Positions 1 through 64,000 of a stretch of 64,000 nt of DNA are shown here, one piece after another. The stretch comes from Liolophura sinensis (Eukaryota; Mollusca; Polyplacophora; Chitonida; Chitonidae), in contig NC_088295.1 in assembly GCF_032854445.1 (NCBI RefSeq), positions 58,571,249-58,635,248 on the forward strand. The letters are read 5' to 3'. The position numbers and the translations under genes are program-made. How positions within the stretch are numbered: the first letter of the stretch is position 1; each line of letters starts with the position of its first letter. The notes below the pieces were generated by a model. The model searched no databases and was not told the origin of the DNA. It was given only the letters and a program-made list of their open reading frames with translations.

Positions 1-2330
1 CTGTTGACGAATGCTCGAAAGAGCATGTCTTGGGCTACAATTTCGTGCAGGTTGCACATTTCTAGCTTCCACAGATCTCGAGTTACAGGTCATTGAAGTT
101 ACGTCACTTTTTTGAGTTTTTTGCTAATATCTCAAAAAGTTACACAGATATGCAAAAAATACAAGCAGATTCAGAATCAGCAGCTCAAGATACACCAGAA
201 TACGTTCAGAACAAATGAACTTTGAGAACTTTTTATGACGTCATAAATTCGACCAATGGCGAACTTCCAGAATTTTGACCGGAAGTGAACCATTTTCGCA
301 AACTTTAAAGAACTCGTAACTTACTAGCAGCATGTCAAATTTGAAACCGATCGGTTCAGTGGTTCTGGAGAAGAAGATTTTTAAAGATTTTACACAAAAT
401 CCAATATGGCGGCCGAACCACGTGACATGGCAAAAAAGTGGAGAATTTGTCCCGAGGTATTCACCGCCAGAATATGTGTGCAAAATTTCAGACCTGTATG
501 TTAAACGGTAAAAAAGTTTCCATGCGAACAAAGTCGGTGAAAAAAAAATAATAATAATAATAATAATAAGAAAAAACAGAACGATTACAATAGGGATCCC
601 GTTCGGGAGAACGGGATCCCTAATAAGAAAAAACAGAACAATAACAATAGGTATCCCGTTCGGAGAACGGGATCCCTAATGAGAAAAACAGAGACTAAAT
701 GACAATAAGTGAGATAAATGCAAAATCATTATCGTAATAGTCATTTTGTAAAAATGATGTAAAAATGTGTTACTGCATGAACAAAGACTAATATCCCTCA
801 AAATTTACTATGTTATTTTTATATATTTTTAGTTAGACCGAAGAATTCATGTACATTTTTTCTCCGGCCGCACATCGGGAAGTGACCTGTTCAGTTGTCA
901 GGGATGCATTTCCTTCTAAGACTGAAGGTATTCAGACGCCAGTTTCATAGAACTTTGCGTTAGCCTATCAATGGCTGCATCTACTAAAAGATCTCGCTTT
1001 GGCAGATCCATTTCTTCTCTGCAATTAGCCAAAGAAATGACCTGTGGTGACATCGGTAGCATGGATGCCGTGTTTGTCTAGCGTTTAATAATCCGACCCA
1101 CCATGACTACTGCTTGTCACCTATAATCGCTGGCACTGTAGGCCTGTGGCCCCTTCCACAAAGCCATCTCAGGGCATGTGGAGTCTAGCTGCCACATATG
1201 CTTGTGAGATGTGTCGCCATTGTACTTATAATTAATCTTGTCTACAATCACTTTGTACAAGCCGCCCCAGATTTTCGATTCAAATTGACAACCTTGTAAG
1301 TCGAAATGACTGACTCTAATCAGAGCTGGAGTTTTAAGGTCCATGGTTTCATATATTTACTTGTTTTGTCCCATGACAGAATAGATACTGGATTCACCTA
1401 AGCACTATCCGGTAATAAAGCTGGTTAAACAGGGACGATCTCAAGTTTCAAACGCTTTATCTCTATAGTGCCGCATACTCGGAATGCCCACATTTTTCAC
1501 AAAAGCGTTAATTGGTTAGTTAAAAACTGTGCCATTCGAAATATAGATTTAACAACTGTGACATTACGTGAAAAACTGAAAATATCAAGAAACGAAGTCA
1601 AAGGACATCCAATATATATAACAAAACAGTTCATTTTATTTGATGCAAATAATGTTTAAAAGGAGTTCAGTTTATGAGTTGGTATAATATTGTCAATAAA
1701 GGGAATATAATTATCAATATACACTGTATGTACAGGCATCTACAGGTAAACTACCTTTTGTCTGTAACTTTCACCGTCATTTTCGAGTCGACTCGTTTGC
1801 ATTGGGCATCGACAAAACAAGAGAGATAAAGTCTTTGCATGAGTGGAATAAAACAAGTTGTACACCATTTAAAAAACAACCAATATGTTTAGGTTTAATC
1901 TTTGTTTGAAAAATGAAAAGAGTGCAACAAATAGCCACAACCACGAGGAATAAAAAAATGTTTGGAACATCGGCCGAATCTAACTTTGCAACGTAATATG
2001 TGGCATATGTTGGCTCATATATACTGTCTGTGTTGACCTGCTGTTCAATTCTGTGTTTGTGTCGCCTTCTGGTCTATATTGTTCGGAGACAACAGGTCAT
2101 ATAAAGTCAGAATTACTCCAGGATTAAAATAAACCTGCTTCTGTTGCACTCAACTAGTTGTTTTACACCTTCAAAACATGAATTCAGAAACAGCTAAGAA
2201 ACATTTGGAAGCAGAAAACATCGCTAACTGATCTCCCACCTAACAAAGATTCTATTCAACGAGTGTGAAGTTCGTGCAACGTAAACACAAAAAATTGTGA
2301 CGTTTTTTTTCCCCGGAACAAGTGTTCATT
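1..2330. other. Intergenic region at left edge
   Basis: No supportable gene is seen. The first 700 bases are a repeat ending in hairpin modules, described separately. On the minus strand, 1344 down to about 900 reads as a protein-like stretch (about 75 codons, a stop, then further open segments) that I do not recognise. It could be a decayed ORF or chance. The rest is AT-rich with no clear coding or repeat structure. The 3' untranslated region of the minus-strand IgSF gene should lie just below position 2331. Confidence 0.5.
90..690 (+). repeat. Repeat with AAT microsatellite and hairpin modules
   Basis: An (AAT)n run at about 547-568 is followed by two near-identical modules of 56-57 bases. 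Each has an A-rich spacer ending in ACAATAG and a strong hairpin with stem GGGATCCCGTTC against GAACGGGATCCC (593-620, and 650-676 with one stem change). A third spacer is present but has lost its hairpin. Upstream, 336-377 matches a motif at 38121-38162, so this is probably one copy of a dispersed family. I cannot name the family. It has no convincing ORF, and the minus-strand open frame at 241-531 has no recognisable domain. Confidence 0.55.
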
Positions 2331-3973
2331 TCACATCACAGTGGCATTCTCGTAAACTCCCATGTCAGAACGTCTTGTCGACGACACATTCTCGGACAGA
2401 TCTTCGTAATGTGGACCTAATGGTTATAAGTGGAAACACAAATGTTAGTCGCCAAAGAAAAAAGGGAAGATAAGACTCCGTATTCTGTATTTATAGCCAC
2501 AGCATATTTAAGGTCGTAACTGCGAGAAAATGAAACATTTGGGAATCCAGCCATATAAAATATATTTTAAAACATAATTCCTACGTAAAATTTCGACTTT
2601 GTTGTTCTTCACTTCTCCACAGGCGGTTGCTATTCCAATAGTTACTATGTACTGTTTAAGTGTGGGGACTAATGTATAGAACATCTCGCACTCTTTAGCT
2701 TTCGCGTAGCATGTAATGCATACCTGGGCGTGGCGTGTTGTCCAGATCTTCATACTCACCTACAAAAGGCCACAACATAACACTTATCTCACTGTGTCCA
2801 CGACTGATTACAGTGTCAGTCTGCTTCATAATCAGCTACACAATTTCCTGTACAATTTTTAGATAACTATAGTTTCCTCGATTTAAAGATCTTCCTACCG
2901 GTAACTGACGTCCAGGATCAACTGTATTTCCGATATTTTTGTCATTAGTCATAATATTTTAGGAGATAAAATCCACATTAGAATAGTGAGTACTGCAGCT
3001 GGTAACTGACGGCATATAGAAGAAAATCTATATCAGTTAACCACTGTTCAACTTCAAAAGATAACATTACGTTAAGATAACACCTCACAGTAGACACTCT
3101 AAATAAAGTACAGCTATCATTATTTGAATAATATTTATATAAAAATATTCAAGGTCAGACAGAATGGGGTATTTGATTACTGTTCTTTTGCAATGAATGA
3201 GTACTAAGTTAACAGTTTGCCCACTCTACGTCAGAGCAAATGCGGGAATGAACAAAAGCAAGCCTTGGCCCAGCTTACTTTCCATGGGAAAGATTTCCCA
3301 TTACCTGAACAATTCCTACCGTTCCTAAAGCTGTATGAAGTAATAAGCTCTGCCAAGGACACAAAATACAGAGATAAAAACACGTCACTTTACCTAGCGG
3401 TGGAGGCTCAGGCTGTTCGATGTCTTCACCAACGCTTTGAAGACTGCAACATAAATAGTAAAGAGAGCGCAGACAGTTGATTAGCTCAGTTGTAACCTAA
3501 AGATCTTGTTCATGAAAGCGATCTTAGTTCTGTCGCATTCTTCGTCATCTTCATTTTTATTCATTGTGCACGCACACGTGCACTGTGCTTAACACGAGCA
3601 TTGTGCTTGTACTGTGCTTGACGCGTGCACTGTGCTTGTACTGTACTTGACACGTGCACTGTGCTTGTACTGTACTTGACACATGCACTGTGCTTGTACT
3701 GTGCTTCACATGTGCACTGTGCACTTTTACTGTGCTTGTACTGTGCTTGACATACTCACAAGCACAGTTGAATGCAGGTGTGTGCAGAGTAGTTGCCCCT
3801 AAACAACACCCTCCTAGCTACCTCATACACGTGTCTTAGTTAGATTTTATTAACTGAATTCATTGCACAGAAGAGTTATTTATGTGTTTACATTTACTTT
3901 CTTTTCTGAGTATCCTTTTGTCACGCTTACCTTACATCGTGGTCTCCATTCCCTTTATCAGACGACCGCAGTT
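2331..3973 (-). other. Cytoplasmic tail exons of the minus-strand IgSF gene
   Basis: Four small exons (43, 50, 36 and 86 nt) match the plus-strand paralogue in length, phase and sequence: 3973-3931, 3443-3394, 2759-2724, 2416-2331. They supply the motif order acidic/charged, PEPPPL, EYEDLD, HYEDLS, VYENATVM-stop. I found no convincing partner for the extra YDDIY exon that the plus-strand gene has between its 36- and 86-nt exons. A diverged candidate near 2520-2470 contains YDLKY but does not keep phase. These exons are too short for an ORF search and were found only by paralogue comparison. Confidence 0.75.
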
Positions 3974-6900
3974 CTGAAACAAATGCAAGAACTATTGAAT
4001 TACAATAATCAATAAAACGTAAACATTAGTATTGCAATGCTAAATTCCCGAATATATATAACAAAACAAATCAACTCTTCGCCACGGCTAATCTGCGTTT
4101 CACCTGTAGGGTCAAAGACTGGAATCCAGCCACCGCTGGTTTCGTCGTGGTATTAAGTTCTAGTGACTATCTCTGTTCTGTCAAAGGGCATAAGTATCCC
4201 AAGTCACGGCACGGCTTCCTTTCAATTCAATTCAAATAGCTTTATTCACTCAAACCACCTGGGGTGGCACAAGAGGTCTCGTACATGTTTTCAAACAGGT
4301 ACGTCGACTAGCCAAGTGTGGAATACCCTAATATTTGCACACTGGAATAACCTGGATATATACTATCCAAAAAAAAGAAACGCATAGGTGTTTTGTTTTA
4401 TTTTAAAATGAAATAAATACATTTTGTCTTCATTTCATGAGCAAAATGTGTTTTAATATTGTTAATAGTCACAGTTAGCACACATTTTATTCCTCAAAAC
4501 ATTTCTTGGTTGAAAATGTTGAGTTTGGAGGCCGTTTTTGGAAGAAGTAAAAAATACAGCACCACACGTGCAGTCTTACACGCCGAACTTACGCATGGAA
4601 AGCATGCAGTGTGTGACTATAAAACCGCAACTTCGGGCCGGAAATCGGCGTCTTTCAAGTGGTGTTTTCAAGCTGATTCAACATGCCACGTCTTGACACT
4701 GTCACAAGAAATATTGCCATTGGAAGACTTCAAGCTGGAGAGCCCCAATCTTCCATTTCTAGGCGTCTACACGTCAGCCAGAGCACGATTTCACGGCTTG
4801 CTGCCCGCTACAACAATACTGGGACAACAAATGACCGTCGGCGTTCAGGTCGACCACGTGTCACTACAGCAGCCCAAGATCGCTACATAAGGGTCCTCCA
4901 TTTGCGTGACCGTTGTGCTACAGCTGAAAGCACAGCAGCCAGCATACCAGGACAGAGGAGGATATCAGGTCAGACAGTGCGGAACAGGCTGAGGGAACAT
5001 GGACTGAGAGCCAGGAGGCCCTATGTTGGGATCGTGCTGCGTCCTCACCATCGCGCCAATCGCCTCCGATGGTGTAACAACGTGACTGCATGGAATCTAC
5101 GCAACTGGCGACGCATTTGGTTCAGTGATGAGTCCAGATTCCTATTGCAGAGACGTGATGGTAGAAACCGGGTTTACAGACGTGCTCACGAACGTTATGC
5201 ACCTAACTGCGTACGTTAAGTGGACAGATTTGGTGGAGGGAGTGTGATGATGTGGGCAGCAATATCGTATATTGGTCGTACAAATCTTGTCCACGTTCAG
5301 GGAAATCTTACGGCCGTACGCTACCGAGACACCATCCTGCAGCCACACCTCTTACCTGTCATTGACGTTCAGCGGGAGTTGTTCCAGGAGGACAACGCCA
5401 GACCGCACACGGCACGTGTCACAAGGGACTTCCTCGCCGAAAACAATGTAAATGTGCTACCCTGGCCGTCCCGTTCCCCGGATCTTAACCCAATTGAGTA
5501 TCTGTGGGATGAACTTGATCGACGTGTACGCCAACGTCAACCTCAACCCCAAACGCTTCAAGAGCAAGTTGCATGTTTGCAGGAGGAGTGGCAGAACATT
5601 CCCCAGGCCTCTATCCAGCGTCTCATCCAGTCCATGACAAGGCGTGTCAGAACTGTTATTCGTGCCCGTGGTGGTCACAACAGATACTGACATTCCACTC
5701 AAGTGGGAGACTCATTGTGAGTGTCTTACCTCAAGTTGATGGCCTTGTTGTCTAGATATGGACCCTTCCTTAATCTGTGTAAAAAAATATTTGCAGAATA
5801 GCAATTCTTATTTAGTTATGCATAATTGAAAAGACTGCATCACCTCCGCAAAAAACCGGGTTATGCGTTTCTTTTTTGGATAGTATATACATACACACAC
5901 AAATAAATATATATATTATATACACGATACATATATAGACAGTTACAAATATTCTTAAGATTGCCTAGATATATTTTACAATCTATAGTCCTGCGACAAA
6001 TATACAAACAAATATCTCCTTAATATGCAGTAATTACGCATATTTTTTTCCTTAAACAATTTGCCTAATGACATTAAACTTTTTCCATTTTGGCTGTTTG
6101 AACAACACCCTTGAATAACAACAAACATAATGCTTGTTATATTTATTCGTACTTTTTTCGAGAGCTAGTCAGTTTCGAACAGATAAATACATAGTGCTAT
6201 TCGTTGTTGCAATATGGACACGCTCCATTTCACTATGCCAACACCACGCCATTTGCCAGCTTTCACTGGTAGGCGGCGATTAGAGGTTCTTGTTCGGATA
6301 AGGGTTCAGAGTAATTGTTTTGGTAAATTCATTGAGAGGTATGGTTGTAACTCAAACTCGTGATTAAATACATCATAGGAATAGCCTGTGTGAGAAATTT
6401 TCTTTTCTGCATTGTACGTTTGCTAGAATTCATCTTCAAATCTCAACTTCAGAACACTACCACAGCACTTTTTGTTATTCTGACTGGCATTATTCCACGA
6501 AAAAAGAAGTCCGTTGGTTCCTAAGATAGATTTGATATATTTTAGCCAGCGAGTTCAAGTGAGATCACCCAAATGAATACTATTATAGCATAGCAGAGTA
6601 GAAGACAGTATACTTGCTTTTTCGCTGTACAAAATTTAGTCAGAAGGATACAAATCTCACCGAGACTGAAATGCTAAGCGGGAAAATACAAAGTTTGCCA
6701 AACATCATGTAACTAGGCGTAGACTGCTTTAGTTTGAGCAATCGGTTTAAAACTGAACCTGAAGTTTTTCCAGCTCAGCTATACCCTCAAAACCTCACAG
6801 TTCTGCAGAGTAGAATATAACTGGTTTGACAACATCATTGTACAATTCTGCTTCGCAGTTTATAGGTAGTTCCAATGCATTATCTGTTGTGGAACACTAA

Positions 6901-9900
6901 ATCAGATTATTAGCCTGGTTCTTGACATACTTATTAGCTGACACAAATTTGCAACTATTTTTCAGTATTGCGTAAAACCCCACATAACTCCAGAATAATA
7001 AATAAAGATGAGGCTTTCACTTTATTTTAATATTTTTAAAACAGAAATGACAACTGAGAAAATGAGAAAAGCTCTCATTCGCTGCAGACTTATTATGACA
7101 CTGACTGTGACTGGTAAGGTCGCTAACCTTTTTGCCATATTAATCGTCCTCTACGCAGAAGACAGCACGTCACCATGATAACCGCGAGAGTGACGAGAGC
7201 GATACCAGCCACAAACCCTACACCTAACATGGCGGCTTTACTGAGGCCCGCCTCAGATGTTTGTGAATCTGAAAAATTTAAGGCATATGTTGACATAGAG
7301 GTTTTTATTCCCAGGTGAAATTATATGTGTCCGACTGGGTAGTTAATTGATAGTTCATGAAACGAAGGCATACTTTTAAATCGAAAGACTACAAGTCCTG
7401 CAAACTACATTGTGTTAAAGAGTTACATGCAAAGTTTAAATCATAGAATAAGACAGAATTTATAGTTAAGCGTTTATTAAGAGTTATATACTTTAATGGC
7501 GCGCACTTTTCAGTCAAATTTACTGGCATTGTTGGCTCCAGTACATTTTCCGGTAGACAAACATCCTTTATCTGACAGTAAATTTACCACCAATTTCGCA
7601 GTTAAAAAGCAAGATAAATAAAAAAACCCACCAAAAATGGGAGCAAATTTACGTAATTCGACCTATGTTGTAAACATACAGCTAGTACCTGTATACTTGT
7701 AATTGTACCGTAATTTTAAAGATCTTTTTCATTTGATTTTGTAAAATATTAGTACTGCCTTTCTCTATCGTAAAAATGCAACAAAATATATATACTTATA
7801 TCTTACACAAAAAAACGAAATGCTATAATAATAGCTGTGCACGATCTGTATAACTCACTGTGGACAGTACAGTTGGCTGCAGCGTACTCCACCAAGACAA
7901 TGTCGGAGACAGGCTGAAGTCGGAACTGGTAGAACACTCCAGGCTCAAGATCCCTCAAGGTTTTCCGCACAAGTTTTATCCTGCCCGGTTTCTGACGAGT
8001 TCTTCCTTCCAATGACCCTCTGTTCCTTTGTACTCCAGCTTGTAGTATTCCACCAGAGAGTCGTCAATCCCAGACGCCCAGACCAAGGTAGCCTGGTTGT
8101 TAGAGCAGGATTTTGTGTCCATTTCATTAGGAATATACTGACCATCTGAAAAGGACAAAAAGTCTCCACACATATAATTAACAGAGTTTAAGGCGTATTT
8201 GTCACCAGTGGATTCAATACTGTTGAATGCCAACGATTTGTCAGGATGTATAAAATCCTGTTCAAATGATTCCAGTACGAAACAGAGCTTGCGGATGCAG
8301 TGCAATGTAACTTCAGGCAACACATGAAGTATTTCGGGATGCACATTTCCAAATGTCTCATTTTTAGAATAAAAATGATCAAGTCGATTCGTTAATTCAC
8401 CATATGCAGTTTTGGAGTGAAGTATTATTATGAAAGATTGACGTATCAGTTCAAAATGATATGATTCTTGTTTAGAGAAAAACACCTTCAGATTATCATT
8501 ACTTTCATGAATGTAAAACCTACCCAAGAACATAATATGGAAGATAAATCTAATCCTGTTTAGTTTTCTTTTCCTAATTTTATATAACACTTCATGTTAA
8601 AATTGGCAAAATGACCCTGCCTTGCCATAAAGCGACTATGTGACGTTTCAAAAAGACGCCATTTTGTCGTCGTAACCTACTATCACGAATCGAGAGCATT
8701 GGTTACATACCGAGGCATAAATTTTACCTATCACTGTGACAGACACGTTCGTACGAAATGAGCCCACACTATTCGTAGCCTCGATCTGATATATCCCGGA
8801 CAGTGACTTATCCGCCTGACCAAACTCAATGGTGACGAGTGTGAGGTCATGCCTGCCAGGACCTCGGAAGTTGGTAATGGAAGCGTCGTCAATTTGTCGA
8901 CCATCTTTAATCCACACGACAGACACTTCAAGTTTAGAGATGACGTCACAGGAGATCTTCACCCGCTGACCCTCGAACACTGTCACATGACTAGCGTTAC
9001 ACAATACTTGTGGTACATCTAACAAGTAAAATAATAGGTGGTTTGGGTGAGGTAAGTTAATCAAAACTGATTTGGTCACATGGTGGTATTTACTGCTATA
9101 AACTAGCACTTGAGCCAGATAAAATACATGAACAACAACAACAAGCAATCAGTTATACTGAGTACCAGTCATATTGAATCTACAGCACCGTCAATTCATG
9201 ACGTCGTTCTGCATGCAGTATATATACACAGTAGTTAAATATACAGTGATAGGAAAACACTTAAACCTTTAATGAACTGATATCATCAATTCCAATATGA
9301 TGTGTAACCATAACTATTTTTTATCTAACCATAATCGCATAACAATCTGAACAGAAAAACTTAAAATATGGTCACATATAGGTATAATAAACAAAATTAT
9401 CATGGTTAAGACAACCATTAATTGCGTATTCATCTTGAATATTTAAGAAATAAGTCCACATATCTGTAAGAGTGAAAATAAGCCATCAGTAGGTAACATA
9501 GAAAAATACATCATAATGGACCCAAAATGTACGTTATTTGTCATGGAAAACCAGATACTAACCTTTATTTCAACTTCTAATAGTGACGAGAAATAAAAGA
9601 AAAAATGAAAAAAGGTAAGGAAAAAAACAGCCCAAATTGAAAGTCAAAATAACCCCATTAAATCTTGATCCGTAACTTGTTCTGTTGAAACAACGTTACA
9701 AGTCTTTATTCAGCACCGAGTTAATCGTTTGGGAAAAAAAGATAAGAAAACTGTTTACAAAAAGACAGAAATAGCCATATTTTCCCAAAAAATATAGAAA
9801 ACTGCATGAGACCCGAATACCAGCCATACACCTGTTTTTTTTATAATTCCATATTTGGAATGCTGTACATAATTTTGTCGAAAAACGACAAGATACACTG

Positions 9901-12900
9901 AATAGAACTTGATGTGTTGGCTGACAGATTAACGGGCGGGGTGTAAACCTATCTCCAAGTACCGAAAGATGATGATGAAAAGGATCAAAGATACTAAGCT
10001 AATCTGACTGATTATAAAATGTTTTAATCTTACAATTGACATCCATGGTTAGGCTGTGTGATACACGTTTATTTCGTCCAGGTCTCTGAGCCTCACATCT
10101 GATGACGTCACCATCCTGATTTCGATCAACCGTCACTGTATACCGCTGTGTTGACAGGTACCCGTCATTTCGCCCTGGCTGTGAGCTGACCTGTAATATC
10201 TCTGCTGCTGCTACAGGATTGTTGTTGTTGTACCAGGAGAGGACGGCAGCTGGATTGGACTCACTTGTGTTACATGTAAATGTCACTGTGCTGTTTTCTG
10301 TGACAGTGACTATGTTACTTGATTGTCCGGAGTCTGCCCTGAGCTGAAGGCTATCAGGTCCGACTTAAAACAATAAACAATATCGTGTAAATAACCATAA
10401 TAAATTATTTTGCGGAGGAAGTCTTAGGAAAATTAGCTAAAAATTCTTATGTCATCGTCTTATATATGTAAGACGTTGATATGACCTTATTGTACATTTC
10501 CAATTAACAATGGGTTTCAATCCATTCTGATGAAAAAAATCTATTTATTTATTTTACTGGTGTTTAAGCCGTACTCAAGAATATTCACTTATACAACGGT
10601 GGTTAACATTATAGTGGGAAGAAACCCCAATGAGCACGAAGAGAACCCATGACAATCCGCAGATTGCCGTCATAACTTCCAACTTACGCCTTGTGAGAAA
10701 GCCACCACGAGTTGGACTTGATCTCACAGCTACGGCATTGGTGAGAAACGCCTGAGTCAACATGTTGCGCTAGCACGATAGCCACTCCACCATGAAGGAC
10801 TCCAATTGAAAATAATGACAAATCAAGTTCAAACAAGACATTAACCTGGAAAAGACATCTTCGAAAGAAATGATGTGTGGAGATACATATTACAGCCCAG
10901 ATTCAATCGAGCTCATTTCCTGGGTTTGTTGCCGAAAAGCTTGGTCAAATCTCTATCAGGAACAAATCAAGTGTCTCCCGATTTCATTCACCTTTCCTTC
11001 CCCACCCCACACCTGCAGTATCAAAACCCACATTCCCTTCTTCTAAGCCTTACATAAGGCATTGAATGTTCTGCTTTTCCGCTCCGTCCATCTTGACAGC
11101 GTCCCGTTCTGACTACCCTTACACACACATGCCTTCTGGTTCAGGAAAGGAGTGACGGTTATGCTGATACTGATCTGCTGACTTCCATCGTTACCAGGGA
11201 TTAGCTCTGTCTGACCACACCCCGATGACCATGTGAGTGCTGGTCGGGGATTCCACTTTCCCACCTGACAAGTCAAGGCCACTGTTGCTCCAGACTCCAC
11301 GGCTGTGTTGTTAACATAGCCTGTCAAGCGGACGCCATTTTGTGGAGGGTCTGACAATAGAATTAATGTCATTTATTAGGAGCTATCACAAATTGAACGT
11401 GGTTAATTCATACGCCTCAATCAAACACGAGCCAAGTCATACCCAAAATGGTACTTGCTACTGCCTCGCTTTATGTTCAACATTGAGAGTTCACAGGAAG
11501 TAAACAGGACTTGTTGACCCGTTGTCAGTATAATGTGACAGGGTGGGGGTGTAATGTCTGGTGTCGTTGGGATGATAAGTCAGTGGCGGCAGCACTTTGA
11601 CGACATGAACTCACCCTGCTACAAGAAGACATAGTATATTGATTTTTTTTGATTGGTGTTTTACGCCGTACTCAAAAATATTTCGCTTATACGACGGCGG
11701 CCAGCATGGTGGGTGGAAACCGGGCCGAGCCCGGGGGAAACCCACGACCATCCACACGTTGCTGTCAGACCTTCCCACGTACGGCCGGAGAGGAAGCCAC
11801 CATGAACTGGACTTGAACTCACAGCGAAAACATTGGTGAGAGGCTCCTGAGTCATTACGCCGCGCTAGCGCGCTAACCAACTGAGTAGTATATTGAAACA
11901 CACCTCGTCGTCATATGACTGGGAAATTGTTAAGTACGACTCAAAAGTCAAAGCATATATACATACGTAAATTGAACCTCAAAAACACAACCACGCTCTA
12001 GTATACCAAAACATACTTACACCTGTAATTAAAGCAACCATCTTATGCTTGAGTACAGGTAACTGTGGTTTTTGTGGGCGATTAGGGACCCGGCGTACGA
12101 CATTTTTTATCGTACATTTGTCGTAGGTCACTATTACCGCACCATTGTCTTATATGTGCGAGTATCGTATATGTGTGACATTTTTGTGAAACTGGGCTTG
12201 GCCTGCCCGTTACAAGTTGTTCCATACCTCTAGGTTCTCTAGTTTGCCTTTTTAGTTTAGAGTCACTTTCCATGTAAAGCCGGTATAACTCATGGAGTCA
12301 TGACAAAAGTTATGCAATTCATCATATTGGTAAAGTATCACATCACCTGTCCCGCATATCGGGACACTCTTAGTGCCGCTCGGCACTGTGACAATATATT
12401 GTGATATAAAATTACGGCGATTGTACAGTATTTCTGTCGACAATTTTCACGTTATTCCTTACCCATGTTTTAGGGGGCATATCCGTTTCTTATTTCTCGC
12501 CACCAGTAAATTACAAGCCAAAGTACTCACAGTGCACGTTGAGTGTGTAGACTTGTGAGCGCACAGGAGGATCCGTCACGCTATTGGAGGCGTTACAGTA
12601 CAGCTCAGCTCCGTTCTTTTCGGCACTAGCTGTAAACGTGAATGTCCGAGCTGTGGTCTGTACCAAGCTGGAGTCCTGGTTACAGGCACGCGGGTCTTGC
12701 TCCTGGACATTACCGGAACTCCGTATAAACCCTTTTATACAAGCCTGGGGTTTACTGGCCGAGGTATTACAGGTAAAGGTGATTGGGTCACCGGCTAACA
12801 CTGCATCTGGAGGGTTCCTCAGAGTTACCCAAGTCACCATAACTACAAATACATGTATGTGGAAAGAATTATGTTCTAAAACCAACGTAAAAAGGGATGT

Positions 12901-14645
12901 CCTGGAATACAGCGAAAGTGATTACCAGTTGTTAACACACCATTTGTACTAGCTAGTAACATTTTAACATATTCACAATGGCCCAGGCAAATATACAATC
13001 ACGAACAATAAACAATCAGCCATGACATAACGTAGCATACCCTCACATTTTTACCAATAATGTGCACAGCAACATGTTCACTCTATCTTCTGTATTGGCG
13101 TATCTTTGATATATCGCAACACTGTTCGACAATGCACGAGTCAATAAATCATTTACTTTCAATTTCAAAAGATTTTTAATTATTCATCAGCTATCAACCA
13201 CAACATGTGGGAAAACTTCTCGTAACACCGTTTTTAGACAATTTACTTCCACAGTCCTGCAAATTGAATGGCACATGTATAACTGTTTAGCAGTTTGCAT
13301 TATCAGACAATATTTTCTCTCAGTTTGGCAAGTTCGAGAGCAGGGCCCTGTGCTCTTCTCATCATTTGAGTCGTGACGTCACCCGAAAAGCGCTAAAAAC
13401 TGCCAGCGATGCCTTCAATTCCGGCGTTAATTCAAGAAAAGTTGTTCGTAGAGCTTTTCATTGTGATAACTTGGTTATATCAGCGTGTTGCATGAGCATA
13501 TGGTCTGATATTTCGTCGAAAAGATTGATATTTTCACGAAACCGGAGTGCGATTGGAAATAATCATCTTCTAGATTGGTAAACTACAATCAAATAAATAA
13601 ATACCGGTAATAAATCTTTAATACATTATGATAAACCACGGCACAATGCAGCACGCATTTGTAATTTTACCTTGAACGTCCAGGGTAATGTTAATCTCCT
13701 GTCCTTTGTACTGACATATCCATGTAACCCTGCCCGTGTCTTCTGTGACGTTCTGTATCGTCAGTGTGTAAACCTCTTCACCGTTGACGTGTTGACATCC
13801 CCCTGATAACCCTGCTGGTGATTCTCGTAATACTGGTATTGACGGTGTACACTCACGCGTGGAGTATATTTGGCGTACGTTCTGATTATAGCTGTAATAC
13901 CAGATCGTTATATTCCTGTCACCTGTCGGTCTGGTTATCCTACACTCCAGGGTAAACGGACGACTGGCCACGACATCACCTGGTGTTGTGATTGACAGAC
14001 GTGACACAGACAACACTGGGACAAACACATAATGATGTTAGTTCTTAAATAAAGTGATCACTTTTGTTTGCGTGTCAATCAAGGTTTGGGTCGGTGTAAT
14101 GTAAGAAGAGTCAGGTAATATTGTTTTGTTTCTTGATATAATACTATCTGAGTTATGCAAACGATCTCCCATTACATGCTATGGTCAATCTGTGTACATG
14201 CTATGGTCATTCTGTAAACATTTTAAGGTCAGTTTGTGTACAAGTTATGGTCAATCTGTGTACATGCTATGGTAATTTTGTAAACATGTTAAGGTCAGTT
14301 TGTGTACAAGTTATGGTCAATTTGTGTACATGCTATGGTCATTTTGTAAACATGTTATGGTCAGTTTGCGTACCAGTTATGGTCAGTTTGTATACATGCT
14401 GTGATTAGTTTGTGAACATGTTATGGTCAGTCTGTGTGCATGTTATAATCAGCTTATGCACACCTGTGCTTTCCTTCCTACAGTTCTATCAGTTTGTCTG
14501 CTTTCACTTTGTGTACATGTTATAATCAGTTTGTGTACACGTTATGAACGGTTTGTGGACACCTGTACCTACCTTGCCACAGGCAGACAAGCCCAATTAA
14601 GAAAGCTCTCACTGGATCTAGTTGACTCGTTGACCACCCTGACAT
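2331..14645 (-). CDS. IgSF type I receptor, five Ig domains + FN3 + TM (minus-strand copy, frameshifted)
   Basis: Exons in coding order: 14645-14573 (signal peptide), 14015-13671 (Ig1), 12842-12531 (Ig2), 11350-11054 (Ig3), 10363-10034 (Ig4), 9018-8728 (Ig5), 8145-7859 (FN3), 7268-7128 (membrane span), then tail exons 3973-3931, 3443-3394, 2759-2724 and 2416-2331 (stop). Ectodomain, TM and tail exons are joined by phase-1 introns, and all boundaries shown are GT..AG. Ig exons show the paired Cys and a YxC-type C-strand. The signal exon has h-region AFLIGLVCLW; the membrane span is followed by RRGR. The tail has a PEPPPL stretch, YEDL twice and a terminal YENATVM. The FN3 exon is 287 nt against 288 in the plus-strand paralogue, and the frame runs into TAA at 7978-7976, predicting a secreted protein of about 605 residues unless this is a sequence error. 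Otherwise it would be about 763 residues. Family placement beyond IgSF cell-surface receptor is not possible by eye. Confidence 0.8.
3573..3757. repeat. 29-bp minisatellite
   Basis: Tandem copies of a 29-base unit built around TGCACTGTGCTTGTACTG and CTTGACACG, about six copies with increasing divergence at both ends. It lies in a tail intron of the minus-strand IgSF gene. The open frame through it is a by-product of the repeat. Confidence 0.8.
4361..5885 (+). mobile_element. Tc1-type DNA transposon, full length
   Basis: The ends are inverted repeats, TACTATCCAAAAAA..GAAACGCATA at the left and its complement at the right, differing by two A's in the homopolymer. Both ends are flanked by TA, the Tc1/mariner target. 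Length is 1525 bp with one transposase frame inside. The element sits in the intron between the membrane-span exon and first tail exon of the minus-strand IgSF gene. Near-identical ends and an almost open transposase imply a recent insertion. Confidence 0.9.
4683..5690 (+). pseudogene. Tc1-family transposase with one in-frame stop
   Basis: The frame runs from ATG 4683 to the stop at 5688-5690 and is interrupted only by TAA at 5217-5219; the two parts are in the same frame. The N-terminal part has helix-turn-helix DNA-binding features (SQSTISRLAARY; GRPRVTT linker). The catalytic triad is visible as FSDES, EDNARPH and PIEYLWDEL, with 34 residues between the second D and the E, the DD34E spacing of Tc1. 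Total length of about 335 codons is normal for the family. The stop falls between the first and second catalytic Asp where related proteins usually have Glu, so one GAA-to-TAA change would explain it. Without readthrough the transposase is dead. Confidence 0.88.
5886..7127. other. Intron sequence, nothing recognised
   Basis: AT-rich intron of the minus-strand IgSF gene between the Tc1 element and the membrane-span exon. It starts with a short TATA-rich and CA-rich stretch. I see no exon, RNA gene or clear repeat in it. Confidence 0.4.
7859..8145 (-). other. FN3 exon with one-base deletion
   Basis: The exon encodes the FN3 domain that precedes the membrane span. Compared with the plus-strand copy (19904-20191, 288 nt) it lacks one base at about 7984-7986: the paralogue reads an NPG-type codon series, while here a C appears missing from what would be a CCCGGG context. 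Frame is restored in the downstream half (EPGVFYQFRLQPVS on another frame), showing otherwise well-preserved coding sequence. It could be a real inactivating or secreted-form mutation, or a read/assembly indel in a short homopolymer. Confidence 0.75.
10548..10795 (-). mobile_element. SINE family A, near full length, diverged
   Basis: The minus strand carries a tRNA-like head with A/B box remnants, then the family core, then the ACGGCGTAAAACACCAAT-type end and an AAATAAAT tail (seen on the plus strand as TTTATTTA..). It lies in the intron between Ig3 and Ig4 of the minus-strand IgSF gene. Confidence 0.75.
11450..11964 (+). mobile_element. SINE family B split by a SINE A insertion
   Basis: Plus-strand family B body: TCAGTATAATGTGAC and AGCACTTTGACG precede the break, and CGTCGTCATATGAC..TTAAGTACGAC follows it. 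The break is filled by the family A element at 11643-11885, which is flanked by direct repeats of TAGTATATTGA. Family B therefore inserted first. It lies in the intron between Ig2 and Ig3 of the minus-strand IgSF gene. Confidence 0.7.
11643..11885 (-). mobile_element. SINE family A, full length, nested in SINE B
   Basis: Full-length minus-strand copy: tRNA-like head (GCGCTAGCGCGGCGTAATGA with B-box-like GAGTTCAAGTCC), GC-rich core, then the family 3' end. It is flanked by the 11-bp target duplication TAGTATATTGA (11632-11642 and 11886-11896). Confidence 0.85.
14175..14555. repeat. 22-bp minisatellite with 66-bp higher-order unit, intron 1 of minus-strand IgSF gene
   Basis: Units resemble CATGTTATGGTCAGTTTGTGTA. 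Three variants follow one another in fixed order at least three times, making a 66-base higher-order repeat. Since 66 is a multiple of three it creates a spurious open frame (14181-14408). It lies just downstream of the signal-peptide exon. A related array with longer units lies at the equivalent place in the plus-strand gene (17030-17165). Confidence 0.85.
14573..14645 (-). other. Signal-peptide exon of the minus-strand IgSF gene
   Basis: A 73-nt exon starts with ATG at 14645-14643 and ends at donor GTAGGT. It encodes a short polar N-terminus, then AFLIGLVCLWQ, a typical signal-peptide h-region. The plus-strand gene has a 73-nt counterpart (16812-16884) ending with the same VCLWQ and the same phase. 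That match fixes both starts, which are invisible to ORF length filters. Confidence 0.8.
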
Positions 14646-15351
14646 CGTGTGTTTGAAGCCTCTTCCTGTTTGTAAAGAACATACCGTATGGGGAAATCAT
14701 ACACTGTACACTACACTCTAGGATCTACTGAAAAACTCGGATTGTTTGGGTGTTGTTGTACACTGTAGGTAAATGACCTAGTTTGTGTCAGAGCTGCCCA
14801 TTCATCCAAGCCAGACCCACCTGTACTTCAGAATATCTATCCGAAAACTTGGAAGTAAAAAAGTCTGCATGGAACACAGACTATACGAGGCAACCCAGAT
14901 TAAACCTCTAGCCTTTCTCTGCTCTACTGAAAAGAAACAAAAGTCTACAGCTTTTCACATTGTGGAATTATAAAATCGAGGATAAAACGTGACTTACCAA
15001 CAGAGAATGTCTCTTAACACGAACTCTTCGACTGATTCGGTGGTTCTGATTTCTTCTTGAGTTCAATCTTTGGCCAAATGACTTTCAAGGTGCTGCTCCA
15101 GTCCCACGAGAAAACTACGTGCAAATAGTAAACTGATAGAAAGGAAGCCCTATGGAACAGAGCTAACATTATGGTTTGGAAGGTTTCACGCTGAGTGACA
15201 CTATTTAACCCCTATAACTAAGGAATTGTCAAAAAAACATCTTCGGCAGTTTCCACAGAATTTGTCCGGTGTGACGTGATAATATTCCGTGTGTGACAGT
15301 GAATCAGGCACATATGTCGAATAAGGCTGGAATGACATGGAGACTGTTAAC

Positions 15352-15425
15352 AGTGATGACAACAGAACGCTTTGAGAAATTCTAGACCAGTTACGCCTAA
15401 TAAATTACAGTTAACATCAATGCAT
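15352..15425. repeat. Dispersed repeat fragment
   Basis: About 74 bases resemble 45220-45297 closely (GATGACAACA.., TTCTAGACCAGT.., AATAAATT.CAGTTA). Two copies 30 kb apart at unrelated genes suggest the end of an unnamed interspersed repeat. Confidence 0.5.
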
Positions 15426-16126
15426 ATTTGTATTCAATTCTGCTTAAACCATGGTGTTTGGTGTGTGTAATTTTTGGTGGTGGTGTCAGAATAGTGTGGA
15501 AATGGACGACGATTCCAAGTAAGCTAAATGGAGTGGTAATGCGCGACGTCAAAGGTGAAGGCTCAAGTGGTCGTCCGCTGGAGTTATATAAGGATCTAAA
15601 ATCAGTTCAGCAAAAAAATAGTCAGTTTGAAATGTACCCAATATCAATATGGCGGCTGTATAACTTACCAAACTTCAGCTGGCAAAATATGGAAAGATTT
15701 ATCCTAGCCTTTATTTAAGTTATATGCTGAATCAAATGTGTGTTTTCTCCACGTTCTATCGTGTTTTCCCCGCTCATAAATCAGACTGCTACTGTATAGG
15801 AATGAACAATTCGTGAGTACGACGTTAAAGCCCAAATGAAATAAATAAACTTCTGTCACAATTTATCGTCTCGAAGAAAATGCAAAATTACACCATTACT
15901 GTCGTATTCCTTTAAGGTGAATGACATGCCATACGATTTCCGTATTTTATTGATTTAGATCTGACGTTCTACTCAAGAATATTCATGTATAATACGCCTG
16001 TCAGTTTTATATATGAGTTAAATCAAACTAACGGGTATTACATTTACGTCATGTTGGAGAGTACTTTTGTTGCTACAGTCAGATCTCTAAGTCACTATGT
16101 CTGTCCAGAACATCACATTTACAAGG

Positions 16127-16290
16127 GGAGCCTGTGTGGCATAGTGATTGGCGTGTTAGTACAGCACAATGATTCTAGAGCCTCTTTACGAAAGGCTGTT
16201 CCTGGTTTCCAGCAACAATACTTACAGCCGTCGTACAAGTGAGATATTCTTGAGTAAGGTGTGAAACACGAATCAAATAAATAAATCAAT
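16127..16290 (+). mobile_element. SINE family A, decayed
   Basis: Plus-strand copy with a degraded tRNA-like head (GTGTGGCATAGTGATTGG) and a recognisable end (CAGCCGTCGTACAAGTGAGA, TATTCTTGAGTAAGG) plus an AAATAAATAAAT tail. Confidence 0.65.
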
Positions 16291-16811
16291 ACTCTTACTT
16301 AGATTAATGTAAAGCCCGTTGACCACAAGATTGCAAGGAAAACTCATTTGGCTTAAGCAGGAGCCGGGATTGAACTCACCTCTCTCTCCAAAAGCTCAGG
16401 GTTTTTACTTAAGTTTGTAAAAGGTTTCTTACCGAGTACTTCATTCTCTGTAGGTAGGTCATGTTATTTTTTCTATTTCCCAGCCCGGCGTTGTCAAAAG
16501 ACTTTCCTCACATGACTTCATGGATCAGCAGTTTTTTATATAACTACCTCTAACATGACACATTTGAACAAATATAGGATAAAAGACAAGAACCTTAATC
16601 TGGGTTACCCGTACCATGTGGGTTGTGTTCAATACACACTGTCCTTCGTCCACGCTTTCGGAGTTACATTCTCAGCTTTAGGTACGTCTGGTTTGCGTGA
16701 ATGTGTAGTACTGGCCAAAACTAGGTCATTTACCTGGCGACACTCCATGTTAATACTGACGACTGTCAACGCAAAACTTTTTAACTGGAACAAACACTTT
16801 TAGCATGGACT

Positions 16812-19800
16812 ATGAGATCACGGAAAAAGAATCAGACTGATGACGTAACATTCTTGTTAACGGTACTTGTCTGTCTGTGGCAAGGTAAGTAGTGCTGTAA
16901 AACTTTAACTGATAATAAGCTATCTGAAAGAACCATAGCAGGGTAAGCAAAGGTGTCCTCAAATTACCCTAACATGTACAAACGCAACCAACATGCGAAA
17001 TGACAGAACTGAGGTAAGATAAGCTGTAATGTACACAAACTGGCCATAACCATGATGACATGTATACAAACTGACCATAACCATGATAACATGTACATAC
17101 TGACCATAACCATAATATCATGTACACAAACTGACCATCACCATTATAACATGTACATTAACTTATAGCATGCAAGATTACATAATTGTGACAATGGCTA
17201 CAAATGTATACAAACTCGGGAATTCAATATGCTAATAGGCCTATACAGCTGCAAAAAAAACTAGAATTATGAGAGAAGGCAGGTGCATACAGGCATGACG
17301 TCTTCCAAACCCCTGAATATCTTACAGGATTTGCTGAATGCTAAAAGTGTGCAGCGTTCACAGGACGATTGTTAAGCAATGGCATTAGTAACATGAAACA
17401 TGAATTGTGCAGTTTTATCACTGCCTAATCTCCCAGTCAGTTCACCCGGTGACGTCATCGTCGGTCGTACGTTTACGTTGGAGTGTGGGATGACACTACG
17501 TTCTGACGTTAATGAATCTCACACATCGGCTCTCACGAAGTGACAACAAAGCTATGCCTATATACAGCGCTGTTCAACCTACATCGTCTATACCAAATCT
17601 TCCAAACCCACCAGTTTATCTGGAGGATATCGAATGTTTGTGTGTCTACAGTGACTTGTTCAATGTTTATTGATTACGTTTCTGCCGTTTTCGTTTAGAA
17701 CAGAAAACCTCCACCCGTTATACGGTTTTCATTTCAGCTCCATTTGTGTCCAGTCTGTCAATCATAACACCAGGTGATGTCGTGGCAGGTCGTTCATTTA
17801 CTCTGGAGTGTAAGATAACAAGACCGACAGGTGACATAGGTTTTCTCATCTGGAACCGTAATGTTGATCAGATGACATCCCGTATCTACGCCACCAATAA
17901 ATGTACACCGTCAATACAGCTATCACCGTCATCACCAGCCGGGTTATCAGGGGGATGTCAACACGTCAACGGCGAAGAGGTTTACACAATGAAGATAGAG
18001 AACGTCACAGAAGACACGGCCCGGGGCAGGTGGATATGTTACTATGGAATGCTAATGGATACTGTTACTCTGAATATTACAGGTAAAAAAGCACCAAAGT
18101 AGTGTACTGTACCGTGAATTACCAGAGATGAAGTAGTATTTGTGTCTAAACATAAATATAAGCTTCTTTGATCCTTACGTACACGTTTAAATTGGAATCC
18201 AAAACTCTGACTCCAAGCTGCTTTCTACGTGATCTCCATCTGCTGAGTTGCAAAAAAGACGTTTTTGGGTACATGTAAAACACTGATTTCCCTATATGTT
18301 TACAGTAATGGTAACCGAGGTGACTCTGAGGAACCCTCCCGATACAGTGCTAGCCGGTGACTCCATCTCATTTACCTGTGTTACCTCGGCCAGCAAACCC
18401 CAGGCCTGTATTAGAGCGTACATACGGAGTTCTGGTAATGTCTGGGAGGTAGATCCTGATGATTGTAACCAGAACTCTAGCTCAGTACAGGCCACAACCC
18501 GGACATTGACGTTTACAGCCAGTGCCGAGGAGAACGGAGCCGAGCTCTACTGTAACGCCTCCAACAGAGTGACAGATCGTCCTGTACGATCACAAGTCTA
18601 CACGCTCAATGTGCAATGTAAATAGGTTACATGTACCGTTTAATTTACCTGTATCCAGAATTAAAACATTAAAGGAAAAACACTATAATGAATAAGGAAT
18701 AACAGTATTAAGTGTCCCCCTTATGTTAGATGGCAGGGTTAGACGAACCGGTATAATCAGGTTTTCAATCGTGACCTGTCATAACCCGACATGGGACTGA
18801 ACCAATATTTGTACACTACCTACCTTCCTTATGGCGTACAATTATTCCGAATTTTAACAAAGCAAACTAGAGAGGCTAGACGACAAGTACTGCTTTGTAA
18901 AGGACAGCTACTAAGCTCAAAGATATTACAGCATAATTTTGTTAATTTTATACAAAATGTTTGCATTTTTTGGCGCAACAGAGCTTGGTTGTGTCTTATA
19001 CACACAAATAAATATAGCCATTATTTATTTATTTAGCTATTACTTTTACTTTTCAGACGCTCCAGTAATATTTTGTAATGCTAGTCACGTGACAGTGTTC
19101 GAGCGTCAGCGGGTGAAGATCTCCTGTGACGTCATCTCCAATCCTGAAGGGTCTATTCTCTGGGTTAAAGATGGCCGACCAGTCGACGACGCTTCCATTA
19201 GCAATTTCCGTGGCCCAACCAGGCGTGACGTCACAGTAGCCACCATTGAGTTTGGTCAAGCGGATAAGTCACTGGCCGGGACTTATCACATTGAGGCTAG
19301 GAACAGTGTGGGCTCAATTCGTATGGAAGTGTCTGTCACAGTGATCGGTAAGTGCTTCAAACGTTGAGATTTGTGGAAATGTATACGTTTTTCCTAAATT
19401 AAATCGACTGTGGTCAAAATCGACGATACGCCAAATCGTTGTTTCCAACACGGCTTCGTACGTAAATATTTTAATTGATTATCAAACATGATAAAGAGAC
19501 AATACATTTGCCAGATATTTCTGTCAAAAGGTTGATTAGTGCAATTCAAATCGAGTTTTTGCAATTATTTTTGAATGTTCCAAATACCTGCATGTGTTAC
19601 CGTTCAAAATGATTCGCAAAATATACCATGCGGGTCACTTTGGAATCAGTTTTAGTGCTAAAATGACGCAGGTACGAGTCTGACATATTCTCAAAGGCGC
19701 TAATTTGAGCTAATTTTAGAAAATAGAAAAGATATGGATTTTTTGACAAAAAACTCCGGCATAGCCCCTTCAAGTAAAAACTCCAAGTCCTAAGTAATCA

Positions 19801-22800
19801 TAACTGCAAACCTTCAATACAGTTCTTAATTAAAATTGACGTGACTAAAATAAACGCACAGTTTCATCCGTTTTGTTTAATCCTGTGGACGTTTTAAACT
19901 CAGATGGCGAGTACATTCCAAGAGAAATAGGTATAAAATCCTGCTCCAACAACCAGGCTACTCTCTTCTGGGCTTCTGGCGTTGATGACTCTCTGGTGGA
20001 ATATTACAAACTGGAGTACAGAGAAAACGGTGAAGGTTGGAAAACAGAACTCGTCAGAAATCCTGGAAAGTTTAATCTTGTACAGACCACCTTGCCCGAT
20101 GTACGATCTGGAGTGTTCTATCAGTTCAGACTTCAGCCTGTCTCGGCCATGTTCTCGTTGGAATACGTTACAGCCAACTGCACTATTCTGAGTGAGTCAC
20201 AGGCCAAATATTTGCTAATATCACGTTTAAGTGCCTATACATGTAGTTAACAACTGGTTTATTGATTGATTAACTGATTGGTGTTTAAAATCACCTGGTA
20301 ACTTAGACGGTGCTCTTGAATGGAAGAAGTCGGTGGGCCCGGGGAAAACCTATAGGCTTTGGCAACTAATTGACAAAGTTCCGGAGAAGTGAAGCTCCGA
20401 GTTTTACCCACAGGAAGACCTTGCTGTGTTCGACAAAATGGTGGAAGTCAAATGATCTAAAACAAATCCACGTGTAAGACTAACCTCCGAGACGTGTGGA
20501 CTGCTCATTGTCACCAGTTCCGAGATAACTGACCAATCCTGGAAGTGAACCAGCGATAGAAAGACAGGACAAAGATGTCCACGCCCCACGTTTGGTATAA
20601 CGTTCTATTGTGTAGCACCAAGTGCATTGTACTCATCACATGAAAACTGCATTAGGGCAACAACACGGCGGACTTAAAACTTAGAAACCATTTTTACTTA
20701 TGGTGTGTGCTTATCTGTTACAGGTTGTAAGTGGAAGTTTTCACCTATCTTGTTGACATCGTCTACAATTTTGTTTTCATTGAAGTACAAAGGCGCATTG
20801 TCATCAGCCAAACATTTTTAATGGCTTATGACAGAGGGATAAAGTGACGCAGGCCTGTTAATCATATGGATAAGTATCGTAGAAATATTGACACTGTGAC
20901 GAGATGAAAAGTACGACGTAATAAAACCAAAACATCAACGATCTTTGTTCTTTATTGTTTCAGATTCCCAGACATGTGAAGGATTAAGCAGCACGCCTGA
21001 GACAGGCCTCAGTAAAGCCGCCATGTTAGGTGTGGGGTTGGTGGCTGGTATCGCTCTCGTCAGTCTCGCAGTTGTCATGGTGACGTGCTGGCTTCTCCGC
21101 AGAGGACGATTAACATATCATAAAGGTTAGCGATCATGATTTCACTAATCACAATCGTCTGTATTTATGACCACGTGCAATAAATTTCCGCAGTCTGGAA
21201 TCATTTCCATAATTTATGAAAGACTTCCAATGTTCAAAGAATGATAAGAAAATATGACGTTCTCTTTCATTCAAATATTTCATGTTTTAGAATTGCGAGA
21301 GTCAGACAAGCAGACTGCAGACCATGACATAAGGTAGGTGTGCGACAAAAATAAACGGAAATTACTGGTTCTCAGAATAGATTCTAAACTAAGCAAATAA
21401 TATGAAAAGATTTTTTCTCATATATATAAATGATTCAATTAAGCGAAGAATCCTCTCTGCAAAATTCTTTATTAAATACACCTTGTATTAAGTATAATGA
21501 CACTTAAATACACCAACGATAAACACTTAAGTTACAAAATATAAACTTTTCGCAAACCCTTCAGATCTGCGAGTCATTAAGGACAGAATCACATTACCTG
21601 ACTGGCTAACGGTTTACGGCTGTATACACACTCAAACCTTGCTTCAAGCTATTAGGCAGGTAACGTTTTGTTAATAGCTGTTTGACTCCATTCCCTGGTA
21701 ACTGGTTTTTGAATTATGATGATTGCTGAATGTTGGAATGGAATATCTGTACACAAGTGCTAATGAATTCTGTACAAAAATGTTGATATCCACAGAAATG
21801 CTGAATGCAAACTAGGAACAAATGCTAGAAGTTATACTTCAGTTTGAGCCAAATATCCTTTTGTTTAAAGCTATGATTAAGATACTTTTTGTCTTAAACA
21901 ATCTTTCCACCATTCCTGAAGATTGTGAAACTGTGCCATCATGTATCACTTCACCGGCAGATAAAATTTGTTGTGTTCTATATCGCGATAAAAACGTTGG
22001 GAACCCCATCAATGTATACTCCCAATATTGTGAGACATTGAAGTCAAGAATACCACAGAATTACAATTGCTGTGTCGAACGAAACCAGGAATTTTACTAA
22101 TCATTAAATTAAATTTGTTACATATTTACATTACAGCATGCAGGGCGTTGCTGAAGACATCGAACAACCTGAACCTCCTCCGCTTGGTAAACTCATATTA
22201 GCTTAATTTTTTGACTTAAGTTTTTTACTTTAAACATACTGTTGTTAAGAAGTGGAGGAATTTATCAAATAATTAATTTTCGACATCAGCAGATATTATC
22301 ATCATTAATCAAATAATCTTACTTTATTAATTTTGCATGATGTAAGCAGTTTTCTTCAGGTAAATGTTATCCCTCCTAAGAGGTTATATAGATACCGTTA
22401 TTCATGTGCATGCCAGGTAGTATAACATATAATTTAGACATACAGCATATAGAGAAAAACAAGAGCGGCGACGACAGTGTGATAGCTGGGAAATGGTCAA
22501 ACGTAACAGGTGAAATATGGCCTGTTGTCAATTTACTTCATTTAGGGTTTTATTCTAACTGTTCACGTAAAGGCGTAAATAGTGGTAATTTACACGCCCC
22601 ATAGCACCATGGCTTAAGCAGAATTAGCGGTGATGTTAGCTGCACTTTATTACATGCCATCCTTGATGTCAGATTTAACCCTTTTTTTTCTTAGATGTAT
22701 TTATTAGACTCCAGACAGCTATTTACATAAAGATTTTGTTTTGCAGATTGTACAGCAAATTGTATTGCAGAATCGATTAGTATTCATACATCTTTGATAT

Positions 22801-23480
22801 AACTAGCTAAAAGCTGTTATTTTCTGTTGTAGGTCATTATGAAGAACTGGATACTTCTCTCAGATCAGGTATGATCTGCTATGAGAGAGTTTGGTATTTG
22901 TATGTCAGCCTGTAATTTTATTTTCCTAGGGCCATTAAATTTTTACGATGATATCTATCCGGGTCCGGATACTGGAGTTGTATACCGTTCTTTAACAGTG
23001 TCAGATAGGACACAATCATATGCAGAGTATTGTCTCTTCGTCTGTAGTGTTAGTATTTGTATTCTTTAGATTTAGCTGTGGGCTTGCGCCTTCGAAGCGC
23101 CTTTAAATTTCATACAGTATACTCTATTTGTGAGAATTTCTAAGAGCTTGATTTCCCCATTCGACATTACAGTATATTGTTTAAGAGCTTGGGGGTTGAA
23201 CTACATAACCAGCGTTACACTTCAGAGACCCATTTCACAAAAAGTGTAAAGGTTAAGCATAGACGGTTAACTCAGTGGACTAGCAATTTTGTATAACCCG
23301 TTTCACAAAGAAAATATTTGGATAAAGTTTTTTTTGTCTTAGATTTTGAGACGCCCCCGGAGGTGTCTAGGAGACTGCAAGGTTGTCTTTAAAAGTGTTG
23401 TGGGTCCCATTTTACTGAAATAAAATCATTTTCTTACAGCACACAAAATGTGTTCACAAACCACCGAAACGCATACGCTG

Positions 23481-23514
<34 letters not shown>

Positions 23515-25271
23515 TTTCTTTTTGTTTTGTTTATTCAGTGAGCCCTGGACGTTCTGCTGGGCATTTAACTCACCCTTACATTACCCACGTTGTCTGGGTT
23601 TCAGGGTACATTGTAGATAAGCTATTTTGAGAACATTACTGTAACAAGCTTTGTGGATATATGTATGATCCACGTTACAGTTGTACCGAAACACTAACCA
23701 GCTTCAGCACTTTTCTTTTCATGTTTTTTTTTGGGGGGGGGGGAAGGGGGGATTTGTCATGATGCACAATATTTTCAGAAGGATGATGGACTGTATCTTC
23801 AGTTCTAGAATGGAATGCTTTAACTAAAACTGGAATGCCTTCAAGTAATCACATTTTCCCTCTCATTAAAGTTGATATTTCATTATAAATATACGATGTG
23901 AAACACGAGAAATAGACACTTATTCATAATGCGACATACATACATATATAATAATTTACATGTAATACACAAAAATTAACTCCTTTGTTATGCGGACACT
24001 CGAAATATCCCAGTAGTTTCTGTGAAGTATTTAAATTTATCTGAGTATTTAAACATGTACAGAGCCGACAGAGACGAATAAACGCCAAAATCTGCCTTTC
24101 AGAGGACATGTGATTAAATTAAGTTCTATCTTATCTTCCTGGTCACACCCATACTCATTAACAGTGACTCTGGACAGGTACTTATTACATGGATAAATAA
24201 AGTGCAAAACCTGTGCTGCATTGCTTTCACTTTGTTGTTTACACCAGTTTCAAGAGAGAAAAACCAAATTTTGTTATCTAGAGAATGAAAATTGACTGGG
24301 GCACATTTAATAACTGTTTCTACAGAAATTTGATCTAAAAGAAGATTATACATGAATTTAGTTGTTATTTTATCACTATTCATTCTAACGTCTCGGATGT
24401 ACGTCTTCTCAAAATTTAATTTTGGCCTTTTACCGGCAACAAAAGGGTGATCTGAGACATTTTTCAACATAGCAGTTTCCAGAGTTTTCCAAATTTTATA
24501 GCCGTCGTATATTACTGGGATACCATATTGCTGACCAAGTAAATTCAACGGTTCAAAAGTACGGTTTCTCGTATATACACAATCCTAGCTTCACCCCATA
24601 GTGCGTCATAAATAGATTTCCCTCCTTTCAAAATGAGCTTGTTGTTCCAAACAATTTGGTCATAAAATTGAACGTCTTTCGGCGGTATTTGTTTCCCATA
24701 ATTAAGGTCACTACAGTAAAATCCCGGATGGATTTTGCTCAGTTTTTTATTTGGTGTTATAATTACAATCTATCTTCGACTGTCTGTTGTGAGAGTTATT
24801 GCCCTTTGTTAACAAACTGTGTCATAAACGAAACTGAAGGAGAAATTATCACCTTTTTCTGTTATTTATACATAGTAATTTAATATATTTATATTTTGGA
24901 TAAGCTAACAATTATTAGCAATAATTCAACCAATATCACATTGATGCAGATCGGCCAAATAACTTACTACTATACGGCAAGCTTGCTGAGTTGTAGACAG
25001 TTTTTCCTTTTTGAAACGGCCTAGTCAAAGTTTTTCGCAGCCTGCTTAGGGTAGTCGGCTAAATGACGCTTAGCCGACTAACAGACATTAGGCGGCTACA
25101 GAAGTTTTGTGAAACAGCCCCCAAGATTAAAATTGTATGCAGTAATGTTGATTGTATTTAATAAACATTGTCGTTTCTTCGCTAGGTACACATTACGAAG
25201 ATCTATCCGGGAATGTGTCGTCGTCCATAACTTCTGACACGAGACTTTACGAGAATGCCACGGTGATGTGA
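16812..25271 (+). CDS. IgSF type I receptor, three Ig domains + FN3 + TM, ITAM-like tail (plus-strand copy)
   Basis: Exons: 16812-16884 (signal peptide FLLTVLVCLWQ), 17738-18082 (Ig1), 18306-18617 (Ig2), 19057-19347 (Ig3), 19904-20191 (FN3), 20964-21125 (membrane span), tail exons 21291-21333, 22137-22186, 22833-22868, 22930-about 23048, and 25186-25271 (TGA 25269-25271). All joins are phase 1 or preserve frame. Without the 22930 exon the product is 561 residues. Membrane span at about residues 457-481 is followed by RRGR. Ig domains show conserved Cys pairs, e.g. FTLECKIT with WICYYG, and VKISCDV with an AGTYHIEA variant lacking the second Cys. The tail has PEPPPL, HYEELD, YDDIY, VVYRSL, HYEDLS and terminal LYENATVM. 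It is the inverted duplicate of the 2331-14645 gene but lacks that gene's Ig3 and Ig4 exons. The donor of the 22930 exon is uncertain. Likely a surface recognition/adhesion receptor signalling through SH2 proteins; ligand unknown. Confidence 0.82.
17030..17165. repeat. Minisatellite in intron 1 of plus-strand IgSF gene
   Basis: About four units of roughly 30 bases resembling AACTGACCATAACCATGATA followed by ACATGTACA. On the coding strand the core TACACAAACTGACCATAACATG-like sequence matches the 22-bp array in intron 1 of the minus-strand gene. The array thus predates the inverted duplication, and unit length then diverged. Confidence 0.7.
17435..17655 (+). pseudogene. Decayed extra copy of the Ig1 exon
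   Basis: The frame SPGDVIVGRTFTLECGMT parallels TPGDVVAGRSFTLECKIT of the real Ig1 exon 300 bases downstream. It soon meets a stop (TGA near 17540). Further along, ACCAGTTTATCTGGAGGATA matches the region of the real exon encoding the AGLSGGCQ stretch, out of frame. The second half after the Cys-containing segment is not recognisable. It is a tandem exon duplicate that has degenerated, inside intron 1. Confidence 0.7.
22930..23069 (+). other. Tail exon with YDDIY and VVYRSL motifs, 3' end uncertain
   Basis: Acceptor CCTAG at 22925-22929 is in phase with the 36-nt exon before it. It reads NFYDDIYPGPDTGVVYRSLT. No strong GT donor in the needed phase is obvious; candidates are GTCTCT at about 23032 and GTAGTG at about 23043. 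Reading on ends at TAG 23067-23069, which would give an alternative short tail lacking the last exon. The minus-strand gene has no clear counterpart. Confidence 0.55.
23480..23745. repeat. Homopolymer-rich stretch
   Basis: A T run of about 31 bases (from about 23481) and a G run near 23731-23741 interrupt an intron of the plus-strand IgSF gene. These are likely length-unstable and sequencing-error-prone sites. Confidence 0.7.
24126..24665 (-). pseudogene. Remnant of a LINE (non-LTR) reverse transcriptase C-terminus
   Basis: On the minus strand, IVWNNKLILKGGKSIYDALW is followed, after a frameshift near 24550, by an open stretch with NLLGQQYGIP, YNLLLDQ and a KIWFF..MQHRF..LL-type pattern. This matches my memory of the conserved region after the polymerase domain in metazoan LINE ORF2 proteins (IIWNNK..I, W, F.Y+.LH+..). 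No polymerase core or zinc knuckle is present. It lies in the last intron of the plus-strand IgSF gene, antisense to it. Confidence 0.5.
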
Positions 25272-25304
25272 AACACGAATAAACATGTAGAACAGAAAAG
25301 CCAT

Positions 25305-25830
25305 AATTTCACAGCTACAAACCAGGACATCGTATGTTGGATTCTTCATATATGGAACCTTTGTGTGACTTCATTGGGAGTGTGTGGGAGTAGGTGACTC
25401 TATATTAAGGTACAATTAAACCATGACATCCCATGCGTGCTACATTCATCTGAATTCAATTTATTAGAGTGCGTGTAGGACAAAATGACTCAAAAAGCAC
25501 AAAACCAAGACTCTTCATTCGCATTAAAGTGTGGCTGAAAGAGTAACTGACTCCAAAGGTACAATTCAGAGTATTGCACATTGGTTTTAGATGTAGAATG
25601 TTTGTGTGAATTCACTTGGCTTACATGCGAGAGTATAAGTGACTCTACAGCTACAAACCAGGACATTGCACGCCCGATATACATTTAAAATCATTGTGTG
25701 ACTTCAGTTCAAGTCACTGCGAGTGTATTAGTGACTACCCTAAGAAACAAACCAGGACATTGCAGGCTGGACTCTTCAGATGTAGAACCATTATGTAACT
25801 TCCCTTTAAGAGCATTAAGGAGTAGGTCAT
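25305..25830. repeat. Degenerate tandem repeat, about 95-120 bp units
   Basis: Five diverged units each begin near ACAAACCAGGACAT (or ACAATT..), contain ..GTAGAACCTTTGTGTGACTT-like text and end near GTGACTCT. Unit starts are at about 25315, 25412, 25555, 25648 and 25740. The array directly follows the plus-strand IgSF coding end, so it may be 3' UTR. Confidence 0.6.
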
Positions 25831-25936
25831 ATCTGCAGAACTACTGATAAATTTGAAATTAAACTACCCCAGTACATATGATAATTAAATGTTACAAGGA
25901 TTGCTGGTATTTTCACTTGCGCACAGACACATAGAT

Positions 25937-26198
25937 TTATTTGATTTATTTACTTGATTGGTGTTTTACGCCGTACTCAAGAATATTTCACTTATAGGAC
26001 GGCGACCAGCATTACAGTGGGTGGAAACCGGGGGAAACCTACTACCATCCGCAGGTTGCTGGAAGACCTTCCCAAGTACGACCGGAGAGGAAATCAGCAT
26101 GAGCTGGACTTGAACTCACAGCGACCGCATTGGTGAGAGACTCCTGGGTCATTACGCTGCGCTAGTGCGCTAACCAACCGAGCCATGGAAGCCCCGCA
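25937..26198 (-). mobile_element. SINE family A, full length
   Basis: Complete minus-strand copy: tRNA-like head (GGCTCGGTTGGTTAGCGCAC), B-box-like GTGAGTTCAAGTCC, family core and the TATTCTTGAGTACGGCGTAA end with an AAATAAAT-type tail. Confidence 0.85.
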
Positions 26199-26296
26199 GT
26201 ATTTAATGTAGATGACACGCTGGTGCTGGGGAACATGTGACACCAGTGTCAGCCTAGACTGCTGGTGGTTGTTCTATTTTCAATGCATGAGAGGAA

Positions 26297-26550
26297 TTTA
26301 TTTATTTATTTATTTATTTATTTGATTGGTGTTTTAACGCCGTATTCAAGAATATTATACGACGGCGACCAACATTATGGTGGGAGGAAACCGGGCAGAG
26401 ACGTCGTGGGGGGGAGACATTCCTACGTATGGCCGGAGAGGAAGTTAACATGAGCTGGACTTGAACTCGCCGACTGCATTTGGTTAGAGGCTCCTGAGTA
26501 ATTGCGCCGGGCTGGCAAGCTAACCACCTTGGCCAGGGAGGCCCCGCCGA
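26297..26550 (-). mobile_element. SINE family A, near full length
   Basis: Minus-strand copy with a long (AAAT)n tail at 26297-26323, core ACGGCGTTAAAACACCAATC and a head ending in GGCCTCCCTGGCCAAGGTGG. It lies about 100 bases from another copy in the same orientation. Confidence 0.8.
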
Positions 26551-26631
26551 CAGGAATGTGGACAAGTGCAAAAAGATAAGTATGACTGAGGCCACCATCG
26601 GAACAACAACATCGTGAATGAGGGGATGAAT

Positions 26632-26945
26632 GTATGTGTGCTTAGGTTTTACGTCATACTTAACAGTTTTTCAGTTACAAGACGACGAGGAGCCATTTGG
26701 TGTTTGTACGTGTACTGTGCCTTCTTGATTTCATTCCGCCACTGAAATATCATGCCGAAGACACCAGACATGACACCCTATCGAGTCACATAATACTGAC
26801 ACTGGAACAATCACTAACCTCTTAGTGCTGAGCGTCTAGCACAGCAGCAGCATGTGCCATTTTTAAAGTCTTTAATCCGTCCCGGATTTGATCCCGTGTC
26901 TACAGACTTCGAGGTGGACACTGTAACCATTAGCTCACCGAAGCT
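26632..26945 (-). mobile_element. SINE family B-like element, diverged
   Basis: On the minus strand a tRNA-like head (GAGCTAATGGTTACAGTGTC; B-box-like GGGATCAAATCCGGG) leads into a body with TCAGTATTATGTGAC and ends with TTAAGTATGACGTAAAACC, the end type of family B. Confidence 0.6.
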
Positions 26946-28613
26946 GTCTGAATGAAGGGAATAAGAGCAAAATTCAGGTTTATTTGTATTAAATTATGTA
27001 TAACATTAATTCTTTTGTGAATCACAAATTTAAATATGAGCGGGAGTAAATAATTCAAATATTTGAAAATATTTTTTGCATGGGGGATGTTTGGAACTAA
27101 GTAACTTTATGCATGGCGCTGTAGCATTTACACTATATGACGGCCATGGTTAGTGACGTATACCCTACTAATCCATGGCCGCCCTGTCCCTATCGATTCT
27201 CCCACTCAAAAACACCTGCACTGGTTACATTCCAGAGCCATAGCATCTTTGCATAAGCCCAGCAGCGAAACGAGATTTCTTGATCCTGACAACAAAAAAT
27301 CTTCACAATTTACTCCTGAGCGGATAACCACAACAAGAATTCACGAGTGTGGAACACTTGATCCAAAGATTCAGCCTGTTTAACTTTGGGCAACAAAAAG
27401 TCCAGAAACAAATGAGCCGGGCACAAGATTTCGCTCGTCTGCGGGCAATCTGGATTTTGTGATATCTATGTTGTCTGCATCAACCAGTCAGCGTCCATGG
27501 AAGTGTCATGTGAGTACATACAAAATGGAAGCTGTGACACAACTTTTTGGGGTCACATGACCTTGAACTCATGATGTGAACGTCTAACGCTGTTGGAATT
27601 TTCAAAAATGGACAAGTATGGACATGTCCATATAACCGATTTCCCGATCATTTGACACCGAGATCTGAAAATCGATTTTCGACAACAAATGTTGTTCTCG
27701 TGCGCTAGGCTATAAGGTTCTACAAATCTGGATTAACCTTTGTGCCTCAGCACTGTCACTGAGTCGGTACTCCATGATTACACATGACCTTAGTGACATT
27801 ATCGTGACCTTTGATCGATTGATCTTTCTCGAACGTAATTTCTATGTCATAACCCACTCGAATAAACGTAAGATTTTCCATACTTTTATCCACACGATGA
27901 GATCATGTTATTTTGAGATGTTTTTGAGTTCCGCATGGAAACTTGTCCACGACAAACTTTGGGTTCAAGACACACTTTCTCGAGTCTAGTCCGTTAATCC
28001 TGTATATGCCATATACCAGCCTCTTACATACATATAAGAAGCAAAGGTATGAGATGCAATGCGACCGGCACCACACAACATGTGTCTTTCGTCTTAACTT
28101 TTCCACTCGTTTCTCTATCTGTGACTATCATCAGCTCGAAACAGCTGTTAATATTTCCAAATCAATGGTATTTTGCCTCAGTTCATTTACATGTAAATGA
28201 AAACTTTATATTATTAAAATAAATATATTATTAAATATATAAAAACTCATATATTTATTTAATTATTAATTTATTTATTTATTTGTTTTATGTCCTGTGT
28301 AGTCAAAAGTATTTTTACGCGACCTGTATGGTCAAACTTGGGAAGATTGGTACAACAAATTATCTATAGCAAACAATCCCTTCAGATAACTTCACTTTAA
28401 CTGGGTTTCCTCAACACGTGCATACAATCCTATGGACTTTGCTACAGCCTGTTGACCGCTCCACGCGCGTATGACCTATATTTTTGTTGTGTCACACTGC
28501 TCACAACAAGATACGTGTGCACAAAGGCTGCATACACTGCTGTGTATTATTTTATTTTAATCCTTGTCAAAAGTTGCGCTCTTCTCTTGTAAACGTATAC
28601 CTATACATACATA

Positions 28614-31600
28614 ATGAATGAAGCTGGGCCTTTGCCACCACCTTGTAGTACACCACAGGATATCCACCCTGTAGCCGTCAAGGGATTCAGTCAGGTGAGC
28701 TGTTTATTAACTGAATACAAGCTACCAATTGTGTACAGATCTATTAACCTTATTGTCATACGTATTTATACTTGCAGGCTTTGTTCCCTGTGTTCTTTTG
28801 GGAGACGCCTACAGGCCTTGATTCGTTTTTTATCTATTTTTTTCGTTGAAAACATTATCTAGGTTATAGCGCCATGTTCGATGAAGTGATCTACTCGGAA
28901 AGTTAGAATCAATCACAAGTTACGAAATTTTGTGAGGTGTTGCATACCTGCAATCGTTCTTTTCCCTGATTTTCAGGAAGGACAATATGACCGTAAACGT
29001 CCGGCATATACCGACTCGGCCGTGGATTTGATTAAGGATTTACTATTGTCGGAGGGAAAGGAGGAAAACAAAGACAATCCAGGTGTGAGAGTATTCTACA
29101 ATCAAAAAATTAATTTTAACAGAAAGTCTGTTGTCTGAGTGAGGTTAGAATGTAGTTATTATAACATAACGCTGTGTCATATTCAACATAATATCTTTTT
29201 ACTGCAATTGAATCTTTATGTTCAAATCTAATAGCCCGATTTGCCGCTAAGTAGATCTGGGAAAGATAATATCCTTATTAACAGCCATTTACTCTTGCTC
29301 CAATAGAATTCATCCTTTCGTGTTTAGAGAAATTTTTAAGTTTGATTATCCATCGGTCGGTCAGATGGATGGCTGAATAAACTTGCTTGGTTCGTTTGAC
29401 CGGTCGCCTTTTCAATCGTACCGTTTCGTACCGTGCGTCTGTTGATCTGTAGATCGGTCGGACGGATGCAGAGCCGGCCTGTTGTTTCGTCGGTTAGTTG
29501 GTCGTTATGCCAACTTCATTTAACCGCTTCATTTTGCCTCTGCTCTTTACGAGTTTGCTGTGTTTCTGATTGTGTCACAGGCATCTACGATGTGGTAGAA
29601 GTTGGCAGCGGAACTGGCAAGTTTACCCTCAGTTTTCTTGACCGGATTGAAAAGGTTAGGATTGGATGTCTTCTTGCCATTTTCTATTTGTCATTCGTAC
29701 AGTGCGTTTGTAAAATCAGTGACTGGGACTGTCAGCTAGGCCAATTATTTTCCAAACTGTATGCATTATAAAGCTGGAAATGTCTCTCTGTTTTATATTT
29801 TCCCGACAGAAATTACACTTTAAATGAGAAATGGTATAAGTATATTCTAAATAGATTCGTAGAACAAAAAAGCTAGATGGACTTCTTTTTTTAGCAGTTT
29901 TTATTTTAGCAGTCGAACAAAGTTGCTACAAAGAGTCAACATTTTGTAAGTGCTGGTAAAGCCTGCATTTATTTTTGGTCAAAAAATTGGTGCTTGTGTA
30001 TACTTCTTCAGTCTACCCATTTAATATTCATCGGGGTTGTAGCGACTTCTCTTAAGATAAACTTTCCCTTTTCACTTTGCAGCCAATAAAATATCTGGCA
30101 ACGGAGCCACTGGGTAATATGCTTGGAGTTATCAAAGAGAAGCGGCCCGAAGTGTTCACCCTGCAGTGTGCAGCACATGATCTACCTCTTCCTGACGCTT
30201 CTGCTAAGGTAGACTCTATAACCTAATAAGTGTTATATCCGCAAACAACGGTGATCTATATCTAATACCGTAGCTAAAACGTCTAAAAATATATCTTCTA
30301 AAATATTCAGATGACTTGTACGTGTAGTACTGTTACCTTTCAATCGTTAGGACACTTGGCATATTATGACGGTCAGTTTTATTGAGGGAAGGAACCGGAA
30401 TAATCGAGATAAACCACACACCTTTGGCAAGTTACTGGCGAACTTGCGAACCCACACGAACCCACGTGTGATGTACAGATATGCCCATCAGATTGGTGGA
30501 AGACAAATATACTGGTATACTGAAAAAATCTCACCGTGCACATATAAAGGTCGTTTGAAATACTGACGCTGTACATATACTACATATACTGTACTATAGA
30601 AATCGACTTTCTATAAAATATAGAAAGTTTAAATGACACTATATAAATTAGTATAAAGTGGCCTCGGCTTAATCCTAATACTCGAAACATCTGAATAAAT
30701 TAATTAGTCAAACACGATTTTAATCAACAGATCAGTCACTTCATAGCCAATGGACTCGATTATGCGGATATTTATAAACAAGGGTATTTTCTGTATTAAA
30801 TCAGATGGTTATAGCGGCCCAGTGCTTTCATTGGTTTTCTGACTTGTCCAGCCTCACACAAATACACAGAGTGTTGGAACCTGGTGGGAAACTAGGTAAA
30901 GTACTTTTTTTTATTTTAAATATATATTTATTTATATTGTATATTTTATTGATATTTTATTTAATTGTGCTTTTATTAGCTTATTTGCCTTCTCGGGCCA
31001 TGAAAGGGTTTCTTGGCTCAAGTTTCCAGTGAAACGGAGCAAGAAACACACATCCATACAGGTGAAACCATCGCACATCCATACAGGCGAAACCATCGCA
31101 CCTCTACACAGGAGAAACAAACGTACATCCACACAGGGGAAACCATCACATATTCATGCAGGTGAAACCAAGGCACATCCATACTGGTAAAACCAACACA
31201 CATCCATACAGGTGAAACCAATACACATCTTTACAGGGGAAACCATCTTAAATCCATGCAGGTGAAACCATTGTACAGCTTTACAAGTGAAACTCTCGTA
31301 CATCTGTACAGGTGAAACCAACGCACATCTGAACAGGTGAAACCATCGCACATCCATACTAGTGATACCAAAGCACATCCACCCAGGCGAAACCATCACA
31401 TATCCATACATGTCAATCCAGCACACATCCATACAGGTGAAACCAATACACATCTGTACAGGGGAAACCAACGCACATCTGTACAGAGAAACTAACCAAC
31501 ATCCATACATGCGAAACCAACCAACATCCATACAGGTGAAACCAACACTCATGTATAGATGGCAAACTATCACACATCTACACAGGCCAAACCATCGCAC

Positions 31601-33641
31601 ATCCGTATAGGTGAAACCAACACAATCCACACAAATGAAACCAACACACATCCATACCGGTGATACCAAAGCACATCCATCCAGGCGAAACCATCACATA
31701 TCCATACATGTCAATCCAGCGCACATCCATACAGGTGATACCAACGCACATTTATACAGATGAAAACCAAGGCACATCCGTACCGGTGAAACCAAAGCAC
31801 AACCACACAGATAAAACCAACGCACATCCATACAGGTGAAACCAACGGACATCTACACAGGCCAAACGATCCTACATCCGTAGAGGTGAAACCATCGCAC
31901 ATCCATACTGGGAAAAAACAGTGCACATATATACAGATGAAACCAACGGACTTCTATACATGTAAAAACCAACGCACATTCACACAGGTCAAACCATCTC
32001 ACATTTACACAGGAGAAACTATCGCAAAGCATCGCACGTCTATACAGCTGAAAGCATCGCACATGTACACAGGGGAAACCACCACACATCTATACAGGTG
32101 AAACTATCGCACATCCACACATTTGGAACCATCGTACATCTATACAGGTGAAATATACGCGCATATATACTGGTGAAACCAACGCCCATCTATACAAGGG
32201 AAACCATTGCACATCCATATAGGTGAAATCAACGCACATCCATAAAGATAAAACCATCGCACATCCATACAAGTGAAGCCAATGCACATCCATACAGGTG
32301 AAACCAACGCACATCCATACAAAGGAAACCAACGCACATCCATACAAAGGAAACCAACGCACATCCATTCCCTACCCATAAACCTGACCACCGTTAAAAT
32401 CTTTGGGTACAGTGTTCAACGTGGATCATATAAATAAATAAATAATGATCGCCAAGATTTGTGAAATAATGGACAACATCCAGAAATAATAAAGAAATAT
32501 CCAAAGGATGATGAGTACAATAAAATGATATCGACCAAGTAGGTCACATCAGGTTAAAAGCGTATAATTTTTTTTCCACTTTTACGATTAGGCTAAGATT
32601 TCATATATTATATTTATAATTTATTACTTCTAAATATAACAAAGATATCAATTTGGATGTGTTCAGCCATTTCTATTAAAAATTTTAGTTGTAAAAACAA
32701 TGCTTGCAGGGTGAGTTAAGGGTGAAACAATGCATAAAATGTTAGTTTTAAAAACAATGCTTGCATGGTGAGTTTACGGTGAAACAATGTGTAAGTTGTT
32801 AAAACGGATGGCCTGTGAGAAGCTGTCTAACTTGTTACAATATATGCATGTGAAGGCTCTCTGTTTTCTGTAGGCCTATGTTGTTTATCATATGCGTTTG
32901 CCATCTGACAGTTCTCATATGGAACAAAAGAGATGTCTCCGTACCGTGGATTGGCGACTTGGGGGACCTTTTAGAGGACATCCACACCAAATGCAACACA
33001 GCACGTCATCAAAATCAGGCTTGGAAACGAATTTTTGACACATACGCTGGATTTGAGGAACTAAATCACGTTTCTCTACCAGGACCATCAATAAAAGTGA
33101 GTACTCACCCACTCACGCACCCACCAGACAGACCAACGCACCCCCGACAAAATTCAAATTAAATTAAGCTATTTATTTTATCGGAACAGCTTTAAAATAT
33201 TTAAATGTAGCGGATTCTTTGTAAACTTTTTTTTACAGTTTGCTGTTTTAGTCATATAGTTTTAAGGTATGTAGTTTCTGAATTCGGGAAATTGGTTTTT
33301 TCTTCAGACCCTTCCTACTTATTACCCCATCCGCTAGACTCCATTTCGAAAGTCGTATTAATGAACATAAACTCCTTGATGGTAAACGCAAGACTTTATT
33401 ACTAACAAAGCTTGAGTGAATGGGTTCATCTTTTTATAGGCAATGTACGAGATCTATTCTTTTCCAGGGAAGCGTAGAAGAAATCCTGGCTTACTTTTCG
33501 ACGATAAGCGTGCTGTCCATATCAGAAGAAAACATGGCAGTTGTGTCTGAGTTCATCAAAAACCATCCAGATTTACAAGGACAGGCAGAAATCACCATAC
33601 CGTTTCGTACAGATATCTACTGGTGCAGTAAGAAGATATGA
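28614..33641 (+). CDS. Class I SAM-dependent methyltransferase, copy A (methyltransferase-11 type)
   Basis: Seven exons, all GT..AG and phase-consistent: 28614-28694, 28977-29082, 29581-29654, 30083-30208, 30805-30895, 32912-33096, 33468-33641 (TGA 33639-33641), giving 278 residues. Motif I is VVEVGSGTGKF (residues 67-77), binding SAM. TEP at 94-96 supplies the acidic ribose-binding position. The AQCFHWF segment (134-140) and HRVLEPGGKL precede beta-strand 5, VLIWNKRD. The C-terminus IPFRTDIYWCSKK fits the small cytosolic methyltransferase-11 family (eukaryotic relatives of trans-aconitate methyltransferase, such as DDB_G0268948-like proteins). Its substrate is unknown. The acceptor of exon 6 was set at CATCTGACAG by the paralogue; an earlier AG would read a stop. 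Copy B lies 9 kb downstream in the same orientation with identical exon lengths. No signal peptide or membrane span. Confidence 0.9.
29112..29236. repeat. Palindromic element, partial copy, intron 2 of methyltransferase A
   Basis: Contains AACAGAAAGTCTGTTGTCTG, then TCATATTCAACATAATATC and GAATCTTTATGTTCAA. It matches the left half of the copy at 39692-39910, in the same intron of copy B. The right arm is missing. Confidence 0.7.
31045..32370. repeat. 25-bp minisatellite, about 53 copies, intron 5 of methyltransferase A
   Basis: Units follow ACATCCATACAGGTGAAACC plus a five-base variable joint such as ATCGC or AACGC, with period 25. Scattered substitutions and few indels occur. The period is not a multiple of three, so the long open frames through it on both strands are artefacts. 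A shorter array of the same unit lies in intron 5 of copy B (42710-43180). Confidence 0.92.
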
Positions 33642-34147
33642 GGACCTGTGGTCTGTGTAAACCTGAAAATGGCCTGTGCATTATCCTAAGTGGCATTGAC
33701 AGGATAAAAAGAGATTGTATAAAACGTCATTGCTTTGTTAAAATAAAATAAAATACGTTAAAATAATTAAAGCCGATTCATATGTGAGTCAAGAGCTGAG
33801 CGGCGAGCGGTGGATGTCTTTCAATTGCTAAATCAGTATATAGAGATGGGTTCGATGTCATTCTTGGAAAGAGAAATTTTCCCTCGTTTTGTAGTGTTTT
33901 CGGGCCAATAAAGCGACAATAAACTGACGATGATCTATTTAATATTCTTACATGAAGTTTACTGAACGACAAGAAAATCACACTTTTCCTGCCAATGGTA
34001 CGTGGTTTTCTCTGGGAGCTCCGGTTTTGTCCACCGATAATAAACACTAGTCGCTATCGCATGAGTGAAAATTCCTTGAGTATGACATTAAACAACACTA
34101 AGAAATCGTCATCAGTAGCAAGAGCAAATAAGCCTAGTACCGATGTC

Positions 34148-34315
34148 TCCGTGGCCGAGGTGGGGCACAATGACCCCTGAGCCTCTCACTCATTTCTGTC
34201 GCAGTGAGTTCAAGTCCTCTCCAACCTGCGGGTGGTAGTGGGTTTCCCACGGCCTGTGTTCCGTTTCCTCCCACCATAATGCTGGCCGCCGTCGTATAAG
34301 TAAAATATTCTTGAG
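34148..34315 (+). mobile_element. SINE family A, internally shortened
   Basis: Plus-strand copy from a tRNA-like head (CCGTGGCCGAGGTGGGGCAC, B-box-like GAGTTCAAGTCC) through CCCACCATAATGCTGGCCGC to TATTCTTGAGG. The end is truncated relative to full-length copies. Confidence 0.75.
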
Positions 34316-34769
34316 GGGACGAAGGAACGCCAGGAGCTAAAAAAACATATTCTTGAATATTGCGATAAATGCCCTTCAATGGATGAATGAGAAACCAAGT
34401 TGTGTTGTGCTTGTAACTTAAAGGTGACACCAATTTTTGCTGATAGGATATCGAGTTGCCCAAGAAGTGTTTCGTGCACAGTCCTAGCTATTTAATGGCC
34501 TTTAGTCCTGATTATTTCAATGTTAATTTGCTTATGGCTGGTGCATGGGGCCCATATAACAAGAACAAGCCCTCCTCAGAATTAGTCTCCTTTTCAGTAT
34601 GTCTGAGTTTGACCACAGTTCACTATTTATGACGAAAAATAGATTCTACAGGGATCAAGACCCTGGCTCTGAAAACATGGACCAGCAATAGCCTAATGAT
34701 ACAACCTTATCAGACAATGGGCTGTCACAGGCAGTGTGCTTCAGGGAATCGGGATCACCAAATATTTGA

Positions 34770-34824
34770 TTTATTTATTTGTTTATTTATTTGATTGGTG
34801 TTTTACGCCGTACTCAAGAATATT
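34770..34824 (-). mobile_element. 5'-truncated SINE A insertion with perfect target duplication
   Basis: Only 55 bases of the SINE 3' end and tail are present, flanked on both sides by the 13-base direct repeat ACCAAATATTTGA (34757-34769, 34825-34837). This is the signature of a truncated target-primed reverse transcription event. Confidence 0.9.
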
Positions 34825-35904
34825 ACCAAATATTTGACATTTTATACATATATTTGTACATGTCTATTTTGACTATATTTTAAGCTTAGTTACAAGGGGT
34901 GAACCGTCGATTGAATAGTTTTAAGCGTAATGTTTTATGATATATTCATAGTCACCAGTAGCTAGATGGGTAGAACTGTTTGTCTGAAGTCCAGGAACAG
35001 CCCTTTGCATTACATGGCTTTACATTATACATTTCCTTGACTGATCGCTGATATGTCCGTATTTTGCGGAAGTCAAGTTACCACTAAACTAATATATTTT
35101 TCCAGTTACCGAAACATTTTTGCCCTTGATAGAGCCATCTTTTTCCTTATTATTACACTTTTATATTGTAGTCTTACACGAGGCTACGAGCACAACATAG
35201 CAATGCCAGCAGAAGAACCCGTTTTTCATTTTCGTTATGGTCTGCTGACAAAGCTGTTTTGTACATCGCCTTACCTATAGGCCTATATGTGAATACCATT
35301 TATGGAATCCGCCAGATCTTCTTTAGAGTGTAAATCCCTACCCCCATTTTTCTATATAGTCGCTTAGCACAACAATTCTATTTGTTATAGAATAGTCCAA
35401 TACATCACTCGTTTTTAACCTGGGTATGTTGCGTTTACAATGGTTAATTTAAACCATTTAATTTTAATTGGCGAGTTTTGAGTTGGGACTCTTTGTCGTC
35501 AAAGGTAAAAACAGTCCAACTGTGTGATGTGAATTGTAAAAAAAATTTAGGCAACCTTTGTTGACAATAATTTACTGATCACCTGTCTCGCCCCATTTTA
35601 GAGGCACAAAGGACACATCTTTCCTTTAAGAACTTTTCAAGTTGACAAACATTCAGATTCTCAATCTTCTCTATCCTTCCTCCATTCTAAATTACTTTTT
35701 ATGACACTTTTTCAGATGCCCATGTTATAGTGAATGTGATCAAAAATAGTTGCCTAACATTTTTGACACGTCATGTGATACAGTGTCTATCTTCAACAAT
35801 AAAAGAGTTCGGACTCAAAACTCCACTATATTCGACGTCAGTCCTGCACAAAACGAGTCTCTGATATGGCATATTGATATAAATCGTTTTAATTCATTTT
35901 TCAG

Positions 35905-36032
35905 CATCCTGCGGATGGTCGTGGGTATTCCTCGGGATTTACCAGGTTTCCACCTTAATGCTAGTCGCCGTCGTATAAGTGAAATCTTCTTGAATGTGGC
36001 GTAAAACACGAATTAAATAAAATAATAAATCA
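35905..36032 (+). mobile_element. SINE family A, 5'-truncated
   Basis: Plus-strand 3' part: CTGCGGATGGTCGTGGGTAT, CGCCGTCGTATAAGTGAAAT, then a TTAAATAAAATAATAAAT tail. Confidence 0.75.
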
Positions 36033-36498
36033 ATATTAAAAAAGCATTACTGAATTTCACACATGGCGGATCTGGCCATAAAGGTAGTTTCATGTCCTGT
36101 ATTCTATGTCCAGTACCTTTACAGTTAATAGTTTGACGGCCTACATAGTTACCGCAAAGTGCGTCATTAGTATACACGTTTATGTAGAATCCTCTCTTTT
36201 GGCTGATAAAGGACGGAAGTAATTTCACACACCACTTAGCTCTTGATCAAATATCCTATCAGAGAAAGATTCACATTCATCATATTGATTAATTGCAAAC
36301 CGATATATTTCATCATTTTTGCTATCCTGTTGGAATCGCCTATCATGATAATCTCAAAGATATACTTACTCAACTACATACATAATTTGTTCATGGTAGA
36401 ACGTTATCTTAGCTTTCATATCATTGGAAGTATATATGCACATTATAGACCTGAAAATTTTGTCCTTCATATTAGAATGAAACACTATCTTCACTCCA

Positions 36499-36576
36499 TC
36501 CCACCATAATGCTGACCGCAGTCGTATAAGTGAAATATTCTTGAGTACGGCGTAAAACACCAATCAAATAAATAAA
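36499..36576 (+). mobile_element. 5'-truncated SINE A with target duplication
   Basis: The last 78 bases of the family lie between direct repeats TATCTTCACTCCA (36486-36498 and 36577-36589). Confidence 0.88.
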
Positions 36577-36769
36577 TATCTTCACTCCAGTAAAATTGCC
36601 CAGCCCATTGTTGTTGCCTATATGCACTATATAGCACTTTTTGTCACATATGTCCCTTAAATGCATTTTACTGTTTCAAATTCACTGTTGTGTATTTATC
36701 TAACATATATCTAAATATATAAAAATATAAATATATATTTGGGAGGGGGTCATTGGCATCAAGAAGCTT

Positions 36770-37090
36770 AATTCAACATTGAAAAATTCGCGTAAAATGT
36801 CATCTTACAGTAATCTACAACACCAAGACTACACTATCATGTCTACTAGAAAAAGGGGACAAAACATTTGGAACGTTCCTTTGCGATAACCCTAAGTGCC
36901 ATCACCTCTTCCACTACAAATATCGCGTATGCAATAACCCGTCATCGCTGTCCGTCTACTACGTATAATGGACAAACTGGACAGACTCTCCGAGAGCGTC
37001 TTAATGAACATAAATTCGACAACAGGAACGAAGATTTACACAAACCAATCACTACAACGAAGAACAACACACACTTGATGATCTGAAAGT
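36770..37090 (+). pseudogene. Penelope-like element remnant (GIY-YIG type C-terminus)
   Basis: Frames in sequence read CDNPKCHHLFHYKYRVCNN and, in the next frame, TYNGQTGQTLRERLNEHKF followed by HKPITTTKNNTH. This resembles the C-terminal endonuclease part of Penelope-like retroelements, which have a Cys/His-rich lead, then a YxG-TxxxLRxRxxxH signature. At least one frameshift separates the parts and no reverse-transcriptase core is visible upstream. Assignment is from motif memory only. Confidence 0.45.
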
Positions 37091-37616
37091 CTATGTCTGA
37101 AAACAAAACCTATGGTTAACTTTAAAGAGAAATATGTGAACAACAAAGTATAAGCAAATTTGACAGTGGCGAGAAAGGCCTCAGTAGAGATTCTATTCCC
37201 ACTACAGAGAATAAGAATGGATTTACGCTCACCGTGCTAGATTCCAGAGAGCTTAGTAAGGCCACATCCCTACTCACAAGAATGCGGACAGTTTATTGTC
37301 AATATAATAACCATCGCCCAGGTACCCATGTCTATCTTTTCAATCCATTTCGTTCCGTTTTTATCTACCGCTTTTCAGCGTTTTGTTACGCTCCGGTTCG
37401 TTGCGCTCATTTGGTTTTCAACACTGAACCACTTTGTATCGTTCCAGTTTAGAAATATGCAAGCTGATAGGCACGCAGAAATTTGATGTACCCTTTAACT
37501 AAATCCGTACTGTACACGTTGGCAGACTCATATTTCACACACAGACCGATGTGTTGCTTGACACAAGTCTAGTAGTGTTGTTTTTCCTCTTGTAAATATA
37601 TACACATACATGTAGA

Positions 37617-40600
37617 ATGAATGAAGCTGGGCCTTTGCCACCACCTTGTGGTACACCAGAGGATATCCACCCTGCAGCCGTCAAGGGATTCAGTCAGGTG
37701 AGTTGGGATGGCCTAGTGACCGGAATGAAAACGCCATTTTCTGTGTCCGTAATTTCATTTCATCACAGTTGACAGGATTCTAGTACAAAAATCAATCAAT
37801 GGTTAATTATGCAAATGTGTTATGTATTATTATGTATTAGGAAGCTTTGAAGTTGGTCGTTCTTAATCCGTTTAGTTTGGTACGATGCGAACAGTAGTTT
37901 TTCCGTAATCGCCATTTGCAGATATACATTCCGTTTACATTCCGGTCATTATAGGCTGTCCAGGCGAGCATGTCAACTGAATACAGGCTATCATTTATGT
38001 AGCCACTAACAGGCTTTTAGAGGCGTATACGTACCTATACTTGTCGGCCAATACGTGTCGAGTTTAAATTTGCCTCATTTTGTTCTATCTCATTCTATCT
38101 CTATCCTCATTGTGCATATAAAATTTCAAGTCAATCAGTTCAGCCGTTCTTGACAAGAAGACATTGTTTTTTTTCAGATGTCAATATGGTGGCAAAAGAA
38201 CGTCACGCACAAAGTTCAAAACAGTGCCAAAAAGTTTTCCCCATACATATCCTCTTCGACCTAAAATTGCTAACTGTGTAGCGGTTAGGGTTTTCATGCA
38301 GTTACAAAAACCGGTGAGCAAGAAATAATATTAAGAAGAATAAAAATCCGTACGAGAACACCAGGCTTAAAATATAAACAATAGCCTAAGAAATAAATAA
38401 ATCTTATGACCAATACAATACAGACAAGATCAATTTTTGAAATAAATAATTTTATTTTCACAAGAGAGTCGGTTTTTCAGTCTTACAATCAATCTCTAGA
38501 TACTTTTTCCAAGAAATACAATGTAATAACCTTTATCTGTCTTGTGATATTCGTTTGTTCGGAATTGAAACATCGTCTTCATTTGCTGGACGAATAGTTG
38601 TTATTGAGGCACTGTTGATCTCTTGTACATTAATTCATGTCTGCCCACTTTTCTGTTAATTATTCAGAGTAAATTCAGCCTGAGTTGTTCCCCATTGCTG
38701 CCCATGTCGTACACTAGTATTTCAGAAAGATTTGCTCCTTCAATCAGTCTCTCCTAATGTTCCTCTCCATTCTACACCAAATACCATCGATCATGACTGT
38801 TGATATTTGAAATAAACAAGTTTATTTTCACAAGAAAGTCGGTTTTTCAATCTTACAATCAATCTCTAGATACTTTTTCCAAGAAATACAATGTAATAAC
38901 CTTTATCTGTCTTGTGATATTCGTTTGTTCGGAATTGAAACATCGTCTTCATTTGCTGGGCGAATAGTTGTTATTGAGGCACTGTTGATCTCTTGTACAT
39001 TAATTCATGTCTGCCCACTTTTCAGTTAATCATTCAGAGTAAATTCAGGTAAAATTCCTTTCCACTGTACACCAAATATTTGACTGTTGCTTTCCACTCA
39101 TTTTATGTGTCAGACTGAACTTCTAAGATGTCTATAGGATATACTGATGTCTGTTGTTTTGCTTTGTTTGTGTTTTACAGGAAGAACTTTATGACCGCAA
39201 ATGTCCAGAATATACCAACTCAACTGTGGATTTTATTAATGGTTTACTGTTATCTGTGAAAGGGGAGGAAAACAGAGAAAATCCAGGTGTGTGAGTGCAC
39301 TAGATAGCCAGCGTCTACCAACTGCCATTGCCCTATATATACACATATATACTGCGTCTACATTCTATGAGTAAGTTTTTTGAAAACAATTTTTTATTCA
39401 TATTTGCATTACAAAAATACCCAACAGTATTCGAAATCTTTTTCTTATGAAAAGATATACCTTTTGTGAACGAAATATTATATACAAAATAATTCCCTGG
39501 TTTAAAAAAAATGGGATTGTTTAAAAAAATGACCTTCCCTGTAAAACAATAGTTTCAACGAAAACTGATTGGCTTACTTTTCCTGATAGACTATTAAGTA
39601 TATGTGCAAAACATACCCAAAAATACAAATACAATTTAACTAACAAGCGGAGGTATTTCCTTTACAGCCATACACTCCAAAAAATCGCCTGTCAAGTTTG
39701 ATAGAAAGCCTGTCGTCTGAGTGGTGATAGAGTGCATTATGTTATTATAACACAATATTCTGTCATATTCAACATAACATCCTGTTAGTCTAATAGAATC
39801 TTTATGTTGAATCAATAGAATACGTGTGTTATATTTAACAGAAGAAGCTTCTGCAATAACAGAATACATTCAGGATTCACTCAGACAACAGATTTTCTGT
39901 TAAATTTAACAAACTAATTATTTTAGTTTACTGTCAGTGTAAATGGAGCGACTTTTAGATGTGGCACAAAGATGTAGGGCCTATACCCTTGTCACCTTAT
40001 CGAGCCTAAACTTCTCATATCTCCCCTAGCGTTGTCAGTTTCATATAATCCATTCTCTTTGTCAGCTTTCTAACTGGATTTGCTATGATTTTGATTGTGT
40101 CACAGACGGCTACGATGTGGTAGAAGTTGGCAGTGGAACTGGCAAGTTTACCCTCAGTTTTCTCCGCCGGATTCAGAAGGTTTGGGGTGAAGGGCTTCCG
40201 GCCTAGTTTATTTGTCACAGAATCAGCTACCGGAACAGCCAGTTACATAATTTATTTTTTAACAATAGAGAATATATATCCGTGAAAATATATTCTCCTC
40301 TTTGGGGTATTCTGCTTTTTCCCAGTAGAATTCTCGCCACAGTATAGGTGAAGTGGGGTTAAGCTATATTCATTCATTCCCAACAGAATTCCGCTCTGAG
40401 GATACGTGAAACGGTACTATAAAACGAAGGGTATGACTTTAATAAAAATGAAGAAAGATATCAAAAAAAAGGAGAATTTTTGAGGCATATTTTATATTTC
40501 TTAATGTATCCCCTGTATTTTATGCAAATGTAATATGAAATATTCGGAAATGACGTCATGGATGAGCATACTGGGTCTACCATATTGTCCCCAATTAAGA

Positions 40601-43600
40601 CTTTCTCCCGAAGAAAGTCGTTATAGCAGTTGTTACCGTTGAGGTCACAGACACTTATTTAACATCCAGACTGACTGTTGGAGTTTTAGGAAAACAGTCG
40701 TTTAAAGTCCTTAAAAGAAAGCTGAGAAACATTTTTTATATGTCAGTCCACATCATACACTCCGTATTAAAAAAAAAATAACCGAGTATTCCATCTCACT
40801 GAAGATCTTTGAATTTTAGATCTGATGAGTTCATTCTACAGTAAGAAGGTTGTTGCATAGCTAGAAAGGTATTGTATGGTATTGTAAGGCGGGGGAATCG
40901 GCCCCAGTGCAAGAAACTGTGGATCTCCAGTAGCGAAGCTGACCATAGCTGTGAGTGACAGCTGCTGACACACTCGTAAGGCTACTTCCTTTTTGAGTTC
41001 TGTTTTACTTCTCTTTTCCTGTTTTATGGTAAGCATGCGGTTTATAAAGCTCCAAACATGCACTGAAGCGATATATAGATCATAAAATGGAAAAGTTGTA
41101 GCCGGCTCCAATCACACTGAAATATCCCTTTTTGTGCATTAGACACGGTAGAGTTATGAAAATAACTGCAGTACAAATGTAGCTTTCTGAAAAGATCTTG
41201 AGCACACAGTTATGCACCAATCGATTAAATCAATATATAACAAATGTAACATTTCAGTCTTATATTTCCTCTACTAACATGGTAGCTAGTGGAACCCGTG
41301 CTCTCATCCAGGATTCACGTGTGATGTCGCTATAGTTGCTAAATGTTACGTAATACCATAGCTTATCCATTCTAATTCATAACAACACTTATTTAATACA
41401 AGACTGCAGTTATTTTTACTAACACAAAGGTATATTTTCAAACAAAAAATGACCCGCCAAGATACCAACTCTTCCCCGTTATGCAAACTTTTCTCCCCAG
41501 CCACTTCTTTAGTCCACTGTACTCTGGAGGTTGCCTGATAGATCATTGCAGAATTACAGATTCTGAACTTGCTAAAATATTACAAAACTCATCACATTAT
41601 GAAGTTTATGTTTTACACATCAAGACAAACGTTAATCAAAACAAAACTCTAACAGCACGTAGAAATACACGCATGAAGGTTTCAGTAAATATATTGTTCT
41701 AGTTAACGTTGATCTTCATGCTGTAAAATAAACAGGCAGTGCCTCATTTAAACGAAAAAATTTTTATCGAGAGTGCATTTTTGGAGAGTTGTTACTAAGC
41801 AACCATCTCTTTTATGGTTTTATAACGTTCATGAGTGCTTCAACTAAGTTTTATACTTCTGGCTCCGAAATTTCCAGATTGTGGTGTGCTTTTGAAATTT
41901 GCACTTTCTTATCGTACCTCTCTGGGGCCGATTCTCCGCCTTACCGTACCAGGTCCTTTCGGAAAGAAAGGATTGTGCGCTGCGTTTATGTTGATCCATT
42001 AATAAGTGACATGCCTGAAGATGACATTGCTCTACAACGTTTCTTTTTTAGCCAATCAGATATCTGGCGACAGAGCCTCTGGGTAATATGCTCGGAGTTA
42101 TCAGGGAGAGCCGCCCCGATGTGTTCACCCTGCAGTGTGCCGCACATGCTCTGCCACTTCCGGACGCGTCTGCAAAGGTAGGCCATACACAATCCTAGCG
42201 AGCACTTCAGCTGGTAGAGCATGGTTCGCTCCTCCATTCCATTGGTTGCATTCCTGTAAAACTGCATTTGGTCACAGGCCTTGGAATTTCGTTGTGTCGT
42301 AACGGGTGTCAGGCCCATACTAAACAAATGGCATGGTATGAACGGAGTTTGAAAGGATAATATTTTACATTTTATCGTAGTTTTTATAAAACCCATATTT
42401 TACGAAATATGTGAAGGTACGTGAATAAAAGATCAGCCAGTGCAATAGCTAACAGACTGTTCTAATATTTATATTATACAAAAACAGATGGTCATAGCTG
42501 CACAGTGCTTCCATTGGTTTGCTGATCTGTCTAGTATAACAGAAATACACAGAGTTTTGGTCCCTGGTGGGAAACTAGGTAAAGTACTTCTTTTTATTTT
42601 TCACTTTACTGAGGCCTTAATTGTGCCCTTCATTAGTTTGTTTTACAGTTATGGCCCGGATAAGGATTCAGAGTGAGTAAAACCAGACAGACCCAAGCGA
42701 AAGCAACAAACATGTAAAACCATTGTACATCCATACAGGTGAAACCATTACACATCCACACAGGTGAAACCATCGCAAATTCATGCAGGTGAAACCATTG
42801 CACATCAATACAGGTGAAACTAACAGACATTCATACCGGTGAAACCATCGCACACCCAGGCGAAATCAACGCACACCCAGGTAAAACCAATACACATCCA
42901 GGTGAAACCAATGCACATTAATACAAGTAAAACCATCGCACATCCATATAGGTAAAATCATCCCACATCCATACAGTTTAAAACCATTACACATCTATAC
43001 AGGTGAAACCATCGAAAATTCATACATGTGAAACCAACGCACATCCATATAGGTGAAACCAATGGAGTCAAGGTGAAACAATTTCACATCTATAGGGGTG
43101 AAACGAACGGATATCCAGGTGAAAACATTGCACATCCATACAGGTGATACCATCGCACATTCACATAAGTGAAACCAATACGATGAGTTCAGTAGATCAC
43201 GTGAGATTCAAGGCTTGGAAAATAGTTATTGTTCTTTTCTTTATTCGTGGTGAATAGGTGAAATATTTTTTTATTTATTTATTTATTTATTTAACTGGTG
43301 TTTTACGCGTTACTCAAAAATATTTCAATTATGCGTCGGCGGCTGGCATTGTGGTGTGAGGAAACTGGGCTGATCCCGGACAAAACTAACAATGAACTGG
43401 GCATAAACTCACAGCGACAGCGCCAACCTGGCTAATTCCCTCGGCTACTAGGTTAAATAAGAACGTTACTTAACGGTAAGTCTTACTGTATAAGCTCGAG
43501 GAATTCTGCTGAAAATGTTAATTCTAAAACGAATACATGTATGGTGAGTTGGATGTAAAACCATGCGTGAAATGTTAAAATGAATGGTCTGTGAGTAGAT

Positions 43601-44883
43601 GTATAACTTGTGGCAGTAAATGCACATGAAGAATAAAATAGCATTGTGTATGTTTATCGTGTGTCTTTGCCGTCTGCCAGTGTTGATATGGAATCAACGG
43701 GATCTGTCCGTACCGTGGATTGGTCAGGTGGAGGACATTTTGGAGGATATTTACATCAAGTGTAATGCAACACGTCAACAAAACCCTGCCTGGAAACGAA
43801 TTTTTGACACATACACTGGGTTTGAAGAGCTAAATTACGTTTCTCTACCAAGACCACCTATAAAAGTGAGTACACTTCCATCACTACCTATTATGAATGG
43901 TCATGCTGGCTTCTTCTACGGCCGTAAGTGGGAAGGCCTTCCAGCAACCACCGGATGGTCGTGGATTTCCCCGGGCTCTGCCCGTTTTCCTCCCACCATA
44001 ATGCTGGCCGCCTTCGTATAAATGAAATATTCTTCGGTGAGTGCTTGGGGTTCAACGTACTACTTAACAATTTTTCAGTCATATGACGACGAAGGAATCC
44101 TTAAAGTGCATGAAATGTACCTCCTTGTTGCAGGACGGATCTCCACCGCTCTAGTACTGCCTCACTTAGACGCCTTACCGAAGGCAAGAAAGCCATCTCG
44201 CCAGAGCCTTTATACTGATACGGGTCAACTAACCGTTGCACTAGCCTCTTCACGCTGAACGCCACACGAGGCAGTTACAACTTCCTCTTTTAAGGTCTCA
44301 AGTGTGACGCGACCCGGGATTGACCCTGGCTTCTGGATCTACCGCTCCCGAGGCGGACACTCTACCAACTGTGCCGGTGAAATATTCTTGAGTATGGTGT
44401 AGATATCTATGTGTATGTTTTCTTCTCTGTTAGATCGGTGACGATAGTTCCATTGCGAGCTAATGTTTAATTGTCTTTTGGTGAAAATAAGACAAGTGGG
44501 AAGGTCTGCATGTAACTTGCGGATGGTCAGGGGTTTACCCCGTGATCTGCCTGGTGTCCTCTTATCATAACGATGGCAGCCGTCCAGTAAGTGAAATATT
44601 CCGGATGACGGCGTAAAATACCAGTCAAACAAATAAATAAATCATTACATATTTTGAGTGAATGTGTTCATCTTTTCACAGGCAATGTAGAAGATCTTTT
44701 CTTTTTTAGGGAAGAGTAGAAGACATCTTGGCTTACTTCTCGACTATAAGTGTGCTGTCTTTATCAGAAGAAAACATGGCCGCTGTGTCTGAATTCATCA
44801 AAACACACCCAGATTTACAAGGACAGGCAGAAATCACCGTGCCGTTTACCACAGATATCTACTGGTGCAGTAAGAAGATATAA
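37617..44883 (+). CDS. Class I SAM-dependent methyltransferase, copy B (methyltransferase-11 type)
   Basis: Seven exons match copy A length for length: 37617-37697 (81), 39181-39286 (106), 40106-40179 (74), 42052-42177 (126), 42488-42578 (91), 43681-43865 (185), 44710-44883 (174, stop TAA). The product is 278 residues. Motif I VVEVGSGTGKF, the ATEPLGNML segment, AQCFHWF and VLIWNQRD are all kept, so the enzyme core looks functional. Exon 1 differs from copy A at only 3 of 81 bases, while exon 2 differs at about 23 of 106, mostly with residue changes. The short run before the start (CTTGTAAA.., ACATAC) is also shared with copy A. Introns are larger and carry a 246-bp direct repeat, the palindromic element, the 25-bp minisatellite and nested SINEs. 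Substrate unknown. Confidence 0.9.
38121..38230 (+). repeat. Second copy of the left-edge dispersed repeat motif
   Basis: AAATTTCAAGTCAATCAGTT and the following bases match 337-377 at 32 of 41 positions by eye. Both are followed by an AATATGGyGGC block and an AACGTCAC/ACGTGAC segment. No hairpin modules follow here. It lies in intron 1 of methyltransferase B. Confidence 0.5.
38433..39048. repeat. 246-bp direct repeat pair in intron 1 of methyltransferase B
   Basis: 38433-38678 and 38803-39048 are nearly identical with a fixed offset of 370 bases (for example CTAGATACTTTTTCCAAGAA in both). Only a few substitutions are visible, so the duplication is recent. Similarity resumes weakly after the second copy (TACACCAAATA). 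Confidence 0.9.
39692..39910. repeat. Palindromic element (MITE-like), intron 2 of methyltransferase B
   Basis: The left arm TTTGATAGAAAGCCTGTCGT and right arm ACAACAGATTTTCTGTTAAA are inverted repeats. Internal TCTGTTAT/ATAACAGA pairs make the whole unit foldable. Related copies are at 29112, 46537 and 47895. No ORF, so it would be non-autonomous. Confidence 0.75.
42710..43180. repeat. 25-bp minisatellite, about 19 copies, intron 5 of methyltransferase B
   Basis: Same unit as at 31045-32370 (ACATCCATACAGGTGAAACC plus joint), with more indels and shortened units (for example CACCCAGG) in the middle. The equivalent position in the paralogous intron shows common origin. Confidence 0.88.
43262..43445 (-). 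mobile_element. SINE family A, diverged
   Basis: Plus-strand text starts with a (TTTA)n tail, then AACTGGTGTTTTACGCGTTA and decayed core. The head is barely recognisable (AACTCACAGCGACAGCG). It lies in intron 5 of methyltransferase B, just after the minisatellite. Confidence 0.65.
43893..44400 (+). mobile_element. SINE family A interrupted by a SINE B
   Basis: Plus-strand family A runs from ATGCTGGCTTCTTCTACGGC to TGAAATATTCTT (44034), is broken by the family B insertion, and resumes with TGAAATATTCTTGAGTATGG. The 12-base duplication TGAAATATTCTT is at 44023-44034 and 44378-44389. It is located in intron 6 of methyltransferase B. Confidence 0.85.
44035..44377 (-). mobile_element. SINE family B, full length, nested in SINE A
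   Basis: Minus-strand copy, 343 bases, with a tRNA-like head (TTGGTAGAGTGTCCGCCTCG, then B-box-like GGGTCAATCCCGGG). The body contains TTAAAAGAGGAAGTTGTAAC and TCAGTATAAAGG, and the end is GTTGAACCCCAAGCACTCAC. Intact ends and clean target duplication show it is younger than the family A host. Confidence 0.88.
44490..44642 (+). mobile_element. SINE family A, 5'-truncated
   Basis: Plus-strand 3' part: GTGGGAAGGTCTGCATGTAA, CTTGCGGATGGTCAGGGG, AGTAAGTGAAATATTCCGGA, then AAATAAATAAATC. It lies just before the last exon of methyltransferase B. Confidence 0.75.
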
Positions 44884-45679
44884 GAGACTGTGGTTGTTAA
44901 ATTGGCAAAACACAATACTTTAAAAGCAAAACAAAAATGAGAAACCGCTGTACCTGAAATTAGCCTGTACGTTATCTTTAGTGCGACTGGCAGAATGACA
45001 AAAAGCCTGTATAAAACGTCATAGTGACGACGCGTTGAGATATTGAAAACCGGTACATATGTGTGTCGAATATTCTTGCGTGCGACCTTAAACAGAAATC
45101 ATACAAATAAATATGTGTAAGTCGTGAACTGACAGTGGGCAATTTGTTAAAGTGCTTGTCTTTCAATGCAAAAGGTTCAATACCATGCTTGGAATGAGGC
45201 TATTAATCATTATTGTATGTTAAACGTGATGACAACACAGCATTTTGAGTAATTCTAGACCAGTGGCGTATAATAAATTGCAGTTATCATCACTGCATTT
45301 TTTTTACGTTATTCTCCTTAGGCCATGATGCTCAAGGGCGTGCAGTTTGCTACTACATGTATTTATGCATTTACATGAACAGTTAGAATAAAACTCTAAC
45401 TGAGGTAAACTGACAAGAGGCTGTATTTCACCAATAACGTGTGACCATTTGCCAACTTTCACAGTGTCTTCGCTGCTCTGGTTTACCTCTATATCCTGTA
45501 CGTCCTAATTACATTCCAAAGATTGCCTTGATTCCCTACAACGCTCTCGTGGGGCCTAAGCGTGTGGTAATAAGCCGTTGATGGGGATGTCTCATGTAGT
45601 TAGACCTGAAATTCACGGGAGACCACTTGCTTTTCAACAGAAAGAAAACCACACTTTTCCTTCCACGAAAGTGGCCATA

Positions 45680-45890
45680 ATATAACTTGCCAAAGGTCGG
45701 TGGTTTACTTGTCAAAGGTTGGTGGTTTACTTGCCAAAAGTCGATGGTTTACTTGTCAAAGGTTGGTGGTTTACTTGCCAAAAGTCGATGGTTTACTTGC
45801 CGAAGGTTGGTGGTTTACTTGCCAAAGGTGGTGGTTTACTTGCAAAGGTGGTGGTTTACTTGCCAAAGGTCGGTGGTTTATCATCGCCAT
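45680..45890. repeat. 22-bp minisatellite apparently derived from a SINE
   Basis: About nine units of GTTGGTGGTTTACTTGCCAA plus AA/AG. The unit matches a segment of the putative third SINE family (AACTTTGCCAGGAGTCAGTG, GTTTATGCC at about 55694), and flanks at 45600-45680 resemble that family too. Since 22 is not a multiple of three, all three forward frames are open and meaningless. Confidence 0.75.
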
Positions 45891-46113
45891 TGCGTAAATG
45901 AAAAGTCTAGAATATAATTAAACAATTAAACGTCCGTCGCCTGATTGAGTGATGACGGATTCGGCTTTCGTCCATGTATGACAGATTAATCCGTTTGCGA
46001 TTACTGGTTAATTGGTTTCCAGGGACCAACAATCAGTCATCACTCAGGTAACCGATTTAAGAGAAGGTTTTGTTTAGTGAGATTGGTCTGGTATCTGGCC
46101 CCCGTAAACTTGA

Positions 46114-46437
46114 GTGAGTGAGTGAGTGCTTGGGGTTTAACGTCGTACTCAACAATTTTTTCGCCATATGACGACGAAGGAATCATTAGGGTGCATGTAC
46201 GTGTAATGTGCCTCCTTGTTTCAGGACGGATTTCCACCGCCCTTTAATTTAGTGCTGCTTCACTGGGACGACTTATCGAAGGCAAGTAAGGCCGCCCCTC
46301 CCGAGCCATTATACTGATACGGGTCAACCAGTCGTTGCACTATCCCCTTCATGCTGAACGCCAAGCGAGGAAGTTACAACTTCCTCTTTTAAAGTCTTAA
46401 GTGTGACTCGATCAAGGATTGATCCTGGACCTACCGG
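46114..46437 (-). mobile_element. SINE family B, near full length, with target duplication
   Basis: Minus-strand copy between direct repeats CCGTAAACTTGA (46102-46113 and 46438-46449). The end is GTTAAACCCCAAGCACTCAC plus repeated CACT. The body holds AAGAGGAAGTTGTAACTTCC and TCAGTATAATGG. The tRNA-like head is mostly lost (GGATCAATCCTTGATCG B-box-like). Confidence 0.88.
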
Positions 46438-46536
46438 CCGTAAACTTGAACCCCCTCACATAAGAGATACGTTACTGAGTACGACGTAAAATAAAATTCA
46501 TACAAATAATCCCAGAAGGTACTTTACAAAAACAAA

Positions 46537-46735
46537 TCTGTTACATTTAAGAGAAAGTATGTTGTCTGAATGATGTTAGAATTTATTCTGTTATCGCAGC
46601 AGATTGTTCTGTTTAATACATCAAGATTGTATTTGACTAACAGAATATTATGTTGAATATGACAAAATCTTATGTTAATAACAGAATACATCCTAGTATC
46701 ATTTAGATAACATGTAGACTTCCTGTTCAAATTAA
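46537..46735. repeat. Palindromic element (MITE-like) copy
   Basis: Left arm TTTAAGAGAAAGTATGTTGT and right arm ATAACATGTAGACTTCCTGT, with internal inverted TTCTGTTAT / ATAACAGAA. Same family as 39692-39910. Confidence 0.7.
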
Positions 46736-47046
46736 TAGATTATTTAAGATTAAGTGTACTGCAAGAATGCAAACCTCCTTCAGAGCTATAAATATACAAA
46801 CTTCACGATATATACAGACGAAATGACAATGTGTGCTGCGCTGGTATAGTACATACACCTCGCAACCGTAAAGAATCCTTTAAAGAATTCTTGAATCCGA
46901 ATACAGACCCAGATCATCATCAAATTCTCATGGTTTGGTGATTATGTCAAAGCCAGTCGTGTACCAAATTTCAACCAGAACTGTCCATAACTTTTTTTTA
47001 TTTCGTAAAGTTGATAACTGACAGGCAAACAGAGAGACAGAAGATG

Positions 47047-47633
47047 GGGTGGGCATAAAAAATGGGTCGTACTTTGATGCTGCATTGCCCCATTATCCTT
47101 TGTTCAAACCTTTTTAAACTTTAGACATTCAAATGGCATGATTTTGCTAATATACTAACGTATTTTCAAGGTCATAGCTTGATTAGTCTGTACACAGAGT
47201 CAAAATGAAAACATAGCCTCAAAAATGCATGTTCCGGTCACCCACATTGTATCACCTGTCAGGTCTCATGAGTAGAGCGCCCACTGCACCTGTGCCACAC
47301 GTGTCAATCAAGTGTCGTCTGGAAAAATTGTCTGGCTGTAGTGTTGGAGAAACCCTTCTACCAGACAGGCACAAGTTTTGCTGAATCAAGATGGTTTTCT
47401 CTGCGACGGACGAGAAATTGATCAACTTTTCAAGAAAAAACAAGGTAGAACATCATTTTGAAAGGTCCGGAACATGCTTTTTTGACTATTTTGATTTTGG
47501 CCCCTTGACCAGAAATTTGGTCTGTATACTTAGGACATAATGGCTTTTGACTGTGTAAAATTTTTAGAAGCTGACATAAGAGAGTTTTGGAGATATTAAG
47601 TGTCAAAGTACGGCCCATTTTTTATGCCCACCC
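47047..47633. mobile_element. Non-autonomous DNA element with 31-bp terminal inverted repeats
   Basis: GGGTGGGCATAAAAAATGGG followed by TCGTACTTTGA at the left is matched at the right by the complement with a single T/C difference. The enclosed 587 bp has no transposase frame. I could not decide the target duplication: the flanks are GAT-like on both sides. Family not recognised. Confidence 0.75.
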
Positions 47634-47894
47634 GATACAGCTTGAAGATGCATGGCGATCGTGACAAATTCTAAGTCTTCCTCACCAGAAACTTTATCTT
47701 CGGAGGTAAAATAATTTCCATTCATTTATTGATTTAATATATGGCGGGGGAGGTTATGAAGACATAATTTTGTTTTATACAGAAATGCTCAACAAATAGT
47801 TATTGACCTACTAAGGTTTTGAAAATCTCTTGAAGGCCATTCCTTCCGGTCTAAAGAAAAGAATGAACGTACTCTCAAAAAATAATCTGTCCGA

Positions 47895-48094
47895 TCAACT
47901 TAACAGAAAGTCTGTTGTCTGCGTGATGTATTCTGTTATAGCAGAACAAATAATCTGTTTAATTTTTGTTAAATCTAAGAAAAATATTCTATGAATTTAT
48001 CATAGACATTGCATTTGACTGAGAGTATATATTATGTTATAATGACAGGATACATTCTAACATCACTTAGACAACAGACTTCCTGTAAAATTAA
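47895..48094. repeat. Palindromic element (MITE-like) copy
   Basis: Left arm AACTTAACAGAAAGTCTGTT and right arm AACAGACTTCCTGTAAAATT are inverted repeats about 30 bases long. This copy has the clearest full-length arms of the four. Confidence 0.78.
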
Positions 48095-50239
48095 CTTAAT
48101 TTTTGCGTGTTCCAGGTCTTCTATTAGTAGCCTAACATGATTGCTAGGCTACTTGGCAGACTGTCAACAGCATTCAGTCCATCTAAATTATTAGATCATG
48201 AAGACTTACCTGTTTCTTTGAATAGAGAAGTGAGAAGTGCTGCATGGGTAGATCAAATTATTTTGACCTGATATAGGATTGTTATGGACAAACTTATCCC
48301 ATCTTCCACTGGGTAAATATGCCTACATGTGAAGCAGTGATAGGCCTAATATGTTTATGACAGATCAATCCCAAGGTAGCACAATTCCAAGGCCAGCCTT
48401 ATAACTGTCTAAATCCTACTCCGTCGCTATGCCTTAACCTGGCGGTAGGCGAGATCACACTAAAGAGCTTCGTGCGCTCAATCAAACTTATGCTCTGAAT
48501 GTTTTACCATGTGTTGTTGGGTCGATGGCCTACCTTGTTAAAAAGTGACCCGAAGATAAACACCAAAAATCCGGCTCGCCGTTTTCCTCCACCGCCATGT
48601 TTGACGTTGGACGAAAGAATAATGAATATTCTATATTACCTCCATGCCTACATCTACTTTAGAAAAACGTCGAATTCTACTTTATCACACACCCACCTTT
48701 CCGAACCAAAGAGTTAATACATTGTATTGTTCGCACACTATGTCTAGAATTCACTAGGCTAAGTAATAAATTGCGTGCGCACTTAGGCTTTGCCTATTTC
48801 ATATTCGAATCTGCACTATACCTATACCGGTAGCTGTTTCAACTGCGGATTGAAGTCAGGTAATCTAATTTATCAGCCACGTGTAGAACGTTAGTGGTAT
48901 ACTCGGTCACTAGGGTTTCCTGCTCGGTCCATAAAACTGAACAATTCTACAGCACTGTTGAAAAAAACAAATAAATCAGTCAATCAATGTTTGGGAAATA
49001 ATTATGTTATCCTCATTTTATTACATATTATTAATATTATAATGGTAATGGCATAATATTTTAGATTTTAAAAAATGAAACTGTTAATAAAGTCTGCAGT
49101 TATGGAGCCACGCGCATATTGTTAAAACGGAGTTGGTTTTTTTTTTTTTTTTTTTTTTTCACTTCTCCAATCGTTGACAGTTCTGCCCGACTGAGTCATC
49201 CTAAGTGAAACTTACCTCCCTTTGCGGAATGTCCATGACGGCACATAGATGGCGTTACAGTGCAAAATGGCAGTTTCAGCAACGATGTCTACACTGCTTG
49301 GTCTTTAAAGGTTATCTTGTTTTTTGTGTTTATCACATGTTTGCTATCTGTTGTCTGTTCCATTTTACTTGTCGATGTCTGTAAAATCTCTTATAACAGA
49401 TGCTTTGATTTTACGGGTTTTGGAATTATCATTAGACTAAATGTCATCTGATCTTGCTCTTGTTGTGTTGTTGTTGTTGTTTGCTCGCCGGCTTGCCTAT
49501 TCTTCCATCAGCATGGATAAATAATAACCAACTCAGTCGTAGTTCTTCGTAAGCTTAAAGGTAATCTGATACGAAGTAATTTTGAAGCAGAAAAAGTTGG
49601 TGATAATAGCATTTATTTGGTTATTTGAAACTTGTAAAAAATTACAATGCCACCAGTGCCGTTTTATATAGCTCAAATGATAAAAAAATCAGCATGAAAT
49701 TTCTGCAGTTGATAATACTAGGTTGATCCTTTTGTAAATCAGTTAGCTCCTTCCCAGATGCACATTGTGAAAAGGTCGTTCTTGAGTTAATTGACGTCAC
49801 TCTACCGCGTGACAACATCCTCAACTTCAAAATTACCGAAATTTTTACTGAAACAGTGAAACTGGTAGAAAAGCCATAAACAATTTACCAGGGTCCTGTT
49901 CCTCAACAGGGTAACGATAACTTCATTGACATAAAATCACAAAGACTATGTCTTATGCGGGTTTCTTGCTCATCAGACTTCTGCACGGTCACCCTTGCTT
50001 TTATAGTGTAATTTAGTGGAATATCGTAACGGTTCACAGCCGAGGCATACATAAGAGTTGAGCAAATCTATTGTGTTTTCATCCAACGAAATCAACATTC
50101 TACTTTCATTTTAAAGACTCGCACTCGCCAGCTTTATAGGCTGCTTTAAGTTCCGAACATGTGTAATGGTTTTTAATGGTGTAAAGATGATTGTATCATT
50201 CAAATAGTTTTGTGGAACAGGAGGTAATATACATATATT

Positions 50240-50385
50240 GATTTATTTATTTATTGGATTGATGTTACTCAAGAATATTTCATTTATATGATGGCAGCCA
50301 ACATTACGATAGGAGGAAATCATGCAGAGCCCAGAGTAAACCCACAGCCGTCTATGTGTTGCTGGTAGACCGTCCTATGTAAGAT
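50240..50385 (-). mobile_element. SINE family A, diverged and truncated
   Basis: Plus-strand text TTTATTTATTTATTGGATTG then ACTCAAGAATATTTCA, GGAGGAAATCATGCAGAGCC and TTGCTGGTAGACCGTCC. The tRNA-like head is absent. It ends 70 bases before the first MED14 codon. Confidence 0.7.
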
Positions 50386-50452
50386 GTATATATAGGTGGA
50401 TGGGTAATATGTAATGTTTTTCTTAAAACAGTGAACAAGCCAGGTCCCAAAG

Positions 50453-53400
50453 ATGCCCCCTATTGACAGCCAAATGCCCATTCCAGTGGGCCCTCAGGGT
50501 GGTGGAGGTACCATGTCTCTGGCCACTCTGATTGACTTCATCATACAGAGGACATACCATGAACTGACCATTCTGTCAGAATTGTGAGTTTTCCAGTTTA
50601 CCTCATTTTCATAGTCTAGAAAGATTCAGCATTGAGAATATGTGTCGCGCTATTTGATTTATATCGTATCAGTTCAGATGTGAAAATAAATGGAAGATGA
50701 GATAAATTTCATGCTGCATGCTGTAATATAACAGTTGATCAATGGTAATGCACTAAGGCTTTAGAGAATTTTGTTTCCACTGAACATTTAAGGAGCACTT
50801 AAGGATAGAGGCTGTTCTGAGGATCTCATTGATGGAAAAATTAGGTCATGTTCTAACTGTTCTTTCCCCCTTTTATCTTCCAGGCTTCCTAGAAAGACTG
50901 ATATGGAGAGGTTAGTATTCTTTCAAGGTTTTTTTTTCCTTCTTCCTTTTTCAAAAAAAAGTGTGTATCATAACATTCTTACATAGCTTTATAATTTTGG
51001 AAAAAAGCTTTAAATTGTTTTTTACCTCATAAACGATAATTAAGACCAAGTTTTATTCTAGACTTTTTCAAATAAATATATGCAGAAACTTGTTTCTCTC
51101 CAACTTGATTTTGTCAGAGTCACTTGTCTCAAAGCTATTTGAGAATTCCCCACCCCTAGCCATCTTGGGTAAACCATTGTACAGGAAATACAGTATTAAA
51201 ACCCACCGTTACAAAATGGTAGTAATTGTTAGAAATAGTTACATGTACACCAGCACCTTTGAGCTCAGGACATGTAGGATGGTAATCCGGCACTAGAGAA
51301 TTACAGTCTTGAGATTGGTCAGTACCAGCCCCAATGACTCAGCTGGTAGAGTGTCCACTTTGTGGACTGTAGATCCAGGGTCAATCCTTGGACAGGTCAC
51401 ACCTAAAACCTTAAAAGAGGAAGTTCTAGCTTCCACGCTTTGCATTCAGCACCAAGGGGATAGTGCAATGTCTGGTTGACCTGTATTAGTATAATGGCTT
51501 GGGGAGGCCAGCTTACTTGCCTACAGTACTTTGTCTCAATGGAGCATCACTAGATATAAGAGAGGTGGAAATCTGTCCTGCATCAAGGAGACACATTACA
51601 TGTACAGGTGTTTTAAGGACTCCTTCGCCGTCATATCACTGAAAAACTTGTTAAGTACCATGTTAAACTTTAAGCACTTACTCACTCACTCTTTGCGTTG
51701 ATCACTCTCCACATCCCAGCTCAAGAGGATGTCTGGACTGCTCTTACATTCTCATCTCTGGAATTCCTTATTGCTTGTTATGATCATGTTCTTAAGTAGA
51801 CATGGATGTGTTGAAAAGTAGACATGGGAAAATACTTAAAAATGATGTCAATGAGGGTGTGCATATTTAAAAAAATGTCAGTTAATGAAAAAAGTGAAAA
51901 TTATGGAAATACTTGCCGCCACTTTGCGTTGACCCTTGATGGCAATAAGCAGTCAATGTAATGATTTCAATTTTCTGCTGTAGAAAAATTGAAATAGTTC
52001 AGTTTGCCAGCCGAACACGTCAGCTCTTTATCCGATTGCTTGCCCTGGTGAAGTGGGCGAACAGTGCCAGCAAGGTGGACAAGTGCTCTGTAAGTTGTCT
52101 TTTGATAATTGATGCTTTCAGTTGATTTTATGATTTCAGTTTTCTGTTCAAATTATCAATTGTGCAACTGCTGTGATCAAATAGTGTTGTGGTTTTCAGG
52201 TAAATTTTATAGGAATTCTCACAATCCCTGTGAAGCCTAACATGTATGATGGAAATAAAATTATATGCCTCTATATTTCTGTATCATTACAGTTTTTTGA
52301 GTTGAATGATGTACAGTTGTAGTATATTTTTCTTATTAATTTCTATATTTTCAGGAGATATGTTTCTTGTTGGAGAAGCAGTCCATGTTGTTTGTGGAAA
52401 CAGCAGATATGTTAGCTAGGATGGCCAGAGAAACACTTATAACTGCAAGGTACTTGTAGGGAATGGCTGCTCTGTATTGTTAGCCTAGTTTGATAAATGG
52501 CTTTTTAAAATCTCCAATTAAATGCATGCACTTGTTTTGTTGCAGATTATTATATACATTTATAAATGTATACTAGTTGTTCGATTGAAGTTATATTAAT
52601 TACTCACTTGTTGGAAACAAGTCAGGATAATGGACTTGGGCAAACAAGCTAATAACCCACAGGAAACCATCAAACCTCACCAGGTATCTGACCAACCACT
52701 TGACAAACAACTGCAGCTGGCCCAGGAACCTAGTATCGACCTGTGACCTGGTTGGTTAAGGACAAGAATCCTGAATTAGTGCTCTCCAGGCTACTTAGTT
52801 AGCAATGACCCATTACTTTTATTATATACTACATTATTTTTTCTAATATACTACATTAACATAAGATAACTCTCTTACAGGCTACCAAACTTCTCACTGC
52901 CCTGTGCTGTGGACGTTCTCACAACGGGTACTTACCCACGACTTCCCTCATGTATCAGGGTAAGTTATGCCCCTTTATATGTGATAGGTCGAATGCTGAC
53001 ATCTTACAAGCACCATACAATTAGTTATTGAATGCTTGTCTGTTACTTTGTAGTGCTACAGTAATTTCAGATCTCCTAAGATTTTCTTGTTATTCAGTAG
53101 TGTTTAATTCATGGCATGGAATAATAGCAAAATATCATATTTGAAATACTTGTTTACTCTGATCAGACATTAGATTTTCATCAAATAGAAGAAAGTGTCT
53201 TTTCATAGCTACAGTTTGTGTGATGTTCTTGCTCATGATTTCTAGTTGTGCTTTCGGAACAAAATATACATACATAGTTCTCAACTCGTTCTCGGTTTTT
53301 GTTTCGGTCTCTCTCTTTCTGTATTCTGATGTAAAGAAAGTAGTTCATCCAGGATATGTTGCCCTCTATGTTCTCACTCCTGCATTTCACTTTTTTGTTT

Positions 53401-56400
53401 CTTCATTTGAACAAAGTTTCATTGTTTCATGTTTTCCGTGCTATTTTGCATCCGTTTTATAACAGGCAAGGGGGGCCTCTGTGGCTCATTTGGTTAGCGC
53501 ACTAACGCAGTGTAATGACCCAGGAGCCTCTCACCAATGCAGTCACTGTGAGTTCAAGTCCAGCTCATGCTGGCTTCCTCTCCGTCCCTATAGGGAAGGT
53601 CTTGCAGCAACCTGCGGATGGTCATGGGTTTCAACCAGGCTCTGTCCGTTTTCCTCCCACCACAATGCTGGCTGCTGTCACATAAGTGAAGCATTCTTGA
53701 GTACACTGTAAAACACCAATCAAATAAAATATATAAATATAGACAGTAGTTTTTTTTTTATGTTTGTGCCAGTGTATCCCATTATTTTCATTAAAGCAAA
53801 ACACTGACTTGTGCTAAAAATGTTTTCATCCGTATTACTTATTATCATTTATTTTTTCTCACCATTCTCATCAGGAGAAGATTGTTCCGCCTGACCCTAT
53901 AACCATTGTGGAAAAGAGAAACACTTTACACAGGTTGAATCAAGTAATCCAGTATCGACTAGTCTCAACTGACCTGCCACGACAAATGAGAAGACTTAGA
54001 ATAGGTGAGTCTTAAGAGAATGTGACATCATATGTAATTTATCATTGTGGTTGTAGTGTGGGAATGAAGCACGTGCTTTTCATAGAATTGCTACAAGAGA
54101 GTCATTTGAAAATTGAGGTGCATGGACAAAATATCTTATATTGTCACTCACTATAAACGGTACATTGAGAAATCATCAAATGTATTTTATAATTTCAGAG
54201 AATGGCAGAGTTAAGTTTCTGGTGGAATATGAATTTGAGGTAAGCTCGTCATATTTCTCTTCTGTATTGGCTTGACCTTCTTGTTCCAACTGTGACACTT
54301 TCATTCCAGTTTATGTGTGACATTAGAAAAATGGTAATACCATTGAAGTGAAACCTTATGATTCCCTAGATTGCTGTTTTAGTGTGAATGTCACAGAACT
54401 TTAGGAATATAATTCTCGTAACTACCTGGACCTCTAAATGTGGGGAGGTCTCACAGCAACCTGCTGGGTTTCCCCCCGGCCCTGCACGGTGTCCTGCCAC
54501 CATAATGCTGTCCGCCATTGTATAAGTGAAATATTCTTGAGTACAGCATAGAACACCAATGAAATAAATAAATAAATGTTGCCCCCCAAAAATGCTGATA
54601 TAGGAATGAATCCTCAGTCTTCTGTTAGCATTGAAATCACAAGTATTATAAGTAGCCAAGAAGATACATGATTAAGTGTGAGTGATTGTGAGGATGTTGT
54701 TGTTGTGCCTCAGGTGACCTTGACCCTGATGGGAGATAGTACCACCATACCCTGGAGGCTATTGGATATTGATATACTAGTCGAAGACCACGAAACGGGA
54801 AGTAAGTTGAGCTTGTACTTAGTCATCATCACATCAAACTTGGCTTCTGTCTTCAAGAAACACTTTTTCACTTCATTGCATAGTACTGTATAATTTATCT
54901 GTCTAGTTTTCACTTTTATTTTTTTTTAAATGGTAATGGAACACGACAGCCTTTATTAAGGGGAATGAAACTTCGAAAGTTCATGATGTCTAAAACATTA
55001 AGTTACATTTAGTTAAATCAAAACATGCCATCTCTGATATTTTGATGTAGGAATTGCGCTCATCAAAGAAACAACCTTTAAATAGTGATTTTACCTGTCT
55101 TGTTGCTTTTGATGAGAATTTTACCCTGTTGCTTGTTGAGAATTTCTACTTGTGAAAGATTCTAACAAAAAACAAAATAACTTACAGAGGAACATTTCAA
55201 CATTGTCATTTTTTGAATATTTTTTACAGGTGGAAAAAGCTTGGTGCATTCATTACAGGTAAGGAAAAATTAGTTTATGTTTTAAATAGAGGATTATCAT
55301 GAGTCACTTTCTTGAACAAACACTGTTAAAATTTTAAATTCAGAATCAATTTGATATGCCAGTGATGTTCAACATCGTATGGCCCTTTATGCTTTTTAAA
55401 GTCATCCCATTCATTATGGTCGTTCAAATGTTACTGATTGTGGACCGACTTTAATCTGCAGTATTAACTTCTGATATGAAGGAGCCAGGGTCTAATAGTC
55501 ACAGGCACTTCACTTTCATTCACTAGAATACATAACGTGTGAGTTCACACCCTGCCTTGAATAGGGAATTTGCAGATCTCCAAGCTCACTGCTTTTTAGG
55601 CCTTGGCGGCATTAAGCAAGAGATGATCCTCATTGAAAATCACTTGTCTTCCACCAGTATATCTATGCTGCATGTGAGAAAGTTTGTCATAAACTTTGCC
55701 AGGAGTCAGTGGTTTATGCCAGGCACCCTTGTTTCCTACACCCACAAAACTGAACACCGTCACATAATTCAGAAAACAGTTCTTGAATTTGGCATTAAGC
55801 CACAGCCAAATATTTATTTATTTGATTGGTGTTTTACGCCGTACTCAAGAATATTTCACTTATACGACGGCGGCCAGCATTATGGTGGGAGGAAACCGGG
55901 CAGAGCGGGGGGAAACCCACGACCATCCGCAGGTTGCTGGCAGACCTTCCCACTTACGCCGGAGAGGAAGCCAGCATGAGCTGGACTTAAACTCACTGCG
56001 ACCGCATTGGTGAGGGACTCCTGGGTCATTACGCTGCGCTAGCGCGCTAACCCACAGCCAAATATATATTATATAATAATATAATATTATAAATACATTT
56101 GATCATTTCCTTCCAGGTCAACTACATTCACCAGCTGATACAGACCCGTCTACTGGACAATGACAAACCTTTACATGACTTGTACAGAGTGCTACGTATC
56201 CTTTCTTTACACAGTGATTCGCGCTCAGAGCGTTTTGGGATGTTGTCAACTTGGGATAATTAGATTCTCAATAAGCAAATGAGAACGATATTCAGTGTTC
56301 GCAATGAAGGTCAGCTAGGTCATTTTCGATGGGAGGCCTGTTGGCCAGTTGAATGTACATGTGGTGGTGATGGTTAATGCATTACTACTAGGCTACCTAG

Positions 56401-59400
56401 AAAGAAACCTGAAGTGATTTCAAATAATTGTAATTGCTAGGACCTGTGGTAAAACCTGAAAATGCAATGCCTATCCCAAATCAGGGTAATAGAGTAAAGG
56501 AGTTTTGAGATCGCACTCTTTTGTACAGAGCCGTAAAAGGGACATGGCGGGGTTTTTTTTTGAACTGGGCGTTTTTTTTATTTTTTCCACTTTTGCAATT
56601 AAAGTTTTTCTTTTTTAAGCACCCCCCCCCCCCCCCAAAAAGAAAAATTCGCAGAAAAATAGATCAGGTTAGAGTTTTTCTAGTTTTTTTTTTTAGGCAG
56701 GGGAAGAAAAAAAGAAACACTCCCAAAAAAAGAAACAGATCTTGGCCCTAAAGATAATCAGCCAAACAGATCACAACTTTTTTTGTGGTTTGGTGTAAAT
56801 CGCGATAAATGCAGCCAGATGATTGGCTGGTTAACTTGGAGTTAACTTGAAATGATAGCGTCACATACTAGGGCTCGAAATCTTTTTCTTGGAGTTTTCC
56901 TCTTGTTTTTTGATCTGCTAGAAAAAGAAAAACTCCAACCTGATCTTTTTTTCTGGGAGTTTTCTTTTTTGAAAGAGGGGAGGTGGGAGGCAGGGTACTC
57001 GCTTAAAAAAAAAGGAAAGAAAAACTCCCACTGCAAAAGTGGGGGAAAAAATGCACAGTTAAAAAAAAAGAAAGAAAACCGCTTTGTCCCTTTTATGGCT
57101 TCGTACTATTGTCCTGAAGGTTTGCATCACCATAATGCTCCGAGACTAACCCTTACATGATAATTTTTGGGGGTTTATCTTGATTTTTGTGCATGTGTGA
57201 AGGATATATTTTGTTTGCCTTAACTCTGTCCCAGATTGTTTTTGCCAATCCTTGCAGTTAGAAGTGCTACATTCTCAGGTGAGGATTTTTACTTCCGAAA
57301 GTATTTCTGAGTAAAAAATTTTTGAAGGTTTTGGCATAAATTTTATTTCAAGTATCTGGTTACAGTGCCGCTTTTTGTCAGAGGTGTGACTCGAATACCT
57401 GGCAAAAGGCAGTGCTTCATTCTGGACCCTCTGGTTTCATCCACCAGTTCAACCTTATTGCAGCTATGGCATTCGGCACCAATGTAATAAATGAGTTAAC
57501 ATTTCCAATAAATTGGAAACTTTTAAATTATTTATTTATTTTTTTTATTTTTTTTTTTGTGCATACAGATGTATTTAAGTAAAGCTGCAATAATTATTAA
57601 ACATGAGTAAATGATGGAGATCATGTATTACATCGGTTAAATGCTGTCAGATAATGTTGGAAAGATGAACATTTCATGTTAACAGACTCTGCGGTTGATC
57701 CGGGAGAGGCTAGGGGACAGTGTACGAGTTGAAGACTACACTGTGGGGAAATGTCTGGTGATGTCATACTGGAGGTAATGTTAAGTAGATTCTGATTACA
57801 AACATTCTTGAGTGTTGCATTTAACAATAATAAAGTAACTAAATACGGTTCTGTAGGTCATATGGGAAAGTTGTTGGGTTGGTGTTTCCTCCACCCGTAA
57901 ATACTAACCCTATATTACAAATGAAAAATTCTTGGGTATTGTGTTCAACAAGAACGAAGTAAGTAAATATAGCTATCAGTATGTGTGTGAGTAATGTTTT
58001 GAAAAAGGTGTTAATTATGCTTCAGAGAAACTATGAAGAAATCTAATTGACTTGGTAAGGCCATCCTGAGAAATGTTTGGTCAGGTGTTGAGAAATTTGA
58101 TAATACATGTAGAAAAGTTGTTGCGGTATGGTACCAGTTTTCTCTGATACGACCAGTAAAACACTGCATTTCACGAAGGAGATCTTTTTGCAGACTCTGA
58201 GGAAGTCCAGGAAAATCCTGAGTTTGTACCATTAGTGGCTATGTTGAGTTACCCTGTTTTACCCCTGCTGAAGATTCTGCAAAGGGAGGGAAGGAAAACA
58301 GCTGGCTTTTATGTCTGTAACATAATTGCCCGAGTCTCTGATCAGGCTATTCTGGGTCCAGTTGTTCAAAACTGTATTAGCAGTTCAGCCCTGTATTAAC
58401 TTTAGTCCGGACTTTAGTTGGTTTTGTACTAGAACAAGGTATTAAGACTTAAGCTTGGCTTAACTCTTAATACACTTTTGAACAACTGGCCACAGATGTC
58501 TTTGCCTAGAATACATGCAGTGTATTTTATTAAGTTTGGGAACCTGCGGATGGTCGTGAGTTTCCTCCCACCATTATGCTGGCTGTTGTCATATAACTGA
58601 AATATTTTAGAGCACGGCCTAAAACACCAGTGGAATAAATAAATAAAGTGTAGGTGTTCAATCAAATCAAGTTTACATGAGTAGGCTTGTCACATGCAGC
58701 AGATCCCTGAGAGCTCTGCATAGTTTCCTTCTCTAAAAAACAATATTGCTGTCATAGTTGTGTTGTTGTCTTAAATTTAGCGTAGCAACAACTTGCTAAT
58801 TAATCGAAACAGGATTATTATGTTGTAAAGTATTTAACAACAAATTTTCATTGCAGAGAACAGCAGAAGAAAGAAGCCAAGTCTGCTGAGGGTCCAACAG
58901 GTAAGTGGACATACACGTGTGTGTAATGATAATGTGACATTACAGACTCATTGAGCTAGGCACATAACAGTTGACCTTCAGCAATAGCTTTAGACCCTGT
59001 GTAATTACATCTGACCCCTAGCATTAAGATTTGGCCCCCAGCAATAAAAGCTGATCCCCAGCAACAAGAATTCACCTCCCACCTCTAACAGTCGACCCCA
59101 CCGATAAAAACCTCCTACCCAGGTATAATGACAGTTTACCCAGCTGTAACCGGTGTCCCCTCCCACCCACCCCCCACCCCTCCATAACAGTTGACTCCTC
59201 CCCTCTTTCCCAAGCAATAAGAGTAATAGTAGTTGAGCCTTGTTTCTGTTGTAAACACTTCGTTTCCATTCCAGTTTTCAAGCTGAGCATCCATGATTTA
59301 CCTTATGTAGATTTGTTTCTGTGACTGCTGTTGTAAACACTTCATTTCCATTCCAGTTTTCAAGCAGAGCTTCCATGATTTGCCTTATGTAGATTTGTTT

Positions 59401-61786
59401 CTGTGACTGCTGTTGTAAACACTTCGTTTCCATTCCAGTTTTCAAGCAGAGCTTCCATGATTTGCCTTATGTAGATTTGTTTCTGTGACTGCTGTTGTAA
59501 ACACTTCGTTTCCATTCCAGTTTTCAAGCAGAGCTTCCATGATTTGCCTTATGTAGATTTGTTTCTGTGACTGCTGTTGTAAACACTTCGTTTCCATTCC
59601 AGTTTTCAAGCAGAGCTTCCATGATTTGCCTTATGTAGATTTGTTTCTGTGACTGCTGTTTTAAACACTTCGTTTCCATTCCAGTTTTCAAGCTGAGCAT
59701 CCGTGATTTACCTTCTGTAGATTTGTTTCTGTGACTGCTGTTTTAAACACTTCGTTTCCATTCCAGTTTTCAAACTGAGCATCCGTGATTTACCTTCTGT
59801 AGATTTGTTTCTGTGACTGCTGTTTTAAACACTTTGTTTCCATTCCAGTTTTCAAACTGAGCATCCATGTGTCAGAACAGGATCAAGGTAAACCTCTACA
59901 GATCAGTCACGTACCCGCCATCTCACCCGAGGAGAGTAAGAAAGTGGGACTCGCCATCAGGGTATGTACCAAGTTATCGTGACGAGATAATCCCTTGTAA
60001 ATAAAATGTTAATTTCCATGCATGCCACTAAATGCTCCACATCCCCGTGTCCCTGTTATGACCGAGTGATACAGCATTCATTTTGTGAGGAAGCGGTCCA
60101 GGAGTTGAACTCACACCAAACTCATGATAATCCGCAATCATGATATTTCCTTGACTCAGCACCCAGCATAAGGTGGATAGGCCGTTTTGTGTGAGCACAC
60201 GGTGTAGGATATCAAGTATGGTGTATTTTGAATAGCATTTCATCAAAGGAGAAGAAAATTTCAATATCAATCAAATACCATTGAAAAGAATATGCATTTC
60301 CTTGCAGGTGCATGCCATAAAAAAATTCTTTTGATAAATTATAAATAAAGTCTGTGCCAAATGGGCGACTCCATTTTGCCCAAGAACTAGTCCTGAAGTC
60401 TTCTGTGTTAGGAGGAGAATTGCTGTGGGAAACCGCTGAAGTGCAGTTCATACATTTCCGGTAGAACTCTTCTTTCTAGAAGGTAGCAAACAGGACAGTT
60501 CATTTTCTGCTTGGGGAAAAACCGGGAAACCGTAATGTTGGACGTAGGTTCCGAGTTTACATGAACAAGCTGGCAGTTTTAACAACTCTCATTGGCTGAG
60601 AGGCAACACACCCCCAGCATAAGTTACAGGGTGATAAATATGGAGGATGCGATGGACTCAGCGATTTATGCCAGGTTAGCTGTTTTCAGGCGTTACGCGT
60701 ATAGCAAGGAAAAATAGTAAAATTATGCAGCAGGCACCACCAGATAGAAAAAAAATGTGCTCTTTTCAGCCTATAGTGTCATAGCTAAGTTTTCTTCTTG
60801 AAGGAAGCAGTATAAATGCGTTAGCTTCAGGACAGGCCACAAGGAGACACTACACCTTACAAGATTAAATAATGGCAAGCGCAACCATAAACCATTGGCA
60901 AACTGGGCAACTCCATATTATCGTACGGTGAAAATAATACATGTTTTCAGCAGAGCATAGGGTGACCTGCTTGTTGATAATAAATATGAATATAATAATT
61001 TCTTGAATTATGATTTAAGTTGGTGTGTTTTGTTGCATATTTTCACTGGATGTGGGCTGGAGGAGAGCTACATGTATGTTATCCATCTTTTCCATAGTGC
61101 TAACCATTACATATAAATGTGAAATTTTAATGTGAAATTTCATTAAACTCTTTGTTTTCCTTCTTCCTTCCAGAGTGATCATTTATCGATAGAGAAACTG
61201 TTAGTACAAACTGTTGAGATAAGAACGCTGGCTAAATTGAAGGTTGGTATATTAACAAGCGTATAATTTTATGAAAACTTGTGGACTTCATGTAACTTTG
61301 TGTCAAGTAGATGTTGTGACCGTTAATTTGACCATGACCGTATAATGTTTCATAAATTTGATCCCTGCCATGGAAGTGATGAATGCGGTATGTCTTACAA
61401 TATCCACTTAATATGTGTAAAATACTTTGGTATTAGACTTGTACCCCAAGTAAAGTGAGAACTTGATATTTGTTGTGAATTGACTGTATAATGCTGAATT
61501 TGTCATTTAAATTTATTGTTTTCTCACATTTTTCAGGATTTGTCAAAAGAGCTACAGAAATACATAGATGGGAATTGTAAGTTGTATTTTTGTTTGTTTT
61601 TACTGCCAAGTGCATTTGAATGCATTGCATGGTATTTTTCTTTTGGCTTTCCTTCGATGGTGGAAATATGTTTGCCTTATTTTCTTATAAGTAGGGCAAA
61701 CAAATGAATGAAGGAATGATTGTGGCTTAGCGCCACATCGGCAATATTTCAGCCATATCGTGGCGAGGCAAACGAATGAAAACAGC

Positions 61787-61821
<35 letters not shown>

Positions 61822-64000
61822 TTGTTTTCATTCTTTTTGGTGGGGACGGGGGGATACAAAGAAAACACACAATGTGTCCTTCCTCTCTGTTTTATAGGTG
61901 AAATCCGAGACATGCCTCCTTCACTACAGATCCCAGTTATCTCCCCTTGTCTGAGCTGTGAGGTGCTCCGTGTGGCTGTGGACATTCAGAGAGGCACACT
62001 GTTGGCATCTGTGTCATCAACAGGTAACCACCTTAATAAGCTCTATTGTTTAGTCTATTACTGGAACTTCGGTTTCTGAAAAAAAAAAAAAAAAAACAGC
62101 AGAAGGGGTTTGTAGGCCAGGCACTGTTTGACACATTGTCAGCAAGCTGTGACTTGATGGGGCCTTGTACATTGGGTACTGCGCTCTCAAAAACTTGAGA
62201 ACTGTTACATCATGACAGGGTTTGTAGATGTATGCCATTTCAAAGCATCATATTTAAAACTTTTTTCTCTTCTTCACTTGAACAGACCACAGTGTCATCC
62301 AGGAAATAGAAGATGTGCTAAATGGTGATAGACGAAATTTGGATAAACTTCTCATCACACTTAGGTAAATGGTTATATATATATATATATGTTCGTAGTG
62401 ACTGCACTAATTTCCGAGGTAAGTGAGTTGAGATAATACTGCTTTTGAAACTAGCTTTTTCTTGCAGCCTCAGCATTTGCCTTAATGAATTTACCTTACC
62501 ATGTTTTTCTCAAATGGAGTAGGGTGTCTTCTTTCTAAAAAAACAAAAAAACACCTGTTAATCTTCTATCAACATACCTTTTTAACCTTCAGAGTACCTT
62601 CAATCCTAAAACGGAAAACGTTTTAACCTTGATACAGAATACCTTTTAACTGGCCAAAGTTGGTAGAGCGTCTGCTTCGGCAGCGGTAGATCCAGGTTCA
62701 ATCCTGGGTCGAGTCACGCCTAAGACTTTAAAAGAGGAAGTTCTAACTTCCTCGCTTGGCATTGTCCATGAAGGGCAACGACTGGTTGACCCTCATCAGT
62801 ATAATGGCTCAGGTAGGGTAGCTTACTTGCGTTCAGTAAGTCGTCTCACTGAAGCAGCACTAGATAAAAGAGCAGTGGAAATCCGTCCTGGAACAAGGAG
62901 GCACATTACATACACCTTAAGGATTCCTTCGTCGTCATATTTTGTTGAGTACGACGTTAAACCCCAAGCACTCACTCAGAATACCATTTCACTGTCAAGC
63001 ATAATATATTTTGACCATCTGTCAGCAAGCTGCGGATGGTCGTGGGTTTCCCCCGGGCTCTGCCCGGTTTCCACCCACCATAATGCTGGCCGCCGTCGTA
63101 GAAGTGAAATATTCTTGAGTACGGTGTAAAACACCAATCAAATAAATAAATAAATCTTTTTACCACAGTTTTAATAAATTCATACAATATGTTTATGGGT
63201 ATATGTTTTATAGAAGGTCTTCCCATTTGTTTATCTTTTCTCAGACTTCATTTGGCCCTGCTTCGGTGTGAAAAGTCAGTCCAGCATATACCAGCTGTGT
63301 GTCTCAAGAAACTACCATTGATTAATCTGTCAGGTCACCCCTTAGAGAACCTCAGTAAACACATCATCTATGTCAGACTGCCCAAACACCTCAACTATTA
63401 CCTGGTAAGTTAAGCTACAGTGGAGTGGGTATAGAAGGTGTTGGTCAGTATAATTGATGATGAAACTCCTAAACTGTACAGTGTGTGAGCCTTTTTTAGC
63501 ATGTTAATGGTCAGCTGTGTTTTGGGTTTTTTTAATATGTATGCCACATAAGTATTGATTGTTTTGTGGGCAGAATGAATCTTTTTCAATGTGAGAGGAG
63601 ACCATGACAGTAAAAGTAAAACTTGATAATCAACTAATTTGTGGAAAATGTTGACTTGAAGACATATTTACATGATCAGAAAGCTTTGAAAAATAGGAAA
63701 TCATAAATCATCAAGATTGCACAAAGTGAAAAAGTGTATTTTTAGTTTTATTTTTCTTTAATTTTTGCATTTTTGCATTTTTTTTAGTACTGGCTGTAAA
63801 ACACGAAATGTAATAATGTAGAGCTGTCTTGTCAAATTTTTTTTCAAAGTTTCGAAATTATAAATGAAGATCAGAGCAACATGCCACTGGCATTCAACTC
63901 TTTCTTCTGTCTTTTCCAACAGGTCGTAGAATTGGAGGAGTGTGTGTCGCGGACAGTGGACTACAAGTACTACCTGCTGGGGGTGACACCGACCGCTTAC
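50453..64000 (+). CDS. MED14: Mediator complex subunit 14 (MED14), N-terminal part, runs off window
   Basis: Twenty exons: 50453-50583, 50884-50910, 51984-52089, 52355-52449, 52881-52959, 53875-54004, 54199-54239, 54714-54801, 55230-55258, 56117-56195, 57235-57278, 57686-57774, 58857-58900, 59849-59961, 61174-61242, 61537-61576, 61898-62023, 62286-62364, 63245-63404, 63923-64000+. All keep frame and give 549 residues. Recognition rests on strings near-identical to animal MED14: [46 protein letters not shown](D/K)..[29 protein letters not shown]-like [17 protein letters not shown] and YYLVVELEE. MED14 is the scaffold joining Mediator head, middle and tail in the nucleus, bridging transcription factors and RNA polymerase II. 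The start at 50453 gives a short Gly-rich leader before the conserved SLATLIDFI. No stops or frameshifts were seen. Intron 13 carries the 82-bp acceptor array, and other introns hold SINEs and a foldback element. Confidence 0.95.
51330..51692 (+). mobile_element. SINE family B, full length
   Basis: Plus-strand copy: tRNA-like head (CTCAGCTGGTAGAGTGTCCA, B-box-like AGGGTCAATCCTTGG), TTAAAAGAGGAAGTTCTAGC, TAGTATAATGGC, and an end resembling GTTAAACTTTAAGCACTTAC with a CTCA tail. It lies in MED14 intron 2. Confidence 0.85.
53471..53738 (+). mobile_element. SINE family A, full length (best reference copy)
   Basis: The tRNA-like head is well preserved: CTCTGTGGCTCATTTGGTTA with A-box character and GTGAGTTCAAGTCC as B box. 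Then CTGCGGATGGTCATGGGTTT, CCACCACAATGCTGGCTGC, TTGAGTACACTGTAAAACAC and an AAATAAAATATATAAAT tail. It lies in MED14 intron 5, sense orientation. Confidence 0.88.
54421..54577 (+). mobile_element. SINE family A, 5'-truncated
   Basis: Plus-strand 3' part: GGGGAGGTCTCACAGCAACC, CCACCATAATGCTGTCCGCC, TATTCTTGAGTACAGCATAG and an AAATAAATAAATAAAT tail. It lies in MED14 intron 7. Confidence 0.8.
55486..55813 (+). mobile_element. Putative third SINE family (C), diverged
   Basis: GTGAGTTCACACCCTGCCTT is a B-box-like segment. It is followed by TAGGGAATTTGCAGATCTCC, AACTTTGCCAGGAGTCAGTG and an end TTGAATTTGGCATTAAGCC. Similar ends occur at 34075-34110 and 45065-45110. The SINE A at 55814 is inserted in its tail. 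Family assignment is inference from shared blocks. Confidence 0.5.
55814..56051 (-). mobile_element. SINE family A, full length, with target duplication
   Basis: Minus-strand copy between direct repeats CCACAGCCAAATAT (55800-55813 and 56052-56065). GCGCTAGCGCAGCGTAATGA head, core and end are all close to consensus, so this is a young insertion. It lies in MED14 intron 9, 50 bases before exon 10. Confidence 0.9.
56523..57106. repeat. Foldback element, about 230-bp imperfect inverted arms
   Basis: GTACAGAGCCGTAAAAGGGA at the left pairs with the complement of TCCCTTTTATGGCTTCGTAC at the right. Pairing continues through A/T-homopolymer-rich arms to about 56752 and 56866, leaving a loop of roughly 115 bases. 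A C15 run lies in the left arm. No ORF of substance. It is located in MED14 intron 10 and would form a long hairpin in the pre-mRNA. Confidence 0.8.
58540..58649 (+). mobile_element. SINE family A, 5'-truncated
   Basis: Plus-strand 3' part: CCTGCGGATGGTCGTGAGTT, CCACCATTATGCTGGCTGTT, ACGGCCTAAAACACCAGT and an AAATAAATAAA tail. It lies in MED14 intron 12. Confidence 0.78.
59263..59890 (+). repeat. 82-bp tandem array of a splice acceptor plus exon start (MED14 intron 13 / exon 14)
   Basis: Eight units with exact 82-base spacing. Each contains TTTCCATTCCAG followed by TTTTCAAGC(T/A)GAGC(A/T)TCC. The predicted AGs end at 59274, 59356, 59438, 59520, 59602, 59684, 59766 and 59848. Only the last continues into true MED14 coding sequence (exon 14 from 59849). 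In the others the exon-like part reads into GATTT(A/G)CCTT.TGTAGATTTG and reaches an in-frame TGA within about 17 codons of the acceptor. The array is therefore a multiplied intron-exon junction. Confidence 0.93.
61700..61815. repeat. SINE-like fragment followed by TA microsatellite
   Basis: TTAGCGCCACATCGGCAATA then TTTCAGCCATATCGTGGCG is text I associate with molluscan SINE ends. A (TA)n run at about 61783-61813 follows. It lies in MED14 intron 16. Confidence 0.5.
62649..62975 (+). mobile_element. SINE family B, full length, with target duplication
   Basis: Plus-strand copy with a clear tRNA-like head (AAGTTGGTAGAGCGTCTGCT; B box AGGTTCAATCCTGG), TTAAAAGAGGAAGTTCTAAC, TCAGTATAATGGC, AAATCCGTCCTGGAACAAGG and GTTAAACCCCAAGCACTCAC. 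It is flanked by imperfect CAGAATACCTTTT / CAGAATACCATTT. It lies in MED14 intron 18. Confidence 0.9.
63020..63156 (+). mobile_element. SINE family A, 5'-truncated
   Basis: Plus-strand 3' part close to consensus: AGCTGCGGATGGTCGTGGGT, CCACCATAATGCTGGCCGC, TATTCTTGAGTACGGTGTAA and an AAATAAATAAATAAATC tail. It lies in MED14 intron 18, 45 bases after the SINE B copy. Confidence 0.82.

Follow-up and report, generated by a model that had tools for sequence, protein, structure and literature searches.

How is one 3′ splice site chosen when eight near-identical copies of it stand in a row before the same exon? The question is raised by a gene for Mediator subunit 14 (MED14) in the mollusc Liolophura sinensis, located in the window analysed here (one stretch of 64,000 nucleotides), in which seven decoy acceptors precede the site that opens exon 14. 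The arrangement recalls the "mirages" of lancelet genes, as minisatellite-like duplications of intron–exon boundaries are termed in two papers drawn on here in excerpt (PMC3087553, PMC3902484). Most probably, the MED14 array is a neutral mirage that is intronic in the productive transcript, with the last acceptor, at 59848, perhaps selected by exon definition.

The MED14 gene and the anatomy of its array

In-silico splicing of 19 exons and 18 GT-AG introns yields a single open frame of 523 residues. Residues 21–523 of this product align with residues 49–550 of PDB 7emf chain N (Mediator subunit 14; E 2e-168), which we take to be the human protein, and the alignment runs through the exon 13/14 join. 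Pfam domains Med14, RM2, and RM3 (PF08638, PF22981, PF25065) score above cut-off, so that the gene name proposed in an earlier note on this DNA is borne out; its label "exon 14" holds provided that numbering of the coding exons begins with the ATG at 50453, which was picked as the start by reading. The features concerned are as follows.

58857..58900, + strand: MED14 coding exon 13, ending in donor CAG, then gtaagt, with one base (G) left for the first codon of exon 14 (in-silico splicing, protein match)
58901..59848, + strand: intron 13, 948 bases, containing the array (in-silico splicing)
59246..59869, + strand: 82-base tandem array across the intron 13/exon 14 boundary, 7.6 copies (Tandem Repeats Finder)
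59246..59274, + strand: left partial unit, with pyrimidine tract and decoy acceptor 1, in which the branch-site candidate GTGAC of the remaining copies is missing
59275..59356, + strand: full unit 1, from decoy exon head 1 to decoy acceptor 2
59357..59438, + strand: full unit 2, ending in decoy acceptor 3
59439..59520, + strand: full unit 3, same sequence as unit 2, ending in decoy acceptor 4
59521..59602, + strand: full unit 4, same sequence as unit 2, ending in decoy acceptor 5
59603..59684, + strand: full unit 5, differing from unit 2 at one base, ending in decoy acceptor 6
59685..59766, + strand: full unit 6, differing from unit 2 at six sites, ending in decoy acceptor 7
59767..59848, + strand: full unit 7, differing from unit 2 at eight sites, ending in the predicted productive acceptor (8) (in-silico splicing)
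59849..59961, + strand: MED14 coding exon 14, 113 bases, the first 21 being the head copied in the decoys (in-silico splicing, protein match)
59962..59967, + strand: exon 14 donor, AGG then gtatgt (in-silico splicing; matrix score 5.9)

Tandem Repeats Finder (TRF) reports the array with 97% matches, 0% indels, and a score of 1094; when 57000–62000 was base-shuffled, TRF returned no row for 19 of 20 shuffles and one row for the other. Each of the seven full units consists of the first 21 bases of exon 14 followed by the 61 bases that precede the next acceptor. The AG and the pyrimidine tract are intact in all eight copies, and the true exon 14 head lies one synonymous base from that of decoy 1. 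The eight AGs stand at 59274 + 82k (k = 0 to 7), exactly 82 bases apart, just as the earlier note had listed them, and the acceptor context and first exon bases that it ascribed to the seven decoys recur in every copy. The array that it reported at 59263–59890 is real, with corrected limits: similarity starts at 59246 and ends at 59869.

Elsewhere in the window, the unit finds matches of only 10–11 bases (E up to 5), and a 10-base piece of similarity lies at the left edge of the array, at 59240–59249. The middle part of the 61 non-head bases has no match in the left flank. A search there for the source of the sequence that separates the exon head from the pyrimidine tract gave a score of 12 against a shuffled mean of 11.2, with 209 of 500 shuffles equal or better. 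Within MED14, the exon 14 acceptor alone has copies: no duplicated boundary was found at the other exon ends in 38 windows from the 19 exons (at most 8 mismatches in 36 bases), one of these windows being the start codon of exon 1 and not a known junction. Two 25-base arrays are also present, at 31045–32368 and 42710–43177; a donor-type mirage there was rejected, by reading only, as the nearby donor is unlike the array unit. An Rfam search of the window gave no family at gathering score, and a tRNA scan on the bacterial setting was negative. Dispersed repeats in the window look molluscan in kind. Exact DNA strings found no relatives in viral_contigs, a collection not built for animal genomes, and a MED14 protein pattern matched three stretches in it, none of which was confirmed.

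Reading frame, acceptor signals and exon length

Of the eight acceptors, 59848 alone yields an open frame in silico, which points to this site as the productive one. The other seven were rejected as starts of exon 14, since the frame closes with each, while the MED14 protein aligns through the join made at 59848. All seven decoys lead to the same in-frame TGA, after residue 343, an early in-frame stop having been foreseen in the earlier note, and skipping exon 14 brings a stop after residue 328. The cassette skipping that the note offered as an alternative fails in silico: 18 cassettes of 32, 46, or 58 bases taken singly, and the 32-base cassette doubled or tripled, all reach a stop after 341 to 362 residues.

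This last result also bears on the proposal that an exon or intron is being born here, with some units spliced in as small cassette exons, according to the model of intron gain from mirages proposed for lancelet globins in the consulted part of PMC3087553. GT sites do occur within the units (GTAAAC in units 1–4, GTAGAT and GTGACT in units 1–7). The best of these, however, score 2.3–2.7, below the donors of exon 13 (12.7) and exon 14 (5.9), although left-out true donors range from −3.0 to 12.3. With every tested cassette running into a stop as well, this explanation is very unlikely.

Local acceptor strength does not single out the real site. By a weight matrix built on 17 acceptors, and weak in that left-out true sites score from 0.4 to 11.1, the real acceptor scores 4.28 and ranks only 12th of 68 AGs, six decoys score 4.06, and decoy acceptor 2 ranks first with 6.63; selection by local strength was rejected on this rank. 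Selection by RNA structure is unsupported, for no copy has a lower predicted accessibility than the real site (0.011 and 0.008), the decoys giving 0.016–0.166 and 0.008–0.132. A branch-site candidate of its own is present in every full unit. This candidate, GTGAC, matches only the relaxed motif NTNAY; matches to the stricter YTNAY lie about 51–56 bases away, upstream of the nearest AG at 46, with the exception of one at 12 in copy 2.

What does set the real site apart is its position. It lies 113 bases from the exon 14 donor, compared with 195 to 687 bases for the decoys, and each decoy exon would thus be longer than any of the 18 other exons of the gene (27–160 bases). The sequence that follows differs too. 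In figures examined post hoc, with the hypothesis already formed, the unique part of exon 14 is exonic-looking, with T at 16% and GAA/GAG at 5.4 per 100, where the remaining exons have 25% and 5.2 and the remaining introns 33% and 3.1; the decoy region is not (T 42%, GAA/GAG 1.2 per 100).

We infer with moderate confidence that exon definition decides the choice of acceptor. It would favour 59848 because only in this copy does the remainder of exon 14 come next, with a donor lying within normal exon length, and the array may be tolerated because the last acceptor alone lies near that donor and its exonic sequence. Exon definition would act at the stage when branch site and pyrimidine tract are recognised; since each full unit carries its own branch-site candidate, 59848 would be the first AG downstream once the last candidate is used. 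Intron 13 would then be removed at 59848, leaving the array intronic in the productive transcript, and any use of a decoy would bring a premature stop, such transcripts probably being lost to decay. The last-acceptor choice suggested in the earlier note is required by the protein, although the special mechanism that it implied appears unneeded, as ordinary exon definition would suffice.

Variation among the units and probable growth of the array

Nine of 82 positions vary among the seven full units. Units 2, 3, and 4 are identical, unit 5 is one base off, and units 1, 6, and 7 differ from units 2–4 at 4, 6, and 8 sites, respectively. Judged by this table of differences and not by a tree, the inner units have been homogenised and the boundary units excluded, the pattern of concerted evolution within an array. 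The decoy exon heads vary at four sites, three of them amino-acid changing, as expected for noncoding copies.

The same table bears on the assembly. Three identical units are a type of repeat that is easily miscounted, and the unit count, or even the whole array, could be wrong around a boundary duplication that is itself real; excerpts of the lancelet papers report haplotype 1 of the globin gene BflGb6 as misassembled in a draft genome (PMC3087553) and repeat numbers in PGBD5 as unequal between two assemblies (PMC3902484). Against this, units 1, 5, 6, and 7 and the exon copy each carry their own combination of differences, so that at least those should exist, and the PGBD5 repeats are backed by re-examined and new sequence data (PMC3902484, in the part seen). 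An artefact of assembly or copy number is therefore very unlikely.

Variation among the units also speaks to regulated nonproductive splicing, offered in the earlier note as one of two possibilities, in which controlled use of decoys would send premature-stop transcripts to degradation and thereby control MED14 abundance. An intact AG and pyrimidine tract in all seven decoys, a shared in-frame stop, and acceptor scores about equal to that of the real site are consistent with such a role; all of these features, the stop included, nevertheless result from copying one unit, and nothing favours regulation specifically. The splice core of the decoys is not measurably depleted of variable sites (3 of 37, against 6 of 45 in the rest of the unit; p 0.50, with low power in a young array), and the variation among units gives no apparent sign of selection on the decoys. 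Lancelet mirages, moreover, are said to yield no aberrant mRNAs in the part of PMC3902484 consulted. Regulation of this kind is accordingly unlikely, and it is highly improbable that the array is a copy-number rheostat, in which each added unit, as a further acceptor of equal strength, would divert a share of MED14 pre-mRNA to a degraded product and natural variation in repeat number would tune Mediator dosage between individuals.

The preferred account, that of a neutral mirage, would begin with tandem duplication of an 82-base segment reaching from about 61 bases before exon 14 to 21 bases into it, followed by growth and partial homogenisation through unequal exchange or slippage. That the array overlaps a boundary calls for no particular explanation, because a 624-base stretch placed at random in MED14 would include one junction or more in 75% of positions. 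Placements that cover exactly one junction, an acceptor, make up 6.0%, a figure counted against this account. Neutrality itself we infer.

Mirages in lancelets and competition between splice sites

The array spans a boundary, its unit combines intronic and exonic sequence and is minisatellite-sized, the AG is kept, and the inner units are homogenised; these are marks of a mirage. Excerpts of PMC3087553 describe mirages in the lancelet genes Adh3, BflGb6, and BflGb9. The unit of BflGb6, like that of MED14, joins the 3′ end of an intron to the 5′ part of an exon (exon 2), and homogenisation there affects the inner units but spares those at the boundaries (PMC3087553). The multiplied junction that the earlier note called unusual is confirmed with its seven decoys, although its anatomy has a described counterpart. 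The MED14 unit, at 82 bases, is shorter than those of BflGb6 (150–160) and BflGb9 (157) and longer than those of Adh3 (10–72), and falls inside the 10–160 base range of these mirages; its seven decoys compare with six and three units in two BflGb6 haplotypes (PMC3087553).

In lancelet PGBD5, tandem repeats of 60 and 108 bases also include intron/exon boundaries, and a troponin C mirage is cited alongside them; the authors suggest that the PGBD5 repeats are genuine and leave splicing unaffected (PMC3902484, in the part consulted). Unlike those of MED14, they number 2 and 3 units in one assembly and 7 and 6 in another, they are imperfect, and their splicing is largely predicted (PMC3902484). Lancelet mirages in general reportedly leave regular splicing undisturbed (PMC3087553, PMC3902484), although copied splice signals could serve as cryptic sites (PMC3087553), a point that counts against the neutral reading. 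Human internal tandem repeats, in the excerpt of PMC2812944, resemble the MED14 array in that minisatellite-length units change exon–intron structure and some activate cryptic splice sites; they differ in being repeat-number changes in segmental-duplication genes, with no ladder of acceptors before a conserved exon. A literature search of limited depth, made on partial texts, found no boundary mirage described outside lancelets, and a search directed at molluscs returned only an ordinary intronic minisatellite.

The MED14 array offers no new mechanism but an instructive test, set by nature, of how splice sites are chosen. In the duplicated-splice-site minigenes of Reed and Maniatis (1986), identical sites are said to compete in cis, with exon sequence and proximity deciding between them; those were laboratory constructs, whereas the MED14 array is a natural, eight-site version. 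In its mollusc host, it would carry the mirage phenomenon beyond lancelets. An intron of a conserved gene that offers eight acceptors of almost the same sequence amounts to a natural competition experiment and, since these sites are about equal in local signal, counting junctions would by itself reveal the weight of donor distance and exonic sequence.

The MED14 gene model and the repeat array

Nineteen MED14 exons were picked by reading, placed by anchors, and joined by a script, giving GT-AG at 18 of 18 introns, with the GTs partly present by construction since the script shifted each donor to the nearest GT. Starting at the ATG at 50453, which was chosen by eye, the spliced model reads through 523 residues without a stop, exon 1 being counted from the ATG only; MED14 extends past the window end, leaving the model without the 3′ part of the gene. 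Residues 21–523 of the protein match Mediator subunit 14 (PDB 7emf chain N, which we take to be the human subunit; E 2e-168), and Pfam Med14, RM2_Med14, and RM3_Med14 are matched above their cut-offs. The alignment is continuous across the exon 13/14 join, and this sequence similarity places exon 14 at 59849–59961, with 59848 as the productive acceptor. A donor-like AAG/GTAAAC within exon 14, at 59888, scores 7.3 (versus 5.9 for the model's exon 14 donor) and was not taken as the exon's donor because similarity to MED14 runs on past it.

Straddling the intron 13/exon 14 boundary is a tandem array (59246–59869) to which Tandem Repeats Finder assigns a period of 82 bases, 7.6 copies, 97% matches, and 0 indels. 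The earlier note had described eight successive acceptors ahead of exon 14, a carefully made observation that is confirmed: all eight AGs are found, at 59274 + 82k, the first seven being decoys and the eighth the real acceptor. Each full unit consists of a 21-base decoy exon head followed by a 61-base stretch up to the next acceptor. Full units 2, 3, and 4 are identical and unit 5 is one base off; units 1, 6, and 7 differ from units 2–4 at 4, 6, and 8 sites, respectively. Seven copies carry a branch-site candidate, GTGAC, with its A 32 bases upstream of the acceptor, and the left-hand partial unit (59246–59274) is without it. Within the window, further unit copies were sought beyond the array and only 10–11-base matches were found.

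Decoy splicing in silico and probable choice of the last acceptor

When spliced in silico, exon 13 joined to any of the seven decoys, whose exons would measure 195 to 687 bases, meets a stop after residue 343, as the earlier note had anticipated in proposing that decoy use leads to an early in-frame stop. This common stop belongs to the unit and is therefore one event copied, not seven. Skipping of exon 14 likewise yields a stop, after residue 328. The alternative of cassette splicing did not hold up in silico: none of 18 single-unit combinations of unit and GT (32, 46, or 58 bases) gives an open frame, the frame is still stopped when the 32-base cassette is included twice or three times, and all of these products terminate after 341 to 362 residues. 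The top GTs within units score 2.3 to 2.7, versus 5.9 and 12.7 for the exon 14 and exon 13 donors, on a scale where left-out true donors span −3.0 to 12.3.

Acceptors were scored with a small, weak matrix derived from 17 other MED14 acceptors, on which left-out true sites score 0.4 to 11.1. By this weak matrix, the real acceptor scores 4.28 and ranks 12th among the 68 AGs present across intron 13 and exon 14. Six decoys follow at 4.06 (ranks 13–18), and decoy acceptor 2 ranks first at 6.63. For the 12-base stretch that ends with the AG, predicted accessibility is at its minimum, alone or tied, at the real acceptor (0.011 and 0.008 under two settings; decoys, 0.016–0.166 and 0.008–0.132). On these values, the last site is singled out neither by its local signal as an acceptor nor by the folding prediction. 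Exon-head copies 7 and 8 (59767–59787 and 59849–59869) read AAA where copies 1–6 read AAG, a synonymous change that abolishes a second AG eight bases past the acceptor; where retained, this AG scores 6.2–6.3 among the values listed, above the real acceptor on the matrix.

A published rule, to which exceptions are known, holds that splicing takes the first AG downstream of the branch site (PMC1431707). As each full unit has its own branch-site candidate and the nearest AG upstream of the acceptor is 46 bases away, this rule implies that the decision falls at the step where the branch site is recognised. GTGAC fits the relaxed motif NTNAY only; matches to the stricter YTNAY lie 51–56 bases upstream, past the AG at 46, except that copy 2 has one at 12 bases. 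For this step alone, we infer that exon definition may well settle acceptor choice. In comparisons that are post hoc, having been run once the exon-definition idea existed, the 18 other modelled exons of MED14 measure 27 to 160 bases (median 79), a range reached by the last acceptor only (113 bases), and the unique part of exon 14 (92 bases) is exon-like in composition, being low in T at 16% (versus 25% in other exons and 33% in introns) and having 5.4 GAA/GAG per 100 (versus 5.2 and 3.1). The decoy region, by contrast, is rich in T (42%) and has few GAA/GAG (1.2 per 100).

Other elements of the window

Two adjacent same-frame open stretches separated by a stop (4677–5690) give above-cut-off matches to a Tc3-type helix-turn-helix transposase and to DDE_3 and, by sequence, are probably a degraded Tc1/mariner-like element. 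Regions 7853–14008 and 17745–20197 share four stretches mirrored in reverse orientation at 77–84% identity. Four plus-strand open stretches were scanned in them, of which two match Ig domains above cut-off and one matches fn3 below cut-off, the fourth giving no match in the domain scan. Between these regions, the arrays at 14173–14446 and 17029–17157 look, by reading, like reverse complements of one unit. Two further arrays (31045–32368 and 42710–43177), with a 25-base unit containing ACAGGTGAAACC, hold matching places in a direct repeat (30798–31552 versus 42481–43160, 68% identity). Their unit has AG/GT, yet when a donor-type mirage was looked for, the neighbouring donor was, by reading, unlike the unit. 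A dispersed repeat of ~250 bases (69–88% identity; 60 of 94 matches) occurs in at least six places, on both strands:

10540, 11636, 25940, 26310, 53490–53739, and 55811; both strands; ~250-base dispersed repeat, among the matches listed

Known mirages and probable tolerance of the array

By its anatomy, the MED14 array is of an already known kind, the mirage, a minisatellite-like duplication of an intron-exon boundary named in lancelet genes. In that work, Adh3 data and the authors' RT-PCR are reported to suggest that splicing is undisturbed by lancelet mirages, and the authors caution that copied splice signals might act as cryptic sites (PMC3087553). Another paper adds PGBD5 as a further lancelet case and cites Adh and troponin C (PMC3902484). 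A limited search of open literature, seen in part, found no boundary mirages outside lancelets, and a search asking for molluscs gave just a 27-base intronic minisatellite in abalone. Dispersed repeats of the window may be of molluscan type; in a lancelet host the array would be even less remarkable.

Between a point near the branch-site candidate and the AG, the seven full units vary at 3 of 37 sites, against 6 of 45 over the remainder of the unit (Fisher p 0.50). Three of the four variable sites in decoy exon heads are amino-acid-changing. Sequence variation thus appears to offer no sign that calls for decoy function, a young array having little power to reveal selection; that the decoy acceptors regulate MED14 seems improbable. 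When a 624-base array was placed along the mapped MED14 at 12,327 positions, 75% of these spanned one or more junctions and 10.3% a single junction, and at 6.0% of all positions that sole junction was an acceptor; overlap with some junction is expected in a gene with short exons.

The array is most likely a neutral mirage minisatellite in the conserved MED14, tolerated because the last acceptor alone sits in a normal-sized exon. What is required of selection is to tolerate an array that keeps the exon intact. Though of a known kind, the array is a clean natural experiment on acceptor choice.
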